Positions 1 to 64,000 of a stretch of DNA of 64,000 nt are shown piece by piece (the first letter of the stretch is position 1; every line of letters starts with the position of its first letter). Below the pieces are notes generated by a model. That model saw only the letters and a program-made list of their open reading frames with translations. It was not told the origin of the DNA and ran no database searches. The stretch lies in contig OZ025260.1 in NCBI GenBank assembly GCA_964019135.1, forward strand, positions 27,770,254-27,834,253, in the 5' to 3' direction. Position numbers and translations under genes: made by a program. Origin of the DNA: Arenicola marina (Eukaryota > Annelida > Polychaeta > Arenicolidae).

Positions 1-338
1 GGCCACAGAATGTTCATACATGTATATATGTGTGGACGTATGTAGGGCAAAACCTATATAAATCACAGTTTCACAAAATGGCCACTAAACAGAAGAGCAA
101 AGATTGGAAAGGGGCACCCCGGGGGGGCGGGGGGGGGGCACCACGACTGTGGTTTTCGATCACCAGGCATCAATGTATAGAGGCGATACAGCCACACGCA
201 GGTTCAAAGGACTACTGCGCCATGACACTTTGATGTGATGTAGTCTGCAGCGATCCATAAAGCTGTTGATATATTTAGTTTTTACGTTATTGATATATGT
301 AATGTTACGAGGCCAACTGGAGCCCTACAATTACAATT

Positions 339-910
339 ACCCACGCCCTCCAAACCCGGCCCCCTAAGCCCCCGCCCCCCAGCTTCAGAACTCCAACCCC
401 CGCCCTCGAACCCCCCTCCCTCCAACCCCAGCCCACCAACCCCTGCCCCATAAACCCCCGCCCTCCAACCCCCGCTCTCCAACCCCCGCCCTCCAACCCC
501 CGCCCACGCACCCATGCCCCCTAAACCCCCGCCACCCAAAACCTGCCCCCTAAACCCCCGCCCTCCAGCCCCTGAACACTAACCCCCGCCCCATCTAACC
601 CCTGGCCGCTCCACCTCACGCCCGCTTCAATCCCTAACTCCAACCCTAGCCCTTCAACCCCCTCGCTCCAACCCTCGCCCCCTCCAACCCCTGGCCCCTC
701 TACTTCGCGCTCGCTCCAACCCCAGGCTCCGACCCCCGCCCTCCAAACCCCGCCCTCCAACCCCGCTCTTAAACCCCCGCCCCATCCAATCCCGCCGTTC
801 CAACCCCCGCCCTACACCCCCGCTTCACCCCGTGCCCACTTCAACCCCAACTCCAACCCCCGCCCTCCAACCGCCGCCCTCCATCCCCCGCCCGACCACC
901 CGCCCCTCCC
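339..910. repeat. C-rich minisatellite (CCAACCCCCGCCCT-like)
   Basis: Degenerate tandem repeats of about 14 bp built on CCAACCCCCGCCCT fill this stretch. The minus strand is correspondingly GGGGG-rich, with runs spaced closely enough for G-quadruplex formation. Open frames on the minus strand translate to Gly/Trp/Val-rich repeats and are products of base composition, not genes. Confidence 0.9.
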
Positions 911-1532
911 CCCCGTCTCATGTGAAGGATAGCACCCTCTTGCATGCCTTTGTCCGCTGCCCCCCCCCCACCCAGCCCGCCCCTGCCCTCTCCCCGTGAC
1001 CTATAGGCCGTTGACAAGACGTGTGAGGGCCCCAGCTGTGACACCTGTGTCACAAAGACGATGTCACCATGACCATACCTAGATTGATGGCTCACTTCAA
1101 AGCCCGCCATGATTGCAATCCAGGCCAGGCTAGGGCCGACTAATTATTATGACAAGAACAACATGGAGATGGAACGTCTTTTGAGCTCGCTTCCTTCTTA
1201 CGATAGAGGGAGACACCGTCTGTCACATGCCAAGCCGTTATAACGTTTCTCAAGGACAAATACAGACAGTTATTTACCAGAAAACTAAATAATAATATAG
1301 ATTCAAGTATTATAAAACACTGTATTTTCTTCATCCATGCGGAAACTAGTGAGGTTCTAGCGGTTCTAGTTCTATCGTAATATCATCCTTCTTTCATTTT
1401 TTTTTGCCTGTATATATGCATCTACAATCTTTCTGCTTTTCTCCCATGTTGGTGGCCTTCTCTGCTCTTTGACACTTATCTGAGGTAACAAACACGTAGG
1501 CTCTCTGCTACTTCCATTAACATTAGCTACTT

Positions 1533-1562
1533 CCCCCGCCCCCCCCCCCCCCCCCCCGCCTC
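1533..1562. repeat. Poly-C tract
   Basis: A near-uninterrupted cytosine run with two single G interruptions. It is one of many G or C homopolymer tracts longer than 10 bp in this window. Confidence 0.9.
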
Positions 1563-1887
1563 CCCACCCCGGCCACTTAAACCCCCTCCTGACTTTGGCT
1601 CTGCTTAAATACATATTATGCAGTCTCTTTCTCTTGAATGTTTGTTTCCCTTCTCTTGCCCTGCTATTTGAACGATATCTCTTGACAAACGCACATTTAT
1701 AAATCCGGTTTACATGCACTTCAGCATCGCACTACTTTATGCCGTTACATGATTTACGTGCAGGAAATGTAAACAGACGCTGCTTCAGAGAGTGTAAACG
1801 AGGGATTTGCGTGATCCCGCCTAATCTGGCTTCACAGCTGTACAACCCGGAGTTGATCCATATGAACTCTGCGGCGTTGACATACCT

Positions 1888-2187
1888 GGGACCGTATCCA
1901 GAAACCTAGCGTAAGTTACTACGTCGTAGGCTATCACACCTCCATATTCATAAACCTCACATAGCTTATGCACGAACAGCGCTTTTCCATCGCCATTTTC
2001 ATCCAGCCTTACCTGTCACTGGTTTGTAGTGAAGCTCATGAATATAATTCTAGCACTTCCTTCATTCAGAAATTCCACCTCTTGGGTGAATGATATTCTA
2101 TTTTGGACCTGATATTCGCTCGACAATTGTTAAGCTTATCGCTAAGTACATTTGCGTCGCATAAGTGTGGTTTATGAATACGGCCCC
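1888..2187. mobile_element. Short TIR element (MITE-like), about 300 bp
   Basis: The left end GGGACCGTATCCAGAAAC is an imperfect inverted copy of the right end GTTTATGAATACGGCCCC. An internal copy of the same end motif, CCATATTCATAAACCTCAC, follows at about 1941. There is no coding capacity. Size and structure fit a miniature inverted-repeat transposable element. I saw no unambiguous target-site duplication, so the exact ends are uncertain by a few bases. Confidence 0.65.
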
Positions 2188-2905
2188 ACTGGAAGGTAGA
2201 AGTTGTGAACTTAAATTTGGCCCTATGCTCATCCTAAAAAAAATGGACACTTTGAAAATATTTGATATATCTAGGGTGGGGCTATGGTTTACTTGTAAAA
2301 ACAAAAAAATCTGGCTCTCAATTGCTTCTTAAGTAAATCTTGCTTTTGCCTGTTACAGAACAAAATATTTCATTAAAAAAAATCAGGCCTTTGTACTAAT
2401 AATAATGAAGCCATGACAAGAACCAGAAAACAATGTTGGTCTCCCCATGGGGCCACAGCGCTTGCTAGACTTTATTTTGTAAAAAATATAACTTTTTTTT
2501 CTGTCCTTTACGTTGTTCCGTAATGGTTGCTGACAATGGCTCATAAAACAGTGGGTTTGGCGCAACTAACTAAATGCATTCACTATAACAGTTACGTTTT
2601 TACAGGTTTTATTACTTCTACGAGTTCGACTTACGGTCATAACTTCGCCTTTATCCGATTGGTCACTACGCTATTATTCAATATCTTCGGCTGTGTTCTG
2701 CCATAAATATTTCATTTTGTGTATTTATCATAGCAACTATTAAGTGGATAGTACTTGCCACTGGCACCTTCCGCAGTCTATTAATCCGATCCATGTCCTG
2801 TAACGACCATTTATCGTTAAACATACCGTTATAATCTGCAGATCGTCTTCCGCTAATCTCATTAATATTTTTACTGCAAATTGCCAATTGCCTATCAACC
2901 GGCCA

Positions 2906-2996
2906 ACAGGGGTGGGTTGGGGGGAGGAAAAGAGGCGCCGGTAATGGGTGGTGGTGTGGGTGGGGGGCGAGTGGGGGGGGGGTGGCGGGGGGGCAC
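2906..2996. repeat. G-rich low-complexity tract
   Basis: Runs of G separated by T or GTG (GGGTGGTGGTGTGGGTGG-like). A similar tract occurs at 3178-3240. No gene is visible between 2200 and 3640. Confidence 0.8.
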
Positions 2997-3711
2997 TATT
3001 AATGACCGCTAAATGAGAGAGATGCTCGTTCGGCTATTAAGTTAATATTGTCGGAGCTGCTGTCAGACACTCGAGGCGAGCTGAAATGTACACCGTGGGC
3101 GGCAACACAACAAAGGGACGGAGGTAGGCGAGGTGAGAACGCCCAAACAAACTGTGAGACCGCCGCTGGGTGAGGGGGAAGCCGTAGGGGGTGGGGACAT
3201 GAGTAGCCGCTGAGGAGGGAGGGTGGGGGGGAGGGTGCAGCCTGCAAGACTTCAGCTCAATGTCAGTGTTCTCTAAGCTTGTTATTGACCTGCGTGACGC
3301 TTTTTAAGTCGGGACATAAATATTCGGCCCACTTATATGTCTTTGTGTGGGAGGAGGGGGGGGGGCTGTCGCGTGTTCCCACGGGAGTAGCTTTAGGTAG
3401 AGAAAGTCAAACGCCTAAAATGCTCCTCTGAGACATGTTTAGGGCTACATTTTATTAAGTTATTTGACCATGTTAAATGTCATACTTAAGCCGTTTTGCA
3501 GGTAGCTCCACTTGGCCTCTGAGCTGACAAGATAAACGTTGAGACTTTTATGACATCATTGACAAAGACACACTTATGACATCATCGTGGCAAGCCGGGA
3601 CATACAGGTGTCAATGTTCCTGCAGCAAACGTTTGCGCCAAGATGTTCCTGAAATTCTTAGTCAGTACCATACCCGAGGTCTTCGCTGTGGATGCATATA
3701 TCAAAATTTAC

Positions 3712-3822
3712 ATTTATAGCCATGTACATTCCTCATATACATTAACCATGTATGCATTACCCATCTACATTCCCCATGGAAATTACTCATATACATTACC
3801 CATGTACCTTTCTGCTTATTGT
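3712..3822. repeat. Short degenerate tandem repeat (CATATACATTACCCATGTA-like)
   Basis: About five imperfect copies of a roughly 20-bp unit combining CATRTACATT with ACCCATGTA. The open frame across it encodes Tyr/Thr/His-rich sequence with no recognisable domain. Confidence 0.6.
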
Positions 3823-4465
3823 CAGATCTAGATAATACACTTGATAAATTTAACAGAAATGAACCAATCCAAACAAATTCCTATACACATTTGCAATCAT
3901 GATAAATGGAACGTAATTTACGGTATATTGCAGTCACTCTAAAATACGAAGTCATACGGACATGTGGTTACCGACTTCTCTCCGACGCAAAATTAAGTAT
4001 CTAGGCTCCAGAAGAGAGGGCGGGGCTCACCGTGGGTGGAGTAGGAGAGAAGCAGCCCCCCGAGCGAGAACATCCGCCCCACCTCCAGTGCCGTGGTGTC
4101 AGCTTCCATTGGCTGCCATGGTAACGGTCTCCTTCTGGGATTACTCGGAGGAAGGCGAGGCGGAGTGAAATGTGACCTGACCGGTCTAAATATACGTTTT
4201 CCGGTCTGATCTGTCGCGTATTCTTTATGTGAAAACATATTTAGATACGTTCACCCTATAACTTGCAATACATCTTTTAGGTCTCAATGTTAACCAACTC
4301 TGATTTGCATTGCGATCTGCATCAGCACGCAGTGACGTCACAGGACAGTTACCCTGAACAAAATTGTATACCTAGCCACGACTGTAGCCATGGGCTTTAA
4401 GTTTATTAGACATATGTAAAAATCGTTCCGATATGGATATACAGGTCGAATAGAATGAAGCGGTC

Positions 4466-4637
4466 CAATGCAGGGGCGGATCCAAGGGGGACCCCCCCCC
4501 CCTTTTAGGGCCGAAATGTATACCATTTAACAGGAAAACCGAATGAAAGCCAAAACCGGGCCCCCCTATCCAGCATATCGGCATCCAACCCTGAAACCGG
4601 CCCCCCATCCAGATTTTCTGGATCCGCCCCTGCAATG
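4466..4637. mobile_element. 162-bp TIR element with 5-bp target duplication
   Basis: The left terminus CAGGGGCGGATCCA (4471) and right terminus TGGATCCGCCCCTG (ending 4632) are perfect inverted repeats. The element is flanked on both sides by CAATG (4466-4470 and 4633-4637), consistent with a target-site duplication. The interior is C-rich and non-coding. Related termini appear near 32158-32170 and, degraded, near 35750. The family resembles MITEs mobilised by cut-and-paste transposases, but the superfamily cannot be fixed from the ends alone. Confidence 0.8.
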
Positions 4638-5086
4638 TACACCAAGATGTCCGACAAACTGTGTCTATCGTTAAGACGGTGTTTATAATGCGAGGAGCTA
4701 TTGCCAGTATATTTTACTGAAGGGTTGGCATAAGGTCCCATAGAACGAATCGGTCTGGCTCTATGAACCAGAACCGAACTTACGGGTCATATAGAACACA
4801 TGGCAAGGCGTGACGCCTACACGAAACTTCGGACATGTGGATAATTCTTCCCGCAAAAGCATGGTCTTACGATCATTAAATTAAATTCTACTTTGGTTTG
4901 CCATAGTTTGAGGCCAGACATGCTTATGAGTCAGCAAATGTCGTATTTGGATATTAAAATTATGTTACTTTCCTTTTATATTAGATCTATTCCAATATAA
5001 TGCTTTGTGAAAATATACCGAAGCAGTCGTGAGAAGTATTAAAACATCAGCGTTTTTTTAATTTTTTTATTTAGCGAATTTAACAA

Positions 5087-5110
5087 AAAGGGCAGGTTTT
5101 GCTGCCCTTT
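5087..5110. other. Small perfect hairpin
   Basis: AAAGGGCAG and CTGCCCTTT form a perfect 9-bp stem around a 6-nt loop (GTTTTG), preceded by T-rich and A-rich sequence. No function is assigned. Confidence 0.6.
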
Positions 5111-5282
5111 AAGAAATGGAGGAATCCCATTACCTTATTCTGTTTGTAACAGGCCGGGTGGTTACCAGCGACACTGAAAGTATAGCCCGTGGCGAAAAAC
5201 CCGGTTTGAATCCGGGAAATGTTGTGGAGGGAGACTGACAGTAAGAGCTATCATTAGGCCATCAGGACAGGGATAGTTATAC

Positions 5283-5660
5283 CCGGGGTAGCGGGGTGGG
5301 GGCGGGTCGGGGTAGGCAGGCGTATTCATTGAGTCACATCCGGGTGACCGGCAGCGTGCCCAGGGGTGATAGGGGGGGGGGGCAGAGGTTCCGGGGTAAC
5401 GGATTGGGGGGTCGGGGTGAGCAGGGAGCAAGGGCCCGGAGTCACAACCGGATGGTAAGGGGAAGAGGTCGGTGTCGGGGTGGGCGTGGGTTGGTTGCAA
5501 ATAACGGACCAGTGTGCTTGCTTGGTGGAAGGGGTAAGCAGGAGGGTGGGGGGGGGGGGTGTTAACTAGTTGGGGGAGGCAGCGCTGGGTGAGTAAAGAG
5601 GAGTGTTGTGCGATGGGGTGAAAGGTGGGGGGAGGGCAAGGGAAGCATGGGATCTTGGCT
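5283..5660. repeat. G-rich low-complexity region
   Basis: Degenerate GGGGT and GGTAAGCAGG-type units with long G runs. No coding gene is supported here. A second GC-rich patch with mixed C and G runs follows at 5990-6210. Confidence 0.7.
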
Positions 5661-6459
5661 GTTTCCCTCGCAGGGGTCACTTCATCAAACTAGCGGTTGG
5701 CAGCCACGTGGCTGGCGGCGATGTGCAGGCCACTGTCGGGGTTGTCCACACTGCAGTAACGTGCTGCCCAAAGATAACACACAAACGTCGGCGCTATGAT
5801 AGGATGTGTCTGCCGGCATTTCACAACGACAGGGGGTGGGGGGGGGGGTAGCCTGGGGTGAAGTTGGTGCAACAATTAACATAGAGGGAGATATGAGGAT
5901 CTTTCTGCAGCCACCTACCTCCCAACGGTGACCTCGACGCCAATCAGAACAGCTATAGCGGCCGATAAGCCATGTCCGGCCCTGTGATGTGCCCCCCTCT
6001 CCCCTACCCCCCCCCTCCCCCACCCCTATGCTGCCAAGGCTACCACTGCCAGCGCCACTCCCTCGTCCCCTTCTGTATCTGACCGTGGTCCGGTAACGAG
6101 TGTGCCCCGGGGGCATGACAGCGGTGGGCGGGGGCCTGCATTCCTACAGGGTGGCGGGGGAGGGGGTAGGGGTAGCGGGAGGGGACGTGACACTGCCAGA
6201 GCTTCCCCCCTTCCCACTTACTATGCTTGCAATGCACTTATGTTTACCTCGGACAAAGTTCCGTTCCATTACACTACGTCAAGGCCATGTTAAATCCATA
6301 ACATATTCCCATAGATCTACTGCTTGGGCCGCGCGCAACCCACAGGAAGCTTTGTCAGTCACTGAGTCTGCCATCACCTTCTTCCCTCCCTCCTCCAGGC
6401 AGTAACTCATACCGCAGCCCCACTATTGTTTTGTTCACATAATCCCACCATCTGGACCA

Positions 6460-7535
6460 TTGACCACGTGACCCATGTCGTGGGAAACTCGATCATTGAC
6501 CACGTGACCCATGTGGTATAAAGCTCAATCATGGACCACGTGACCCATGTGGCATAAAGCTCAATCATTGACCACGTGACCCGCGTGGAAGTGAGCTCGA
6601 TCTGACCACGTGACCCATGTGGTAGGGAGCTCGATCATTGATCACGTGACCCATGTGCATGGTAGAGAACTCGATCATTGACCACGTGACTCATGTGGTA
6701 GAGCTCGATCATTGACCTCGTGGCCCATGTGGTAGGGAGCTCGATCATTGACCACGTGACCCATGTGGTAGGGGGCTCGATCATTGACCACGTGACCCAT
6801 GTGATAGGGGGCTCGATCATTGACCACGTGACCCATGTGGTAGGGGCCTCAATCATTGACCACGTGACTCATGTGGTAGAGCTCGATCATTGACCTCGTG
6901 GCCCATGTGGTAGGGAGCTCGATCATTGATCACGTGACCCATGTGCATGGTAGAGAACTCGATCATTGACCACGTGACTCATGTGGTAGAGCTCGATCAT
7001 TGACCTCGTGGCCCATGTGGCAGAGAGCTCAATCATTGACCACGTGGCCCATGTGGTAGGGAGCTCGATCATTGACCACGTGGCCCATGTGGTAGGGAGC
7101 TCGATCATTGACCACGTGGTCCATGTGGTAGGGAGCTCGATCATTGACCACGTGGCCCATGTGGTAGGGAGCTCGATCATTGACCACGTGGCCTATGTGG
7201 CAGAGAGCTCGATCATTGACCACGTGGCCCATGTGGTAGGGAGCTCGATCATTGACCACGTGGTCCATGTGGTAGGGAGCTCGATCATTGACCACGTGAC
7301 CCATGTGGTAGGGAGCTCGATCATTGACCACGTGGTCCATGTGGTAGGGAGCTCGATCATTAACCACGTGACCCATGTGGTAGGGAGCTCGATCATTGAC
7401 CACGTGACCCATGTGGTAGAGGGCTCGATCATTGACCACGTGGTCCATGTGGTAGGGAGCTCAATCATTGACCACGTGGCCCATGTGGTAGGGAGCTCGA
7501 TCATTGACCACGTGGCCCATGTGGCAGAGAGCTCG
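6460..7535. repeat. 36-bp tandem array carrying an E-box in each unit
   Basis: About 30 units of 36 bp, each containing TTGACCACGTGRCCCATGTG followed by GTAGGGAGCTCGATCA. By eye 27 of the 30 units carry the palindrome CACGTG; three units (near 6717, 6897 and 7004) have CTCGTG instead. A block at about 6638-6735 recurs at about 6926-7023, offset by 288 bp or exactly eight units, which indicates a second level of duplication. Because 36 is divisible by three, several frames stay open and encode His/Val/Asp repeats. These are not credible proteins. Confidence 0.95.
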
Positions 7536-7549
7536 GTTTCTTGGTGACG

Positions 7550-7608
7550 CCGAGCTGGTTGCCCCCGGGAGTTGGGTTGCCCCCGGGGGTTAGGTTGCCC
7601 CCCGGGAG
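7550..7608. repeat. Short GTTGCCCCCGGG repeat
   Basis: Three imperfect copies of a roughly 20-bp unit containing GTTGCCCCCGGG directly follow the 36-bp array. Confidence 0.7.
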
Positions 7609-7609
7609 G

Positions 7610-8595
7610 TGCCCACTCAGAAAAGCCAGCTGCAACGACTCTTAGACCGACTTTTAAAGGGCGTGTGCATTATAAACTCTTACTGTAGGAAAAACAGTTG
7701 TAACGAGCCAAGGCAAACGAAGCAGTCAGCGATTACCCGAAACGATATTCCTGTATATGTGGTCTTCTTGTGTTATGAAACAAATACTGGTGTTGGTAAC
7801 ATAGCCATAACCTTCCGGCTAAACAGGCAAAACTCATGGCTAACTAACTAATAGCGCGGAATTCTAATTTACCGGCATGTGTCTTTAGCACCCTGTTATA
7901 TGGCAACGAATGCTCAAGTATTAGCCAACACCAACCTGCCAAACATTCTGGCCCCTATTAAACACGTCCGCTAAGGGCACGTTGGTCATAGACTATGCAG
8001 CTCGGTCGTGACCCACAAGATACACCCTATGGCTATGGAATAATACTACGGCCAAATTCCAGATGCTTCATTTTACATGTCATTCACGTGAATAACATTA
8101 TATTCATGTAATTTTCAAACTCTTTGTCCATCTTTTAAAAGTCCTTATGCTACTATTTGTTCTCTTTATTATTTGTATATCCTTGCTTGCTTTATTGCAA
8201 AGCAAGTTCCCAAAGTAAAAATATGGCATATGAAATGAAAACAAAACAATGTAAAACTTGGCCGCGATATTGGGGCAATAATTCCAAGTTCTATATTCTT
8301 TATATAGAATTTATATTTATATATTTATAGAATTGTGGCCCTAATATCATTCCATATATCGCCGCCGGAAAAAGACCAACTGGACGGCCAAAGTGACAAG
8401 TAATGAAAGATTTCTTCATCGAAACGGATTCCCGGAAAGTGTTGGTGGCTCGTGATTGGGGGTTGAAGTTGTCACGTTCCGTGCGGGATGGAGTGCCCCC
8501 CCCCCTCCCCCCCCGACCTGGGGATGGGGGGGGGACACTTGTAGGTACAAATCTGGTTGTAAGGAATTCCGCGGGGGCACCTTGATGTCTGACAG
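7610..8595. other. No gene detected
   Basis: AT-rich unique-looking sequence, with a TATATAGAATTTATA-type AT-rich patch at 8290-8335 and a CCCC/GGGG stretch at 8497-8535. No open frame shows a recognisable domain. Confidence 0.5.
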
Positions 8596-8712
8596 AGCGG
8601 ACATTTGTGATGAAAAAGATACCGCAGCTATAGAGCGAACATTTATGATGAAAAAGATATCTCTATAGAGTGGACATTTATGATGAAAAAGATACCCCTA
8701 TAGAACGGATTG
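8596..8712. repeat. Three-copy 37-42-bp repeat, also dispersed
   Basis: Three consecutive imperfect units contain GGACATTTRTGATGAAAAAG and end in CTATAGARYG. A related block with GCGGACATTTCTGATGAAAAAG, a following GCGAYCGGG and a G run occurs near 51124-51190, so this is part of a dispersed repeat family and not a private minisatellite. Confidence 0.7.
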
Positions 8713-9779
8713 CGACCGGGCCGGGGGGGGGGGGTGACACTCCTGCCTAAAGTAGGCCCACACGTAACCGGCAGACTAGCAGAAAAGCTCCGCCACTCAC
8801 CAATGTAGTGACACAAATGTCGCCAAACCGTGAAATACTTTACCTTACAATGATGAAATAGCCGCAATATCGCTCATGTTAAACGCCAACCAACCAACCA
8901 GCCTCCAACTTCACGACCACTCCACACATGGTGACGTCATAGATCGGCCCAACGATACGGACTCACTCTTAACTGATATCCCTCGTCTCTAGCAATAAAG
9001 GGGACCCGCTTCGCCCAGCCACTCCACGGTAAAGGGACCCAGCGGTGCAGGGTCTTGTGATTGCCTGGGGCGGCAAGGTGAAGATGATATCTCGGCTCCA
9101 GAGTGATGGTGAACAGACCTCCGTCTCTTGGTCATAACACATCAAAAAGAACTTTGGCAATATTACTCCGACAATCGCCGGGTGACGATGGAGATGCCTA
9201 TCGCTGGCTGGTGAAGGGGTCCTCACATGTTAATAACTAGTAAAATTGGGTTTGATAACAATAATTACATTGTTGGTGGTGCGAGAGATAACGACGGCTC
9301 TTTGGTTTTTTATCACACATCAAGGGAAGTGGGCGGTATGTTGTAGCAGACATGCGGTATGTAGCGGTAACTAGCGGTATGAAAGCCCCACGTAGGAACG
9401 TGAGGCAGGCGGCAGAGTGGTCGCTTTGTTACCTTACCTTGTGTCTCCAGGGCCGAGAGGGTCTGCAGAAGTACTATAGGGATGTGAATGGCATTCGAAC
9501 GACAAAGTACATTTCAGCTCACGCAGCAATTTTTTACTTAAAAATGATGGTATTCGAAATATTTGGGAAATACATTTAGAACACATTGTCTGACTATAAA
9601 TGTAACCCTTATGAGAAATAGATCTGTCATCGCATGATGAAAGGTATAAAACTGTCGCAATGTGCATATTTCGATGTCGTAGTACACAAGAAAGCCACAC
9701 TTTTTCACATGAGATGCACTAATTATGCCCAAAAAAGAGGCTTAGCCACATATGTGGGTTTTAATTGCATACAATTGGT

Positions 9780-9890
9780 GTACTTCAATGCTAAGAACAT
9801 AAATACATCATTTCCATTCAAAATAGTGTTTTAGAAAAATATTGCTGGCTGAGTAACTTTAATAGAGATCAAAATGTAATATACTCTTCA
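9780..9890. repeat. Dispersed repeat shared with 50755-50850
   Basis: This block (AATGCTAAGAACATAAATAC, then CATCATTTCCATTCAAAA and AAAAATATTGCTGGCTGAGT) matches the block near 50757-50840 with scattered substitutions, in the same orientation. It is a diverged interspersed repeat of unknown class. Confidence 0.65.
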
Positions 9891-11885
9891 ATAACATACC
9901 GTAATATACTCGTTAGAACGCTCGCAATAATAAACATATAAAGCACGAAAGGCGATCATAGACAATGAAATGTGCGACAGAATGTCTTTGGGCGTAATGC
10001 ACTAGGTGGTCTAGGCCATTCTGCTAGCGACTCATGTCGCACTAAATTAAAATCATGATACCAAAGATGTCGTAGTACGTGTACTGAAAAGTCAATGAAA
10101 AATAAACATTTTATCAACGGTAAAACCAAAATCAGTAAGACATCACACAACCGCTTAAATGAAAAGAAATTGAATTCGCACTTTCCGAAGTCAAAGCAAC
10201 AGTGGAATCATTAACACAGATTTATTAACACAGATTATTTTCGTGGACAAAATGTTTGCTGTCCAGGAATTAATAACAATAAATATTAATAACAAGAACA
10301 AGGCACAAGGGAAGTGTGGACAAAACCGCGCTGTGCGTTGTCCACAAAATGACTCGTTGTATGATCAACGCCATCTTTATTATTTATATGTATTTATTTA
10401 TATGTGCCTTACGGTTTACATTCAGCAGACGCCCAGCTCCTTAACACACCTACACGGTTCACCACTACCCCGCCAGAAATATAACGCGTTCCTAACAGTC
10501 CCATTGCCTCTTTTTCTTTTCCTCGAGTTTCCGCAGCCGCTATCTGTGACAGAAAGTCGGCCTCTGTTGTTGCCGCCGTGGGGTATCAGGCCCAAATCCC
10601 CCCCCCCCCCCCGCCCCAGTCCCCTCCCTGGCGGGTCTCAGACCCAGATCCCACCCGTCCAGTCCACTTACCGGTCGGCAGGGGGAGCAGTTTATCGGGG
10701 CGGCTATCAGTGACAACCACTAGCCGCCCGATGACAGGCCTCTTTTAACACAACAGTCCTACTTCCACATAGTACCGGCGGTCGGACAAGATTTAATTCC
10801 CGGCTAGCTGCTCTGTTTATTATGTCACGCGGCTCCAAGATTCAGTTGCCGAGAGACAAACCATTTAAGATCGCGTATTAAGTAGGGGTTGGGGGTTGGG
10901 CGAGGTAGGGGGGGTGGGAGGGTGCCAGGAGAGGGAGAGGATGTGGGCTAGGGGCCAAGGGTGAGAGGGGGACCAGGAGAGGGAAGGATTATCAGTTGCT
11001 CTCTCCGTTCTGCTTATCTCTTCCTTCATCGTTCCCGAACACACGTCGTTCACAGACAGCTTTTAACACTTGCCCTTAGTGTAATGTACGGGAGCTATTA
11101 AGTACGTATGTACCAATGGGGAGTGGTAGTTCTGAGTCAGGCTCCATGTCGTAGATAGGGGAAGTTAGTGATCATTTATAACGACCCACTATCAGGCGTC
11201 GCTCTTTTTCTCAAGCCCATAGAAGTTGCTGTGCACCGATGTAACATTCATTACACACCCACCCACCCACCCAGCCGCCAACCCCGCCCCCGCCGCCATA
11301 CTCAACCCGGTGGCCCTAACCAACCCCCCCCCCCCCTTGGCAGCTGGTGGTAAGAGGCACTTTGCCTAAGTGATCTGATGATCTTCATTCGGCTACTGTT
11401 TGTTGTTCTTATTGTCTTGATGACAATTGACACGGATCCCGTCTGGCCTTGGTGACCCTGGGCTAACCCGGGGTGGGAGATGGGGCGTGGGGGGGGGGAT
11501 TGGGGGGGGGGGGGCGTCCTAGGCCATCCCCGCCCCGTGCAACTAGACCCACAGTCACTCATATTCCTGGCACAGCGGTGAGTCAAACAGGGCCAGAGTG
11601 GCCGGGTGGGGGGTGGTGGAGGGAGGTGGGGAGCAGGGGGTCCCGCAACCCAAGCCGAGGTTTGGTGTTAGCAGGTTAGCGGGTGGACTAGCAGTTTGGG
11701 AAGAAGATAGACAAGACGACCTTGAGTGACATTGAGAACATTCCTCCTCACACCATGGCGCCCGGAGATGAAGTGTCATGTTTATTAGTGAGGGACTGAG
11801 GTTGGGGGGTCATTCGAAGCTACCCCTATCTCTTGCAGCAATGGAAACGGTGGGCGGTAGAGGAAGTGGGGCATGGGGGCATTAG
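9891..11885. other. No gene detected; simple-sequence patches
   Basis: Mostly unique-looking sequence with C or G homopolymer tracts near 10596-10612, 11325-11338 and 11492-11513, and a G-rich patch at 10885-10990. The predicted open frames lack any recognisable domain. Confidence 0.5.
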
Positions 11886-14800
11886 GTGATGATGGGAACA
11901 GTGGGCGATGGGGACAGTGGGTGATATGGACAGTGGGTGATGGGGACAGTGAGAGATGGGAACAGTGAGTGATAGGGGCAGTAGGTGATGGGGACTGGGT
12001 GATGGGGACAGTGGGTGAAGGGAACAGTATGTGATAGGGGCAGTGGGTGATGGGAACAGTGGGCGATGGGGACAGTGGACGATGGAAACAGTGGGCGATG
12101 GGGACAGTGGGTGATATGGACAGTGGGTGATGGGGACAGTGAGAGATGGGAACAGTGAGTGATAGGGGCAGTGGGTGATGGGGACAGTGGGTGATGGGGA
12201 CTGGGTGATGGGGACAGTGGGCGATGGGGACAGTGGACGATGGAAACAGTGGGCGATGGGCACAGTGGGCGATGGGGACAGTGGGTGATGGGTACAGTGG
12301 GTGATGGAGACAGTGGGTGATGGGGACAGTGGGTGATGGGGACAGTAAGTGATGGAAACAATGGGTGATGGGGACAGTGGACGATGGGGACAGTGGGTGA
12401 TGGAGACAGTGAGTGATGGGGACAGTGGGTGATGGTGACAGTGGGCGATGGGGACAGTGGGCGATGGGGACAGTGGGTGATGGGGACAGTGGGTGATGGG
12501 GACAGTGGGCGATGGGGACAGTGGGCGATGGGGACAGTGGGCGATGGGGACAGTGGGCGATATGGACAGTGGGTGATGGGGACAGTGAGAGATGGGAACA
12601 GTGAGTGATAGGGGCAGTGGGTGATGGGGACTGGGTGATGGGGACAGTGGGTGAAGGGAACAGTATGTGGTAGGGGCAGTGGGTGATGGGAACAGTGGGC
12701 GATGGGGACAGTGGACTATGGGGATAGTGGGCGATGGGGACAGTGGGCGATGGGGACAGTGGGCGATGGGGACAGTGGGCGATGGGGACAGTAAGTGATG
12801 GAGACTGGGTGATGGGGACAGTGGGCGATGGGCACAGTGGGTGATGGGGACAGTGGGTGATGGAGACAGTGGGTGATGGAGACAGTGGGTGATGGGGACA
12901 GTGGGTGATGGGGACAGTAAGTGATGGAGACAATGGGTGATGGGGACAGTGGGCGATGGGGACAGTGGGTGATGGGGACAGTGGGTGATGGAGACAGTGG
13001 GTGATTGGAACAGTGGGTGATGGAGACAGTGGGTGATGGGGACAGTGGGTGATGGGAACAGTGGGTGATGGGGACTGAGTGATGGAGACAGTGGGTGATG
13101 GAGACAGTGGGTGATGGGGACAGTCGGTGATGGAGACAGTGGGTGATGGGGACAGTGGGTGATGGGGACAGTGGGTGATGGGGACTGGGTGATGGACACA
13201 GTGGGTGATGGAGACAGTGAGTGATGGGGACAGTGGGTGATGGGGACAGTAAGTGATGAAGACAGTGGGTGATGGGGACAGTGGGCGATGGGAACAGCGG
13301 GTGATGGGGACAGTGGGCGATGGGGACAGTGGGTGATGGGGACAGTGGGTGATGGGGACTGAGTGATGGGGACAGTGGGTGATGGAGACAGTGTGTGATG
13401 GGGACAGTCGGTGATGGAGACAGTGGGTGATGGGGACAGTGGGTGATGGGGACAGTGGGTGATGGGGACTGGGTGATGGACACAGTGGGTGATGGAGACA
13501 GTGAGTGATGGGGACAGTGGGTGATGGGGACAGTGGGTGATGGGGACAGTAAGTGATGGAGACAGTGGGTGATGGGGACAGTGGGCGATGGGAACAGTGA
13601 GTGATATGGACAGTGGGTGATGAGGACAGTGAGAGATGGGAACAGTGAGTGATAGGGGCAGTGGGTGATGGGGACTGGGTGATGGGGACAGTGGGTGAAG
13701 GGAACAGTATGTGATAGGGGCAGTGGGTGATGGTAACAGTGGGCGAAGGGAACAGTGGACGATGGAAACAGTGGGCGATGGGGACAGGGGACCATGCGGA
13801 CAGTGGACGATGGTGACAGTGGGCGATGGGGACAGTGGGCGATGGGGACAGTGGGCGATGGGGACAGTAAGTGATGGAGACAGTGGGTGATGGGGACAGT
13901 GGGCGATGGAGACAGTGGGTGATGGGGACAGTGGGTGATGGGGACAGTGGGTGATGGGGACAGTGGGTGATGGGGACTGAGTGATGGGGACAGTGGGTGA
14001 TGGAGACAGTGGGTGATGGGGACAGTCGGTGATGGAGACAGTGGGTGATGGGGACAGTGGGTGATGGGGACAGTGGGTGATGGGGACTGGGTGATGGACA
14101 CAGTGGGTGATGGAGACAGTGAGTGATGGGGACAGTGGGTGATGGGGACAGTGGGTGATGGGGACAGTAAGTGATGGAGACAGTGGGTGATGGGGACAGT
14201 GGGCGATGGGAACAGTGAGTGATATGGACAGTGGGTGATGAGGACAGTGAGAGATGGGAACAGTGAGTGATAGGGGCAGTGGGTGATGGGGACTGGGTGA
14301 TGGGGACAGTGGGTGAAGGGAACAGTATGTGATAGGGGCAGTGGGTGATGGTAACAGTGGGCGAAGGGAACAGTGGACGATGGAAACAGTGGGCGATGGG
14401 GACAGGGGACCATGCGGACAGTGGACGATGGTGACAGTGGGCGATGGGGACAGTGGGCGATGGGGACAGTGGGCGATGGGGACAGTAAGTGATGGAGACA
14501 GTGGGTGATGGGGACAGTGGGCGATGGAGACAGTGGGTGATGGGGACAGTGGGTGATGGGGACAGTAAGTGATGGAAACAATGGGTGATGGGGACAGTGG
14601 GCGATGGGGACAGTGGGTGATGGGGACAGTGGGTGATGGGGACAGTGGGTGATGGGGACAGTGGGTGATGGAGACAGTGGGTGATGGGGACAGCGGGTGA
14701 TGGGTACAGTGGGTGATGGAGACAGTGGGTGATGGGGACAGTGGGTGATGGGGACAGTAAGTGATGGAAACAATGGGTGATGGGGACAGTGGGTGATGGG

Positions 14801-16784
14801 GACTGGGTGATGGAGACAGTGGGTGATGGGGACAGTGGGTGATGGGGACAGTGGGTGATGAGGACAGTGGGTGATGGGAACAGTGGGTGATGGAGACAGT
14901 GGGTGATGGGGACAGTGGGTGATGGGGACTGGGTGATGGAGACAGTGGGTGATGAAGACAGTGGGTGATGGGGACAGTGGATGATGGAGACAGTGGGTGA
15001 TGGAGACAGTGGGTGATGGGGACTGGGTGATGGAGACAGTGGGTGATGGAGACAGTAGGTGATGGGGACTGGGTGATGGAGACAGTGGGTGATGGAGACA
15101 GTGGGTGATGGGGACAGTGGATGATGGGGACAGTGGGTGATGGGGACAGCGAGTGGTGGGGACAGTGGATGATGGAGACAGTGAGTGATGGAGACAGTGG
15201 GTGATGGGGACTGGGTGATGGAGACAGTGGGTGATGGAGACAGTGGGTGATGGGGACAGTGGGTGATGGGGACTGGGTGATGGAGACAGTGGGTGATGGA
15301 GACAGTGGGTGATGGGGACAGTGGGTGATGGAGACAGTGGGTGATGGGGACAGTAAGTGATGGGGACAGTGGGTGATGGAGACAGTGGGCGATGGGGACA
15401 GTGGGTGATGGGGACTGGGTGATGGAGACAGTGGGTGATGGAGACAGTGGGTGATGGGGACAGTGGATGATGGGGACAGTGGGTGATGGGGACAGCGAGT
15501 GGTGGGGACAGTGGGTGATGGGAACAGTGGGTGATGGAGACAGTGGGTGATGGGGACAGTGGGTGATGGGGACTGAGTGATGGAGACAGTGGGTGATGGG
15601 GACAGTGGGTGATGGGGACTGGGTGATGGAGACAGTGGGTGATGGAGACAGTGGGTGATGGGGACAGTAAGTGATGGAGACAGTGGGTGATGGGGACAGT
15701 GGGTGATGGGGACTGGGTGATGGAGACAGTGGGTGATGGGGACAGTGGGTGATGGGGACTGGGTGATGGAGACAGTGGGCGATGGGGACAGTAAGTGATG
15801 GAGACAGTGGGTGATATGGACAGTGGGTGATGAGGACAGTGAGAGATGGGAACATTGAGTGATAGGGGCAGTGGGTGTTGGGGACTGGGTGATGGGGACA
15901 GTGGGTGAAGGGAACAGTATGTGATAGGGGCAGTGGGTGATGGGAACAGTGGGTGATGGGGACAGTGGGCGATGGGAACAGTGGACGATGGAAACAGTGG
16001 GCGATGGGGAAAGGGGACGATGCGGACAGTGGACGATGGTGATAGTGGGCGATGGGGACAGTGGGCGATGGGGGCAGTGGGCGATGGGGACAGTAAGTGA
16101 TGGAGACAGTGGGTGATGGGGACAGTGGGCGATGGGCACAGTGGGTGATGGGGACAGTGGGTGATGGAGACAGTGGGTGATGGGGACAGTGGGCGATGGG
16201 AACAGTGGGCGATGGGGACAGTGGGTGATGGAGACAGTGGGTGATGGGGACAGTGGGTGATGGGGACAGTAAGTGATGGAGACAATGGGTGATGGGGACA
16301 GTGGGCGATGGGGACAGTGGGTGATGGGAACAGTGGGTGATGGAGACAGTGAGTGATGGGGACAGTGGGTGATGGGGACAGTGGGTGATGGGGACAGTGG
16401 GTGATGGGGACAGTGGGTGATGGGGACAGTGGGTGATGGGGACAGTGGGTGATGGGGACAGTGGGTGATGGGGACAGTGGGTGATGGGGACAGTGGGTGA
16501 TGGAGACAGTGGGTGACGGGGACAGTGGGTGATGGGGACAGTGGGCGATGGCGACAGCGGGTGATGGGGACAGTGGGTGATGGGGACAGTGGGTGATGGA
16601 GACAGTGGGTGATGGCGACAGCGGGTGACGGGGACAGTGGGTGATGGGGACAGTGGGCGATGGGGACAGTGGGTGATGGGGACAGCGAGTGGTGGGGACA
16701 GTGGGTGATGGGGACAGTGGGTTATGGGGACTGGGTGATGGAGACAGTGGGTGATGGGGACAGTGGATGATGGGGACAGTGAGG
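11886..16784. repeat. 16-bp satellite array, about 4.9 kb, with higher-order repeats
   Basis: Roughly 300 tandem units of 16 bp, consensus CAGTGGGTGATGGGGA, with recurring variants (GGGCGATG, GGAGACAG, AAGTGATG, TATGGACAG). Occasional shortened units (GGGGACTGGGTGATG) change the register. A segment starting near 13351 recurs starting near 13969 with an offset of 618 bp and shares rare variants, including GATATGGACA, GGGACCATGCGGACAG and GGGAACAGTATGTGATAG. On the minus strand the 48-bp triple unit stays open and yields giant Pro/Ser/His/Thr-rich frames up to 1,684 codons. These are shadows of the satellite. Confidence 0.97.
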
Positions 16785-18660
16785 GGTAAGAAGGACCGTC
16801 CGTCGTACTCTTGTGTAAGTGATAGGTCCACACGGGCACAAAAGGCGTCCTCCACCAGACGTCGCCGTGAGGTCAATCTCCCTCAACCTAAACGTTTTGA
16901 TCTTTATTTCATATGCAAACAGCGCTCGAGAGAGAAACGCGGTATGAATTGGACATGGCCGCTTCCTGTGTGATAGTGTATTTGCAGTTATGCCGCATGA
17001 AATTGATCTTGAGCACATGTTGTAAGTGACCCCTGTGTGACCCTGGCCATGTTCGTTGCAGGAGAGTGCTGGCGTCCGATAGAATATTGCTCCACTGGGT
17101 CGTGCTGAGGGGCGGACCATTCGAATTTCGTTCAAATGGAACCAAGGACTTTTTTGGGGCTGATAGGAGAGACAGATTTACTTGACAATGTATAGGCAAA
17201 ATGATACTGATGCAAATTTTAAGGCGCTATTGTGCTGTCACATATCATAGAAATTTGATAATTTAAACAAAATCAGGTTCTATAGTAAATACGTGATATT
17301 TCAAGAGAAAGGTTTGATGGCTGCAATGTAGTCGTGAACTGCTTGGAATGTACAACGGTTGTCGTCAATTGAAAGGGATGGATTACCAATAAAGGGTACG
17401 ACTTCAGGTTGAACATGCCAATAAAATGTCGCATCTAGATGTTCCGATTAAGCGGCAAGTACTGTTGGCGCCTCTGTCTCCCTGAAGTTATTCTGCTGAG
17501 ACTAGATTGTTGGGCGGCATCATAATGCCAGGTATCCGGAACGGTGCGCTACTGTCTACTGCTGGTTGTAAAGACAGTATGTACCTTGTTCAGCTGCGCG
17601 CGCCACCTTGTGGGAGAATGATATGATGGATGGCTGTGGAGCCAGGAGCCAGGAGTCTCGGGATAAAGCCGGACGCCGGACGCCGGCGGCGGGGGCCAAG
17701 GGGGCGACAGCCGTGTCCGGACGCCTCTCCCTGCCTAGTTATCGGGGGATGCGCCCAACCCTGCCCCGCGCGCCTCGCCCCCGGGGCCCCGCCCGCCAGC
17801 CGGGCGCCCCCGGGGCATAATCTGAAGGCCTCACTACCTACCCACCCCACCTCCTCTCCCTTCATTGCCCTCTTTATCCGATGACCCTTGTTTCTCTGCA
17901 CCTGCGTGAATCCTGCCCCCACCCGCCCCCTCCCTCCCCCCCCCGTCGGTAACCAAGGCTTTCTGGTATGTCATGTCCGATGGGGTTCGCCAACCACGCG
18001 GCGTTTTACGGCACCATACATAAGCCTATGACTGGCCCTCGCCTGTCTTGACCCCTCACCCGCCTCCCCTCCGCCCCTCACCCCCCCCCCCCTCCGCGAA
18101 TCCCCCCCCCCCCGCACTCCCTTTCCGACCAACCAGAGCGCAGGCCGCTTGGGGAGCCACCATATGCTCAGACCTCGTCATCAAGACTGCTCACGCCATC
18201 TGCTGGGAGATTAACGACATTTTGATCGACTGGCGGGCTCTTCACACGGGGGTGATGACTCCACCGCAAGGTGTCGCCCGCCCCTTTCGGGCCGATCCCA
18301 GCTTGGTGAGGGAGGGGAAGGGGGTAGATCTAAGGGAGCATCACCCTTAGGCTACTAGTATATATTTACAGTGAGCGGTGGTACCGACAGTACGGAATGG
18401 TTACTGCCCAGTCTGCGAAATAAAAATTGGTGTAACACGTGCAACAAACGGCCAGTCCGCCCACTTACTGTGTCAGCTGGGATGCGCCTCTTCAAAGCAG
18501 CAACGAAAATATCTTCCTTTAAAAATAAATCGATTATTTAAGTAACTGCTGGATGTAAGCTTGTCGCATTGGTGAACTTAGCTGAACAGACTTTTCTGAC
18601 ATAGAATCAAGGTCGTGGAAATGCAATCCGGGGAGTTATCCCCCTTTACTGACGATTTCA
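16785..18660. other. No gene detected; CpG-rich patch at 17660-17820
   Basis: The flank of the satellite is unique-looking. The 17660-17820 interval is strongly G+C- and CpG-rich, followed by C-runs at 17920-17945 and 18070-18120. No open frame has a recognisable domain or convincing splice structure. Confidence 0.45.
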
Positions 18661-18664
18661 GCAT

Positions 18665-19015
18665 TCAGAATCGTTGCTCACCCCTGTCGAGACGGCCATC
18701 ATATTCCGAAAGGGTGTTAGTCCGTGGTTCCCAGCCCCCTAGCCCTCCCCCGCCCAGCCCTGTATTGGCAAAAAATATGTCCGCGGCCGTCCCATTCGGA
18801 AGGGTGTTCGTGGATCCCTGCCCCCCCCCCCCCCCCGCCCCTTCCCCGCCCTGTATTTGCGACACATTGTGTCCGCCAATCTACCTCGGCCATCCCATCC
18901 CGAACGGCATTACTCCGGGGATCCTTGCCCCCCACCCCTGTATTGCTGCAAGTTGTGTCCGCCACTCTTTCCCGACCATCCCATCCCGAAGGGCGTTAGT
19001 CCGTGGATCTAGAAC
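18665..19015. repeat. Degenerate tandem repeat of about 90 bp, about four units
   Basis: Each unit carries a CGGCCATCCCATCCCGAA-like segment, then GGGTGTTAGTCCGTGGAT, a C-rich stretch and CCTGTATTGC, then TTGTGTCCGCC. Copies differ in the length of the C-run. Confidence 0.75.
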
Positions 19016-19192
19016 TGAGTAGTTAATGTTGGGAGCGTCACCTGGCGAGCTAGGGGTCTGTGGAGATAAGATAAAAGGGACATCAGAGGGTGGGGTTATC
19101 AGGGTCCGCCTGTGGGTCGGCCTGGCCAGACACGCCCACTCGACATGGGTTAAACAAACCGTGGAGAGACGCCGTCACGGTCTCGGGGGCGT

Positions 19193-19405
19193 GGGCGGCG
19201 GGGCGGCAGGGTGGAGGGGCGGCGGGGCCAGGCGACGGGGCGGGGTGGCGGGGTGGCGGGGCGGCGGGGGGGTGGCGGGATGTCAGTAGGGGAGGGAGGG
19301 AGGTGCGGCGGCGGCGGCGGCGGGGCGGCGGGGCGGCGGGGCGGGGCGGGGCGGGGCGGCGTGGTGACGGCCGGGGGTGGGGGGGGGGGAGGGAGGGGCG
19401 GCGGT
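19193..19405. repeat. GGGGCGGC-type GC-rich low-complexity tract
   Basis: Dense GGC, GGGGC and GGGGT repeats on the plus strand with potential for G-quadruplexes. It is entirely composed of short repeats. Confidence 0.85.
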
Positions 19406-19599
19406 TAGAGGGTGTGGGGAAGGGATCGCTTCTTGATAATAACTCGACCTGAGAGTCAATGTTTGAGCATAGCTTTCGTGGTACTCACCAGATATCTTGA
19501 TTTTATAATAATAAGCCCGGGGCTATAGGATAGGTTTTCCCTACATGTATCTCTTACTTTTTTCCTGTATGTCTGTTGATCTTGCATTTTTTTATATCA

Positions 19600-19905
19600 A
19601 CTATTCAATTCTTGATATCAACAATCTTGATATCAACAATCTTGATATCAACAATTTTATTCTTGATATACAAACTTCAATTCTTGATATTCAAACTTCA
19701 ATTCCTGATATACAAACTTCAATTCTTAATAACCAAACTTTAATTCTTGATATAAAAACTTTAATTCTTGATATAAAAAATTCAATTCTTAATATCAACA
19801 ATTGTGTCCATTCTTAATATCAACAATTGTGTCCATTCTTAATATCAACAATTGTGTCCATTCTTGATGTCAAAAATTGAATTGTTGATATCAAAAATAG
19901 ACAGT
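19600..19905. repeat. AT-rich repeat with TTGATATCAA palindromes
   Basis: Units of about 18-24 bp built from AATTCTTGATATCAACAA or AATTCTTGATATACAAACTT. Several copies contain the perfect 10-bp palindrome TTGATATCAA. The unit's terminal sequence changes along the array, from ATCAACAA through CAAACTTC and AAAACTTT to AACAATTGTGTCC, indicating local homogenisation. Confidence 0.85.
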
Positions 19906-19990
19906 GAAGGCTTTCTACAGGCGAGAGACCCTGGCCCCGCTGTTCCGATACCACACACGTGGTGGCCGGTAACAAGAAGCAGCCCACACC

Positions 19991-20057
19991 GCGGGCCGCC
20001 GCCATCTTGGGTGGTGTAATCATGGCCGTCTGCGGGCCGCCATCTTGGGCGGTGTAA
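19991..20057. repeat. Short direct duplication with two YY1-like motifs
   Basis: GCGGGCCGCC followed by GCCATCTTGGG and GGTGTAA occurs twice about 41 bp apart. Each copy contains GCCATCTTG, the core of the YY1 consensus, in the same orientation. There is no adjacent gene in this window to connect it with. Confidence 0.6.
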
Positions 20058-21039
20058 GGTCTCCAGGCCGCGGCTTCAGGCTTCAGCCTTCAGGCTGTCT
20101 CGCCTTTCAAAGGCCGCTCCTAAAAGACAAGTTCCGCCGTTGTTACAGCTGTGGAGCGTACACAGAGGCCTCGCCTCGAGCCATCTGCCAGGGTCAGAGT
20201 GGGCAAGACAACGAAATCTATCCGCGTCTTGAATGGGAATTTGAATCCGGGTTGAGTGGGCCGGACTGCGTCCTTGGTGGCGGGGGATCTCCATGGATCC
20301 CGAAGGGTACTGGGAGGCGGGAATGGTGACGGTGTCTGGCGTGTGTGTGTGGTGTGTGGGTGTGTTGGGGAGGGGGGGGGGGCAGCTGAGCCAGGCTCGC
20401 CCCCTGGGGAGGCTCCAGTTGGCTGTCTGCCGCCGGTGTGTGGGTGATCCCTGGGCCTGCTGCGAGCAGTCAATGTAGTTCTAGTGAAACGGTTCTTTTC
20501 CGCCAAAATCATGTCACATCTAAAATTGCAGCAATTTGCGGACTGAATATTGCAAGAATGATCTGTTCTTTTCACTAATATTCATTGCATGGGCCTGCTT
20601 AATTAACTAGAGCGCTTAAATGTCGGCTCAGTGTTAATAAATGCTAATTTCTAGGAGTTGTTTCTGGACATGATCACCTCTCTTATTGAGGAAACCAAAC
20701 CTGGGGTCCTCCGTCCATGCTAGGAAGAATCGCGGCGACTGCAGTAACATTCAGGTAATGCTAAGCAGAACATTTAGAGAAAACAATGCCGACAAAGAAA
20801 GCAAATGCTATTTACCAAAACCAGTCCCGGCCATCTCCAATGTACGGGTATGAGATGTCCAGGCACGTTCTTTTGGTGGAGTTCTGGAAGAACTTCTCGC
20901 AGAGCTTCATGTGTCTTGTGATGTCGGGGAAGATGTCTACCACACGTGCTTCACGGGCGTTATTTGAGGTCCAAGCTCGCTGGACAGCGTTATCTGAAAC
21001 CCCAGCCCGCCGGACAGCCCGCTGGACAACAGCCCGCGC

Positions 21040-21625
21040 CCATCAAAGACCGATACGCACTGTCCGAGTGGCAAATACTACACCACACACACTTCCCTTG
21101 AAACGGCAGATGGGGGAACATTCATTCACATCAGTCCGTCTGCGACAGACGATGGATTTGCAGCTCTGTTTTGCGTTAAGCAGTAAGATTTGCTTCGCGG
21201 CATTTGCGCTTATGACTAAATAAGGTTATCTATGACCGACAGAGCTTACCGCAGTCGTCGCATCGATGACCTGTCGTTAGGTCTAGGTTTACGTTTATTA
21301 CTCACTGGACGCATCGATTTGCGTTTCAAATCCACTTTCTCAAACCAGAGCCCGTCGTGGTGGGCCATTTCCCTTTCGCACGAGATGTGTCCATCCCCAC
21401 TTTTGGGATTTGAGATCCTCCTGAGATTTCGAGTCGATGCCGAAAGCCTTCATGGCAGGCTTGCAAACATCGTTAAAAATGAGCTTTGGCCGTCCAGCTT
21501 GCCGCCGAGCACGTCCTTTAAAATGCGTTCATCTTGCATACGATGAACGTTCCCAAGCCAACGAAGACGTCTTTGTTTCACAAGAACAAGAATGCTTGTT
21601 ACGCTGGCCCTGGCTAACACTTCAG
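21040..21625 (-). pseudogene. Decayed non-LTR retrotransposon (LINE) 3' end
   Basis: The minus strand from about 21625 encodes RRLRWLGNVHRMQDERILKD, a hallmark of the C-terminal end of reverse transcriptase polyproteins from metazoan non-LTR elements (RTE/CR1-like endonuclease-RT families). A +1 shift near 21480 moves the match to RPKLIFNDVCKPAMKAFGID, the segment that normally follows directly, so the copy is frameshifted. Further decayed similarity, including a RxGL segment, may extend to about 21040, interrupted by stops. The rest of the reverse transcriptase and the endonuclease are absent, so this is an inactive 5'-truncated copy. The clade cannot be settled from this fragment. Confidence 0.75.
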
Positions 21626-21629
21626 CATT

Positions 21630-22690
21630 TGTCTTACCAAGATATGCATAAAATATATAATTCATGCTACAGTGGAAATAAATGCAGAGTTAATGTCATA
21701 ACTTCATATATTATATTTTGACGCTATATACATAGGACGCAATGCAGAGGACTCTAGAAATAACTAATAACTGGGGAATACTAACTGGCTAAATAAAAAA
21801 TATACGTATACAAATTCAGCTACAATAATTTTTATTTTTTCAGCTTTGCTCTTCATGTCATGTGTCCTATTACCGTAGCTGGGTTCGGGTGTTTTATGTA
21901 AGCGGGCCCCGTACGACAGGCGATAGGTAACCGAGTTCCGCCCAAGGGTGGAGAAAGAACTGCACACAGATTGTATTCGTTTCTTGTAATGTGTATATTT
22001 CCAAAATATTGAAAAAGAAGACAAACAGCCAGAAATGGTATGAGAAGTGCCGGAGTTACAGTCCTGGTTACAATGCAAAGGCCAACTCTCCCAGTCCTAT
22101 TCTGAAAGAACCGTCTTTCTTAAGCCTCAGGCCTAAGAGCCAGAAGACCAGTAACCAATGGAGGGAGAGAGATTTGACCTTTTGACACTAGATTTAAACG
22201 CGGCCAACGACACAGGCATTGTCACCTTTGTTTATGTCGTTTCAAAATCTGAACACTACAAGTAACGGTCTAACATTTGAATAGAGCCTGCTCTCAGTGA
22301 CTTCTTACAGAGGTTACACCAGTAAGACTGTTACCATTTAAAAAATACAAAAGTTATCTCTTTCATAATAAAAAACGTTTAAAGGCGACTGTAACTCAAA
22401 TAAAAGCTCTTTCATTATAAAAAGGCGAATAAAACTCGAATACCAGTCATTCATTGCCTCATGTTGAGAATTGCTTCTCATTCGACAATCGTTGCCTTAG
22501 TAATACGTTAAGAATTGGCCGCATAAGCAATATGTTGCTCATTTGACATTCCTTGCCTCACGCTATATTTCTCACTTGAATAATATTGGCCCCCACAATG
22601 CAGCTTTCTGCTGGACCACATGAGCTGTTGTTAAGCTATACAGATGGGCGTCTACAAGGGTCTTCCCATAAGAAGGGGTTCGGCTTTACA
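21630..22690. other. No gene detected
   Basis: AT-rich sequence without a convincing coding region, tandem repeat or RNA gene. Confidence 0.45.
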
Positions 22691-22850
22691 CGTTCGTCCA
22701 AACAATTTCGACCTAAAGACCTAAATCTTTCAAACCGATCTCGACTTAAACAGCACATTTTTCTAAACAATCTTGACTTTAACAGCACGTTTTCCCAATC
22801 AATCTGGACTTTAACAGCACATTTTCCCAAACAATCTTGACTTTACCATT
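22690..22850. repeat. 33-bp degenerate tandem repeat
   Basis: About five imperfect units with the theme CAATCTTGACTTTAACAGCA followed by CATTTTCCCAAA. The unit is a multiple of three, which keeps short frames open. Confidence 0.75.
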
Positions 22851-23664
22851 GCTTAGGTTTCAAAAGGGGACTTCGTGCGTCCCCCCCCCCCCCCAGTATA
22901 TTGTCAATACGTAACTATGGTTTGCAAGTAGTAAGTTAGCCTGGTTTAGTCTATATGCGCGCACACCTGTGCCACAAGATACGCATTCAGTTAATTGACA
23001 ACCGTTGCCGAATTACGGCTGGACACCAGGCTTAACGGGGCTGTGAAAAGCACATGCTTACCCACGGCTACGCTCATTCACTGGTCGTGTCATTGTAACA
23101 ATGGCATTAACTAGGCTACTGACGGGATTGGACGTATCAAGCTGAGTCTCTGGTTTCTGCCGGAAATACTAAATTAACTCCCGTCGGATAATTACAACCT
23201 ATCGTATAAACCTTAATAGACCAGCTGACATTTGCTTTTATTTTGACAGGAAACATGTGTCCTGTCCGTATTTCCTTGCCAACAGCTCGTTAGGGACACA
23301 ATAGAACCGTTGTCTCGAGTGAATGATTCACACGGCAAAATATGTAGGTTATAATCGGAGTACAGCGCATGGCCACCCAAGCGTCTTGGTTCATCCTGCG
23401 CGGCGATGTCAACGCTCAGCCCTTTGTCGGAAGCATAACGAGAAAATGTGTGCATTTCTCATCACAAATAAACGTTCTTTCTATAGTGCGACACGGGTCG
23501 GAAATCGTGCCATATGGTAGTCTAGTAATATTGTAAAGCATCAAAGAGCTGAATTTATTTGGTACCTTTAAAACCTACTAAAAGTATACACACACTGTGT
23601 CTGTCAATAGACCTGGTTTAATGTGAATGTGACACTTAAAACTAGAGCTGTTTAAGTTCCCTAC

Positions 23665-24118
23665 ATACCACTATTATGGCGATCCCCTATATTCCTCTAC
23701 CATGGCGATCCCCTATATTCCTCTACCATGGCGATCCCCTATATTCCTCTACCATGGCGATCCCCTATATTCCTCTACCATGGCGATCCCCTATATTCCT
23801 CTACCATGGCGATCCCCTATATTCCTCTACCATGGCGATCCCCTATATTCCTCTACCATGGCGATCCCCTATATTCATCTACCATGGCGATCCCCTATAT
23901 TCCTCTACCATGGCGATCCTCTATATTCCTCTACCATGGCGATCCCCTATATTCCTCTACCATGGCGATCCCCTATATTCCTCTACCAAGGCGATCCCCT
24001 ATATTCCTCTACCATGGTGATCCCCTATTTTCCTCTACCATCGCCATCCCCTATATTCCTCTACCATGTTGATTCCAAATATTCCTCTACCATGGCGACA
24101 CTCTATATTCCTCTATTG
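23665..24118. repeat. 26-bp tandem array (CTACCATGGCGATCCCCTAT...)
   Basis: About 17 near-identical 26-bp units containing CCATGGCGATCCCCTATATT, decaying towards the right end. Every unit contains an ATG within an NcoI-like CCATGG. Because 26 is not divisible by three, a translation cycles through three repeat phases every 78 bp, yet all three plus-strand frames stay open. The predicted peptides are artefacts of the repeat. Confidence 0.95.
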
Positions 24119-24119
24119 T

Positions 24120-25930
24120 GACGACCCTCTTTATACTCCTACTATAATGACGCCCATACCGTCACCATGACGATCCATACACCTATAGAAGGACTAGGGA
24201 CGTCGGCATCGCTTCATATTTCCCTTCGCTCACGGACATCCATATTGTTTCCATGGACTCCGTGTCAGATTCCTACCCGGTGCGGCTCTAACACGTCGGG
24301 TGCGGGAGGGTGGGGGTTTATTTGGCGAACTAAGGGTCCGTAAATACTCGTCTTGTTGATTATTGAATTTCCTATTTAAGTTACATGTTTTTGGCGGCAG
24401 TATCCGTGTTTGGTTTGCTAAAAGCTTATGAATAGACGTGAGTGTGATCTCGTGTTTGCGCGGCGCGCACTTTAGCAAGACGCACGACGCCTTCTCCTCC
24501 TGCTGGCTACTGGGGGGGGGGGGGGGTGGCGGGGTCAGTGAATGAGACAGGCGGTCAATGGATGGCAGAGGTGAAGGGGGGGGAGGGGGCAGAGGGAAGA
24601 GGGAAGGGGGAGGGGGGTCGTAAGACGTCTATAGACCCGCCGAGTACAACCGTAAGGCATTGCATGGCCACAGTCCCGAGGGCCACAGTCCCGGGGGCCA
24701 CAGTTAATTTAACGAGGAGGGTGGTGAAGGACCCTTCATCAGTCTTGTTGGTTTATTCTCTTGAGGTTTGCAACAACCAATTCACATGTAAATGCTCGTC
24801 TCATCCTTAGGTTCTTTGAGCAAAGTATTCATTTTATTCCAAACATCCAAGAAGAGATATTATTTTATAATGATCACTTCGACAATCCATGCAAGCCATT
24901 TGTTGCACTTCAGGTAAGTGTGCTTCCACTCATCACGGCAATGCTTATGGCAGAGATTTACGAGTTTTCAGACAACGGAATTCCGTTAGAAAATAATTGT
25001 TTAATTGAGATTTTCCTTCAATAGACACAGTACATACCAAAAATACCAAGAGAAGAAACGTCGTTTTTTAAAGATGTTTGGTCAATTCCAAGATAAATCA
25101 TTATCAAGGCTGATGATAGCAGCGACTCTTGTCTGGAAATGAGCCAGTCGATACGACCTGATGAATATGGTGTTAATGAAATTCAGCAAGTTATGATATC
25201 ATCAACAATTTTCATGAGGTTTCGTTTTGAGGCCGGTGAAAAAATCCACAAACACTGAGACTGCTCTATGTATGAGAATGCTGGTCCAACTTTAGGCCAG
25301 GTATAGCGATACAGGAACGTGCTGATTGGTTTTAACCCCCGGGAGGTCCTCCCACCCGGGGAAGGGTTTCGGGCCACTACCTCTAAATGGTTCTTTGATA
25401 GTGTCTTGAGGGTCGGTGTGGGTTGCTGGGGTGAAAGGGTGAGGGGGTCAAGTCAGTTGCTTACGTGACGCAAACAATACAATATCGCGTTAAACACCCC
25501 CTTTTCTCCGTCTGTCTCCTCGCCCTCCCGTGGGGCACCGCGACTCACCAGGTGCACTGCCAGGCCATTCTGCCCATGACATGGGCTTGGACATCAATCA
25601 CCCAGCGAGCTACCACCCCCTGTGAGGCCAGCGTCTCGCCCCCTGTGACCACCGCATCTCCCCCCTCCCAGTGGCCCAGAGTCTGCCCCTCCCCTGTGAG
25701 GCCCGGGTCTCTCCCCTCCTCCCCTCTCAGTGGCCCCGCGTTTCCCCGTCCCCCCCATGACCCCCGCATCTCCCCCTACCCTGTGACCCCCGCGTCCCCC
25801 CCCCCCCCTGTGGCCCCTCGTCTCCCCAAGACCCACACACCCCGTGGAGTCCGTGACCTGACACAATGCTCTACTCCATTACCAATGAATGGCCTGCTCC
25901 CTACCACCGCTCGCGATGTAGCACGGGGAC
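24120..25930. other. No gene detected
   Basis: Contains a G-homopolymer at 24511-24526, purine-rich sequence at 24570-24620 and a C-rich patch at 25620-25830. An 87-codon frame at 24761-25024 has unbiased composition and Phe/Ile-rich sequence but no domain I recognise, and I do not annotate it as a gene. Confidence 0.45.
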
Positions 25931-25934
25931 CCCT

Positions 25935-26130
25935 CCATAAAAAAGAGAAAGGTCCGGTAAGAAAAAGAGAAACAATCGTCCCATAAGAAGGAGAAACAAT
26001 TGTCCCATAAGAAAGAGAAAGAATCCTTCGGTAAGATATATAAAAAATCGTTTGAAAAAAAAAAAAAAATCGTCCCGAGAAAGAATCGTTCGGTAAGAAA
26101 TATAAAGAATATTCCGGTAAGAAATAAAAT
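25935..26130. repeat. Purine-rich AAGAAAGAGAAA repeat
   Basis: Roughly 25-bp imperfect units with the pattern CCATAAGAAAGAGAAACAAT, passing into GGTAAGAAATATAAAGAAT, with an internal A-run at 26056-26069. It is low-complexity and non-coding. Confidence 0.75.
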
Positions 26131-26499
26131 ATTTATCCGACAAACTGATGAACACACAGGACTTTCCCTTGATTCTGGATCCCACAAGGCCGGCACGGGA
26201 CAAGCGCATGTGATTTATGCTTCTAATAATGACTAACGCTGAATTCCAATCGGGATCCGCAGGGTGATTAGGATCCCATTGCAGGCGGTGGTGTCCGGAG
26301 CGACCGCTAGGGTGGGGGGAGGGAGTCCTGATCTCCTAGGGATTCTCCGTGACCCTCGCGCGACATTCCGGAAGACGCCCAAGTGAGATGTCAGTTCCGG
26401 AAGACCCGCTGCCACAGAGGAAACCTGTCGCGATGTTACATGCCACGAAGTGTTCATACCCAGGGGAAGAACTCATACTTCGCTTGCTGGGATCCGTGG

Positions 26500-26812
26500 A
26501 ATGCCTTAGTTGCTCGGATCCAGGAGAAAGACCCATCCATTAGTTGTTTGGATCCAGGAGCAAGACTCATCCACTAGTTGTTTGGATCCAGGAGCAAGAC
26601 TCATCCACTAGTTGTTTAGATCCAGGAGAAAGACTCATCCACTAGTTGTTTAGATCCAGGAGAAAGACTCATCCACTAGTTGTTTAGATCCAGGAGAAAG
26701 ACTCATCCACTAGTTGTTTAGATCCAGGAGAAAGACTCATCGACTAGTTGTTCAGATCCAGGAGAAAGACGCATTTCTTAGTTGTTTGGATCCAGGAGAC
26801 AAATGCATCCCT
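26500..26812. repeat. 34-bp tandem array
   Basis: About nine units of 34 bp with GTTTAGATCCAGGAGAAAGA and CTCATCCACTAGTT. Outer units are more diverged than the central ones, as expected when unequal exchange homogenises the middle of an array. Confidence 0.92.
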
Positions 26813-27444
26813 TAGAGCGGATGTTGGTGGGAGGAGAGGGAGAGCTTTCTCAGAGAAAGCCGCCTCCCCTCCCACAGTCGCCAGCCTTAATCCACCACAA
26901 GTGCACCCCCCCCCCCTTACCACCCCCGGTTTTCACAATCCTCGATCCCGCCCTTGGTCTGCTGAATTACTGTCTTGTTCAAACCTTCTTGCGGGATGTG
27001 AAATGCTGTAAAAAGTCAATTTTCAACATTTATCAAAATCGATTCCTATTCACATATATAATTCACGAACAGTTGTTTCACAAGCGTTTGTTTCTCTTCC
27101 CGAATCTCTACCTTATAACCTGTTGTGGAAGAGAGGCGTATTGAAACAGTAAAAAGAATTTTTCCGAGAATCTGCTCCGCTTCTTCAGAACTCCCCACAG
27201 GGCCCTGGAGCTACGTCTCTATAGCTTTCTTCAATACGTCCACTGCAGTGCGGTCTGCCAACAGCTTTATTTCTATTTAACGGTTTCATCGCTGGGGGCA
27301 TACGCCCCTGTGGATTGTCATATGGTATGACGGGTACAGCGGTAAACCAGAAGAAATTGCTACAGATTTCTTCTGAAAGCCAATTCATTCCCGAAACTTC
27401 CGTGCGCGATTAATACCAAGATCACTCGGCTACAGCTGATGCAC
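26813..27444. other. No gene detected
   Basis: Unique-looking spacer between two arrays, with a C-homopolymer near 26904-26915. No supported coding or RNA feature. Confidence 0.45.
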
Positions 27445-29990
27445 CTGTGGCTGTGGTGGTGGGGTGCCCCCTCTCCCTCCCCTCCCCCTTTGCGTTTCTG
27501 GATGAAGGGGTGGGTGTGGGGTGCCCCCTCTCCCTCCCCTCCCCCTTTGCGTTTCTGGATGAAGGGGTGGGTGTGGGGTGCCCCCTCTCCCTCCCCTCCC
27601 CCTTTGCGTTTCTGGATGAAGGGGTGGGTGTGGTGGTAGGGTGTCCGACCCCAACCCCCTATGTGTTTCTGGATGAAGGGGTGGGTGTGGTGGTAGGGTG
27701 TCCGACCCCAACCCCCTATGTGATTCTGGATGAAGGGGTGGGTGTGGGGTGTCTGAACCCCCTCTCCTCCCCCTTGTGTTTCTGGACCCAGGGGTGGGTG
27801 TGGTGGTAGGGTCTCCGACCCCAACATCCTATGTGTTTCTGGATGAAGGGGTGGGTGTGGGGTAGTCTGAACCCCCTCTCCTCCCCCTTGTGTTTCTGGA
27901 CCCAGGGGTGGGTGTGGTGGTAGGGTCTCCGACCCCAACCTCCTATGTGTTTCTGGATGAAGGGGTGGGTGTGGGGTAGTCTGAACCCCCTCTCCTCCCC
28001 CTTGTGTTTCTGGACGCAGGGGTGGGTGTGGTGGTAGGGTCTCCGACCCCAACCCCCATGTGTTTCTGGATGGAGGGGTGGGTGTGGGGTAGTCTGAACC
28101 CCCTCTCCTCCCCCTTGTGTTTCTGGACGCAGGGGTGGGTGTGGTGGTAGGGTCTCCGACCCCAACCCCCATGTGTTTCTGGATGAAGGGGTGGGTGTGG
28201 GGTAGTCTGAACCCCCTCTCCTCCCCCTTGTGTTTCTGGACCCAGGGGTGGGTGTGGTGGTAGGGTGTCCGACCCCAACCCCCTATGTGTTTCTGGATGG
28301 AGGGGTGGGTGTGGGGTAGTCTGAACCCCCTCTCCTCCCCCTTGTGTTTCTGGACGCAGGGGTGGGTGTGGTGGTAGGGTCTCCGACCCCAACCTCCTAT
28401 GTGTTTCTGGATGAAGGGGTGGGTGTGGGGTAGTCTGAACCCCCTCTCCTCCCCCTTGTGTTTCTGGACGCAGGGGTGGGTGTGGTGGTAGGGTCTCCGA
28501 CCCCAACCCCCATGTGTTTCTGGATGGAGGGGTGGGTGTGGGGTAGTCTGAACCCCCTCTCCTCCCCCTTGTGTTTCTGGACGCAGGGGTGGGTGTGGTG
28601 GTAGGGTCTCCGACCCCAACCTCCTATGTGTTTCTGGATGAAGGGGTGGGTGTGGGGTAGTCTGAACCCCCTCTCCTCCCCCTTGTGTTTCTGGACGCAG
28701 GGGTGGGTGTGGTGGTAGGGTCTCCGACCCCAACCCCCATGTGTTTCTGGATGGAGGGGTGGGTGTGGGGTAGTCTGAACCCCCTCTCCTCCCCCTTGTG
28801 TTTCTGGACCCAGGGGTGGGTGTGGTGGTAGGGTGTCCGACCCCAACCCCCTATGTGTTTCTGGATGGAGGGGTGGGTGTGGGGTAGTCTGAACCCCCTC
28901 TCCTCCCCCTTGTGTTTCTGGACGCAGGGGTGGGTGTGGTGGTAGGGTCTCCGACCCCAACCTCCTATGTGTTTCTGGATGAAGGGGTGGGTGTGGGGTA
29001 GTCTGAACCCCCTCTCCTCCCCCTTGTGTTTCTGGACGCAGGGGTGGGTGTGGTGGTAGGGTCTCCGACCCCAACCCCCATGTGTTTCTGGATGGAGGGG
29101 TGGGTGTGGGGTAGTCTGAACCCCCTCTCCTCCCCCTTGTGTTTCTGGACCCAGGGGTGGGTGTGGTGGTAGGGTGTCCGACCCCAACCCCCTATGTGTT
29201 TCTGGATGGAGGGGTGGGTGTGGGGTAGTCTGAACCCCCTCTCCTCCCCCTTGTGTTTCTGGACGCAGGGGTGGGTGTGGTGGTAGGGTCTCCGACCCCA
29301 ACCCCCATGTGTTTCTGGATGGAGGGGTGGGTGCGGGGTAGTCTGAACCCCCTCTCCTCCCCCTTGTGTTTCTGGACCCAGGGGTGGGTGTGGTGGTAGG
29401 GTGTCCGACCCCAACCCCCTATGTGTTTCTGGATGGAGGGGTGGGTGTGGGGTAGTCTGAACCCCCTCTCCTCCCCCTTGTGTTTCTGGAAGCAGGGGTG
29501 GGTGTGGTGGTAGGGTGTCCGACCCCAACCCACTATGTGTTTCTGGATGAAGGGGTGGGTGTGGGGTAGTCTGAACCCCCTCTCCTCCCCCTTGTGTTTC
29601 TGGACGCAGGGGTGGGTGTGGTGGTAGGGTGTCCGACCCCCACCCCCTGTGTTTCTGGATGGAGGGGTGGGTGTGGGGTGTCTAACCCCCTCTCCTCCCC
29701 CTTGTGTTTCTGGACGCAGGGGTGGGTGTGGTGGTAGGGTGTCCGACCCCCACCCCCTTGTGTTTCTAGATGGAGGGGTGGGTGTGGGGTGTCTGACCCC
29801 CCTCCCCCTTTGTGTTTATGGGCGCCTGTGTGGGTGTATTGGTGGGGTATCCGTAGCCCCCCCCCCTCCCCTTGTCTTTCTGGACGCAGGGGTGAGTGTG
29901 GTGTTAGGGTGTCCGAGCCCCCGACCCCCTTGTGTTTGTGGACGCAGGGGTGGGTGTGGTCGTAGGGTATCAGTAGCCCCCCTCCCCCCT
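27445..29990. repeat. About 114-bp tandem array with five-unit higher-order period
   Basis: Each unit of 113-114 bp pairs two related halves, both starting TGTGTTTCTGGA and containing AGGGGTGGGTGTGG. One half ends in a TCTGAACCCCC and CTCTCCTCCCCC tract, the other in a GTAGGGTSTCCGACCCCAAC tract. A recognisable unit variant recurs at intervals alternating 341 and 227 bp (minus-strand frames opening at 28165, 28506, 28733, 29074 and 29301). This gives a 568-bp, five-unit higher-order repeat. Both array edges, 27445-27720 and 29650-29990, are more diverged. Minus-strand frames up to 457 codons (Pro/His/Thr/Gly) are by-products. Confidence 0.95.
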
Positions 29991-30770
29991 TGTATCCCTG
30001 GGTGCCCATACTACCAAAGATATTATGTACTAATATCTTGGATACTACTGATGCAATGATGCTACAAACTGCCATGTTGGACACGTGACACTTGAAACTG
30101 ACGTCATCGCTGCCCGATGGCCGACAAAGAGGCTGTTGAGACCACTGTTTGCCCCCAGGCACCTCCACATACCGCGTTTTATAGGGGCGCGGCTCCACGG
30201 ATATGTCAGTCCACAAGTGACTGGCTGATACGATTAATTCCCAACTTCGAAGAAGATATGAAAGGAAAGTTGGAAGAAATTTAGCCCCGAATTCCGATAT
30301 GTAATGCCTCGACAAACACAATTATTGGAATTGATATTAAAACTTGAGGTAAAGCCATTGGGAACAGGTTTTTCTGGCCTAAATACGATTGTTCTAGTGA
30401 GTGTACTACTTACTCCTATACTCTTGTAGAATCGTTAAATACTAAATAGTTCGACGGTCTACTACTCTTGTTTTACGACAATTTTGGAATGGAGGGGAAT
30501 CAGTGTTGTGAAAACACCGGTAGAAACGAGATAAGTGACGTACCAACTGGTGAATGGTGACCGAATTCCTGGGTTTATGGCATCACCTCACTAGGAATAC
30601 TGCCAATTTAGATAGTGACATCGATTTGCAAGTCGTTACAATCAACAACGATTCCATATGGTCGCTTGACTGGATATCGTAAATACCGGCAGAATTGTGT
30701 CTGCGAGGTTCTTGCTGACTTCACGACGGACCATTCTGACGGACGCTACTCCTTCGTTTACTTTACTTCA
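29991..30770. other. No gene detected
   Basis: Unique-looking sequence between repeats. One CRE-like TGACGTCA octamer lies near 30099. No domain-bearing open frame. Confidence 0.45.
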
Positions 30771-30774
30771 TTTT

Positions 30775-30865
30775 TGGACGCGGACACGGATGCGGACGCG
30801 GACACGTGCGGACGCGGACACGTGCAGACACGGACACGGACATGGACACGGACCACGTATGAATG
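30775..30865. repeat. GGACACGGACGC hexamer-type repeat
   Basis: About 14 imperfect copies of a hexanucleotide of the form GGACRC or GGAYGC. It resembles the hexamer logic of the larger arrays at 36478 and 37990. Confidence 0.85.
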
Positions 30866-31920
30866 ACCGGCCGCGACCAGGCATTACAGAGCGGGACAGC
30901 CGTCAAAGCGGGGTGGGGTGGGGGGGGGGGGGGGTGGCGAGAGCGTGGGGCTGGGCATAGAAGTGGGCGCAGCAAGCAGGTGTTGCGTGATTCCGTCAGC
31001 CTGTCGCTGACCCATCCTTCCTCAGTCACGCCTCGGTAACGACCAGGTAACGCTGACTGAGATATGCCACCCGCGCACCTGTAACGGCCAAACTGTATCC
31101 ACTGTGGGCCTGCTGCATGCTGCTGCACTGTTACGTCACTGGCTCGTTATCTGACACGGCGATGTCTGGTTATCAGGGGCGATTCGCACGGGGAACCCAG
31201 CTTGATTAGCTCTCCTAAACCACTCCAGCCACTCGGGATACGAGTCTATATACTATTATCTGGAAGTGCTCCCCCCACACCCGTTGGAATCACTCATAGA
31301 CAGTGCAAGGTATGAAGGGGGGGGGGGGGGTGCCAGAGAACATGCCACTCCCTCCAGATGCTACCTTCTGGCGCGAAGTAAATCTTGGCATCCAATTATC
31401 CTCTGATAATTCTGTGGAAGGCGGGGCAAGAAGTTTCAACTTTTGACCATGTGTATCTATATATTTATTTGATGGTGTTTTATGTAAGACAACGTCGGCC
31501 CACTTTGATACGACAGCTCACAAGGCAGGAACACTGGCGTTCTGAAGGAATTGGAGGACATATAATATTATGACATTTTCTTGTGACTATTCTAGTATCA
31601 GTGTATATTTATGACCAAAGTAACACTTCTCAAATAAAGAAACCCATTAACCCATTTAATGCAGAGCAACATGACCCGATTGATGATTGACTGAAACCAT
31701 TGTTTACAGGTAGAAATAAACATGGAAACTCCAAAATGAATTAAATGTCTTGATGTTATTTAGCATGTCTGACACCAAGACACTAAATCAAAACTAGAAC
31801 TATCAATGGAAGATTTGCAGTAAGTTTACTGCCTTATTGAAGGATACATTGGATGATACTGCATTACAAATAAATGATTCCTCTTCCTAAGTCATCATTT
31901 GATAAAGTTCAGCCTTTAGG
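30866..31920. other. No gene detected
   Basis: Contains G-homopolymers near 30918-30933 and 31317-31330 and otherwise AT-rich unique-looking sequence. No gene is supported. Confidence 0.45.
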
Positions 31921-32170
31921 CAGGTGCTGATCCAGGAATTAGATTAGGAAGGGAGGGGTCCACTGGACGCTGGAAACGAAACTTGCGGACCGGGGTGGGG
32001 GGGGGGGCTTTGGAAAAAAATGATGACCATTATTTGCGACCGGGGGATGGGGTCAGAAAACGGGGGTGGTCCGCGCCTCAGATTTTGCATTGAAAAACGG
32101 CATTCTTCTTCAAAAATGGGATGGGGTCCGGACCCCGGGAAGGCGCTCCCCTTGCCTGGATCCGCCCCTG
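31921..32170. mobile_element. Probable diverged relative of the CAGGGGCGGATCC TIR element
   Basis: The right end CTGGATCCGCCCCTG (32156-32170) matches the terminus of the element at 4471-4632. The left end CAGGTGCTGATCCAGG is a diverged inverted partner. The interior is unrelated to the shorter copy. No clear target duplication was seen, so the left boundary is tentative. Confidence 0.5.
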
Positions 32171-32754
32171 CCTCAAGTGCATCACAGTATAGTCCTCCAC
32201 CGAGAACAGCAATTTGTGAACTTCCGTCGCTGGACAAAAACAAAAATACTGGAACGTAATGGATTCCCGTTCCTCTCGTATATAAGCCCCCTCCCCTCCC
32301 CCTCCACCCCACCCCCCGCCCCCCTCCACCTCCTGCTCCTGACCCCCGCTTGGCTGCCCGAATACAACAACACAGCCCGGTGGCTTTGATAACCCACAGC
32401 AGTACATTTCCGTTACCCCTGTAAAGCCGCGCCCCACTATTCTTCACTCCACCCCACCCCACCCCACCCTCCTCCTTCCACAGCAAACATACCCACTACC
32501 TGAGCCGTCTACTCAGCCGCCAGCTTCATCAGTCACTACAGTTACAGGCTACTGGGTCTCACCCACCCACCCGCCAGAACCTGGGGGGTCAGCCCCGTCA
32601 GCAGCTGAGGGTCACACCGGGGGATCACATGAGCTCTGGCTCCGGACGTCTTCATTTCGGGATCATTTTCAGAGTCCGACCTTTGCTGATCCAGACGGAA
32701 TGTTGTTCTTTCTCTGACACCTGGGAAAACATGCATGTGGAGATCCGGACGACG

Positions 32755-33540
32755 CCGTAGATCTGTAGAGAGTTCCGGATCAGATCAGCCAGAGGGCGGC
32801 GTGGGTCTGTAGAGGGTTCCGGATCAGCCAGAGGGCGCTCTGGGTCTGTAGAGAGTTCCGGATCAGCCAGAGGACGCTGTGGGTCTGTAGAGGGTTCCGG
32901 ATCAGCCAGAGGGCGCTGTGGGTCTGTAGAGGGTTCCGGATCAGCCAGAGGACGCTGTGGGTCTGTAGACGGTTCCGGATCAGCAAGAGGGCGGTGTGGG
33001 TCTGTAGAGGGTTCCGGATCAGCCAGAGGACGCTGTGGGTCTGAGGAGGGTTCCGGAACAGCCAGGGGATGCTGTGGGTCTGTAGAGGGTTCCGGATCAG
33101 CCAGAGGGCGCTCTGGGTCTGTAGAGGGTTCCGGATCAGCCAGAGGACGCTGTGGGTCTGTAGAGGGTTCCGGATCAGCCAGAGAGCGCTGTGGGTCTGT
33201 AGAAGGTTCCGGATCAGCCAGAGGGCGCTGTGGGTCTGTACAGGGTTCCGGATCAGCCAGAGGACGCTGTGGGTCTGTGGAGGGTTCCGGATCAACCAGA
33301 GGACGCTGTGGGTCTGTAGAGGGTTCCGGATCAGCCAGAGGATGCTGTGGGTCTCTGGAGGATTCCGGATCAGCCAGCGGACGCTGTGGGTCTGTAGAAG
33401 GTTCCGGATCAGCCAGAGGACGCTGTGGGTCTGTAGAGGATTCCGGCTCAGCCAGAGGGCGCCGTGGGTCTGTAGAGGGTTCCGGCTCAGCCAGAGGGCG
33501 CTGTGGGTCTGTAGAGGATTCCGGATCAGCCTGTAGAGTG
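32755..33540. repeat. 39-bp tandem array
   Basis: About 20 units of 39 bp containing GTTCCGGATCAGCCAGAGG and CGCTGTGGGTCTGTAGAGG. As 39 is divisible by three, a minus-strand frame (32652-33581, 309 codons) reads a 13-residue unit (PSTDPQRPLADPE-type) with short non-repetitive ends. Two other frames are also open across the whole array, which argues for a non-coding minisatellite, but the minus-strand frame cannot be excluded as an expressed repeat protein. Confidence 0.92.
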
Positions 33541-33544
33541 TTCC

Positions 33545-35420
33545 ACTGAGATATATGGGCCTTTTTATTTGTAGTTTCCATCTCACTTATTGCACTGTAT
33601 TGCTACTACCAAAAAATAACCAACTACAATACATGTATAAGGACGTGAACTTGGCGGATCGGTCAAGGACAAGAACAATTTGAAACCGAAAGTGGGGTAT
33701 TGTTTGCCGCCAGCCAGAACAGTCCCGCGTCATAATATCCACGACAAACCAATATGTGGGGATAACCTGTAAGTATCGATGCGCAATATAATTATCCTTT
33801 ATTTATCAATATTTTACACTATGTAGATTTGGCTATTATTTCCAAATTAGGGTTAATTATTTTGTAGGTATGCCCGCAACAAATTAAGCTGGTTGGCTGT
33901 GACCAATGCGGTTAAATGGCGCGTTCAGAATGACCAACATCGAGAGGAGGAAATACCTTTTCCGATTTCAGCGATTGCCATCTAGGAATTCTTGGAGATC
34001 CGCGATTAGCTGTTGGCAAATTTTGGGGATCGTTATCCGCACAATTCTTAATTCAACGCGAAGACCCTTTCCCTATATTTACCGCGATTCGTTATAGCAG
34101 TCTTTAGCTGTGAATTCCTCGATATTTGCAATATCCCCCTTCATTAAGCTGGGGTTTTAACGCCCAGTCTTGAGCAGTTTTCATCTTGGAGTTTCGATAT
34201 TATTGGGGATATTACTATCCCCCCTCCCCCCAAAAAAATGCGAAAGTCGGCCGAGGTTCTATGGCTGTAGGACGGGCACACATGGGCTAGGCCAGGCCCT
34301 AGAACTGGAGCTATGTTAAACCAACGCCTCCTCCTCCCACCATCCAAACCCACAACCTCTGCCAATGGAATGCGAAACTAAATATCACCGTCCTTTGAAG
34401 GGCGAACCATGAACTGCCGGTATCGACTGATTTATATGTTACACCATCGATCACTCATTATGCGTCTCTCATCCTGCCCAATCATCACTAGTTTTTTTTT
34501 AGTTTTTTTTTTTGGGGGGGGGGGGGAGGGGGGAACCCTCGAAGAACACAACATGTTGATTTATTATCCTTAAACTGTTAATTGCAGCAATATCAAAGGT
34601 TGCCTTAGTTACATCTTACGTTTACGCTGTGCCCCCTGTGGACCTGTAACCATAGGGACCGTTGACCAGCATCATCCACAGATACGGGCTTAGAAGCTGT
34701 GGGAGAAATTCTTTGCAGAAAAAAAGACAATTTTATAAATGAAATGGGGTCGAAAATAAATGTAAAGACAGTAAAGAGTGAATAGATGAAAAAGTTGTGT
34801 CGTTTAAGTATGCGCAAAGCAAGTCCTGGCTTCGTTTCAAAAGGGAGACTGAGGAGCAGAGAGGGGTGGAAGTTTCACAGGTAAGTGTATCATAATCAGA
34901 ACTAACGCTTCTTCGGGGGCCAGAAGGTGGGTGGGGGGGGGTGGGGGGGGTGAAAGGGGCATGGGAAAAGACGGAGACGTTGAGTAGCGGGGCATGTCAC
35001 AAGATATAATGTGAATGAATGGGGCACGAACAAGACGGTGTAGACCTAGATATAAGTGGGTCTCTTTATACAGAAAACAAGGATTGATTACATGGAAACT
35101 GAAATCGCAAATGGTACATTGTATATAGTTTCATAGGAGTGGACATTACACAAGATGAAAGGGACATGAAGTAATCTATGAGCGTGTATCATACAAACAT
35201 GAAGTTGAGAGATGGTTGAACGGGAGAGCTAATCATAAGCTACGATATTGCAAATATAACACAAGAGAGTCCTGGTCACACAAAAAAACGTTTATGGATC
35301 GAATATCACCCTGGAAAGGTTAAGAGGGCTAAACAAAAGGACGCGCATTTCAGAAGGAAAGACCATACAGATAAATATTACAGTTTCGAAAGTATTTGTT
35401 TGTTTAAAGTACATTTTCGA
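33545..35420. other. No gene detected
   Basis: Mostly AT-rich unique-looking sequence with homopolymer tracts at 34491-34531. No supported gene. Confidence 0.45.
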
Positions 35421-35424
35421 AATT

Positions 35425-35512
35425 CTTCACCCCGGGGGGAGAGCCCGCGCCCTCAACCCCGGGGGAAAGCCCGCGCCCTCCACCCCGGGGGAGAGCCCGC
35501 ATCCTCCAGAGT
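35425..35512. repeat. 27-bp short tandem repeat (CACCCCGGGGGAGAGCCCGC-like)
   Basis: Three copies of a unit pairing CCCCGGGGG with GAGAGCCCGCGCCCTC. The CCCCGGGGG core is itself palindromic. Confidence 0.8.
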
Positions 35513-36477
35513 TTTGAAAAGGAGTAGGCGGGGTTTGGGGGGGGTGCACATTGGGTTTCGAAAGCTTACGACTAGGGGGGGGGGCGGAGGGGCTCCACTT
35601 CGAAAAAAAATATGGGGTATACAAGGAAATATGGGGGGTCCAGCGCAAAAAAACAGGGGGGTCGGGTCCACAGATGGCATACAGTTACCATTGAAGAAAA
35701 AAGCAAATCCTCTCAGGCACCCTAGATACCCCCCCCCCCCGCCCTCCCTGGATCTACGCCTGGATTCGCGTAAAGAACCGGGATGCGTTCGGGATTGAGC
35801 GTTAATCTGCCTGGATCCCGCTGGGCTGGCGGCGGCTTGCACCATGTACCCCGGCGTAATGTCATCTGGATTGGGATTCCCTGCTGCCAGCGGGGAGAGG
35901 CGAGGCGAGGGGAGGGGGCGGCGGGGCGTCGTACCACTCATAAAACAGGATGGTTGCGAGTCCTGCCGGCTGCTCGCTGTGCCTGGATCATTTCTCACCT
36001 ATCACTGCCACTCACCGATCAGACTCCTCTTCATAGACTGTGGGAGGGGGGGGGGCCCTAGGGGTCTGGGCTCGCGTGCCCCACACACGTGACTGTGTAA
36101 TTGATGGGCGAGACACGCTTGAAGAGGACTTTTCGGTCTGGTGTGTCTAGTGTCTCTTTATCACCTAAATACAAAAACAGACTCTCACACTCCGAGAAAA
36201 CTCTTCGAGATGATTCTTTGTGACCCGCAGTTGCAACCGTCGTTCAAGATATAATCTTAAGCATCTGCTGAGCGATATTATAGAGACTGGTATAGGAGCT
36301 ATGCTGTTGTAAGATGAGGCAGAAGTGTCAGGCGAGCAAAAACAAATGTTCTTAAGATCTCTCCGATGTTTGACCTCGATCGCTCGTTATCGGGATATTT
36401 ACCTAACACTGTGGGTCTTTCATTCCGCGCAGGAAGTGATCTAGTGATCCTTTCCAAAGGCAGGGCCTCCGAAACCG

Positions 36478-37075
36478 ATACCGACACCGAGATCGAGAAC
36501 GAGACCTGGGCCCCGAGACCGAGACCGAGAACGAGACCTGGGATCCGAGACCGAGACCGAGAACGAGACCTGGGCTCCGAGACCGAGACCTGGGCTCCGA
36601 AAACGAGACCGAGAACAAGACCTGGGCTCCGAGACCGAGACCGAGAACGAGACCTGGGCTCCGAAACCGAGACCGAGAACGAGACCTGGGCTCCGAGACC
36701 GAGACCGAGAACAAGACCTGGGCTCCGAAACCGAGACCGAGAACGAGACCTGGGCTCCGAGACCGAGACCTGGGCTCCGAAAACGAGACCGAGAACAAGA
36801 CCTGGGCTCCGAGACCGAGACCGAGAACGAGACCTGGGCTCCGAAACCGAGACCGAGAACGAGACCTGGGCTCCGAGACCGAGACCGAGAACGAGACCTG
36901 GACTCCGAGACCCAGACCCCGGCTCCGAGACCCAGACCCGGGCTCCGAGACCGAGACCCGGACTCCGAGACCGAGACCCGGGCTCCGAGACCCTGGATTC
37001 TGAGACCCGGGATTCTGAGACCCGGGGTTCTGAGACCGGTCTGGACTCTGAGACCCGGGTTCCGAGACGCGGGTT
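36478..37075. repeat. CGAGAC-based hexamer array 1
   Basis: Composite array of GACCGAGACCGAGAACGAGA followed by CCTGGGCTCCGA, with a 3' portion of simpler GACCCGGGCTCCGA units. A block of about 180 bp is itself repeated (compare about 36565-36745 with 36745-36925). Open frames on both strands are alternating Arg/Ser/Pro/Glu repeats and are not credible genes. Confidence 0.95.
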
Positions 37076-37078
37076 TCT

Positions 37079-37460
37079 GAGATCCGGGCTCCTGGAACGC
37101 ACGAACGTGTCACTTTATGTAAAACAAAATTAGTAATCATCCATTGAAAGTGTTCATATTTACTTGTTATATACATTTACATTTTATTTTATTTTTTATT
37201 TCATTAACTTGGCCTACACGGCACAGAACACGTTTACCAGTAAGCCTACATGCCCCTAGTGAGCCTTGTATGCGGTTTTACCTTCTCTACCTTTTCACCC
37301 TAATAATGGTATGAAATGGTATCCTTGTTATGCAGGAGGACGTTATGACTTATAATATTTTTATTCACTGGCCTTGAGGCATACAGGAGTTTTTGAACGT
37401 ACGTATATATACAGCTTGCATCACCATCTACTTGACTCGACCTTTCAGGTTACACACCAA
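37079..37460. repeat. Duplicated flank, copy 1
   Basis: Sequence after array 1 (CTCCTGGAACGCACGAACGT, then ATCATCCATT, AGCCTACATGC, GTGAGCCTT and TGAACGTACGTATA) matches in order the sequence after array 2 at 39871-40405. Array and flank therefore duplicated together, and the two copies then diverged. Confidence 0.85.
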
Positions 37461-37989
37461 TAGGTCGTGCGTAGAAAAGTATATGGTGTGATGTAGTGCC
37501 TAAACTATGGTCGTATATCAGGGTTATGTGGTAACTAATTATTTCTGTCTTGGCAGATATTGTTTCTTTTACTAATGTTTGGCCAGAATAATGCATGTTC
37601 AATCAATCTGTGACGTATTTAATCATGCATGCGGATGTTACGGGTGCGTGGTTCGGTCGACCTCATCACATGCTGATTCGCAGGGTCTCATTTTCGGCAG
37701 GTTGCGCTAGGGGGGGGGGGGGGGAGTGTCATACTATGGGTTGTAGCAAAAAATATCGTGCGTCAACCTATGTTTTGCTTGTTTTTAAAATAAAGTTGGA
37801 TAATTGCTCCATAATTTCCTATGGCCCACAAAAATGGGTACCGATTTTTCTTATTGGTTTCTATTGGTGTGTAACCTTCAGAAGTCAGGGGCCGCGAGAA
37901 GCGGCGGGTTGAAGTGTTCTTTTGCTGAAGCAGTGAAGGGGTGCGTCATGATGCCAGTCGATGTGTGAATTTGTTGCGCAAAGGAATTG

Positions 37990-39870
37990 AAATGCTTGTC
38001 CGAAAAACCGGAGAAACGCACCCTGGCTCCGAGATATCGCGACCAGAGCTCCGAGATCGCGACCGAGACCGAGACCGAGACCTCGGGATCGCGACCAGAG
38101 CTCCGAGCTCCGAGACCGAGACCGAGACCTCGGGATCGCGACCAGAGCTCCGAGCTCCGAGACCGAGACCGAGACCGAGACCTCGGGATCGCGACCAGAG
38201 CTCCGAGCTCCGAGACCGAGACCGAGACCTCGGGATCGCGACCAGAGCTCCGAGCTCCGAGACCGAGACCGATACCGAGACCCGAGCTCCGAGACCGCGA
38301 CCCGGGCTCCGAGACGGAGACCCGGACTCCGAGATCGCGACCAGAGCTCCGAGCTCCGAGACTGAGACCGAGACCGAGACCGAGACCGAGACCCGGACTC
38401 CGAGACCCGAGCTCCGAGACAAAGACCCGGGCTCCGAGACCGAGACCGAGACCGAGACCCGGACTCTGAGACCAAGACCCGGACTCCGAGACCAAGACCC
38501 GGACTCCGAGACCAAGACCCGGGCTCCGAGACCAAGACCCGGACCCCGAGCTCCGAGACCAAGACCCGGGCTCCGAGACCGAGACCGAGACAGGGACCCG
38601 GACTCTGAGACCAAGACCCGGGCTTCGAGACCCGAGCTCCGAGACCGAGACCCGGGCTTCGAGACCCGGGCTCCGAGACGGAGACCCGGACTCCGAGATC
38701 GCGACCAGAGCTCCGAGCTCCGAGACTGAGACCGAGACCGAGACCCGGACTCCGAGACCCGAGCTCCGAGACAAAGACCCGGGCTCCGAGACCGAGACCG
38801 AGACCCGGACTCTGAGACCAAGACCCGGACTCCGAGACCAAGACCCGGACTCCGAGACCAAGACCCGGGCTCCGAGACCAAGACCCGGACCCCGAGCTCC
38901 GAGACCAAGGCCCGGGCTCCGAGACCGAGGCCGAGACAGGGACCCGGACTCTGAGACCAAGACCCGGGCTCCGAGACCCGGGCTCCGAGACCCGGGCTCC
39001 GAGACCGAGACCCGGGCTTCGAGACCCGAGCTCCGAGACCGTGACCGGGGCTCCGAGACCGTGACCCGGGCTTCGAGACCCGGGCTCCGAGACCCAAGCT
39101 CCGAGACCGAGACCCGGGCTCCGAGACCGCGACCCGGACCCTGAGACCCGGGCTCTGAGACCGCGACCCGCGGTCCGAGACCGCGACCCGGACTCCGAGA
39201 CCCGGGCTCCGAAACCGCGACCCGGGCTCCGAGACCGAGACCCGGGCTCCGAGACCAAGACCCGGACTCCGAGACCAAGACCCGGGCTCCGAGACCAAGA
39301 CCCGGACCCTAAGACCCGGGCTCCGAGACCGAGACCCGGGCTCCGAGACCCCGACCCGGACTCCGAGACCAAGACCCGGGCTCCGAGACCAAGACCCGGA
39401 CCCCGAGCTCCGAGACCGAGACCCGGGCTCCGAGACCGAGACCGAGACAGGGACCCGGACTCTGAGACCAAGACCCGGGCTCCGAGACCCGGGCTCCGAG
39501 ACCCGGGCTCCGAGACCCGGGCTCCGAGACCGAGACCCGGGCTTCGAGACCCTAGCTCCGAGACCGTGACCCGGGCTCCGAGACCGAGACCTGGGCTTCG
39601 AGACCCGAGCTCCGAGACCGAGACCGAGACCGAGACCCGGGCTCCGAGACCGAGACCCGGGCTCCAAGACCCGGGCTCCGAAACCGCGACCCGGGCTCCG
39701 AGACCGAGACCCGGGCTCCGAGACCGCGACCCGGACTCCGAGACCCGGGCTCCGAAACCGCGAACCGGGCTCCGAGACCGAGACCCGGGCTCCGAGACCC
39801 GGGCTCCGAGACCGCGACCCGGGCTCCGAGACCCGGGCTCCGAGACCGCGACCCGGGCTCCGAAACCCGG
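37990..39870. repeat. CGAGAC-based hexamer array 2
   Basis: About 1.9 kb of GAGACCGAGACCCGGGCTCC units with variants GATCGCGACCAGAGCTCCGA on the left side and GAGACCAAGACCCGGACTCC in the middle. Blocks of several hundred base pairs recur (compare 38330-38640 with 38700-38990). Giant minus-strand frames of up to 666 codons are repeat shadows. Confidence 0.95.
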
Positions 39871-40405
39871 TCTCCTGGAATGCACGAAAGTATCACTTCA
39901 TGTAAGACCAAATTAACGTTAGTAGTTTGCACAATGAAATCATCCATTCAAAGAAATGTTCTTTTTACATGCACGGTTTCGAAAAAAGTTAGCTAACAAT
40001 GAAAGAATTTGTTTAGGTAAAACATTTTTACCAGTAGGCCTACATGCAAATCCCAAGTGAGCCTTCTGTGTGCGGTTCCTTACTTTGTTTCGAAACTGTA
40101 ATGGTATCATTGCTACGCAGGGGCACGTTTAGCCCTGAAACATGACTCTCTAGGCACGCTCGGTAAACCGGTTTACTGAGCGAGAGGCATGTTTCAGGGC
40201 TCGGCCACGTTATGACTTTTCACTTCGGACTGCGGTTTGGTTCTTGGGTTTTAAGAGAAATTCCTCAGTTCGATATAAATGGATCCTCAGTTCACACTTC
40301 AATCTATTTTTGTTCACGTTGACATTGAGGAATCCAGGATTTTTTTGAACGTACGAAGGTATACAGCTTGCATCACCGTCTACTTGGCGCGAACGTTCAG
40401 AAGTC
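39871..40405. repeat. Duplicated flank, copy 2
   Basis: Paralogous counterpart of 37079-37460 (CTCCTGGAATGCACGAAAGT, AATCATCCATTC, GGCCTACATGC, AAGTGAGCCTT, TGAACGTACGAAGG, ACAGCTTGCATCACCGTCTA). This copy additionally holds a 71-bp hairpin at 40131-40201. Confidence 0.85.
40131..40201. other. Nested inverted repeat (71-bp hairpin)
   Basis: Outer arms AGCCCTGAAACATG and CATGTTTCAGGGCT are perfectly complementary. Inside lies a second dyad, GCTCGGTAAACC and GGTTTACTGAGC, with one mismatch and no loop. It could be a small foldback element or a cruciform-forming site. No coding potential. Confidence 0.75.
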
Positions 40406-40750
40406 CGAGAATCTTGTTTTGTTTTGGTGAAGCGGGTGAAAAAAGGGTACTGGAGGTATAGCAATGCATAATGTGCCTATTTGGTTTACGTTTACCTTGG
40501 GGATATAGCCGGGTTACCAAAGAAATGGATCCACTGAAGCACGTATCCCTAGAGTTTACTGTGACACCCTTTTAATTTACCCACATATATACAGGTATAT
40601 AGAATACGTAAACACTATTATTGTACGCGCCCACATTATAATAAAAGCTACAGTCTATTCCCGACTGGCGTCTAAAGAACTTTGCATGGACACCGTTGTG
40701 CCCCTAGAAAGCGGGCTTGCCTGGGGGCACTTGCGCCAAGTCAGGTGTCT

Positions 40751-41100
40751 GACCAGGGGTGGGGGGGTGGGGGAGTAAGGGGTAAGCCTATTTCCGTTCC
40801 TCTGGAATGGGGTTTTCATTTCCTCATGAACTGGGAATGAGGCAAATAACTGGGAATGGGATATGTGCCAACCGTTGTGATCAAGGATTTTTATTAATCG
40901 TGAACTGGGAATTTTAATATTAAAAAAACATAAGTCAGGAAATCGCTGTTAGCCCTTCCTATGTATGCTGGGAGTTATTCTTTTTTAATTCCTTATTAAT
41001 TCATTGTGACCTGGGAATAAAGAAATTTCTTCGTGACCTGGAAACATAACCCCCCTTTACCTCCCCCACCCCCCCTCCCTAGTGATAGCACAAGCGAATC
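40751..41100 (+). mobile_element. Dispersed short element, family A copy 1 (GTGAACTGGGAAT)
   Basis: Contains the family hallmarks TGAACTGGGAAT (several times), GGGAATTTTAATATTAAA, and a late GTGACCTGGGAATAAAGAAA. G-rich start and C-rich end form the expected inverted termini. Two related copies occur at 44745-45097 (minus) and 48206-48488 (plus). Confidence 0.75.
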
Positions 41101-41791
41101 AGTAGGTGGGGGAGGGGGGTGGTATATGCCAGTATGGGCCCCACACTAGCGTACGTATGCAAAGTTTTGTATGTGATTATGCATTATGGCAAAATGTAAC
41201 TAATAATCATATATAACCCATATAGATCTAGCCTGAAAACAAGACGTTACTGACTGTCATTTTACAGTTTGTAATGGATGACTGTTGGTGGGGGATGAGA
41301 GGAGGGGTTGTAACTCATGCGACCTTTCCCCCTCGGCTCCCTCCTGTGTCACTCTCTAGTGATTGATGATACTGTGATTTTAAAGAGCCTGACAACAGCG
41401 TATTTGCAGTTTTGTAATTACAGTGTACACCACTTAATCACACTTCAGTTAATCGCAAGAAATTTCAAATCCAAACACCATTTCCTATACATCTCCATGT
41501 TAACAACTTCAGTTAATCCCAAATTTGGTTAATCCCAAATTCTGCTTAATCGCAACATAAATTTACATGTAAATGGGTGAGAGCTTTGGATAATTGCAAC
41601 ATTCGAGGTCCAACCGAGGTGTTGTTAGTGAGCATGTAGAGACAATGCACTATCAGATGACACTTAACACCTTCCTAGCTTTGTTGTTATCACCAGATTA
41701 ACAGGCTGCACCAACAAACACACACCACAAGCTTTGTTATTCTTTGGTCTCTTTGTGTTCGGGTGATTGGCATTGAGCAACGTGTGACATG

Positions 41792-41834
41792 TTTGAAAAG
41801 AGACATGATCGCACTCATCATGTCTCTTTTCAAA
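41792..41834. other. Perfect 18-bp stem hairpin
   Basis: TTTGAAAAGAGACATGAT and its exact reverse complement are separated by a 7-nt loop (CGCACTC). The stem is perfect, which is unusual in the otherwise diverged host element. Flanks do not extend the pairing, so the structure is shorter than a canonical pre-miRNA. Confidence 0.8.
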
Positions 41835-41904
41835 GAAGTGAGCCTCATCTTATTGCCCTTCAACCTGTAAACTGTTTGCATCTTTCCTTTGATTATGGTT
41901 GGTT

Positions 41905-42150
41905 GGTTGGTTATTCAGGACGCTTTAACCACTTTTGGTCATATCGTGTCAATGGGAGAAGGAAGGGAGAGTGGAGCCATGTCCCCAGGGGCAACCCCAT
42001 ACTCTTTACAAAGAAAGACCTGGGTTCTTTATCCTGCAACCACACAGACATGGCCACAGCAGGGCTCGAACCACCGACCCACATGCTCTCAGGTGACCAG
42101 AGCACTCAATGCGAGCGCTCTAGCCCACTGAGCTGTCGCGCCGCCCCCCC
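41905..42150 (-). mobile_element. tRNA-derived SINE, copy 1
   Basis: Read on the minus strand the head carries a CTCAGTGGGCTAGAGCGCTC A-box region and GGTTCGAGCCC B box, followed by a tRNA-unrelated body (CATGTCTGTGTGGTTGCAGG; GGGGACATGGCTCCACTCTC; TATGACCAAAAGTGGTTAAA). Copies at 52612-52867 and 58807-59055 align over the full length. It is nested inside the TA-flanked element and so inserted later. Confidence 0.85.
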
Positions 42151-42730
42151 CTTTGATTGTGGAGATGATAGAACTTGAGATGTTGCTTATGTGAAATTGC
42201 ACGTGCAGCTAACTTCCGTGCATGTTGCAATGAAATGTGTCTAATCCCTTTGTTCTTGGGTTGTTTGTTCACTGTGACTAAACAAAAGATGATCACAGAC
42301 TTTTTGATCAATAAAGTCTTCAATTCAATTAAGTCCAAAAATCCTTAAACAGTTCCTGTATCTGAATACATTAATAATAAAAATAAAAATGTCAAATGAT
42401 GATCAGTGTTCTATATTTAATGTTTAGCGTAAACTTATGTATCTGATGCTCATATAAACCCCAAACATGTACATACATGAACATGTTGTGCACTCTGATC
42501 GGTCAAAATCGCCTTCAGATAACTTCAGATAATCGCAACTTTGGTTAATTGCAAATTTTTGCCGACAAACGGAAGTTGCAATTACCCGAAGTGCACTGTA
42601 CTATAGGTTTTTTCATTTTACAACTTTATACTGTATATGCCCAAGTCATCTGAGTACTGGATAACCTGAGACTATAAAACTGGAGCAGATATTGACATGG
42701 TCCTTTGAAATTTAGATCTGTTTCTATAGA

Positions 42731-42958
42731 AGTGTCTGGGCTCGTGTTAGCATTCGCCAATAGCCATTTGGCGAGAAAATTTGGGATTTGGCGATAAGAA
42801 CTTCCTGGACACTCGCCAAAATGGCGAATATAAAATTTCAACTACAAACACATAACCAATTTATAACCAATATATTTGGCTAATTTTGGCTGATGTTTTT
42901 CCACGGAATTAGCCAAATTGGCTAATGAAAAAAATATCCTAGCGCGAGCCCAGAGTGT
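42731..42958. mobile_element. 218-bp TIR element with AGTGT target duplication
   Basis: The left terminus CTGGGCTCGTGTTAG (42736) and right terminus CTAGCGCGAGCCCAG (ending 42953) are inverted repeats with two differences. Direct repeats AGTGT flank both sides (42731-42735 and 42954-42958). The interior contains palindromic TTGGCGA/TCGCCAA and AGCCAAATTGGCT motifs. Related ends appear near 50851 (CTGGGTGTGCTCTAG) and 53151 (CTAGCGCGCGCCCAG). Confidence 0.8.
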
Positions 42959-43176
42959 AGAACTACTTCATGGGACCAATAACCTCAATAAATCTAGATG
43001 GCATTTTGATAATACTCTTGCCAGAGGACTTTACAAGTTTGAAACAGATGACCCAGTCAACCAGGTAATCGGACAGAAACAAATGCAATTTAATTTTGTG
43101 AAATGTATTAAGATTATTACAGGACTGCAAGACAGCAATTGATTTAGATTAAATATCCTGTATTGTATCAACAGCA

Positions 43177-43296
43177 ATGACTCAAGAGTTCCAAGTGCTG
43201 CGTTGTTGTCAGTGTGCCACCTTCCAAAGCCACCATGTGAAGAAAGTGCTCAAATGGAACTGCAAACTATGTGGACAGAAGCAGTCCGTCATTAAG
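43177..43296 (+). CDS. MRNIP: MRNIP exon 1 (coding)
   Basis: Encodes residues 1-40, from MTQEFQVLRCCQC to CKLCGQKQSVIK, the Cys4 zinc-binding-like module. The donor is AAG|GTAAGA, phase 0. The ATG has a purine at -3 and an in-frame TAA nine codons upstream. The preceding CAACAG could also be a 3' splice site for an untranslated leader exon. Confidence 0.92.
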
Positions 43297-46200
43297 GTAA
43301 GAAATGCAGAGTCCTGTCCTGTTTCTAATACTTTAAAAATATCAAGCACTGTCTAACCCTGAGTATGACCCTGAACTTGTTGTTTGAGCATCCAATATCA
43401 ACACATTCAAGAGCTGAAAATGGCTGGAATTAACTGTTTCCATTGTAGGTCAATATTTCTGGTACATGTAGTATGAAGTGCTCAAAGCTTTAATATACTG
43501 GTCACATATTTCTTCAAGGTTGCTTACACAATATTCTACAGACAGTCATGGATTGTATGGGCCCTAAAGTACACAGCTTCTACCTTAGTTACTCCAACAA
43601 TTTAGCTGCTAACTCCTCTCTGATCACTAAGGTTTCTAAGATGGAGTACAGCGGCTCCTGGGCAGTAAGATTTCATGGACAGCTTGTAGGTAAAGGGAGA
43701 GACAATAGGTCTCAGAAACATGGGAAAATGATTCATATAACAAGATACATCCACTGTGAAAAGTGTGATGCCTATATTGTGCTGTCATGAGGTATGCTTA
43801 CATCTTTTCCAGGTCTATGGCCTTGGTTCAGGTGCCGACTGCCGCCGACATGTGCAAAAACTCAACTTAATGCGAGGACAAGCTGAAGAGCAAGGGGCGC
43901 CCCCTGCCGACGATCGATTGGGAGGTGAAGCCGGCTACAGTAAAAGTGACACAGCTATGGTAAGCATTATGGTGGTAGAGACACAGCTATGGTAAGCATT
44001 ATGGTGGTAGTGACACAGCTATGGTAAGCATTATGGTGATAGTGACACAGCTATGGTGAGCATTATTGTGGTATTGATACCGCTATGGTAGGCATTATGG
44101 TGGTAGTGACACAGCAATGGTAAGCATTTGATGATAGTGACACAGCTATGGTAAGCATTAAGGTGGTAGTGACACAGCTATGGTGAGCATTATTGTGGTA
44201 TTGATACCGCTATGGTAGGCATGATGGTAGTAGTGACACAGCAATGGTAAGCATTTAGTGATAGTGACACAGCTATGGTAAGCATTTAGTGATAGTGACA
44301 CAGCTATGGTAAGCATTATAGTTGTAATGACAGCAATGGTAATCATTATGGTGGTAGTGACACAGCTATGGTAAGCATTATGGTGATAGTGACACAGCTA
44401 TGGTAAGCATTATAGTGGTAATGACAGCAATGGTAAGCATTATGGTGGTAGTGACACAGCTATGGTCAGCATTATGGTGATAGTGACGCAGCTATGGTAA
44501 TATTATGATAGTGACAAAGCTATGGTAAGGTTTTGGTGATAGTGACACAGCTATGGCAAGCGTTATGGTGGTAGTGACAAAGCTATGGTAAGGTTTTGGT
44601 GATAGTGACACAGCTATGGTAAGTTTTTGGTGATAGTGACATAGCTATGGGAAGTTCATGGTGGTAGTGACACAGCTATGGTAAGCATTATAGTGGTAGT
44701 GACACAGATATGGTAAGCATTATAGTGGTAGTGACACAGCTGGGGGCAAGGGGGGTTCTTGTTCCCAAGTCACGAAAGATACATTTCTTTATTCCCAGGT
44801 CACGATGAATTAAAAGGAGAAGTTTCCGTATGCAATAGAAGAGATGGATACATGATATAAATTGACCATTTCCCAATTCACGGTTATTTAATATTAAAAT
44901 TCCCAGTTCACGATTAAGGAAAATACTTGATCAAGGTGGTCGGCTAACATCTCATTCCCAGTTCACGAAGAATTATTTACCTCATTCCTAGTTCACGAAG
45001 AATTATTTTCCTCATTCTTAGTTCACGGTGAAATGAAAAGCCCATTCCCGAGGAACGGAAATACCTCGTTCCCCCCCTCCCCCCACCCCCCTCCATGGTA
45101 AGCATTATGGTGGTAACAACCCCCCCCCCCCTACCCCGAACCCCACTGGGGGCGCCTTTGTTATTGTTTTTTCATTTGGTGACATATCCCGTGATTACTC
45201 AGTGGCATAATAACCATTCCACCTAGGTCGTATTCGATTTTGGCAACCCTAATGATCCGATAATTCGATCGTGTTAAAGTGTCAATATGGAAGCTGTTGC
45301 TTCCCTTCTCTTCACTTGTCCGCCATCTTGCTATGGCATGCACCCAGAAAACTGGGGATTACGACACTGGTGTTGAATCACCTCAATCGGATCACAACAC
45401 GAGGTGTTCGATTTTCGTGCACTTATGCCCCGAGCACTCCGATCGCATAATCGAATGCGACCCTACAGTTTGCAGTACTTTATGGCCCATAAGTTACTTC
45501 CACCATTCTGGTATACCCATGATCCTCTAGCTACTGTCCTATTATCGAACGTTTAAAGTAGTTTTACCTTTCATAACATGACTTTACCATATCATGTGGT
45601 ATTACCGATCATTCAACTACGCGTATATCACTTGCTGGAACAGAGTCAACGAGGTGAGCCGCCTGACGTCATCAATGACGTCACTGCCACTGAGGCCAGC
45701 AGATGGAGCCACTTCATGGACACCCCACTGGAGGATGAAGATTCCTCAGCCAATGAGGATGAGTCTACCACATGTCGACAGGAGTACTCTCGTCAGCGGC
45801 GAGGGACCAAGAGGGCTAAGACACAAAGAAACAGAAAGTAATATGTCATCAGAAGGAACATGTAAAATATATAAATCTTTTGCTGGTAACCGTGTCGTAT
45901 TGGGTTTTCGTATTAGCCTGCTTTGCGCTAACTTCTCCAGGGCTCGAATAATTGTGCTTGAATTATTATTTTAAAGAAACAATTATTTGATTTTCACTTT
46001 GATATCAGAAATAGTTGTTATTATTATATTTTATTGGTTATGTTGTGGTTTCTGCGTGATAGGTGCCGCCCCTGGAGTGTAGATCAGGTTGGCATTACGA
46101 CAGCTGTGCAAGGCAGCGATGGGGACAGTCAACTCCCCCCGACGGAGTGCCCGTTGCCCCTGACAACCAATGGCGAGAATGACGCACACGACTCTCGCCT

Positions 46201-47667
46201 CGGGCACCAGACCAACGCGCACAGCCCTCGCCTAGGGCACCAGACCAACGCGCACAGCCCTCGCCTAGGGCACCAGACCCCCGCACACAACCCTCGCCTG
46301 GGGCACCAGACCAACGCACTTAACCATCACCCAGGGCACCAGACCCACGCACTTAACCATCACCCAGGGCACCAAACCAACGCACTTAACCATCACCCAG
46401 GACACCAGACCCACGCACTTAACCGTCACCCAGGGCACCAGACCAACGCACTTAACCATCACCCAGGGCACCAGACCCACGCACTTAACCATCACCCAGG
46501 GCGCCAGACCCACGACTCTTCTCCCCGGTCCCCTCGTTGTCGAGTCGCTGCATCTGTGACTCCTCAATCTGCAGCTGCGACATATCAGAGCAATGATGTG
46601 CCAGATACGACTGATGCTTTGAAATCTAGTACAAAAGCAGCCGGGCGGTACCGTATGCACGAAGCTATGCCCTCGCTGAGTGGGGGTTTGCTGGTGAAGG
46701 GTGCCCCTGCGTCGGAAGGCTTAGACTCGGTACCTGGATCCCACTCCACGTGTGTTGTGACGTCATCCTCAAAGTGGGCCAAGTTTATGGAAGCGGCCCC
46801 AGGGAGAAGCGAAGATGATGACGTCAGTGATGAGGACACGGTCCCAGACAGCTACGCGTCGCCTGAATCCGTTGAACCCGACATTGGAGTAAGTGAGTCC
46901 TGCCTTCAGTTAACAGGCACAGTCGTAGTCGTAGCTCGACCTCCACTTTCACGCCCACTTTTTGTGGCAAACTATCATGTGATTTGGCTTATCCCATAAA
47001 AATGGAATGTTTCTATTTTGACAAACAAAATAATTTTAATTCACCCCTCCGTATCTCATTTAGTAGCGAGCCATCTTGCCGTAATTTTGAGGGTTCGCGC
47101 CCAAAGCCATGTCCGTCTTCGAAAAGAGTTGTTATATTGCTCATGTCTGCTCATGAACACGCCTGGACTTTACAGGTTACAGCGTATTTTAACATATCGG
47201 GTCACGTGCACGGTCACGTGGTACTTTTACTCCCCACCCAGAGGAGGACCACAATGATTTTCAACATGGTGTCTTATCCTCATAACACCACAATGTTGCG
47301 GTTAATCCAGCTTCCATATGTTTTCGACGTCATCGATTTAACACTTGCGTATATACTTCATATTAATATCACATTATACATTTGACAGTTTTATAAATCA
47401 CAAACGATGTTCTATATGCATTTCTTCACTGCATTTCGTTTGTAGCTACGGGACGGCTGTTGCGAGAACATGGTGCCTGCCCCACCCCCGCCACCCCTGG
47501 GGCCGGCTGGGTCACTGGAAAGTCACGGCACAAGGACACACGTGGTCGTCTCCCGGGTCGACTGTCAGAGTGGCCGCCGCACGGGGGCAGCACCTCCTGG
47601 CGGGCGTGTCAAACACCTGTTCAGTGTGGATGACCAAAGTCTGGAAGATGTCTTGGAGACGTTTTAA
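43177..47667 (+). CDS. MRNIP: MRN complex-interacting protein orthologue (five coding exons)
   Basis: In vertebrates MRNIP binds the MRE11-RAD50-NBS1 complex in the nucleus and promotes ATM signalling at double-strand breaks. Five exons at 43177-43296, 43813-43959, 45644-45837, 46063-46888 and 47446-47667 join in phase to a 502-residue protein; I recall the human protein as about 343. Residues 1-40 carry two CxxC pairs (C10/C13, C29/C32), and exon 2 carries the family core GSGADCRRHVQKLN. Exon 3 ends in a basic, nuclear-localisation-like stretch. The C-terminus VKHLFSVDDQSLEDVLETF matches the acidic LCDLF-type end of the human protein. An in-frame TAA at 43150 precedes the start. The extra length comes from an 11-residue repeat block in exon 4. 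Orthology is confident from the N-terminal core; the middle is poorly conserved, as in other species. Confidence 0.92.
43813..43959 (+). CDS. MRNIP: MRNIP exon 2
   Basis: Acceptor CTTTTCCAG|GTC and donor GCTATG|GTAAGC, phases 0/0, 49 codons. It encodes VYGLGSGADCRRHVQKLNLM, the most conserved part of the family. The last 14 nt of the exon (GTGACACAGCTATG) are the first half-unit of the tandem array that follows in the intron. Confidence 0.93.
43943..44743 (+). repeat. 32-bp array of duplicated 5' splice sites
   Basis: About 25 tandem units of about 32 bp with the core GTGACACAGCTATGGTAAGC. The first unit straddles the end of MRNIP exon 2 (exon|intron at 43959|43960), and each later unit reproduces the last exon bases plus the donor. 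Most units keep GTAAG or GTGAG after ATG; others have GTAGGC, GTAATC, GTCAGC, GCAAGC or GGAAGT. A further partial unit (ATGGTAAGCATTATGGTGGT) lies at 45098-45117, beyond an inserted element. The unit is not a multiple of three. Confidence 0.95.
44745..45097 (-). mobile_element. Dispersed short element, family A copy 2, inserted in the splice-site array
   Basis: Starts GGGGGCAAGGGGGGTTCTTG and contains CCCAGGTCACGATGAATTAA, TTTAATATTAAAATTCCCAG and repeated CCCAGTTCACGA, the reverse complement of family A. The tandem array resumes on its right side with ATGGTAAGC, and joining CAGCT to ATGG restores an intact unit, so the element landed inside the array. No target duplication is visible. Confidence 0.8.
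45644..45837 (+). CDS. MRNIP: MRNIP exon 3
   Basis: Acceptor CTGGAACAG|AGT, donor AGAAA|GTAATA; starts in phase 0 and leaves two bases. It encodes SRWSHFMDTPLEDEDSS, which resembles the SKWAxF segment of vertebrate MRNIP, and ends with the basic stretch RQRRGTKRAKTQRNRK, a plausible nuclear-localisation signal. It also carries two perfect TGACGTCA octamers (45664 and 45676). Confidence 0.85.
46063..46888 (+). CDS. MRNIP: MRNIP exon 4 with coding minisatellite
   Basis: Acceptor TGCGTGATAG|G supplies the single base needed to complete the codon left by exon 3. The donor GGA|GTAAGT leaves phase 0. Positions of about 46185-46520 hold some ten 33-bp units encoding an 11-residue repeat (GHQTHALNHHP and variants). 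Downstream comes a second SSKWAKFMEAAPGRSEDDD module similar to that of exon 3, suggesting an internal duplication. Confidence 0.87.
46185..46520 (+). repeat. 33-bp coding minisatellite in MRNIP exon 4
   Basis: About ten units with CAGGGCACCAGACCCACGCA and CTTAACCATCACC. Early units read GHQTNAHSPRL, later ones GHQTNALNHHP or GHQTHALNHHP. The unit is a multiple of three, so copy number can vary without breaking the frame. Confidence 0.92.
47446..47667 (+). CDS. MRNIP: MRNIP exon 5 (terminal coding exon)
   Basis: Acceptor TTCGTTTGTAG|CTA in phase 0. It encodes a Pro-rich stretch (PAPPPPPLGPAG) and ends KHLFSVDDQSLEDVLETF then TAA. The acidic end is the conserved C-terminal feature of the family, which confirms the intron-exon chain. 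Confidence 0.88.
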   Translation, partial: LRDGCCENMVPAPPPPPLGPAGSLESHGTRTHVVVSRVDCQSGRRTGAAPPGGRVKHLFSVDDQSLEDVLETF

Positions 47668-47955
47668 ACGGAATAGATGCCTCATTAACATGTTTTTGTC
47701 AAAGGCAGAATGGCAGGATCCTTGTGGAGTTACTTTTAGCTTTATTGTTAGCTTGTTTAGCTTTATTCCCCTGGCGGTGGGGGGTGGGGGGGGCGCAGTT
47801 GCGTACATAATAGCTATCTACCCATTTAACGTTTGTGGTACAAGCGTTTACTACTCTTATGGTTATGCAACAAACGCGTTGCAATCCGTTTATTGTTGAG
47901 AGCATATGTGCTCAGATATATATATTATAATAAACATCTTCCAAGTCTAGCCCAT
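47668..47955 (+). terminator. MRNIP 3' UTR and poly(A) signal
   Basis: A canonical AATAAA at 47929-47934 lies about 260 bp after the MRNIP stop, followed by a T-rich stretch. It contains a G-run at 47781-47792. The polyadenylation site itself cannot be fixed from sequence alone. Confidence 0.7.
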
Positions 47956-48205
47956 GCGTCTTTTTTGTACTGGTAATTGGTATAATATTTGGAAACTCAT
48001 TTGTTATCTTTATTATGGCAGACCTCCGCCATATGAAATTATATAAAATACTAGTTGTACACATTCCAAACTGCGAAGAGATATACAGAGTAAGTCCGTA
48101 AGGCTATTTCATTGATGGTGGTGTACACACCAGCTTCATGCGACATCATCACTTGTATGAACTAGTACAAGAATCTCCGCAAGGGATTGAGTCCACAACA
48201 TATAG

Positions 48206-48488
48206 GGTGGGGGCAAGGGGTATTTGCGTTCCTCGGGATTATGCTTTTCATTTCACCGTGAACTGGGAATGCGGAAAATAATTCTTCGTGAACTGGGAAA
48301 TAGTAGCTAGGTATTAACTGGGAATTTTAATATTAAATAACCTTGAACCGGAAAGTCATCAATGTAGTATCCTGCATCCGCCCTGCCATTGCATGCGGAG
48401 AGTTCTGCTTTTAATTCATTGTGACCTGCAGCTGGGAATAAAGAAACTTATTCTTCGTGATCTGGGAACGCGACCGACCCTTGCCCCC
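48206..48488 (+). mobile_element. Dispersed short element, family A copy 3
   Basis: Begins TGGGGGCAAGGGGTATTTGC and ends GACCCTTGCCCCCC, so the GGGGGCAAGGG termini are inverted. The interior has CACCGTGAACTGGGAATGC, GGGAATTTTAATATTAAATA and CAGCTGGGAATAAAGAAAC, shared with 40751-41100 and, inverted, 44745-45097. This is the best-preserved copy. Confidence 0.8.
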
Positions 48489-48534
48489 CTTTCATGGTTT
48501 ATTCCCGATGGGAATATTTTTTTTTCCTTGTGAC

Positions 48535-48662
48535 ATGATCAATATACAGGCCATGTATCTGGCCTGCCGTACAAGTAACAGCCTCACGACTTCTTGTCGC
48601 AATGTTATAACCTTTGGCCCGCCGGCTGAATGTGGCATGTCAGCAAGACCACGTGGAATTAC
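48535..48662 (+). repeat. Dispersed repeat B, copy 1
   Basis: About 125 bp (ATGATCAATATACAGGCCAT, GTCGCAATGTTATAACCTTT, GGCATGTCAGCAAGACCACG) recurs as a close reverse complement at 55452-55582. It contains the near-palindrome GGCCCGCCGGCTGAATG. Class unknown. Confidence 0.85.
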
Positions 48663-49095
48663 GTGCGAATAATTTTTTTTCACTTCAAAATAATTTTCTC
48701 CTTGTTTAAGCGATTTATTCCCGGTGGAAATAATTTTGTGAAGCAGTATCAACACAAAAAGCCATGCACCAGCAAAGGTGAAGAAGGATAGTAACCCCCC
48801 TGCATAGGGCGTCAGTAAAAGCCCGCACGGCTCGACGAATCATACCGTAGCGCTACACCTGCAACTTACTCATGAGCTGAACGGCAAAACTCACTGTGAA
48901 GAGCCCCGGCGTGTTGTGGTAGCGCACCGTCAGTGGCGCAGTTTGGGTTCTGCCACCAACAACCCGGATGTTGGAGGCGCGAGTCGCTGTCAGCCAGTCA
49001 GGTGCTTGAATATTTCCCGGCGAACGTTTATCGACATTTCTGTTGATATTACGACGAGTTAGCACCCAGAATGTGCTAATGGTTACTGATAAAAC

Positions 49096-49296
49096 ATGGC
49101 GGAATCGTATACATTTGGTCACTGGGGATCCACCAGTGAGGAAATGCTAAAATCTCATTTCCCGTTGCACCTTGCTTGCCGAGATGGGGATGTCGATTCG
49201 CTCTCTTTGTTGTTACGACAAGCACAGCATGGAATATACACTGAAGACAGTTTCTATGGGTGGACGCCTGCTCACTGGGCTGCGTATTTTGGACGA
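49096..49296 (+). CDS. ANKRD10: ANKRD10 exon 1
   Basis: 67 codons starting in AAACATGG (good Kozak context) with TAA at 49090. It covers ankyrin repeat 1 and the first helix of repeat 2 (EDSFYGWTPAHWAAYFGR). The donor CGA|GTAAGT is strong, phase 0. Confidence 0.93.
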
Positions 49297-52200
49297 GTAA
49301 GTATACTATAAACCTGGCGAATAATCGTTTGTTGTGAAACCGAAAGGCTGTCAGCAATCGGGACAGTGATACAAAAATTAAAAGGCTGTCGATAATCGCA
49401 CCGGGAATTTCGAATGTGGCGCGTTCCCTTTCGTGTGTGTTATTCTGGGCCTCGGGACAGTGGAAATTTCCATTGGAAATAATGAGGCTGTTTGTATATT
49501 TCGTTAAATGTCTGAATGAATTCCGTTTTGCTTTACATCAAATGCTTTTGATCATGAGTTACAATGCTTCTCCGGGACATATCCAACAAATATAAGACTT
49601 TACAGATTAATGTTTTGAGTTTTATGCAAATCATGTGAGTAATGTTAATATTCATAAGCAAGATGACGTCGTTGACTAAATTTGAATACATAATCATGTT
49701 ATCATGCTCGACACTACAGCCCACGTGTTCATCCCACGCATTGCCGTATAAACTGGTTTGTTTACTGAAGAGAGAAACAGAAAGGGAAGGAATATTATAC
49801 TTAGGTCTGTCATATCATGTCAATGAATAAATTGACATGATCAATTTCATGAGAAAAATCTTTCTGATAACTTCACAAATCCTGCTTGATGTAAATCTAG
49901 TCACAGGCACTTGAATCATGGGAGGGGTTGGGGGGTCCTCTTGTTTATATCTATAATAAACACAGGGTAAGCAACTTCCGACAGCAGACTCCGAAAAGCT
50001 CACAGTTTTGCGTTCATTTATAATCTTATATTTTAATATTAAACCACAAACCTGACATTTATGGAATCTGAAAAAAACTAATACACTTTTTCAAATGTTT
50101 CTTGATGTCCATTAAGTCCTATGCAGCGTAAAATTAAAGTAAAACACGCTCTCATGCCTCTCTAACAGCGAACACCCCCTGATGATCATTGTTTCAATTC
50201 TCCTCCTTCAACTTCCGGTCTTTTACCCTACGCGATTTGCAGATGGTCAGAAGTTACTTACCTTATGATTATTATAGATATAAACAAGAGGACCCCCCAT
50301 GATTCAAGTACCTGTGGATCTAGGCCTTCTATAAAGCTGCTCATACAATTTTTGACATATTATATTTGTTTAAATATATTGGAAAAATTTTCTGGACAAA
50401 TTGTCTGACTGTGTGAATGTTAATCCAGTAAAAAATAGATATAAACAAGAGGACCCGCCATGATTCAAGTGCTTGTGGATCTAGGCCTACTATAAAGCTG
50501 CTCATACAATTTTTGACATTATATTTGTTGAAATATATTGGAAAAATGTTCTGGACACATTGTCTGACTGTGTGAATGTTAATCCAGTAAAAAATAGATA
50601 TGTCATAATATTTTAAATGTAAAACTTATAATGTGCAAATTTTGATGACCTAGTATACCAGAAAACCCTGTACAAGATATACCTAAATTTAGCCTCAACA
50701 AAGGGTTTAACAATATGTCAGATTTTTTAATTCATGCAATACATGTTTAAATTTAAGTGCTAAGAATATTAATACATCATTTCCAGTCAAAACACTTTTG
50801 TTGATTTCTCAAGAAAAATATTGCTCTATGAGTCACTTTAAATTAAGACTTAGCTGGGTGTGCTCTAGCAATTTATTTCAATTAGCCACTGCGGCTAAAC
50901 ACCTTCAGTTTTCTTTAGCCACACACCTTCAGTTTTCTTTAGCCACACACCGATCCCATTAGCCACATACAAGTATATGTTTTTTCTCTCCAAAAACATT
51001 GTGTTTATAAGCCAAATCACACTTTCGGACGCAATTCATGGGATTCATTCGGGATAAGCAATGCCAAGGGGTCGCTATTATCAAATGAGGGGGAGGTCCT
51101 GGGGGCCTCGTAATGCCGGAGAGAGCGGACATTTCTGATGAAAAAGATTTACCTCATATTTTAAAACTTGCGATCGGGGGGGGTGACTGCCTCCCAAAAT
51201 CTGCGTCCGTACTAATGTTCTCTCTAGCAGCGGCGACATAGAACAAGTCAATGCCACACAAATATCCTGTCTGAGCGGATTTTGGAAACCCTGCATTTCT
51301 GTAAAGCATCCGCCCCGCCCCCCCCCCTCCTCATTGCATAATGGCCACTTCAAAGTGTCTCACCATGGCGTTTACCAAATAATGATTCCGCTGATACAGA
51401 AATTTGAAAAGCAAACTTAAGGGGCAGTGGGGGTTACCCCCACTCATCCCTCCCCCACCTCAAGTAAGTGGATGTCCAGTAAGGGCAGGCCAAGGACTGT
51501 AAAGTACAGTAGCGTGCCCCCTAGTCCCATCAGTCGTAAATTTTTCGAACATACTCAGTCAACCACCTCCACCTCCATCTCCAAAATCATATATCCGCTC
51601 CTGGTCGGATAAATGAGCAATTAAGGTTTCCGATGATTGAGGAATTGAGGTTTCCGGGCCCAGAAATCACGAGGATATGCGAGGAAAATCTGACCTCGGA
51701 ATCTTCTTCTTACCTCAATCCTGAATCCTTTTTATATACAATTCTGATCCTTTGCAGTCTAGCCTCAACATCTGTTGAGGACTGGTGATGCTGAGGAGGG
51801 GCATTCTAAATGGTAGGGAGCAGTCATTTGCCGCTTTTAGCGATGGATGCCACATCTCTCTCCAACCCCACTTGGGCATTTAATACATTGCTAGCTGTGA
51901 CCGAGTCCCGCAGTAGCCCCACCCCCCCTTTTTCCGCTTGAAGGGCGATCAATCTGTTTGCTATAGACCTGCCATATACCCCACATTTCCATGCAAGTAC
52001 CCGCTCTATAAACACTATTGTGTGCCCCTAGCATTACACCAGAACATCTCAGTCATACAAATTTGGTGTTTCACATCAGTTCTGCGGAGTAACTTTATGA
52101 ATATTGCAGGTTTTAGTCTGATCGGTATCGTTTTTAAAGGCAATATCAGAACTTTTTATAAGCATGTGGCAGTGCGCTCTCTCAGGCATTACTGGGTGTC

Positions 52201-55200
52201 AGGGAACCGCCCCCCACACACACCGGCACACCATCCCACATCAGACTTGTATTATAATATGCCCGCTGCCCCCCCCTCCCCCCCCCCCCTCTGGGTGGCC
52301 AACCACAATACGAGAATGACTGTGTCTACGCCCACATTCTCATCTTGAAGGTACATATCGGTCAACAACACGAGAACAAATACCTAACTAAATCCAGCTA
52401 GTTTGACTTATGCTCAACAATGTCACTGATCACGAAAAACACGCCCAATGCCGAGACAATGCCCCGACTGGCCCCAACCCGAAATACGCGCCTGCGCACT
52501 GGAAGGGGTGATTCGGCTTATTGGCGGCTGAGTAGCGTGCTTACCCTTTGCCGTCATCATTTTGTCACCATTTGCTTGGACAACGCGAACGCCGAGTAAA
52601 TTCCGTGTGGTTGTATATTCAGGACACTTTAACCACTTTTGGTCATATCGCGTTAGTGGGAGAAGGAAGGGAAAGAGGAGCCATGTCCCCGGGGGTAACC
52701 CCTACTCTTTGCGAAGAAGAACATGGTAACTTTATCCTGCGACCACACAGACATGGCCACAGCGGAGCTCGAACCATCGATCCATGTGCCATTAGCATGG
52801 TTGGGCTCTGAGGTGACCAGAAAGCTGAATGCCTGCGCTCTAACCCACTGAGCTACCGGGCCGGCCCTCATTCCGTGTGGAAACAGAAATAACCGAACAT
52901 GAATTATTCAGAAAATAACTAGAAGTACGAGTAAGCTACGTCACCTTCGAAAATGTTGAGGGTGTGTTCAGCCTTGGGATTTCCTTGTGCCAATGACAGC
53001 CACATCACTGCGGGCATTCAATTCAGCGAAATCGTGTTTTGATCGTTGATTGAAAATCAGGCCATTTTTTTCGCCACTGTGGCGATACCCATGGACCAAT
53101 CTTGCGCCACATACAGTTTGCTTTCGCCATTGGCGATGTGGCGAACGGCTAGCGCGCGCCCAGCTTAGTAAAATGTAATAAAATGATTGCATCTCGTACA
53201 CATATATTTAATTGACTTTTTGTACCAAATTTATATGTATCCAGACTTTGGCATGTGATAGTTAATAATCTCTTTGGTAGATCTCTATAACTAGAAATTA
53301 TAATACAGATTATAATTGTCCTGGCTTCCCTCGCTTGATCAGTTTAGCCTTCATGTTATAATGTTGCATTCGGCTCTGTTAAGGAAGGCCAGAATGTACA
53401 GGGAATTTACTCTGGGCTGTGAGTTTGGGAATAGTTGAATGATACTTTCATTACTAATCAGTATTATAGTATTATATACTTTATACTATACAAATTTTTA
53501 TTTTTTGTTCTAGTTGAATTGCCTTATGAAGCTGCAGGCGGAAAATACAAATAATGACTATTCAACTATCCGTCTGAACCAAACACCACTACATATTGCT
53601 GCATTTGGTGGACAAGGCCACTGCGTCAAATGGCTTTTACATTGTGGATCAGCTATAGACAGACAGGTAAAGAAATCCAAGGCTTTTCACCTGCTATCTA
53701 TATCTATTTTTCATTGCAGTTGGCTTGTTTGAGGAAGTTGATGCAATGGACACGTGTGGGTGTCAATTGTGACATTAAAAGCTCCAGGTTTCACCAAACA
53801 CCAGCTCATTTAGCCGCTTTTGGTGGGCATCCCCAATGCCTCCAGTGGCTGCTCCAGTCTGGGGCTTCTGTGTGTTCTCAGGTAAAGATGATGTAAACAT
53901 TAAACATGCTAACATATGCTGGTTGTCCTAGCAGTAAATTTGCAGGGACATCTTAGAACCAGTCTTAATGTTTCATGTTTTTGTTGTCAACATACTTTTT
54001 ATCTGCCATATATTCTCTCCTAGACATCCAGACATTCTATATTTCCTGTAATATTATATTCCAATAATATTAGGCCAAAAGCCACACCATGTCCATGGAT
54101 TCCTGTCTTGCTACATGCTCATCTACATTTTGTCTGTAATATCCAGGCCATTGTATCTTGTTGAGAGATTTATTCATAAGATGGTGTCATACTGCCTGCC
54201 AAGGTGTCAATGAAACCTACAGATCAGGCCCAAAATATGCGGGTGCTGAATATTTATGATCTGACTTTTATAGCTTTGGCAGGGTGCATGACAGTAAGGG
54301 TATACTATTGCTAAAAGGTCTTCAGATACAAGTTACATTTACATTTTTTAGTACCTGTTTTGTTGATCATAAAATTGTCTAAGCATGTTCGGAAACACTC
54401 CTATTTATTGGTAAATATCCTATAACTAACCTATGATTTGTCCTATAAACTAAAACTTGCTGCAAGATATGTGATGCTAACAGGGGAAAAGTTCTTGGGC
54501 CACAACTGTTATTCTGGTTGTAGATGTAGTTTTAGCTTTACTCTTTTTCTGGTTTGTAGGACTATCTTGGTGAAACTCCAGTGCATAAGGCTGGCCGTAC
54601 AGGCAGTATGGAGTGTTCCAGCCTGCTCACGTTACATGGGGCCCGTTTGTTGTAAGTATGACTTAATCTTGGTCATTCTCCCATCATTAAATAAGAATAT
54701 ATTTCCTCTTATTTGCCTAACAAATGTTTTCTCTGCTATTGTTCCATATAGCCTAAATTTCATGTTTACTGCTGAAGATTATTTGCCATTGCTACAAAAC
54801 AAAATTTGTTCATTGCAAAGACAATATGCTCCCTCCTGCCCCTTTTTAGACTAAGCTTTTGCTTTATAATCGTGAAGATGAAATAGATTTCTTACATACT
54901 AAACAATAAATACTGTGCATTGGTTACCAAGCAACAAAAGGGAAGGCATCCCTATATATGGAAGGAAAGGTCACTTTCCTGTGTAACGATAGAAAGATCA
55001 AAATGCAGTATTGTTTTCAAAATGAATATAGATTAGATGAGGCTATTTAACAACAAGTTTTAAAGGAGCTTACTGTTACAAAAAATCCCCACTTGGTTAG
55101 AGTTTTCTAAAATGCAACAAATGGCCTGACAAGATGCTGTGAAGAGTTAACCAGTGAAGAAGCCATCCTCCCTGATCTTCACTGTTGTTACCAGGACAAA

Positions 55201-58200
55201 TCCTGTATAAAGGCCCTGCGTGTGGAACCTGGACATTGTGGACCGCATGGCGGTATCCCGTCCTGTTTAACAGTGCCTAACCCCATCTGTCCTCGGCCTT
55301 GTGGTTTCTATGGGCGTGGCTACCATTGGACCATGTGGCCATGCTTTGTTTGTTCCGGCGCGCCGTTCTCGTCGAGCAACCTTTGTGCGCTCTCAGGTTC
55401 ACGGCGCGTTCACGGCGCGACCCACAGCGGCCACATACCACGTATGACACTCGAGCCACGTGGTCTTGCTGACATGCCACATTCAGCCGGCGGGCCGAAG
55501 GTTATAACATTGCGACAAGTCGTGAGGGTGTTACTTGCACGGCAGGCCAGATACATGGCCTGTATATTGATCATGTCACAGTGAAATGAAAGAAGGAACA
55601 GTAAGGATCGCCGAATTGCAACAAAAGCCAAAAAAGAATTGAGATTGAAGTGCCGCGGGTGGGGGCTTACTCTAACCTCTGCCCAAATGTCACCTTACCC
55701 CTTCTTGTTTTGACCAACAACGATGACTTAGCCTAGTTGTCCCAAACAATTTTCTCTTAATTGTTAAGTCCCCGAACGTATACCCGAACCAGGCCTGCCT
55801 CAACATCGTTACCATAGCTCTGATAAAGCATGGAGAACAAGGGATGTATACCCAAACTTGGCCTGTCCCAACATCGTTACTATGGCTCGGATAGAGCATT
55901 GAGAACAAGGGATGTATACTCAAACTAGGCCTGTCCCATCATCGTTACTATAGCTCTGATAGAGCATGGAGAACAAGGGATGTATATCCAAACTAGGCCT
56001 GTCCCAACATCGTTACTATGGCTCGGATAGAGCATTGAGAACAAGGGATATATATCCAAACTAGGCCTGTCCCATCATCGTTACTATTACTCGGATAAAG
56101 CATTGAGAACAAGGGATGTATATCCAAACTAGGCCTGTCCCATCATCGTTACTATGGCTCGGATAGAGCATTGAGAACAAGGGATGTATATCCAAACTAG
56201 GCCTGTCCAATCATCGTTACTATAGCTCTGATAGAGCATGGAGAACAAGGGATGTATATCCAAACTAGGCCTGTCCCAACATCGTTACTATGGCTCGAAT
56301 AGAGCATTGAGAACAAGGGATGTACACTCGAACTAGGTCTGTCCCATCATCGTTACTATAGCTCTGATAAAGCATGTAGAACAAGGGATGTATACTTGAA
56401 CTAGGTCTGTCCCATCATCGTTACTATAGCTCTGATAGAGCATGTAGAACAAGGGATCTTTATCCAAACTAGGCCTGTCCCATCATCGTTACTATGGCTC
56501 TGATAGAGCATTGAGAATAAGGGATGTATATCCGAACAAGGCCTGTCCCAACATCGTTACTATAGCTCTGATAGAGCATGTAGAACAAGGGATGTATATC
56601 CAAACTAGGCCTGTCCCATCATCGTTGCTATAGCTCTGATAGAGCATGGAGAACAAGGGATGTATATCCAAACTAGGCCTGTCCCAACATCGTTACTATG
56701 GCTCGGATAGAGCATTGAGAACAAGGGATATATATCCAAACTAGGCCTGTCCCATCATCGTTACTATTACTCGGATAAAGCATTGAGAATAAGGGATGTA
56801 TATCCAAACTAGGCCTGTCCCATCATCGTTACTATGGCTCGGATAGAGCATTGAGAACAAGGGATGTATATCCAAACTAGGCCTGTCCCATCATCGTTAC
56901 TATAGCTCTGATAGAGCATGGAGAATAAGGGATGTATATCCAAACTAGGCCTGTCCCATCATCGTTACTATGGCTCGGATAGAGCATTGAGAACAAGGGA
57001 TGTATATCCAAACTAGGCCTGTCCCATCCTCGTTACTATAGCTCTGATAGCGCATTGAGAACAAGGGGGTGTGTATACCCGAACCAGGCCATGTACTAAC
57101 GTAACTGGTGGCAGTGGTAAGTAACACGCAGTAGAGACGCATATCTGCGTCAACACAGGTGTTTTGAACATGAATTGTCCACTATGTTGTTGTTTCCCTT
57201 CCCTCTGCCTCCTCCTCTCTCTGCGCAAATGGTCTTCCGGTTACTTATTTTGCTGATTACCGTATGTTCCTCAATATTCAAAACTGTATCCCTAGTTTCA
57301 GCGTTAATACCCCCTGCCCGGTACCCTACCCCTGCCCCGCGCCGCTACCCCTACCCCTGCCCGCTACCGTTACCTGCAATCCCTGCCGCTACCCTGCCCG
57401 CTTCCCCTGCCTGCTATCCCTGCCCTCTATCCCTGCCCGCTACCCCTACCCGCAATCCCTGCTGCTACCCTGCCCGCTTCCCCTGCCTGCTATCCCTGCC
57501 CGCTATCCGTGCCTAAAATCCCGCCCGATACCCTGCCCCTTGCCTACCCCTACCCCTTCCGCTACCGCTACCAGAATCCCAGCCCACTATTCCTGCTGGC
57601 TATCCCTGACCCTACCCCTGACCCTACCCCTGCCCACTATCCCTGCCCGCTGCCCGCTATCCCAGCCCCCTCCCGCTGCCCTCTATCCTTGCCCGCTACC
57701 CCAGCCCCCTCCCGCTGCCCACAATCCCTGCCCGCTGCCCGCTATCCCTGCCCGCTACCCCAGCCCCCTCCCGCTGCCCGCTATCCTAGCCCCCTCCTGC
57801 TGCCCCTGGATCGCTTGGCCGGCATTTGACGGCCTTGTTTACCTACTGGCGATCGTTGATGCCAGGTGGTGATTCATTCCTTGCTAGGCGCCCAGCCCCC
57901 CGCCCCTCCGCCCCCGCCCCTCCGCCCCCGCCCCTCCCCCAGTCTTGGCACGGAGACGAGCCAGACCCAAGGTGAGTTCCCCTCGCCGACGAGAATGCCA
58001 GGCCACGAGAGCCCGGGCGGTGTGGTGTGTCGGTGTGGTGCTCGCCCCGGCCACAGGGAGGGTTGCATGGTGGTGTGTACCTGTTTGGATATAACCCACC
58101 GGAGACAATGACGTGTAGACACCATGATGCGCTGCGCGTTGCCCGCTGTTAACAGGTTAAGCGCGACGATTCCGGACCCTCAGTCGGTGGCTTCGATTGA

Positions 58201-61200
58201 CGCTGACGTCACTCACGTCGCCGTCGCGTGACGCCCGACACGCGCGGTGCGTCTCGAGGCGAGTCATTATCTCATCCGCCCTTCAAGCAGGAAGCTAGCA
58301 GTAATTTGTTGTGTTGTATAGGTACCTGGCTGTGTCACTGGGCGAGTAACCCACGTGAACCGCCTCCGCCTAGCTGGCGGGCTATACCGGCCTCGTTTTA
58401 AGCGTTTTTTACGAGTGCCGACGAGTTGGCTGCCGACCCGCTGGCCCGATATATTTATAATAGAACCTACCAACAGACTGTCTGTCTGTCTGACTCAGTG
58501 ACTGCTTTTTATGTAGCCCACTCCAGTGCTTATTGCCACAATATCGTCTGATCTCGTTGCCACTGCTTGCTTGGGAGTTCAGGGAATTCAGTCTGACCGG
58601 ATCTTTCTTTAATTTGAGTATCGCACTGTTGTGTTCAGGTTTGGGAAGAGACACTGGCGCTAGCGAACGTAATGTCGTTTACCTGTGTGTTTGTTTGTTT
58701 CCTGATGTGTGTATGCATATGTGGTGAACATATCCACTTCCTAGATTGCGGAACTGTCCTTTAGGGGCACATCTCACTGCCTGCTGTTGTTCATCACCCC
58801 TAGGGGGGCCGGCCCGATAGTTCAGTGGGCTAGAGAGCTGACATTCAGCGCTCTGGCCACCTGAGAGCCTAACGGCACGTGGATCGGTGGTTCGAGCCCC
58901 GCTGTGGTCATGTCTGTGATCTCCAGATAAAGATCCCATGTCTTTCTTCGCAAAGAGTAGAGGGTTACCCCCGGGGACATGGCTCCACTGGCTCTTCCTT
59001 CTCCCATTGACGCGATATGACCAAAAGAGGTTAAAACGTCTTGAATATACAACCAGCCCGTCATCACCCTAGATTGACATTTGTGTCCTTAATTAGTCGC
59101 CAGTATGTGCCGTGTCTCATCTGTCTCTATTTTAAACTATCGAAGCGACACCATAGACTCTTACTACTTCACAGTTTTGTGTGACAATGTGTACCATGGC
59201 TATATGATTTCATGGTGTCGTATCGATGTATTAATACTGTATGAACAACTTTAAATACCCACAGTTTGGATTTAAATTTGAGTCTTTCTCCCGTGTTACA
59301 GCATCAGAAACAACAACGGTATGACGTCTGCCGAAGTGGCCGCGTCCTGCGGACATGCCGAGGCCGCTAAGTACCTGGCGGAGGCGGAACGGCGTCAGGA
59401 GTCACACCCCAAGGGGGTGTACGGCACCGACCCCTTCGCCGCCACGCCACCTCTCAACAGACACGTGTCACCTCAAGACGTCACTGTCGGCAACGGTCAA
59501 GGCGACGCGCCGGCGCCGGTGGACCCGTGCGTCATCAACCAGGGACTGAACGGCGGTAAACTGCCGCCTCCATCGCCGGCGACCCTGGCCGCCAATAAAC
59601 TTCAGACCATTCCAGAATCGTTGGCGTCGAACCCGTGCTTCGGCGTAGCCAACGGTCACCGTGGCGACTGCGCGATGGAGGAGGAGGAAGACACTGAAGG
59701 GGCGGGGGCGCTGGGTGGGGGTGGGGGTGGGGGCGCCGCGGGGGACGCTGGGTGTAATGGACACGGACCGACCAATGGGGACATCACTCTCCATAGAGGC
59801 GTCTCGGCCAATCAGGTGCCCGTGGCAGGCGTCAAACGGTGCCGAGAAGACGACGACGAGGAACTTTACAAGAGAGCCAGGACAGGTTAGTAGCGACCCC
59901 TATGTTTTGGAGAATCTGGGGCTGGCCTCTGACGATCGTTATCTTCGGTCTCTCGTACCACATGTGCCTTATTCTTTTGTGATGGTCCATGTGCGATTGT
60001 GAATACCTGTATCTGTTTGAACAAAACACGGGCGCGGTCTGATCCAATGCTGTTCCTATTCTGCCATTACCGTGGTAATTTGTACTTATTGTGAGTCTTT
60101 TGAATATTGTATTTTATTGCCGCCTTTGTTCCTAAGCCGCTACTTCTTTCGTCATTCTAACTCTTCGTCTGTGCAACTTTCAGTGTCTCTTCTGTCTCTC
60201 TTTCTGTAAAGTAACATTGTTGACCATCACGGACCGTTTTCCTTCTCGTCTCGTAAAGCCATGTACATGATTCCCTGGCACTTTCCTGCTTGACCTTAAC
60301 TTACTGCCATGTTAATGCAAGATCCGTAACTAGTGGACACATGTGTAAGAAAAAAAACCCGAATCGTTACATTTGTTTTTGGTTAACTGTGAAACGCTAA
60401 ATTGCTTTCGTTCGTTTTTCTCCCACCGTCTGCGAACGTCTTACGCACAGCCACCATTTAACGTAAAAACTGTCGCGGCCAGCACTCTGGATCAATTACC
60501 GTGTCACCATCTTTGCGAGTCCCTAACAAATGCAACCGGTGGGCTGGTAATAGTATTCGGATATTAAATGCAAAATCGCTTTGCATTACGCCTTCAGCTC
60601 AAAAGCGTTGATAGAGGTTTAATTAAAAAAATTAAGTTTTAACGCTTCAAAAGCAGTCTACTGTATACGGGCCTGCTTCAAGTGTAACTTGAGTAATGTA
60701 TACATAGAAACAGAGTACATATTTGCAACCAAAACTCATTCACTGTCCTTTTATGTTCTCACTCCTGCCTGGCGAATCTTGTCACATCTATTTTAATGGC
60801 ATGCGAAAGGACGGGTTGACATTGCTGTTGTTACTTGTAGACTGGACATAATATATATATATATATATCAACACTGCCAGTAATCGAATTTCCCATTTCT
60901 TGCAGGCCGTAACATCTTTCAATAGCGATCATTGGTCAGCCCCTCCACGATTACTTTTATTTCAGAGTGTGTATCAAGTGCTTCAAATGACAACAACTTG
61001 AGATGCAATTCGTTACAGTTTCTCAGTTGAAGAGTGCACCAATTATTTGGTTCTGCATTGTAGCCATCGGCCAACCATTCTTTACTCTAGTTTCACTATC
61101 TCATTTCATATTCGGATTGACCAAGTCGTTGATACAATGTCTGTAACAGAGCTGTGACATGAGGCCGTTCTCACTATTCTTGTCCTTTCTAGATCAGTGG

Positions 61201-63223
61201 GACGATGGTGAATTAGCTTCTCCTCTAGCCTTCGACTCCTCCACCTCCACTCCTCCTGTTCCTATGGAGACAGTAACTATGGACACCATGTGGCCTAGTC
61301 CTCACCAAGGCGACCATGGTGTGACCGGTCAGCCTGTCGCAATAGCGCCACCAGAGGACGTTGATTGCGTCACATTCGGCCACGGGCTGCCGTACCAACA
61401 AGTGTTAGCCCTCTCCACCGAGCCCATGAAACCGGTCCGTACGGCCTGCTACCCCGCGTCCTACTCCGAGGAGGACTGCGAACATTATAGATACTTGGCT
61501 TTTGTTGTGTGAGGAGGAACAGTGCCCCTGGAGATGGAGGGAGATGGAGTCTCTTCAGCCAAGGTATTCAAGGTTTTTGAATCATCTCAGTACTTAACCC
61601 CCGAGAGCCGGTGTGCGCTTGTCAGTGAAGTGAACTTTAACCCACCTAAGGAATGAAGCCACGAGGTATATATAATGGCGTTGTACAGTGGCAAAGGGGA
61701 TGATTACTTACTCTGAATCGTGGCATGAAGCGAAGTGTATTATCCCCCCCCCCCCCCAGCCGCCCCCTGCTGTATTTCTTGGTTTGCTCAGGGTGATAGG
61801 GTTTCTGCTGGAATCTGTTGCGTATTGTTGAGTCTGGCTAGGTCTGTTCTGTGATGTGTTGGTATTTTTGTGACAGCTTCCAAGCAATTGGCCGGGAGAC
61901 CTGTGCAGATTCCTTGGCTCTTTGCTCTGTGCGCTTTTGAATCCGGAAACTCTTACAGAGCATAGCATGTTTATTACTCGTTTGTGATGTCGACCCGAAC
62001 ACTTACTCAAATCCTTCGTTTCTAAGTATAGTGCATAGTTTTTTGTAACATGACGCGAAATGTTGCCTTGCTATAGTAAGGATTCCGCTGGGCGTGTCTG
62101 GGTACTACACATGAATACTGCACCTTTTGTTCTGGGGTCGCTTTTCGTAGCTTGATTTTCCCTATGTTGCCTATCTGGGAATTTCTGGGAATTTTGTTCC
62201 ACAACATTTGATAAGGTAACCCGTTCCCATGGTTCTTTCCGTAATGTTTAATCCTTTTGTCCAGGTCTTGGTTTAATTGATCTTCCTCTAGCTGCTCATC
62301 CGCATTTTAGTAACTTGTGTTAATTAAGCCCGATAACTATATTAATAATCTTTTCTGTTGTACATTAGTGCTTTGACGTGATGTATTTGGACTTCGGCGC
62401 ATGGTTTCATTACTGTCTTTCCAAAATATTTTCGTTTGGCAGATGCAAGTGATGTTTATATTACGGTTACGGCACTCGTCTTCTTCTATATTCTGCTCTT
62501 GTTTCATGCACCAGTGTAAGAATGAGATGTTAGGCCGAGATAGTGATGACGCCTACGCAGGGTCCTGTCTGTTTGATGTGTATTCCATACGGGACGTAGT
62601 TTGGATTATATATTATTTATTTTAATTACGCAGTGCATCATGGTTGCTGATTAAATAAATGTATATGCTACAGGCTTAATTAAAGTTCGTGTTTCGCTGG
62701 GTTGAGCTTGCCTGTACATAAGTCCTTTCCTGGCCTCCTGATGTCATTTCGCCAGGTTGTTATATAGCCTCTCCATATATATAATGACCCATAGTGTGTG
62801 TAGGGTTAATACATATCTTCTGTTATTGTAGCTCAGCCATTCGTGAATAACTCTCCATTACACTGCAGCCGCTTTTTTGGGGGGAGGGGGGGTGGGGATT
62901 TTCTTTTGCTCCTTCTCTGCGTTGTTTCCTCCTTTGACGCCTTCCCCAGATCACTATGCTTACCACGTGCTTGCCACGTGCTTTTTGTGTCCTTAGTGAC
63001 GCCGGCTGATCACGTGACGGCGGCCGCCGCCTTTGAGGGGGGTCCCGTCGTAACGCCACGCCGCCACGACCTGGAGGGTCTGGAGTACGACTACAACGGG
63101 ATCCCGCTTAACGGTGCCAAGGAGAACACTGATCCCAACCCCGTTATGGAGGCCATGGCCCTGGAGTGCGAGGCCAGCCACCCGCCCGTCAAGTGTGTCG
63201 GGCTGGCCGGCCACTATATATGA
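49096..63223 (+). CDS. ANKRD10: Ankyrin repeat domain protein 10 orthologue
   Basis: Exons: 49096-49296, 53514-53666 (2a), 53720-53881 (2b), 54560-54651, 59302-59885, 61193-61508 and, less surely, 62950-63223. With one of 2a/2b the product is 539 or 542 residues; I recall the human protein as about 420. The N-terminus FPLHLACRDGD and SFYGWTPAHWAAYFG, the [15 protein letters not shown] segment, GETPVHKAGRTGSMEC, and the RKRC-like VKRCREDDDEELYKRARTG motif all correspond in order to vertebrate ANKRD10. It contains roughly four ankyrin repeats followed by a low-complexity C-terminal half. The molecular function of the family is poorly known; ankyrin repeats mediate protein binding. An in-frame TAA two codons before the ATG fixes the start. 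Confidence 0.9.
49890..49990 (-). repeat. Inverted copy of the AACAAGAGGACCCCCCATGA repeat
   Basis: The reverse complement contains TATTATAGATATAAACAAGA and GGACCCCCCAACCCCTCCCATGATTCAAGTGCCTGTG in two adjacent blocks. It pairs with 50238-50315 to form a large imperfect inverted repeat around a spacer of about 250 bp, inside ANKRD10 intron 1. Confidence 0.75.
50274..50597 (+). repeat. 161-bp tandem duplication
   Basis: Two units, 50274-50434 and 50435-about 50597, both start ATAGATATAAACAAGAGGAC and contain ATAAAGCTGCTCATACAATT and TCTGACTGTGTGAATGTTAA. They differ at a handful of positions. The unit's beginning is the sequence inverted at 49890-49990. The flank further right (50755-50850) matches a repeat at 9780-9890. 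Confidence 0.9.
51124..51190. repeat. Dispersed relative of the 8596-8712 repeat
   Basis: GCGGACATTTCTGATGAAAAAG followed within 50 bp by CTTGCGATCGGGGGGGGTGA corresponds to CGGACATTTATGATGAAAAA and GATTGCGACCGGGCCGGG near 8670-8730, in the same orientation. Confidence 0.65.
51191..52611. other. ANKRD10 intron 1, no further feature
   Basis: Apart from C-runs near 51312-51326 and 52264-52288 I see no gene, RNA or tandem repeat here. Confidence 0.5.
52612..52867 (-). mobile_element. tRNA-derived SINE, copy 2
   Basis: Minus-strand head GGCCGGCCCGGTAGCTCAGT continuing GGGTTAGAGCGCAGG (A-box region), with GGTTCGAGCTCC as B box, then the shared body. It is the least decayed head of the three copies and carries an extra segment, AACCATGCTAATGGCAC, between the boxes relative to copies 1 and 3. 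Confidence 0.88.
53514..53666 (+). CDS. ANKRD10: ANKRD10 exon 2a (duplicated ankyrin exon)
   Basis: Acceptor TTTTTTGTTCTAG|TTG, donor AGACAG|GTAAAG, 51 codons, phases 0/0. It encodes LNCLMKLQ at the start, NQTPLHIAAFGGQGHCVKWL in the middle and GSAIDRQ at the end. It is homologous to exon 2b and to the single corresponding segment of vertebrate ANKRD10. It begins at the second helix of an ankyrin repeat, so it completes the repeat started in exon 1. Confidence 0.9.
53720..53881 (+). CDS. ANKRD10: ANKRD10 exon 2b (duplicated ankyrin exon)
   Basis: Acceptor TTTTTCATTGCAG|TTG, donor TCTCAG|GTAAAG, 54 codons, phases 0/0. It encodes LACLRKL at the start and [20 protein letters not shown] in the middle, closer to the vertebrate HPQC form than exon 2a. 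The intron separating it from exon 2a is only 53 nt (53667-53719). Like 2a it begins mid-repeat at helix 2, so including both would leave a helix without its partner. Confidence 0.9.
54560..54651 (+). CDS. ANKRD10: ANKRD10 exon 3
   Basis: Acceptor TCTGGTTTGTAG|GAC, donor TTGTT|GTAAGT, 92 nt, entering in phase 0 and leaving two bases. It encodes DYLGETPVHKAGRTGSMECS and LLTLHGARL, the next ankyrin repeat. Confidence 0.9.
54652..55451. other. Start of ANKRD10 intron 3
   Basis: AT-rich intronic sequence followed by a more G+C-rich stretch at 55200-55450. No independent gene supported. Confidence 0.5.
55452..55582 (-). repeat. Dispersed repeat B, copy 2
   Basis: Reverse complement of 48535-48662 (CCACGTGGTCTTGCTGACAT; CAGCCGGCGGGCCGAAGGTT; GGCCTGTATATTGATCATGT) with few differences, so one copy is a recent insertion. 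Confidence 0.85.
55780..57085. repeat. 68-bp satellite array in ANKRD10 intron
   Basis: About 19 units of about 68 bp containing ACTAGGCCTGTCCCATCATC, GTTACTATAGCTCTGATAGA and GAACAAGGGATGTATATCCA. A run of units with the rare variant TTACTATTACTCGGATAAAG occurs near 56080 and again near 56760, an offset of about 680 bp (ten units). This points to a higher-order duplication. Confidence 0.95.
57300..57800. repeat. CCCTGCCCGCTA-type pyrimidine-rich repeat
   Basis: Degenerate C-rich units (TACCCCTGCCC, CTATCCCTGCCCGC) with 41-50-bp block repeats, for example CCAGCCCCCTCCCGCTGCCC four times at about 57663-57800. The open frames are Pro/Leu-rich repeat shadows. Confidence 0.9.
58204..58211. promoter_or_regulatory. 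CRE octamer in a CpG-rich intronic segment
   Basis: TGACGTCA lies in a CpG-dense stretch (58160-58265) about 1.1 kb upstream of ANKRD10 exon 4. This is a possible internal promoter or enhancer; the sequence alone shows only the motif and base composition. Confidence 0.35.
58807..59055 (+). mobile_element. tRNA-derived SINE, copy 3
   Basis: Head GGCCGGCCCGATAGTTCAGT continuing GGGCTAGAGAGC, B box GGTTCGAGCCC, body TCATGTCTGTGATCTCCAG, GGGTTACCCCCGGGGACATG, and tail GATATGACCAAAAGAGGTTA ending near ATATACAACC. It lies 250 bp before ANKRD10 exon 4. Confidence 0.88.
59302..59885 (+). CDS. ANKRD10: ANKRD10 exon 4
   Basis: Acceptor CGTGTTACAG|C supplies the base completing exon 3's split codon. 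The donor GACAG|GTTAGT leaves one base. It encodes the last ankyrin repeat (IRNNNGMTSAEVAASCGHAE), then a low-complexity linker with a GGGGGGG-type glycine run and an acidic EEEEDTEG patch, ending in VKRCREDDDEELYKRARTG. That last motif is the most conserved non-ankyrin element of the family and looks like a nuclear-localisation signal. Confidence 0.9.
60849..60869. repeat. (TA)n microsatellite
   Basis: About ten TA dinucleotides in the intron between ANKRD10 exons 4 and 5. A second short (TA)n lies within the C-terminal region at 63274-63286. Confidence 0.9.
61193..61508 (+). CDS. ANKRD10: ANKRD10 exon 5
   Basis: Acceptor TCCTTTCTAG|AT completes the codon left by exon 4. It encodes DQWDDGELASPLAFDSS, then MDTMWPSPHQGDHGV and a SYSEEDCEHYRYLAF end. 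I place the donor at TTGT|GTGAGG (61508), leaving two bases. Without splicing the frame terminates at TGA 61510. Acceptor and phase are good; the exact 3' end is less certain. Confidence 0.75.
61740..61757. repeat. Poly-C tract in ANKRD10 intron
   Basis: C-homopolymer preceding AGCCGCCCCC. The surrounding interval 61510-62949 holds no other feature I can support. Confidence 0.85.
62950..63223 (+). CDS. ANKRD10: ANKRD10 C-terminal exon (to first TGA)
   Basis: A long pyrimidine tract (TTTCCTCCTTTGACGCCTTC) precedes CCCCAG|A at 62949|62950, whose one-base overhang matches the two bases left by exon 5. A second AG at 62996 is also possible but would not match that donor. The frame encodes HVTAAAAFEGG, then LEGLEYDYNGIPLNGAKEN and ALECEASHPPVKCVGLAGHY before TGA at 63221. 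The same frame continues with protein-like sequence to TAG at 63377, interrupted only by another TGA at 63287. Confidence 0.6.
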
Positions 63224-63379
63224 TACTATAGTGACAGCGACACGCGCTGCGGCGGTCAGGAAAGCGCCGTGCTGTATATATATATATGAAGATACACCCT
63301 TACGTATAGTGTCGCCCAAAGCAGCGAGTTCTCCAGCGGCGAGGATGACGAACACATCGACATGTTTTATACGCTGTAG
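63224..63379 (+). pseudogene. Stop-interrupted continuation of the ANKRD10 frame
   Basis: Downstream of TGA 63221 the same frame reads YYSDSDTRCGGQESAVL, then after TGA 63287 SVAQSSEFSSGEDDEHIDMF and YTL before TAG. Its acidic, Ser-rich composition resembles the end of a real protein. Both TGA codons lie in segments bounded by GT and AG (63193-63231, 39 nt; 63274-63309, 36 nt) whose removal keeps the frame. Readthrough, very short introns, (TA)n sequencing errors or simple 3' UTR all remain possible. Confidence 0.35.
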
Positions 63380-64000
63380 CCATTATTATAATGTGATATA
63401 TTTATTACTTACCCCAGTGAATGGACGTGTTAAGGTCTTGGTGTTATTCCTCGTCTTTGCCGTCTCTGTACATGCCCAAGTCATGTCTATTTAAGCAACG
63501 TTGAAATCCAAGACACATTGTTGCCATGGTACTCGAATATGAAGTCGGAACAAAATGGAGGTTATGTTTGTGCTTTGTCTATGGTGCTCGCTTTGTCCTT
63601 ACAACGCGGCTTCTCGCCTTTGCCCAGCTGCTCCGATGAATGCCTCTTCACTGTCATTTTTCATTGTATTGGTTTATTTTATCGTTTACAAAAGTCTACA
63701 TTAATTTTTAAGAAAGGCACAAAGATCTGTCGATTGGGTGTACGTTGTGAGAACTAGTCACATCTAAATGTAGATCATATGACAAGGAAGCTAAAGTTAG
63801 ATTTCAACAGAAGGTAATCGTTAAAGATGTAAGCTGCTATCTCTGTACACCAAGAAACAGAAACAGTGTACGACGCGACAGCTCTCCTGTACTTGATAGG
63901 AACATGTTTATGCTATGATCACGCAGCAGAAGCAAAATTTAGACCGATTCGCGGATTGTTGTATAGTATATTTTAAAGTAATTAATTTATAGCTTTGTAT
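63380..64000 (+). other. Probable ANKRD10 3' UTR
   Basis: AT-rich sequence with no domain-bearing frame. No canonical AATAAA was found before the window ends, so the transcript end may lie beyond it or use a variant signal. Confidence 0.45.

Follow-up and report, generated by a model that had tools for sequence, protein, structure and literature searches.

Predicted mutually exclusive ankyrin exons in a putative ANKRD10 orthologue of Arenicola marina

Two neighbouring exons, 2a and 2b, in a predicted ANKRD10 orthologue of Arenicola marina are homologous to one another, and we consider it probable that they form a tandem-duplicated, mutually exclusive pair in which exclusion is brought about by steric interference across the 53-nt intron that separates them. 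U1 bound at the 2a donor and U2 at a branch point in this intron could presumably not load together, in which case 2a would not be joined to 2b and each would be joined instead to exons 1 and 3. Either exon would complete ankyrin repeat 2 and provide repeat 3, and the main differences between the two proteins would fall in the repeat 2/3 finger and in the second helix of repeat 3, giving two versions of one binding surface. The spacing is proposed as the basis of exclusion only, not of the choice between the exons; exclusive use, tissue pattern and the partners of the two forms are what we infer. Exclusive exon pairs are a known kind of gene structure, and the pair in ANKRD10 would be an added case, predicted on good grounds. 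No report of such a pair in ANKRD10 was found in the titles and abstract openings of the matches listed for literature on this gene or on exclusive exons with ankyrin repeats.

Gene model and homology of the two exons

The gene lies in a stretch of 64,000 nucleotides of contig OZ025260.1 (the window), in an 867-Mb assembly of 762 contigs (GCA_964019135.1). Its predicted features, in window coordinates, are as follows.

49096..49296, plus strand: exon 1, from the ATG to the donor CGA|GTAAGT; it stops after helix 1 of ankyrin repeat 2.
53514..53666, plus strand: exon 2a, 153 nt, 51 aa; helix 2 of repeat 2, the finger and repeat 3, with an open frame, an AG acceptor and the donor CAG|GTAAAG.
53667..53719, plus strand: intron between 2a and 2b, 53 nt.
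53720..53881, plus strand: exon 2b, 162 nt, 54 aa; helix 2 of repeat 2, a finger longer by 3 residues and repeat 3, with an AG acceptor and the donor CAG|GTAAAG.
53710..53750, plus strand: possible weak RNA hairpin over the 2b acceptor, -15 kcal/mol with a z of -2.15, matched by 7 of 200 shuffles.
54560..54651, plus strand: exon 3, repeat 4.
59302..59885, plus strand: exon 4, the remainder of the repeat 4 turn, then repeat 5 and the tail, which contains KRCRED...KRART.
61193..61512, plus strand: exon 5, up to and including the stop codon.

With a single exon at the second position, the predicted product has 449 aa (2a) or 452 aa (2b), with an ankyrin array at the N-terminus (Pfam match) followed by the tail KRCRED...KRART. 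The human protein has an N-terminal ankyrin array and a KR-rich tail, and we take the gene to be a putative ANKRD10 orthologue. Exons 2a and 2b each match the Pfam family Ank, with 29.2 and 30.0 bits against a cut-off of 21.1.

The first-pass annotation had described 2a and 2b as homologous segments that start with LxCLxKL, share QTPxHxAAFGG and WLL and end in xQ, with 0/0 phases, CAG|GTAAAG donors and a spacing of 53 nt, and all of these features are present in the sequence, the donors being identical. Global alignment of the two translations (BLOSUM62) gave a score of 111 and 23 identities over 51 aligned residues; 5000 shuffles averaged -24.3 (sd 9.9) and reached 30 at best, and the similarity is not due to chance. 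Searched by tblastn over the whole window, each exon recovered the other (2a to 2b, E 9.6e-11; 2b to 2a, E 1.5e-10), the next-best place had an E of 0.09, and no third significant copy was found. Across the assembly, with 17 and 7 candidates scored, each exon matched only itself and its partner at E <= 0.001. Within the reach of this search, the pair thus seems to have arisen by local duplication and not by capture of an exon from a different ankyrin gene; the DNA and protein searches of the assembly, in which this locus alone matched, score the best candidates only, and a distant copy could escape them.

Exon 2a had also been called the more diverged of the two from the vertebrate gene, which presumably has one such segment. 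In sequence this stands, with 27 identities to the human segment for 2b and 22 for 2a. In length it does not: 2a has 51 residues, the length of the corresponding human segment, and it is 2b that carries three extra residues ahead of QTP.

Published criteria for homologous mutually exclusive exons, as set out in PMC3228551, allow a length difference of up to 20 aa, and the two exons here encode 51 and 54 aa. They also call for the same frame and compatible splice sites, which the pair has (phase 0/0, AG acceptors and identical donors), and for homology of at least 15%, for which we substituted the identity of 23/51 for the paper's own score. On the fly X chromosome, 6 of 1705 genes had neighbouring exons of this description that were not exclusive (PMC3228551), so the prior favours exclusion, although exceptions are most naturally expected among repeat proteins.

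Several repeats were noted in and around the gene. Inverted copies of a dispersed repeat lie in intron 1 (52608-52747) and intron 3 (58915-59055), with overlapping stretches of 94 nt and 61 nt that are 89% and 79% complementary; if the two paired in the RNA, exons 2a, 2b and 3 would lie inside the loop, and their joint skipping or a circular RNA could be favoured. A second inverted pair is found upstream of exon 1 (48518-48656) and in intron 3 (55456-55591), with 75 nt at 92% and 64 nt at 98% complementarity, and intron 3 also holds a tandem array with a 68-nt period and 19 registers (55642-57168). Elsewhere in the window, long frames at 11785-16882, 27360-30321, 36299-37176 and 37878-39947 are open on both strands or in several frames and encode short peptide repeats such as PSPTVPITHCPH; they look like minisatellite arrays, not genes, and there is strong GC skew at 12001-16000. 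The assembly also includes mitochondrial COX1 (C762:7161-8501), open over 519 residues under the invertebrate mitochondrial code, with which its codon use fits: TGA must be read as Trp, and AAA, AGA and ATA fall at sites where Lys, Ser and Met are expected.

Ankyrin register and the two predicted proteins

The exon 2 unit is not a whole number of repeats, since it runs from helix 2 of repeat 2 to a point past helix 2 of repeat 3. The spacing of helix-1 motifs is 35-34-33-33 with 2a, 35-37-33-33 with 2b, 35-34-54-33-33 with both exons and 35-16-33 with neither. The proposal that either exon alone gives a regular repeat stack and that both in series break it is borne out by these values, in which one exon gives 34 or 37 and then 33, and both give 54. 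The double form could be aligned with the ankyrin chain 4rlv_A only by leaving 21 residues unmatched at the 2a/2b join, and against 5y4d_A one match ended at residue 118 and the next began at 141 while the chain ran on almost unbroken; the 2b form aligned straight through. Pfam Ank_2 scores were 89.1 bits for the 2b form, 103.5 for the 2a form and 162.5 for the double form, to which Pfam gives no penalty because bits sum over repeats. AlphaFold2 models of the single exons, made without an alignment, were poor (mean pLDDT 57.1 for 2b and 45.5 for 2a, the latter with strands in place of the expected helices at this low confidence), and nothing was drawn from them.

With segment borders set by hand from the ankyrin pattern, residue identity between 2a and 2b is 5/7 for helix 2 of repeat 2, 3/15 for the finger that leads to repeat 3, 9/11 for QTPxHxAAFGG, 4/11 for the second helix of repeat 3 and 2/7 beyond that helix; their net charges are +1 (2a) and +4 (2b). 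The core thus appears to be kept while more exposed parts vary, as would be expected for two versions of one binding surface.

Between the two exons dN was 0.53, below a dS of 1.24, which suggests that exon 2a is maintained, and identity by codon position was 51%, 67% and 53%. We also simulated drift with 2b as the ancestor and equal base changes, counting copies that kept an open frame and at least the observed identity to 2b. The figures are rough: 0.5% of 20,000 copies passed at 0.6 changes per site (about half of dS, as expected for the 2a branch had the two exons evolved equally), 0.005% of 20,000 at 0.8, and none of 20,000 at any of 1.0, 1.25, 1.5 or 2.0. The simulation leaves out changes in 2b, which makes it lenient towards neutrality. 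GC content is 0.42 in exon 2a and 0.51 in exon 2b.

The 53-nt intron and alternative explanations

Two adenines in a full yUnAy context are present in the 53-nt intron, at +23 and +47 from the 2a donor, the second only 6 nt before the intron end. Among adenines that keep a distance of 13 nt or more from the acceptor, the last is at +40. Candidate branch points, as read from these letters, lie at +23 to +40, and there is no plausible one beyond about 40 nt. A donor-to-branch-point distance of less than 50 nt serves as the steric criterion for human exclusive exons, in which 57 of 629 clusters show it (PMC5740500), and the ANKRD10 pair falls below it, with a whole intron of 53 nt and predicted branch points at +23 to +40. 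About 90% of splicing was lost in human test genes when this distance fell below 47 nt (PMC11291888); both limits derive from human genes. Of conserved human introns of 37-65 nt, 22 were candidates and nine were shown to be spliced (PMC4463651), and a human 56-nt intron is spliced with SPF45 (PMC8363638), so joining of 2a to 2b is unlikely, not impossible.

The introns of this genome that we sampled, from CCT and kinesin genes, are much longer (n=58, minimum about 242 nt, median 575.5, none of 200 nt or less); they were taken as gaps between adjoining exon matches to profiles, and their lengths, estimated from profile edges, are good to some tens of bases. The sample used 47 of 49 CCT rows (an intronless gene accounts for the other two); of 133 kinesin rows it used 122 and left out 11 that were stop-bearing, bridged or isolated matches. 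Three introns bridged inside a match (about 219, 282 and 303 nt) turned up in the 27 rows checked of 32 that bore stops, and once these are added the shortest of 61 introns is about 219 nt. The earlier suggestion that 53 nt may be too short for efficient removal therefore agrees both with the published thresholds and with the 58 sampled introns. If the intron were retained, translation would stop after 139 residues.

Other possible bases of exclusion were considered. All four exon combinations are in frame (449 aa with 2a, 452 with 2b, 503 with both and 398 with neither), so decay of wrong products after a frame shift gives no safeguard, and frame-shift protection is ruled out, the exons being 153 and 162 nt long. 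Incompatibility of U2 and U12 sites was not found, the donors GTAAGT and GTAAAG having been judged by eye against the U12 consensus. Pairing of intronic sequences around the exons, which the first-pass annotation had proposed as a check, was not convincing: in a test of 21 exon and flank pairings two reached a z of about -2.5, both involving the 53-nt intron, whose partner was exon 2b in one and the 3' part of intron 2 in the other. The hairpin listed above pairs the 2b acceptor with the beginning of exon 2b, and its raw folding energy was equalled by 209 of 1834 windows of the same size.

Three other explanations have to be weighed against steric exclusion. Exon 2b could be constitutive and 2a a decaying or rarely used copy without a role in the protein, which would fit the closer resemblance of 2b to the human segment (27 against 22 identical residues) and the lower GC content of 2a. 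We think this unlikely, as 2a combines an open frame with splice sites at both ends, the ankyrin core residues and the vertebrate length, and its dN lies below dS; the drift simulation also disfavours neutrality, though at its mildest setting no more strongly than the 0.5% level. That 2a and 2b are spliced in series, yielding a longer ankyrin protein of 503 aa, strikes us as quite improbable. An exon that is not a whole number of repeats, a helix-1 spacing of 54 and 21 unmatched residues against 4rlv_A all argue against it, as does a 53-nt intron that is shorter than any intron sampled in this genome and under the donor-to-branch-point limits; yet the double form is in frame, exon duplication can enlarge repeat proteins, Pfam scores go up with both exons, and some human genes do splice ultra-short introns (PMC4463651).

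The exons might also be exclusive through competing RNA structures or a regulator and not through spacing. A hairpin that can hold the 2b acceptor and the two pairings of the 53-nt intron would suit such a model, but each of those pairings had 1 of 60 shuffles as good, which is near chance for 21 tests, and the 209 of 1834 windows noted above equal the hairpin in raw energy, and we regard this as the least probable of the explanations. Steric exclusion across the short intron is the reading that we prefer.

Known systems and significance

Alpha-tropomyosin has an exclusive exon pair that works by steric interference. In this and other such pairs the donor lies less than 50 nt from the branch point, as it does for the predicted branch points in ANKRD10 (criterion in PMC5740500), where the distance is set by the intron length itself. 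Exons 4a and 4b of vertebrate OGDH are likewise a tandem exclusive pair with a small intervening intron, the human branch points being 25-41 nt from the upstream donor and so under the steric limit; gene and domain are different, and transcripts and branch points were mapped there, whereas the ANKRD10 pair, with an intron of only 53 nt, is predicted from sequence (PMC7969005). The exclusive exons of muscle myosin, lophotrochozoans included, are also homologous and vary one part of a folded domain, but they belong to a motor domain and form larger and older clusters (PMC3912159). In human ANKRD10 itself, alternative splicing gives ANKRD10-1 and ANKRD10-2, of which one reportedly binds MYC whereas its counterpart does not; these are a longer and a shorter variant, and no duplicated exon is described in the passages on this splicing (PMC11882939) or in those of a second paper that mentions ANKRD10 splicing. 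From the human variants it follows only that splicing can be of consequence in ANKRD10.

A more far-reaching reading, which we offer tentatively and hold to be rather doubtful, is that ANKRD10 in this lineage is a spacing-enforced binary switch between two ankyrin fingers, and hence between two partner sets of a nuclear co-factor, where vertebrates have one. If the prediction is true, a spacing-enforced exclusive exon pair would be gained for an ankyrin-repeat gene, two binding surfaces within one protein would be available as a natural paired comparison, and the donor-to-branch-point limit would have a clean test in an animal in which all the other introns sampled are long.
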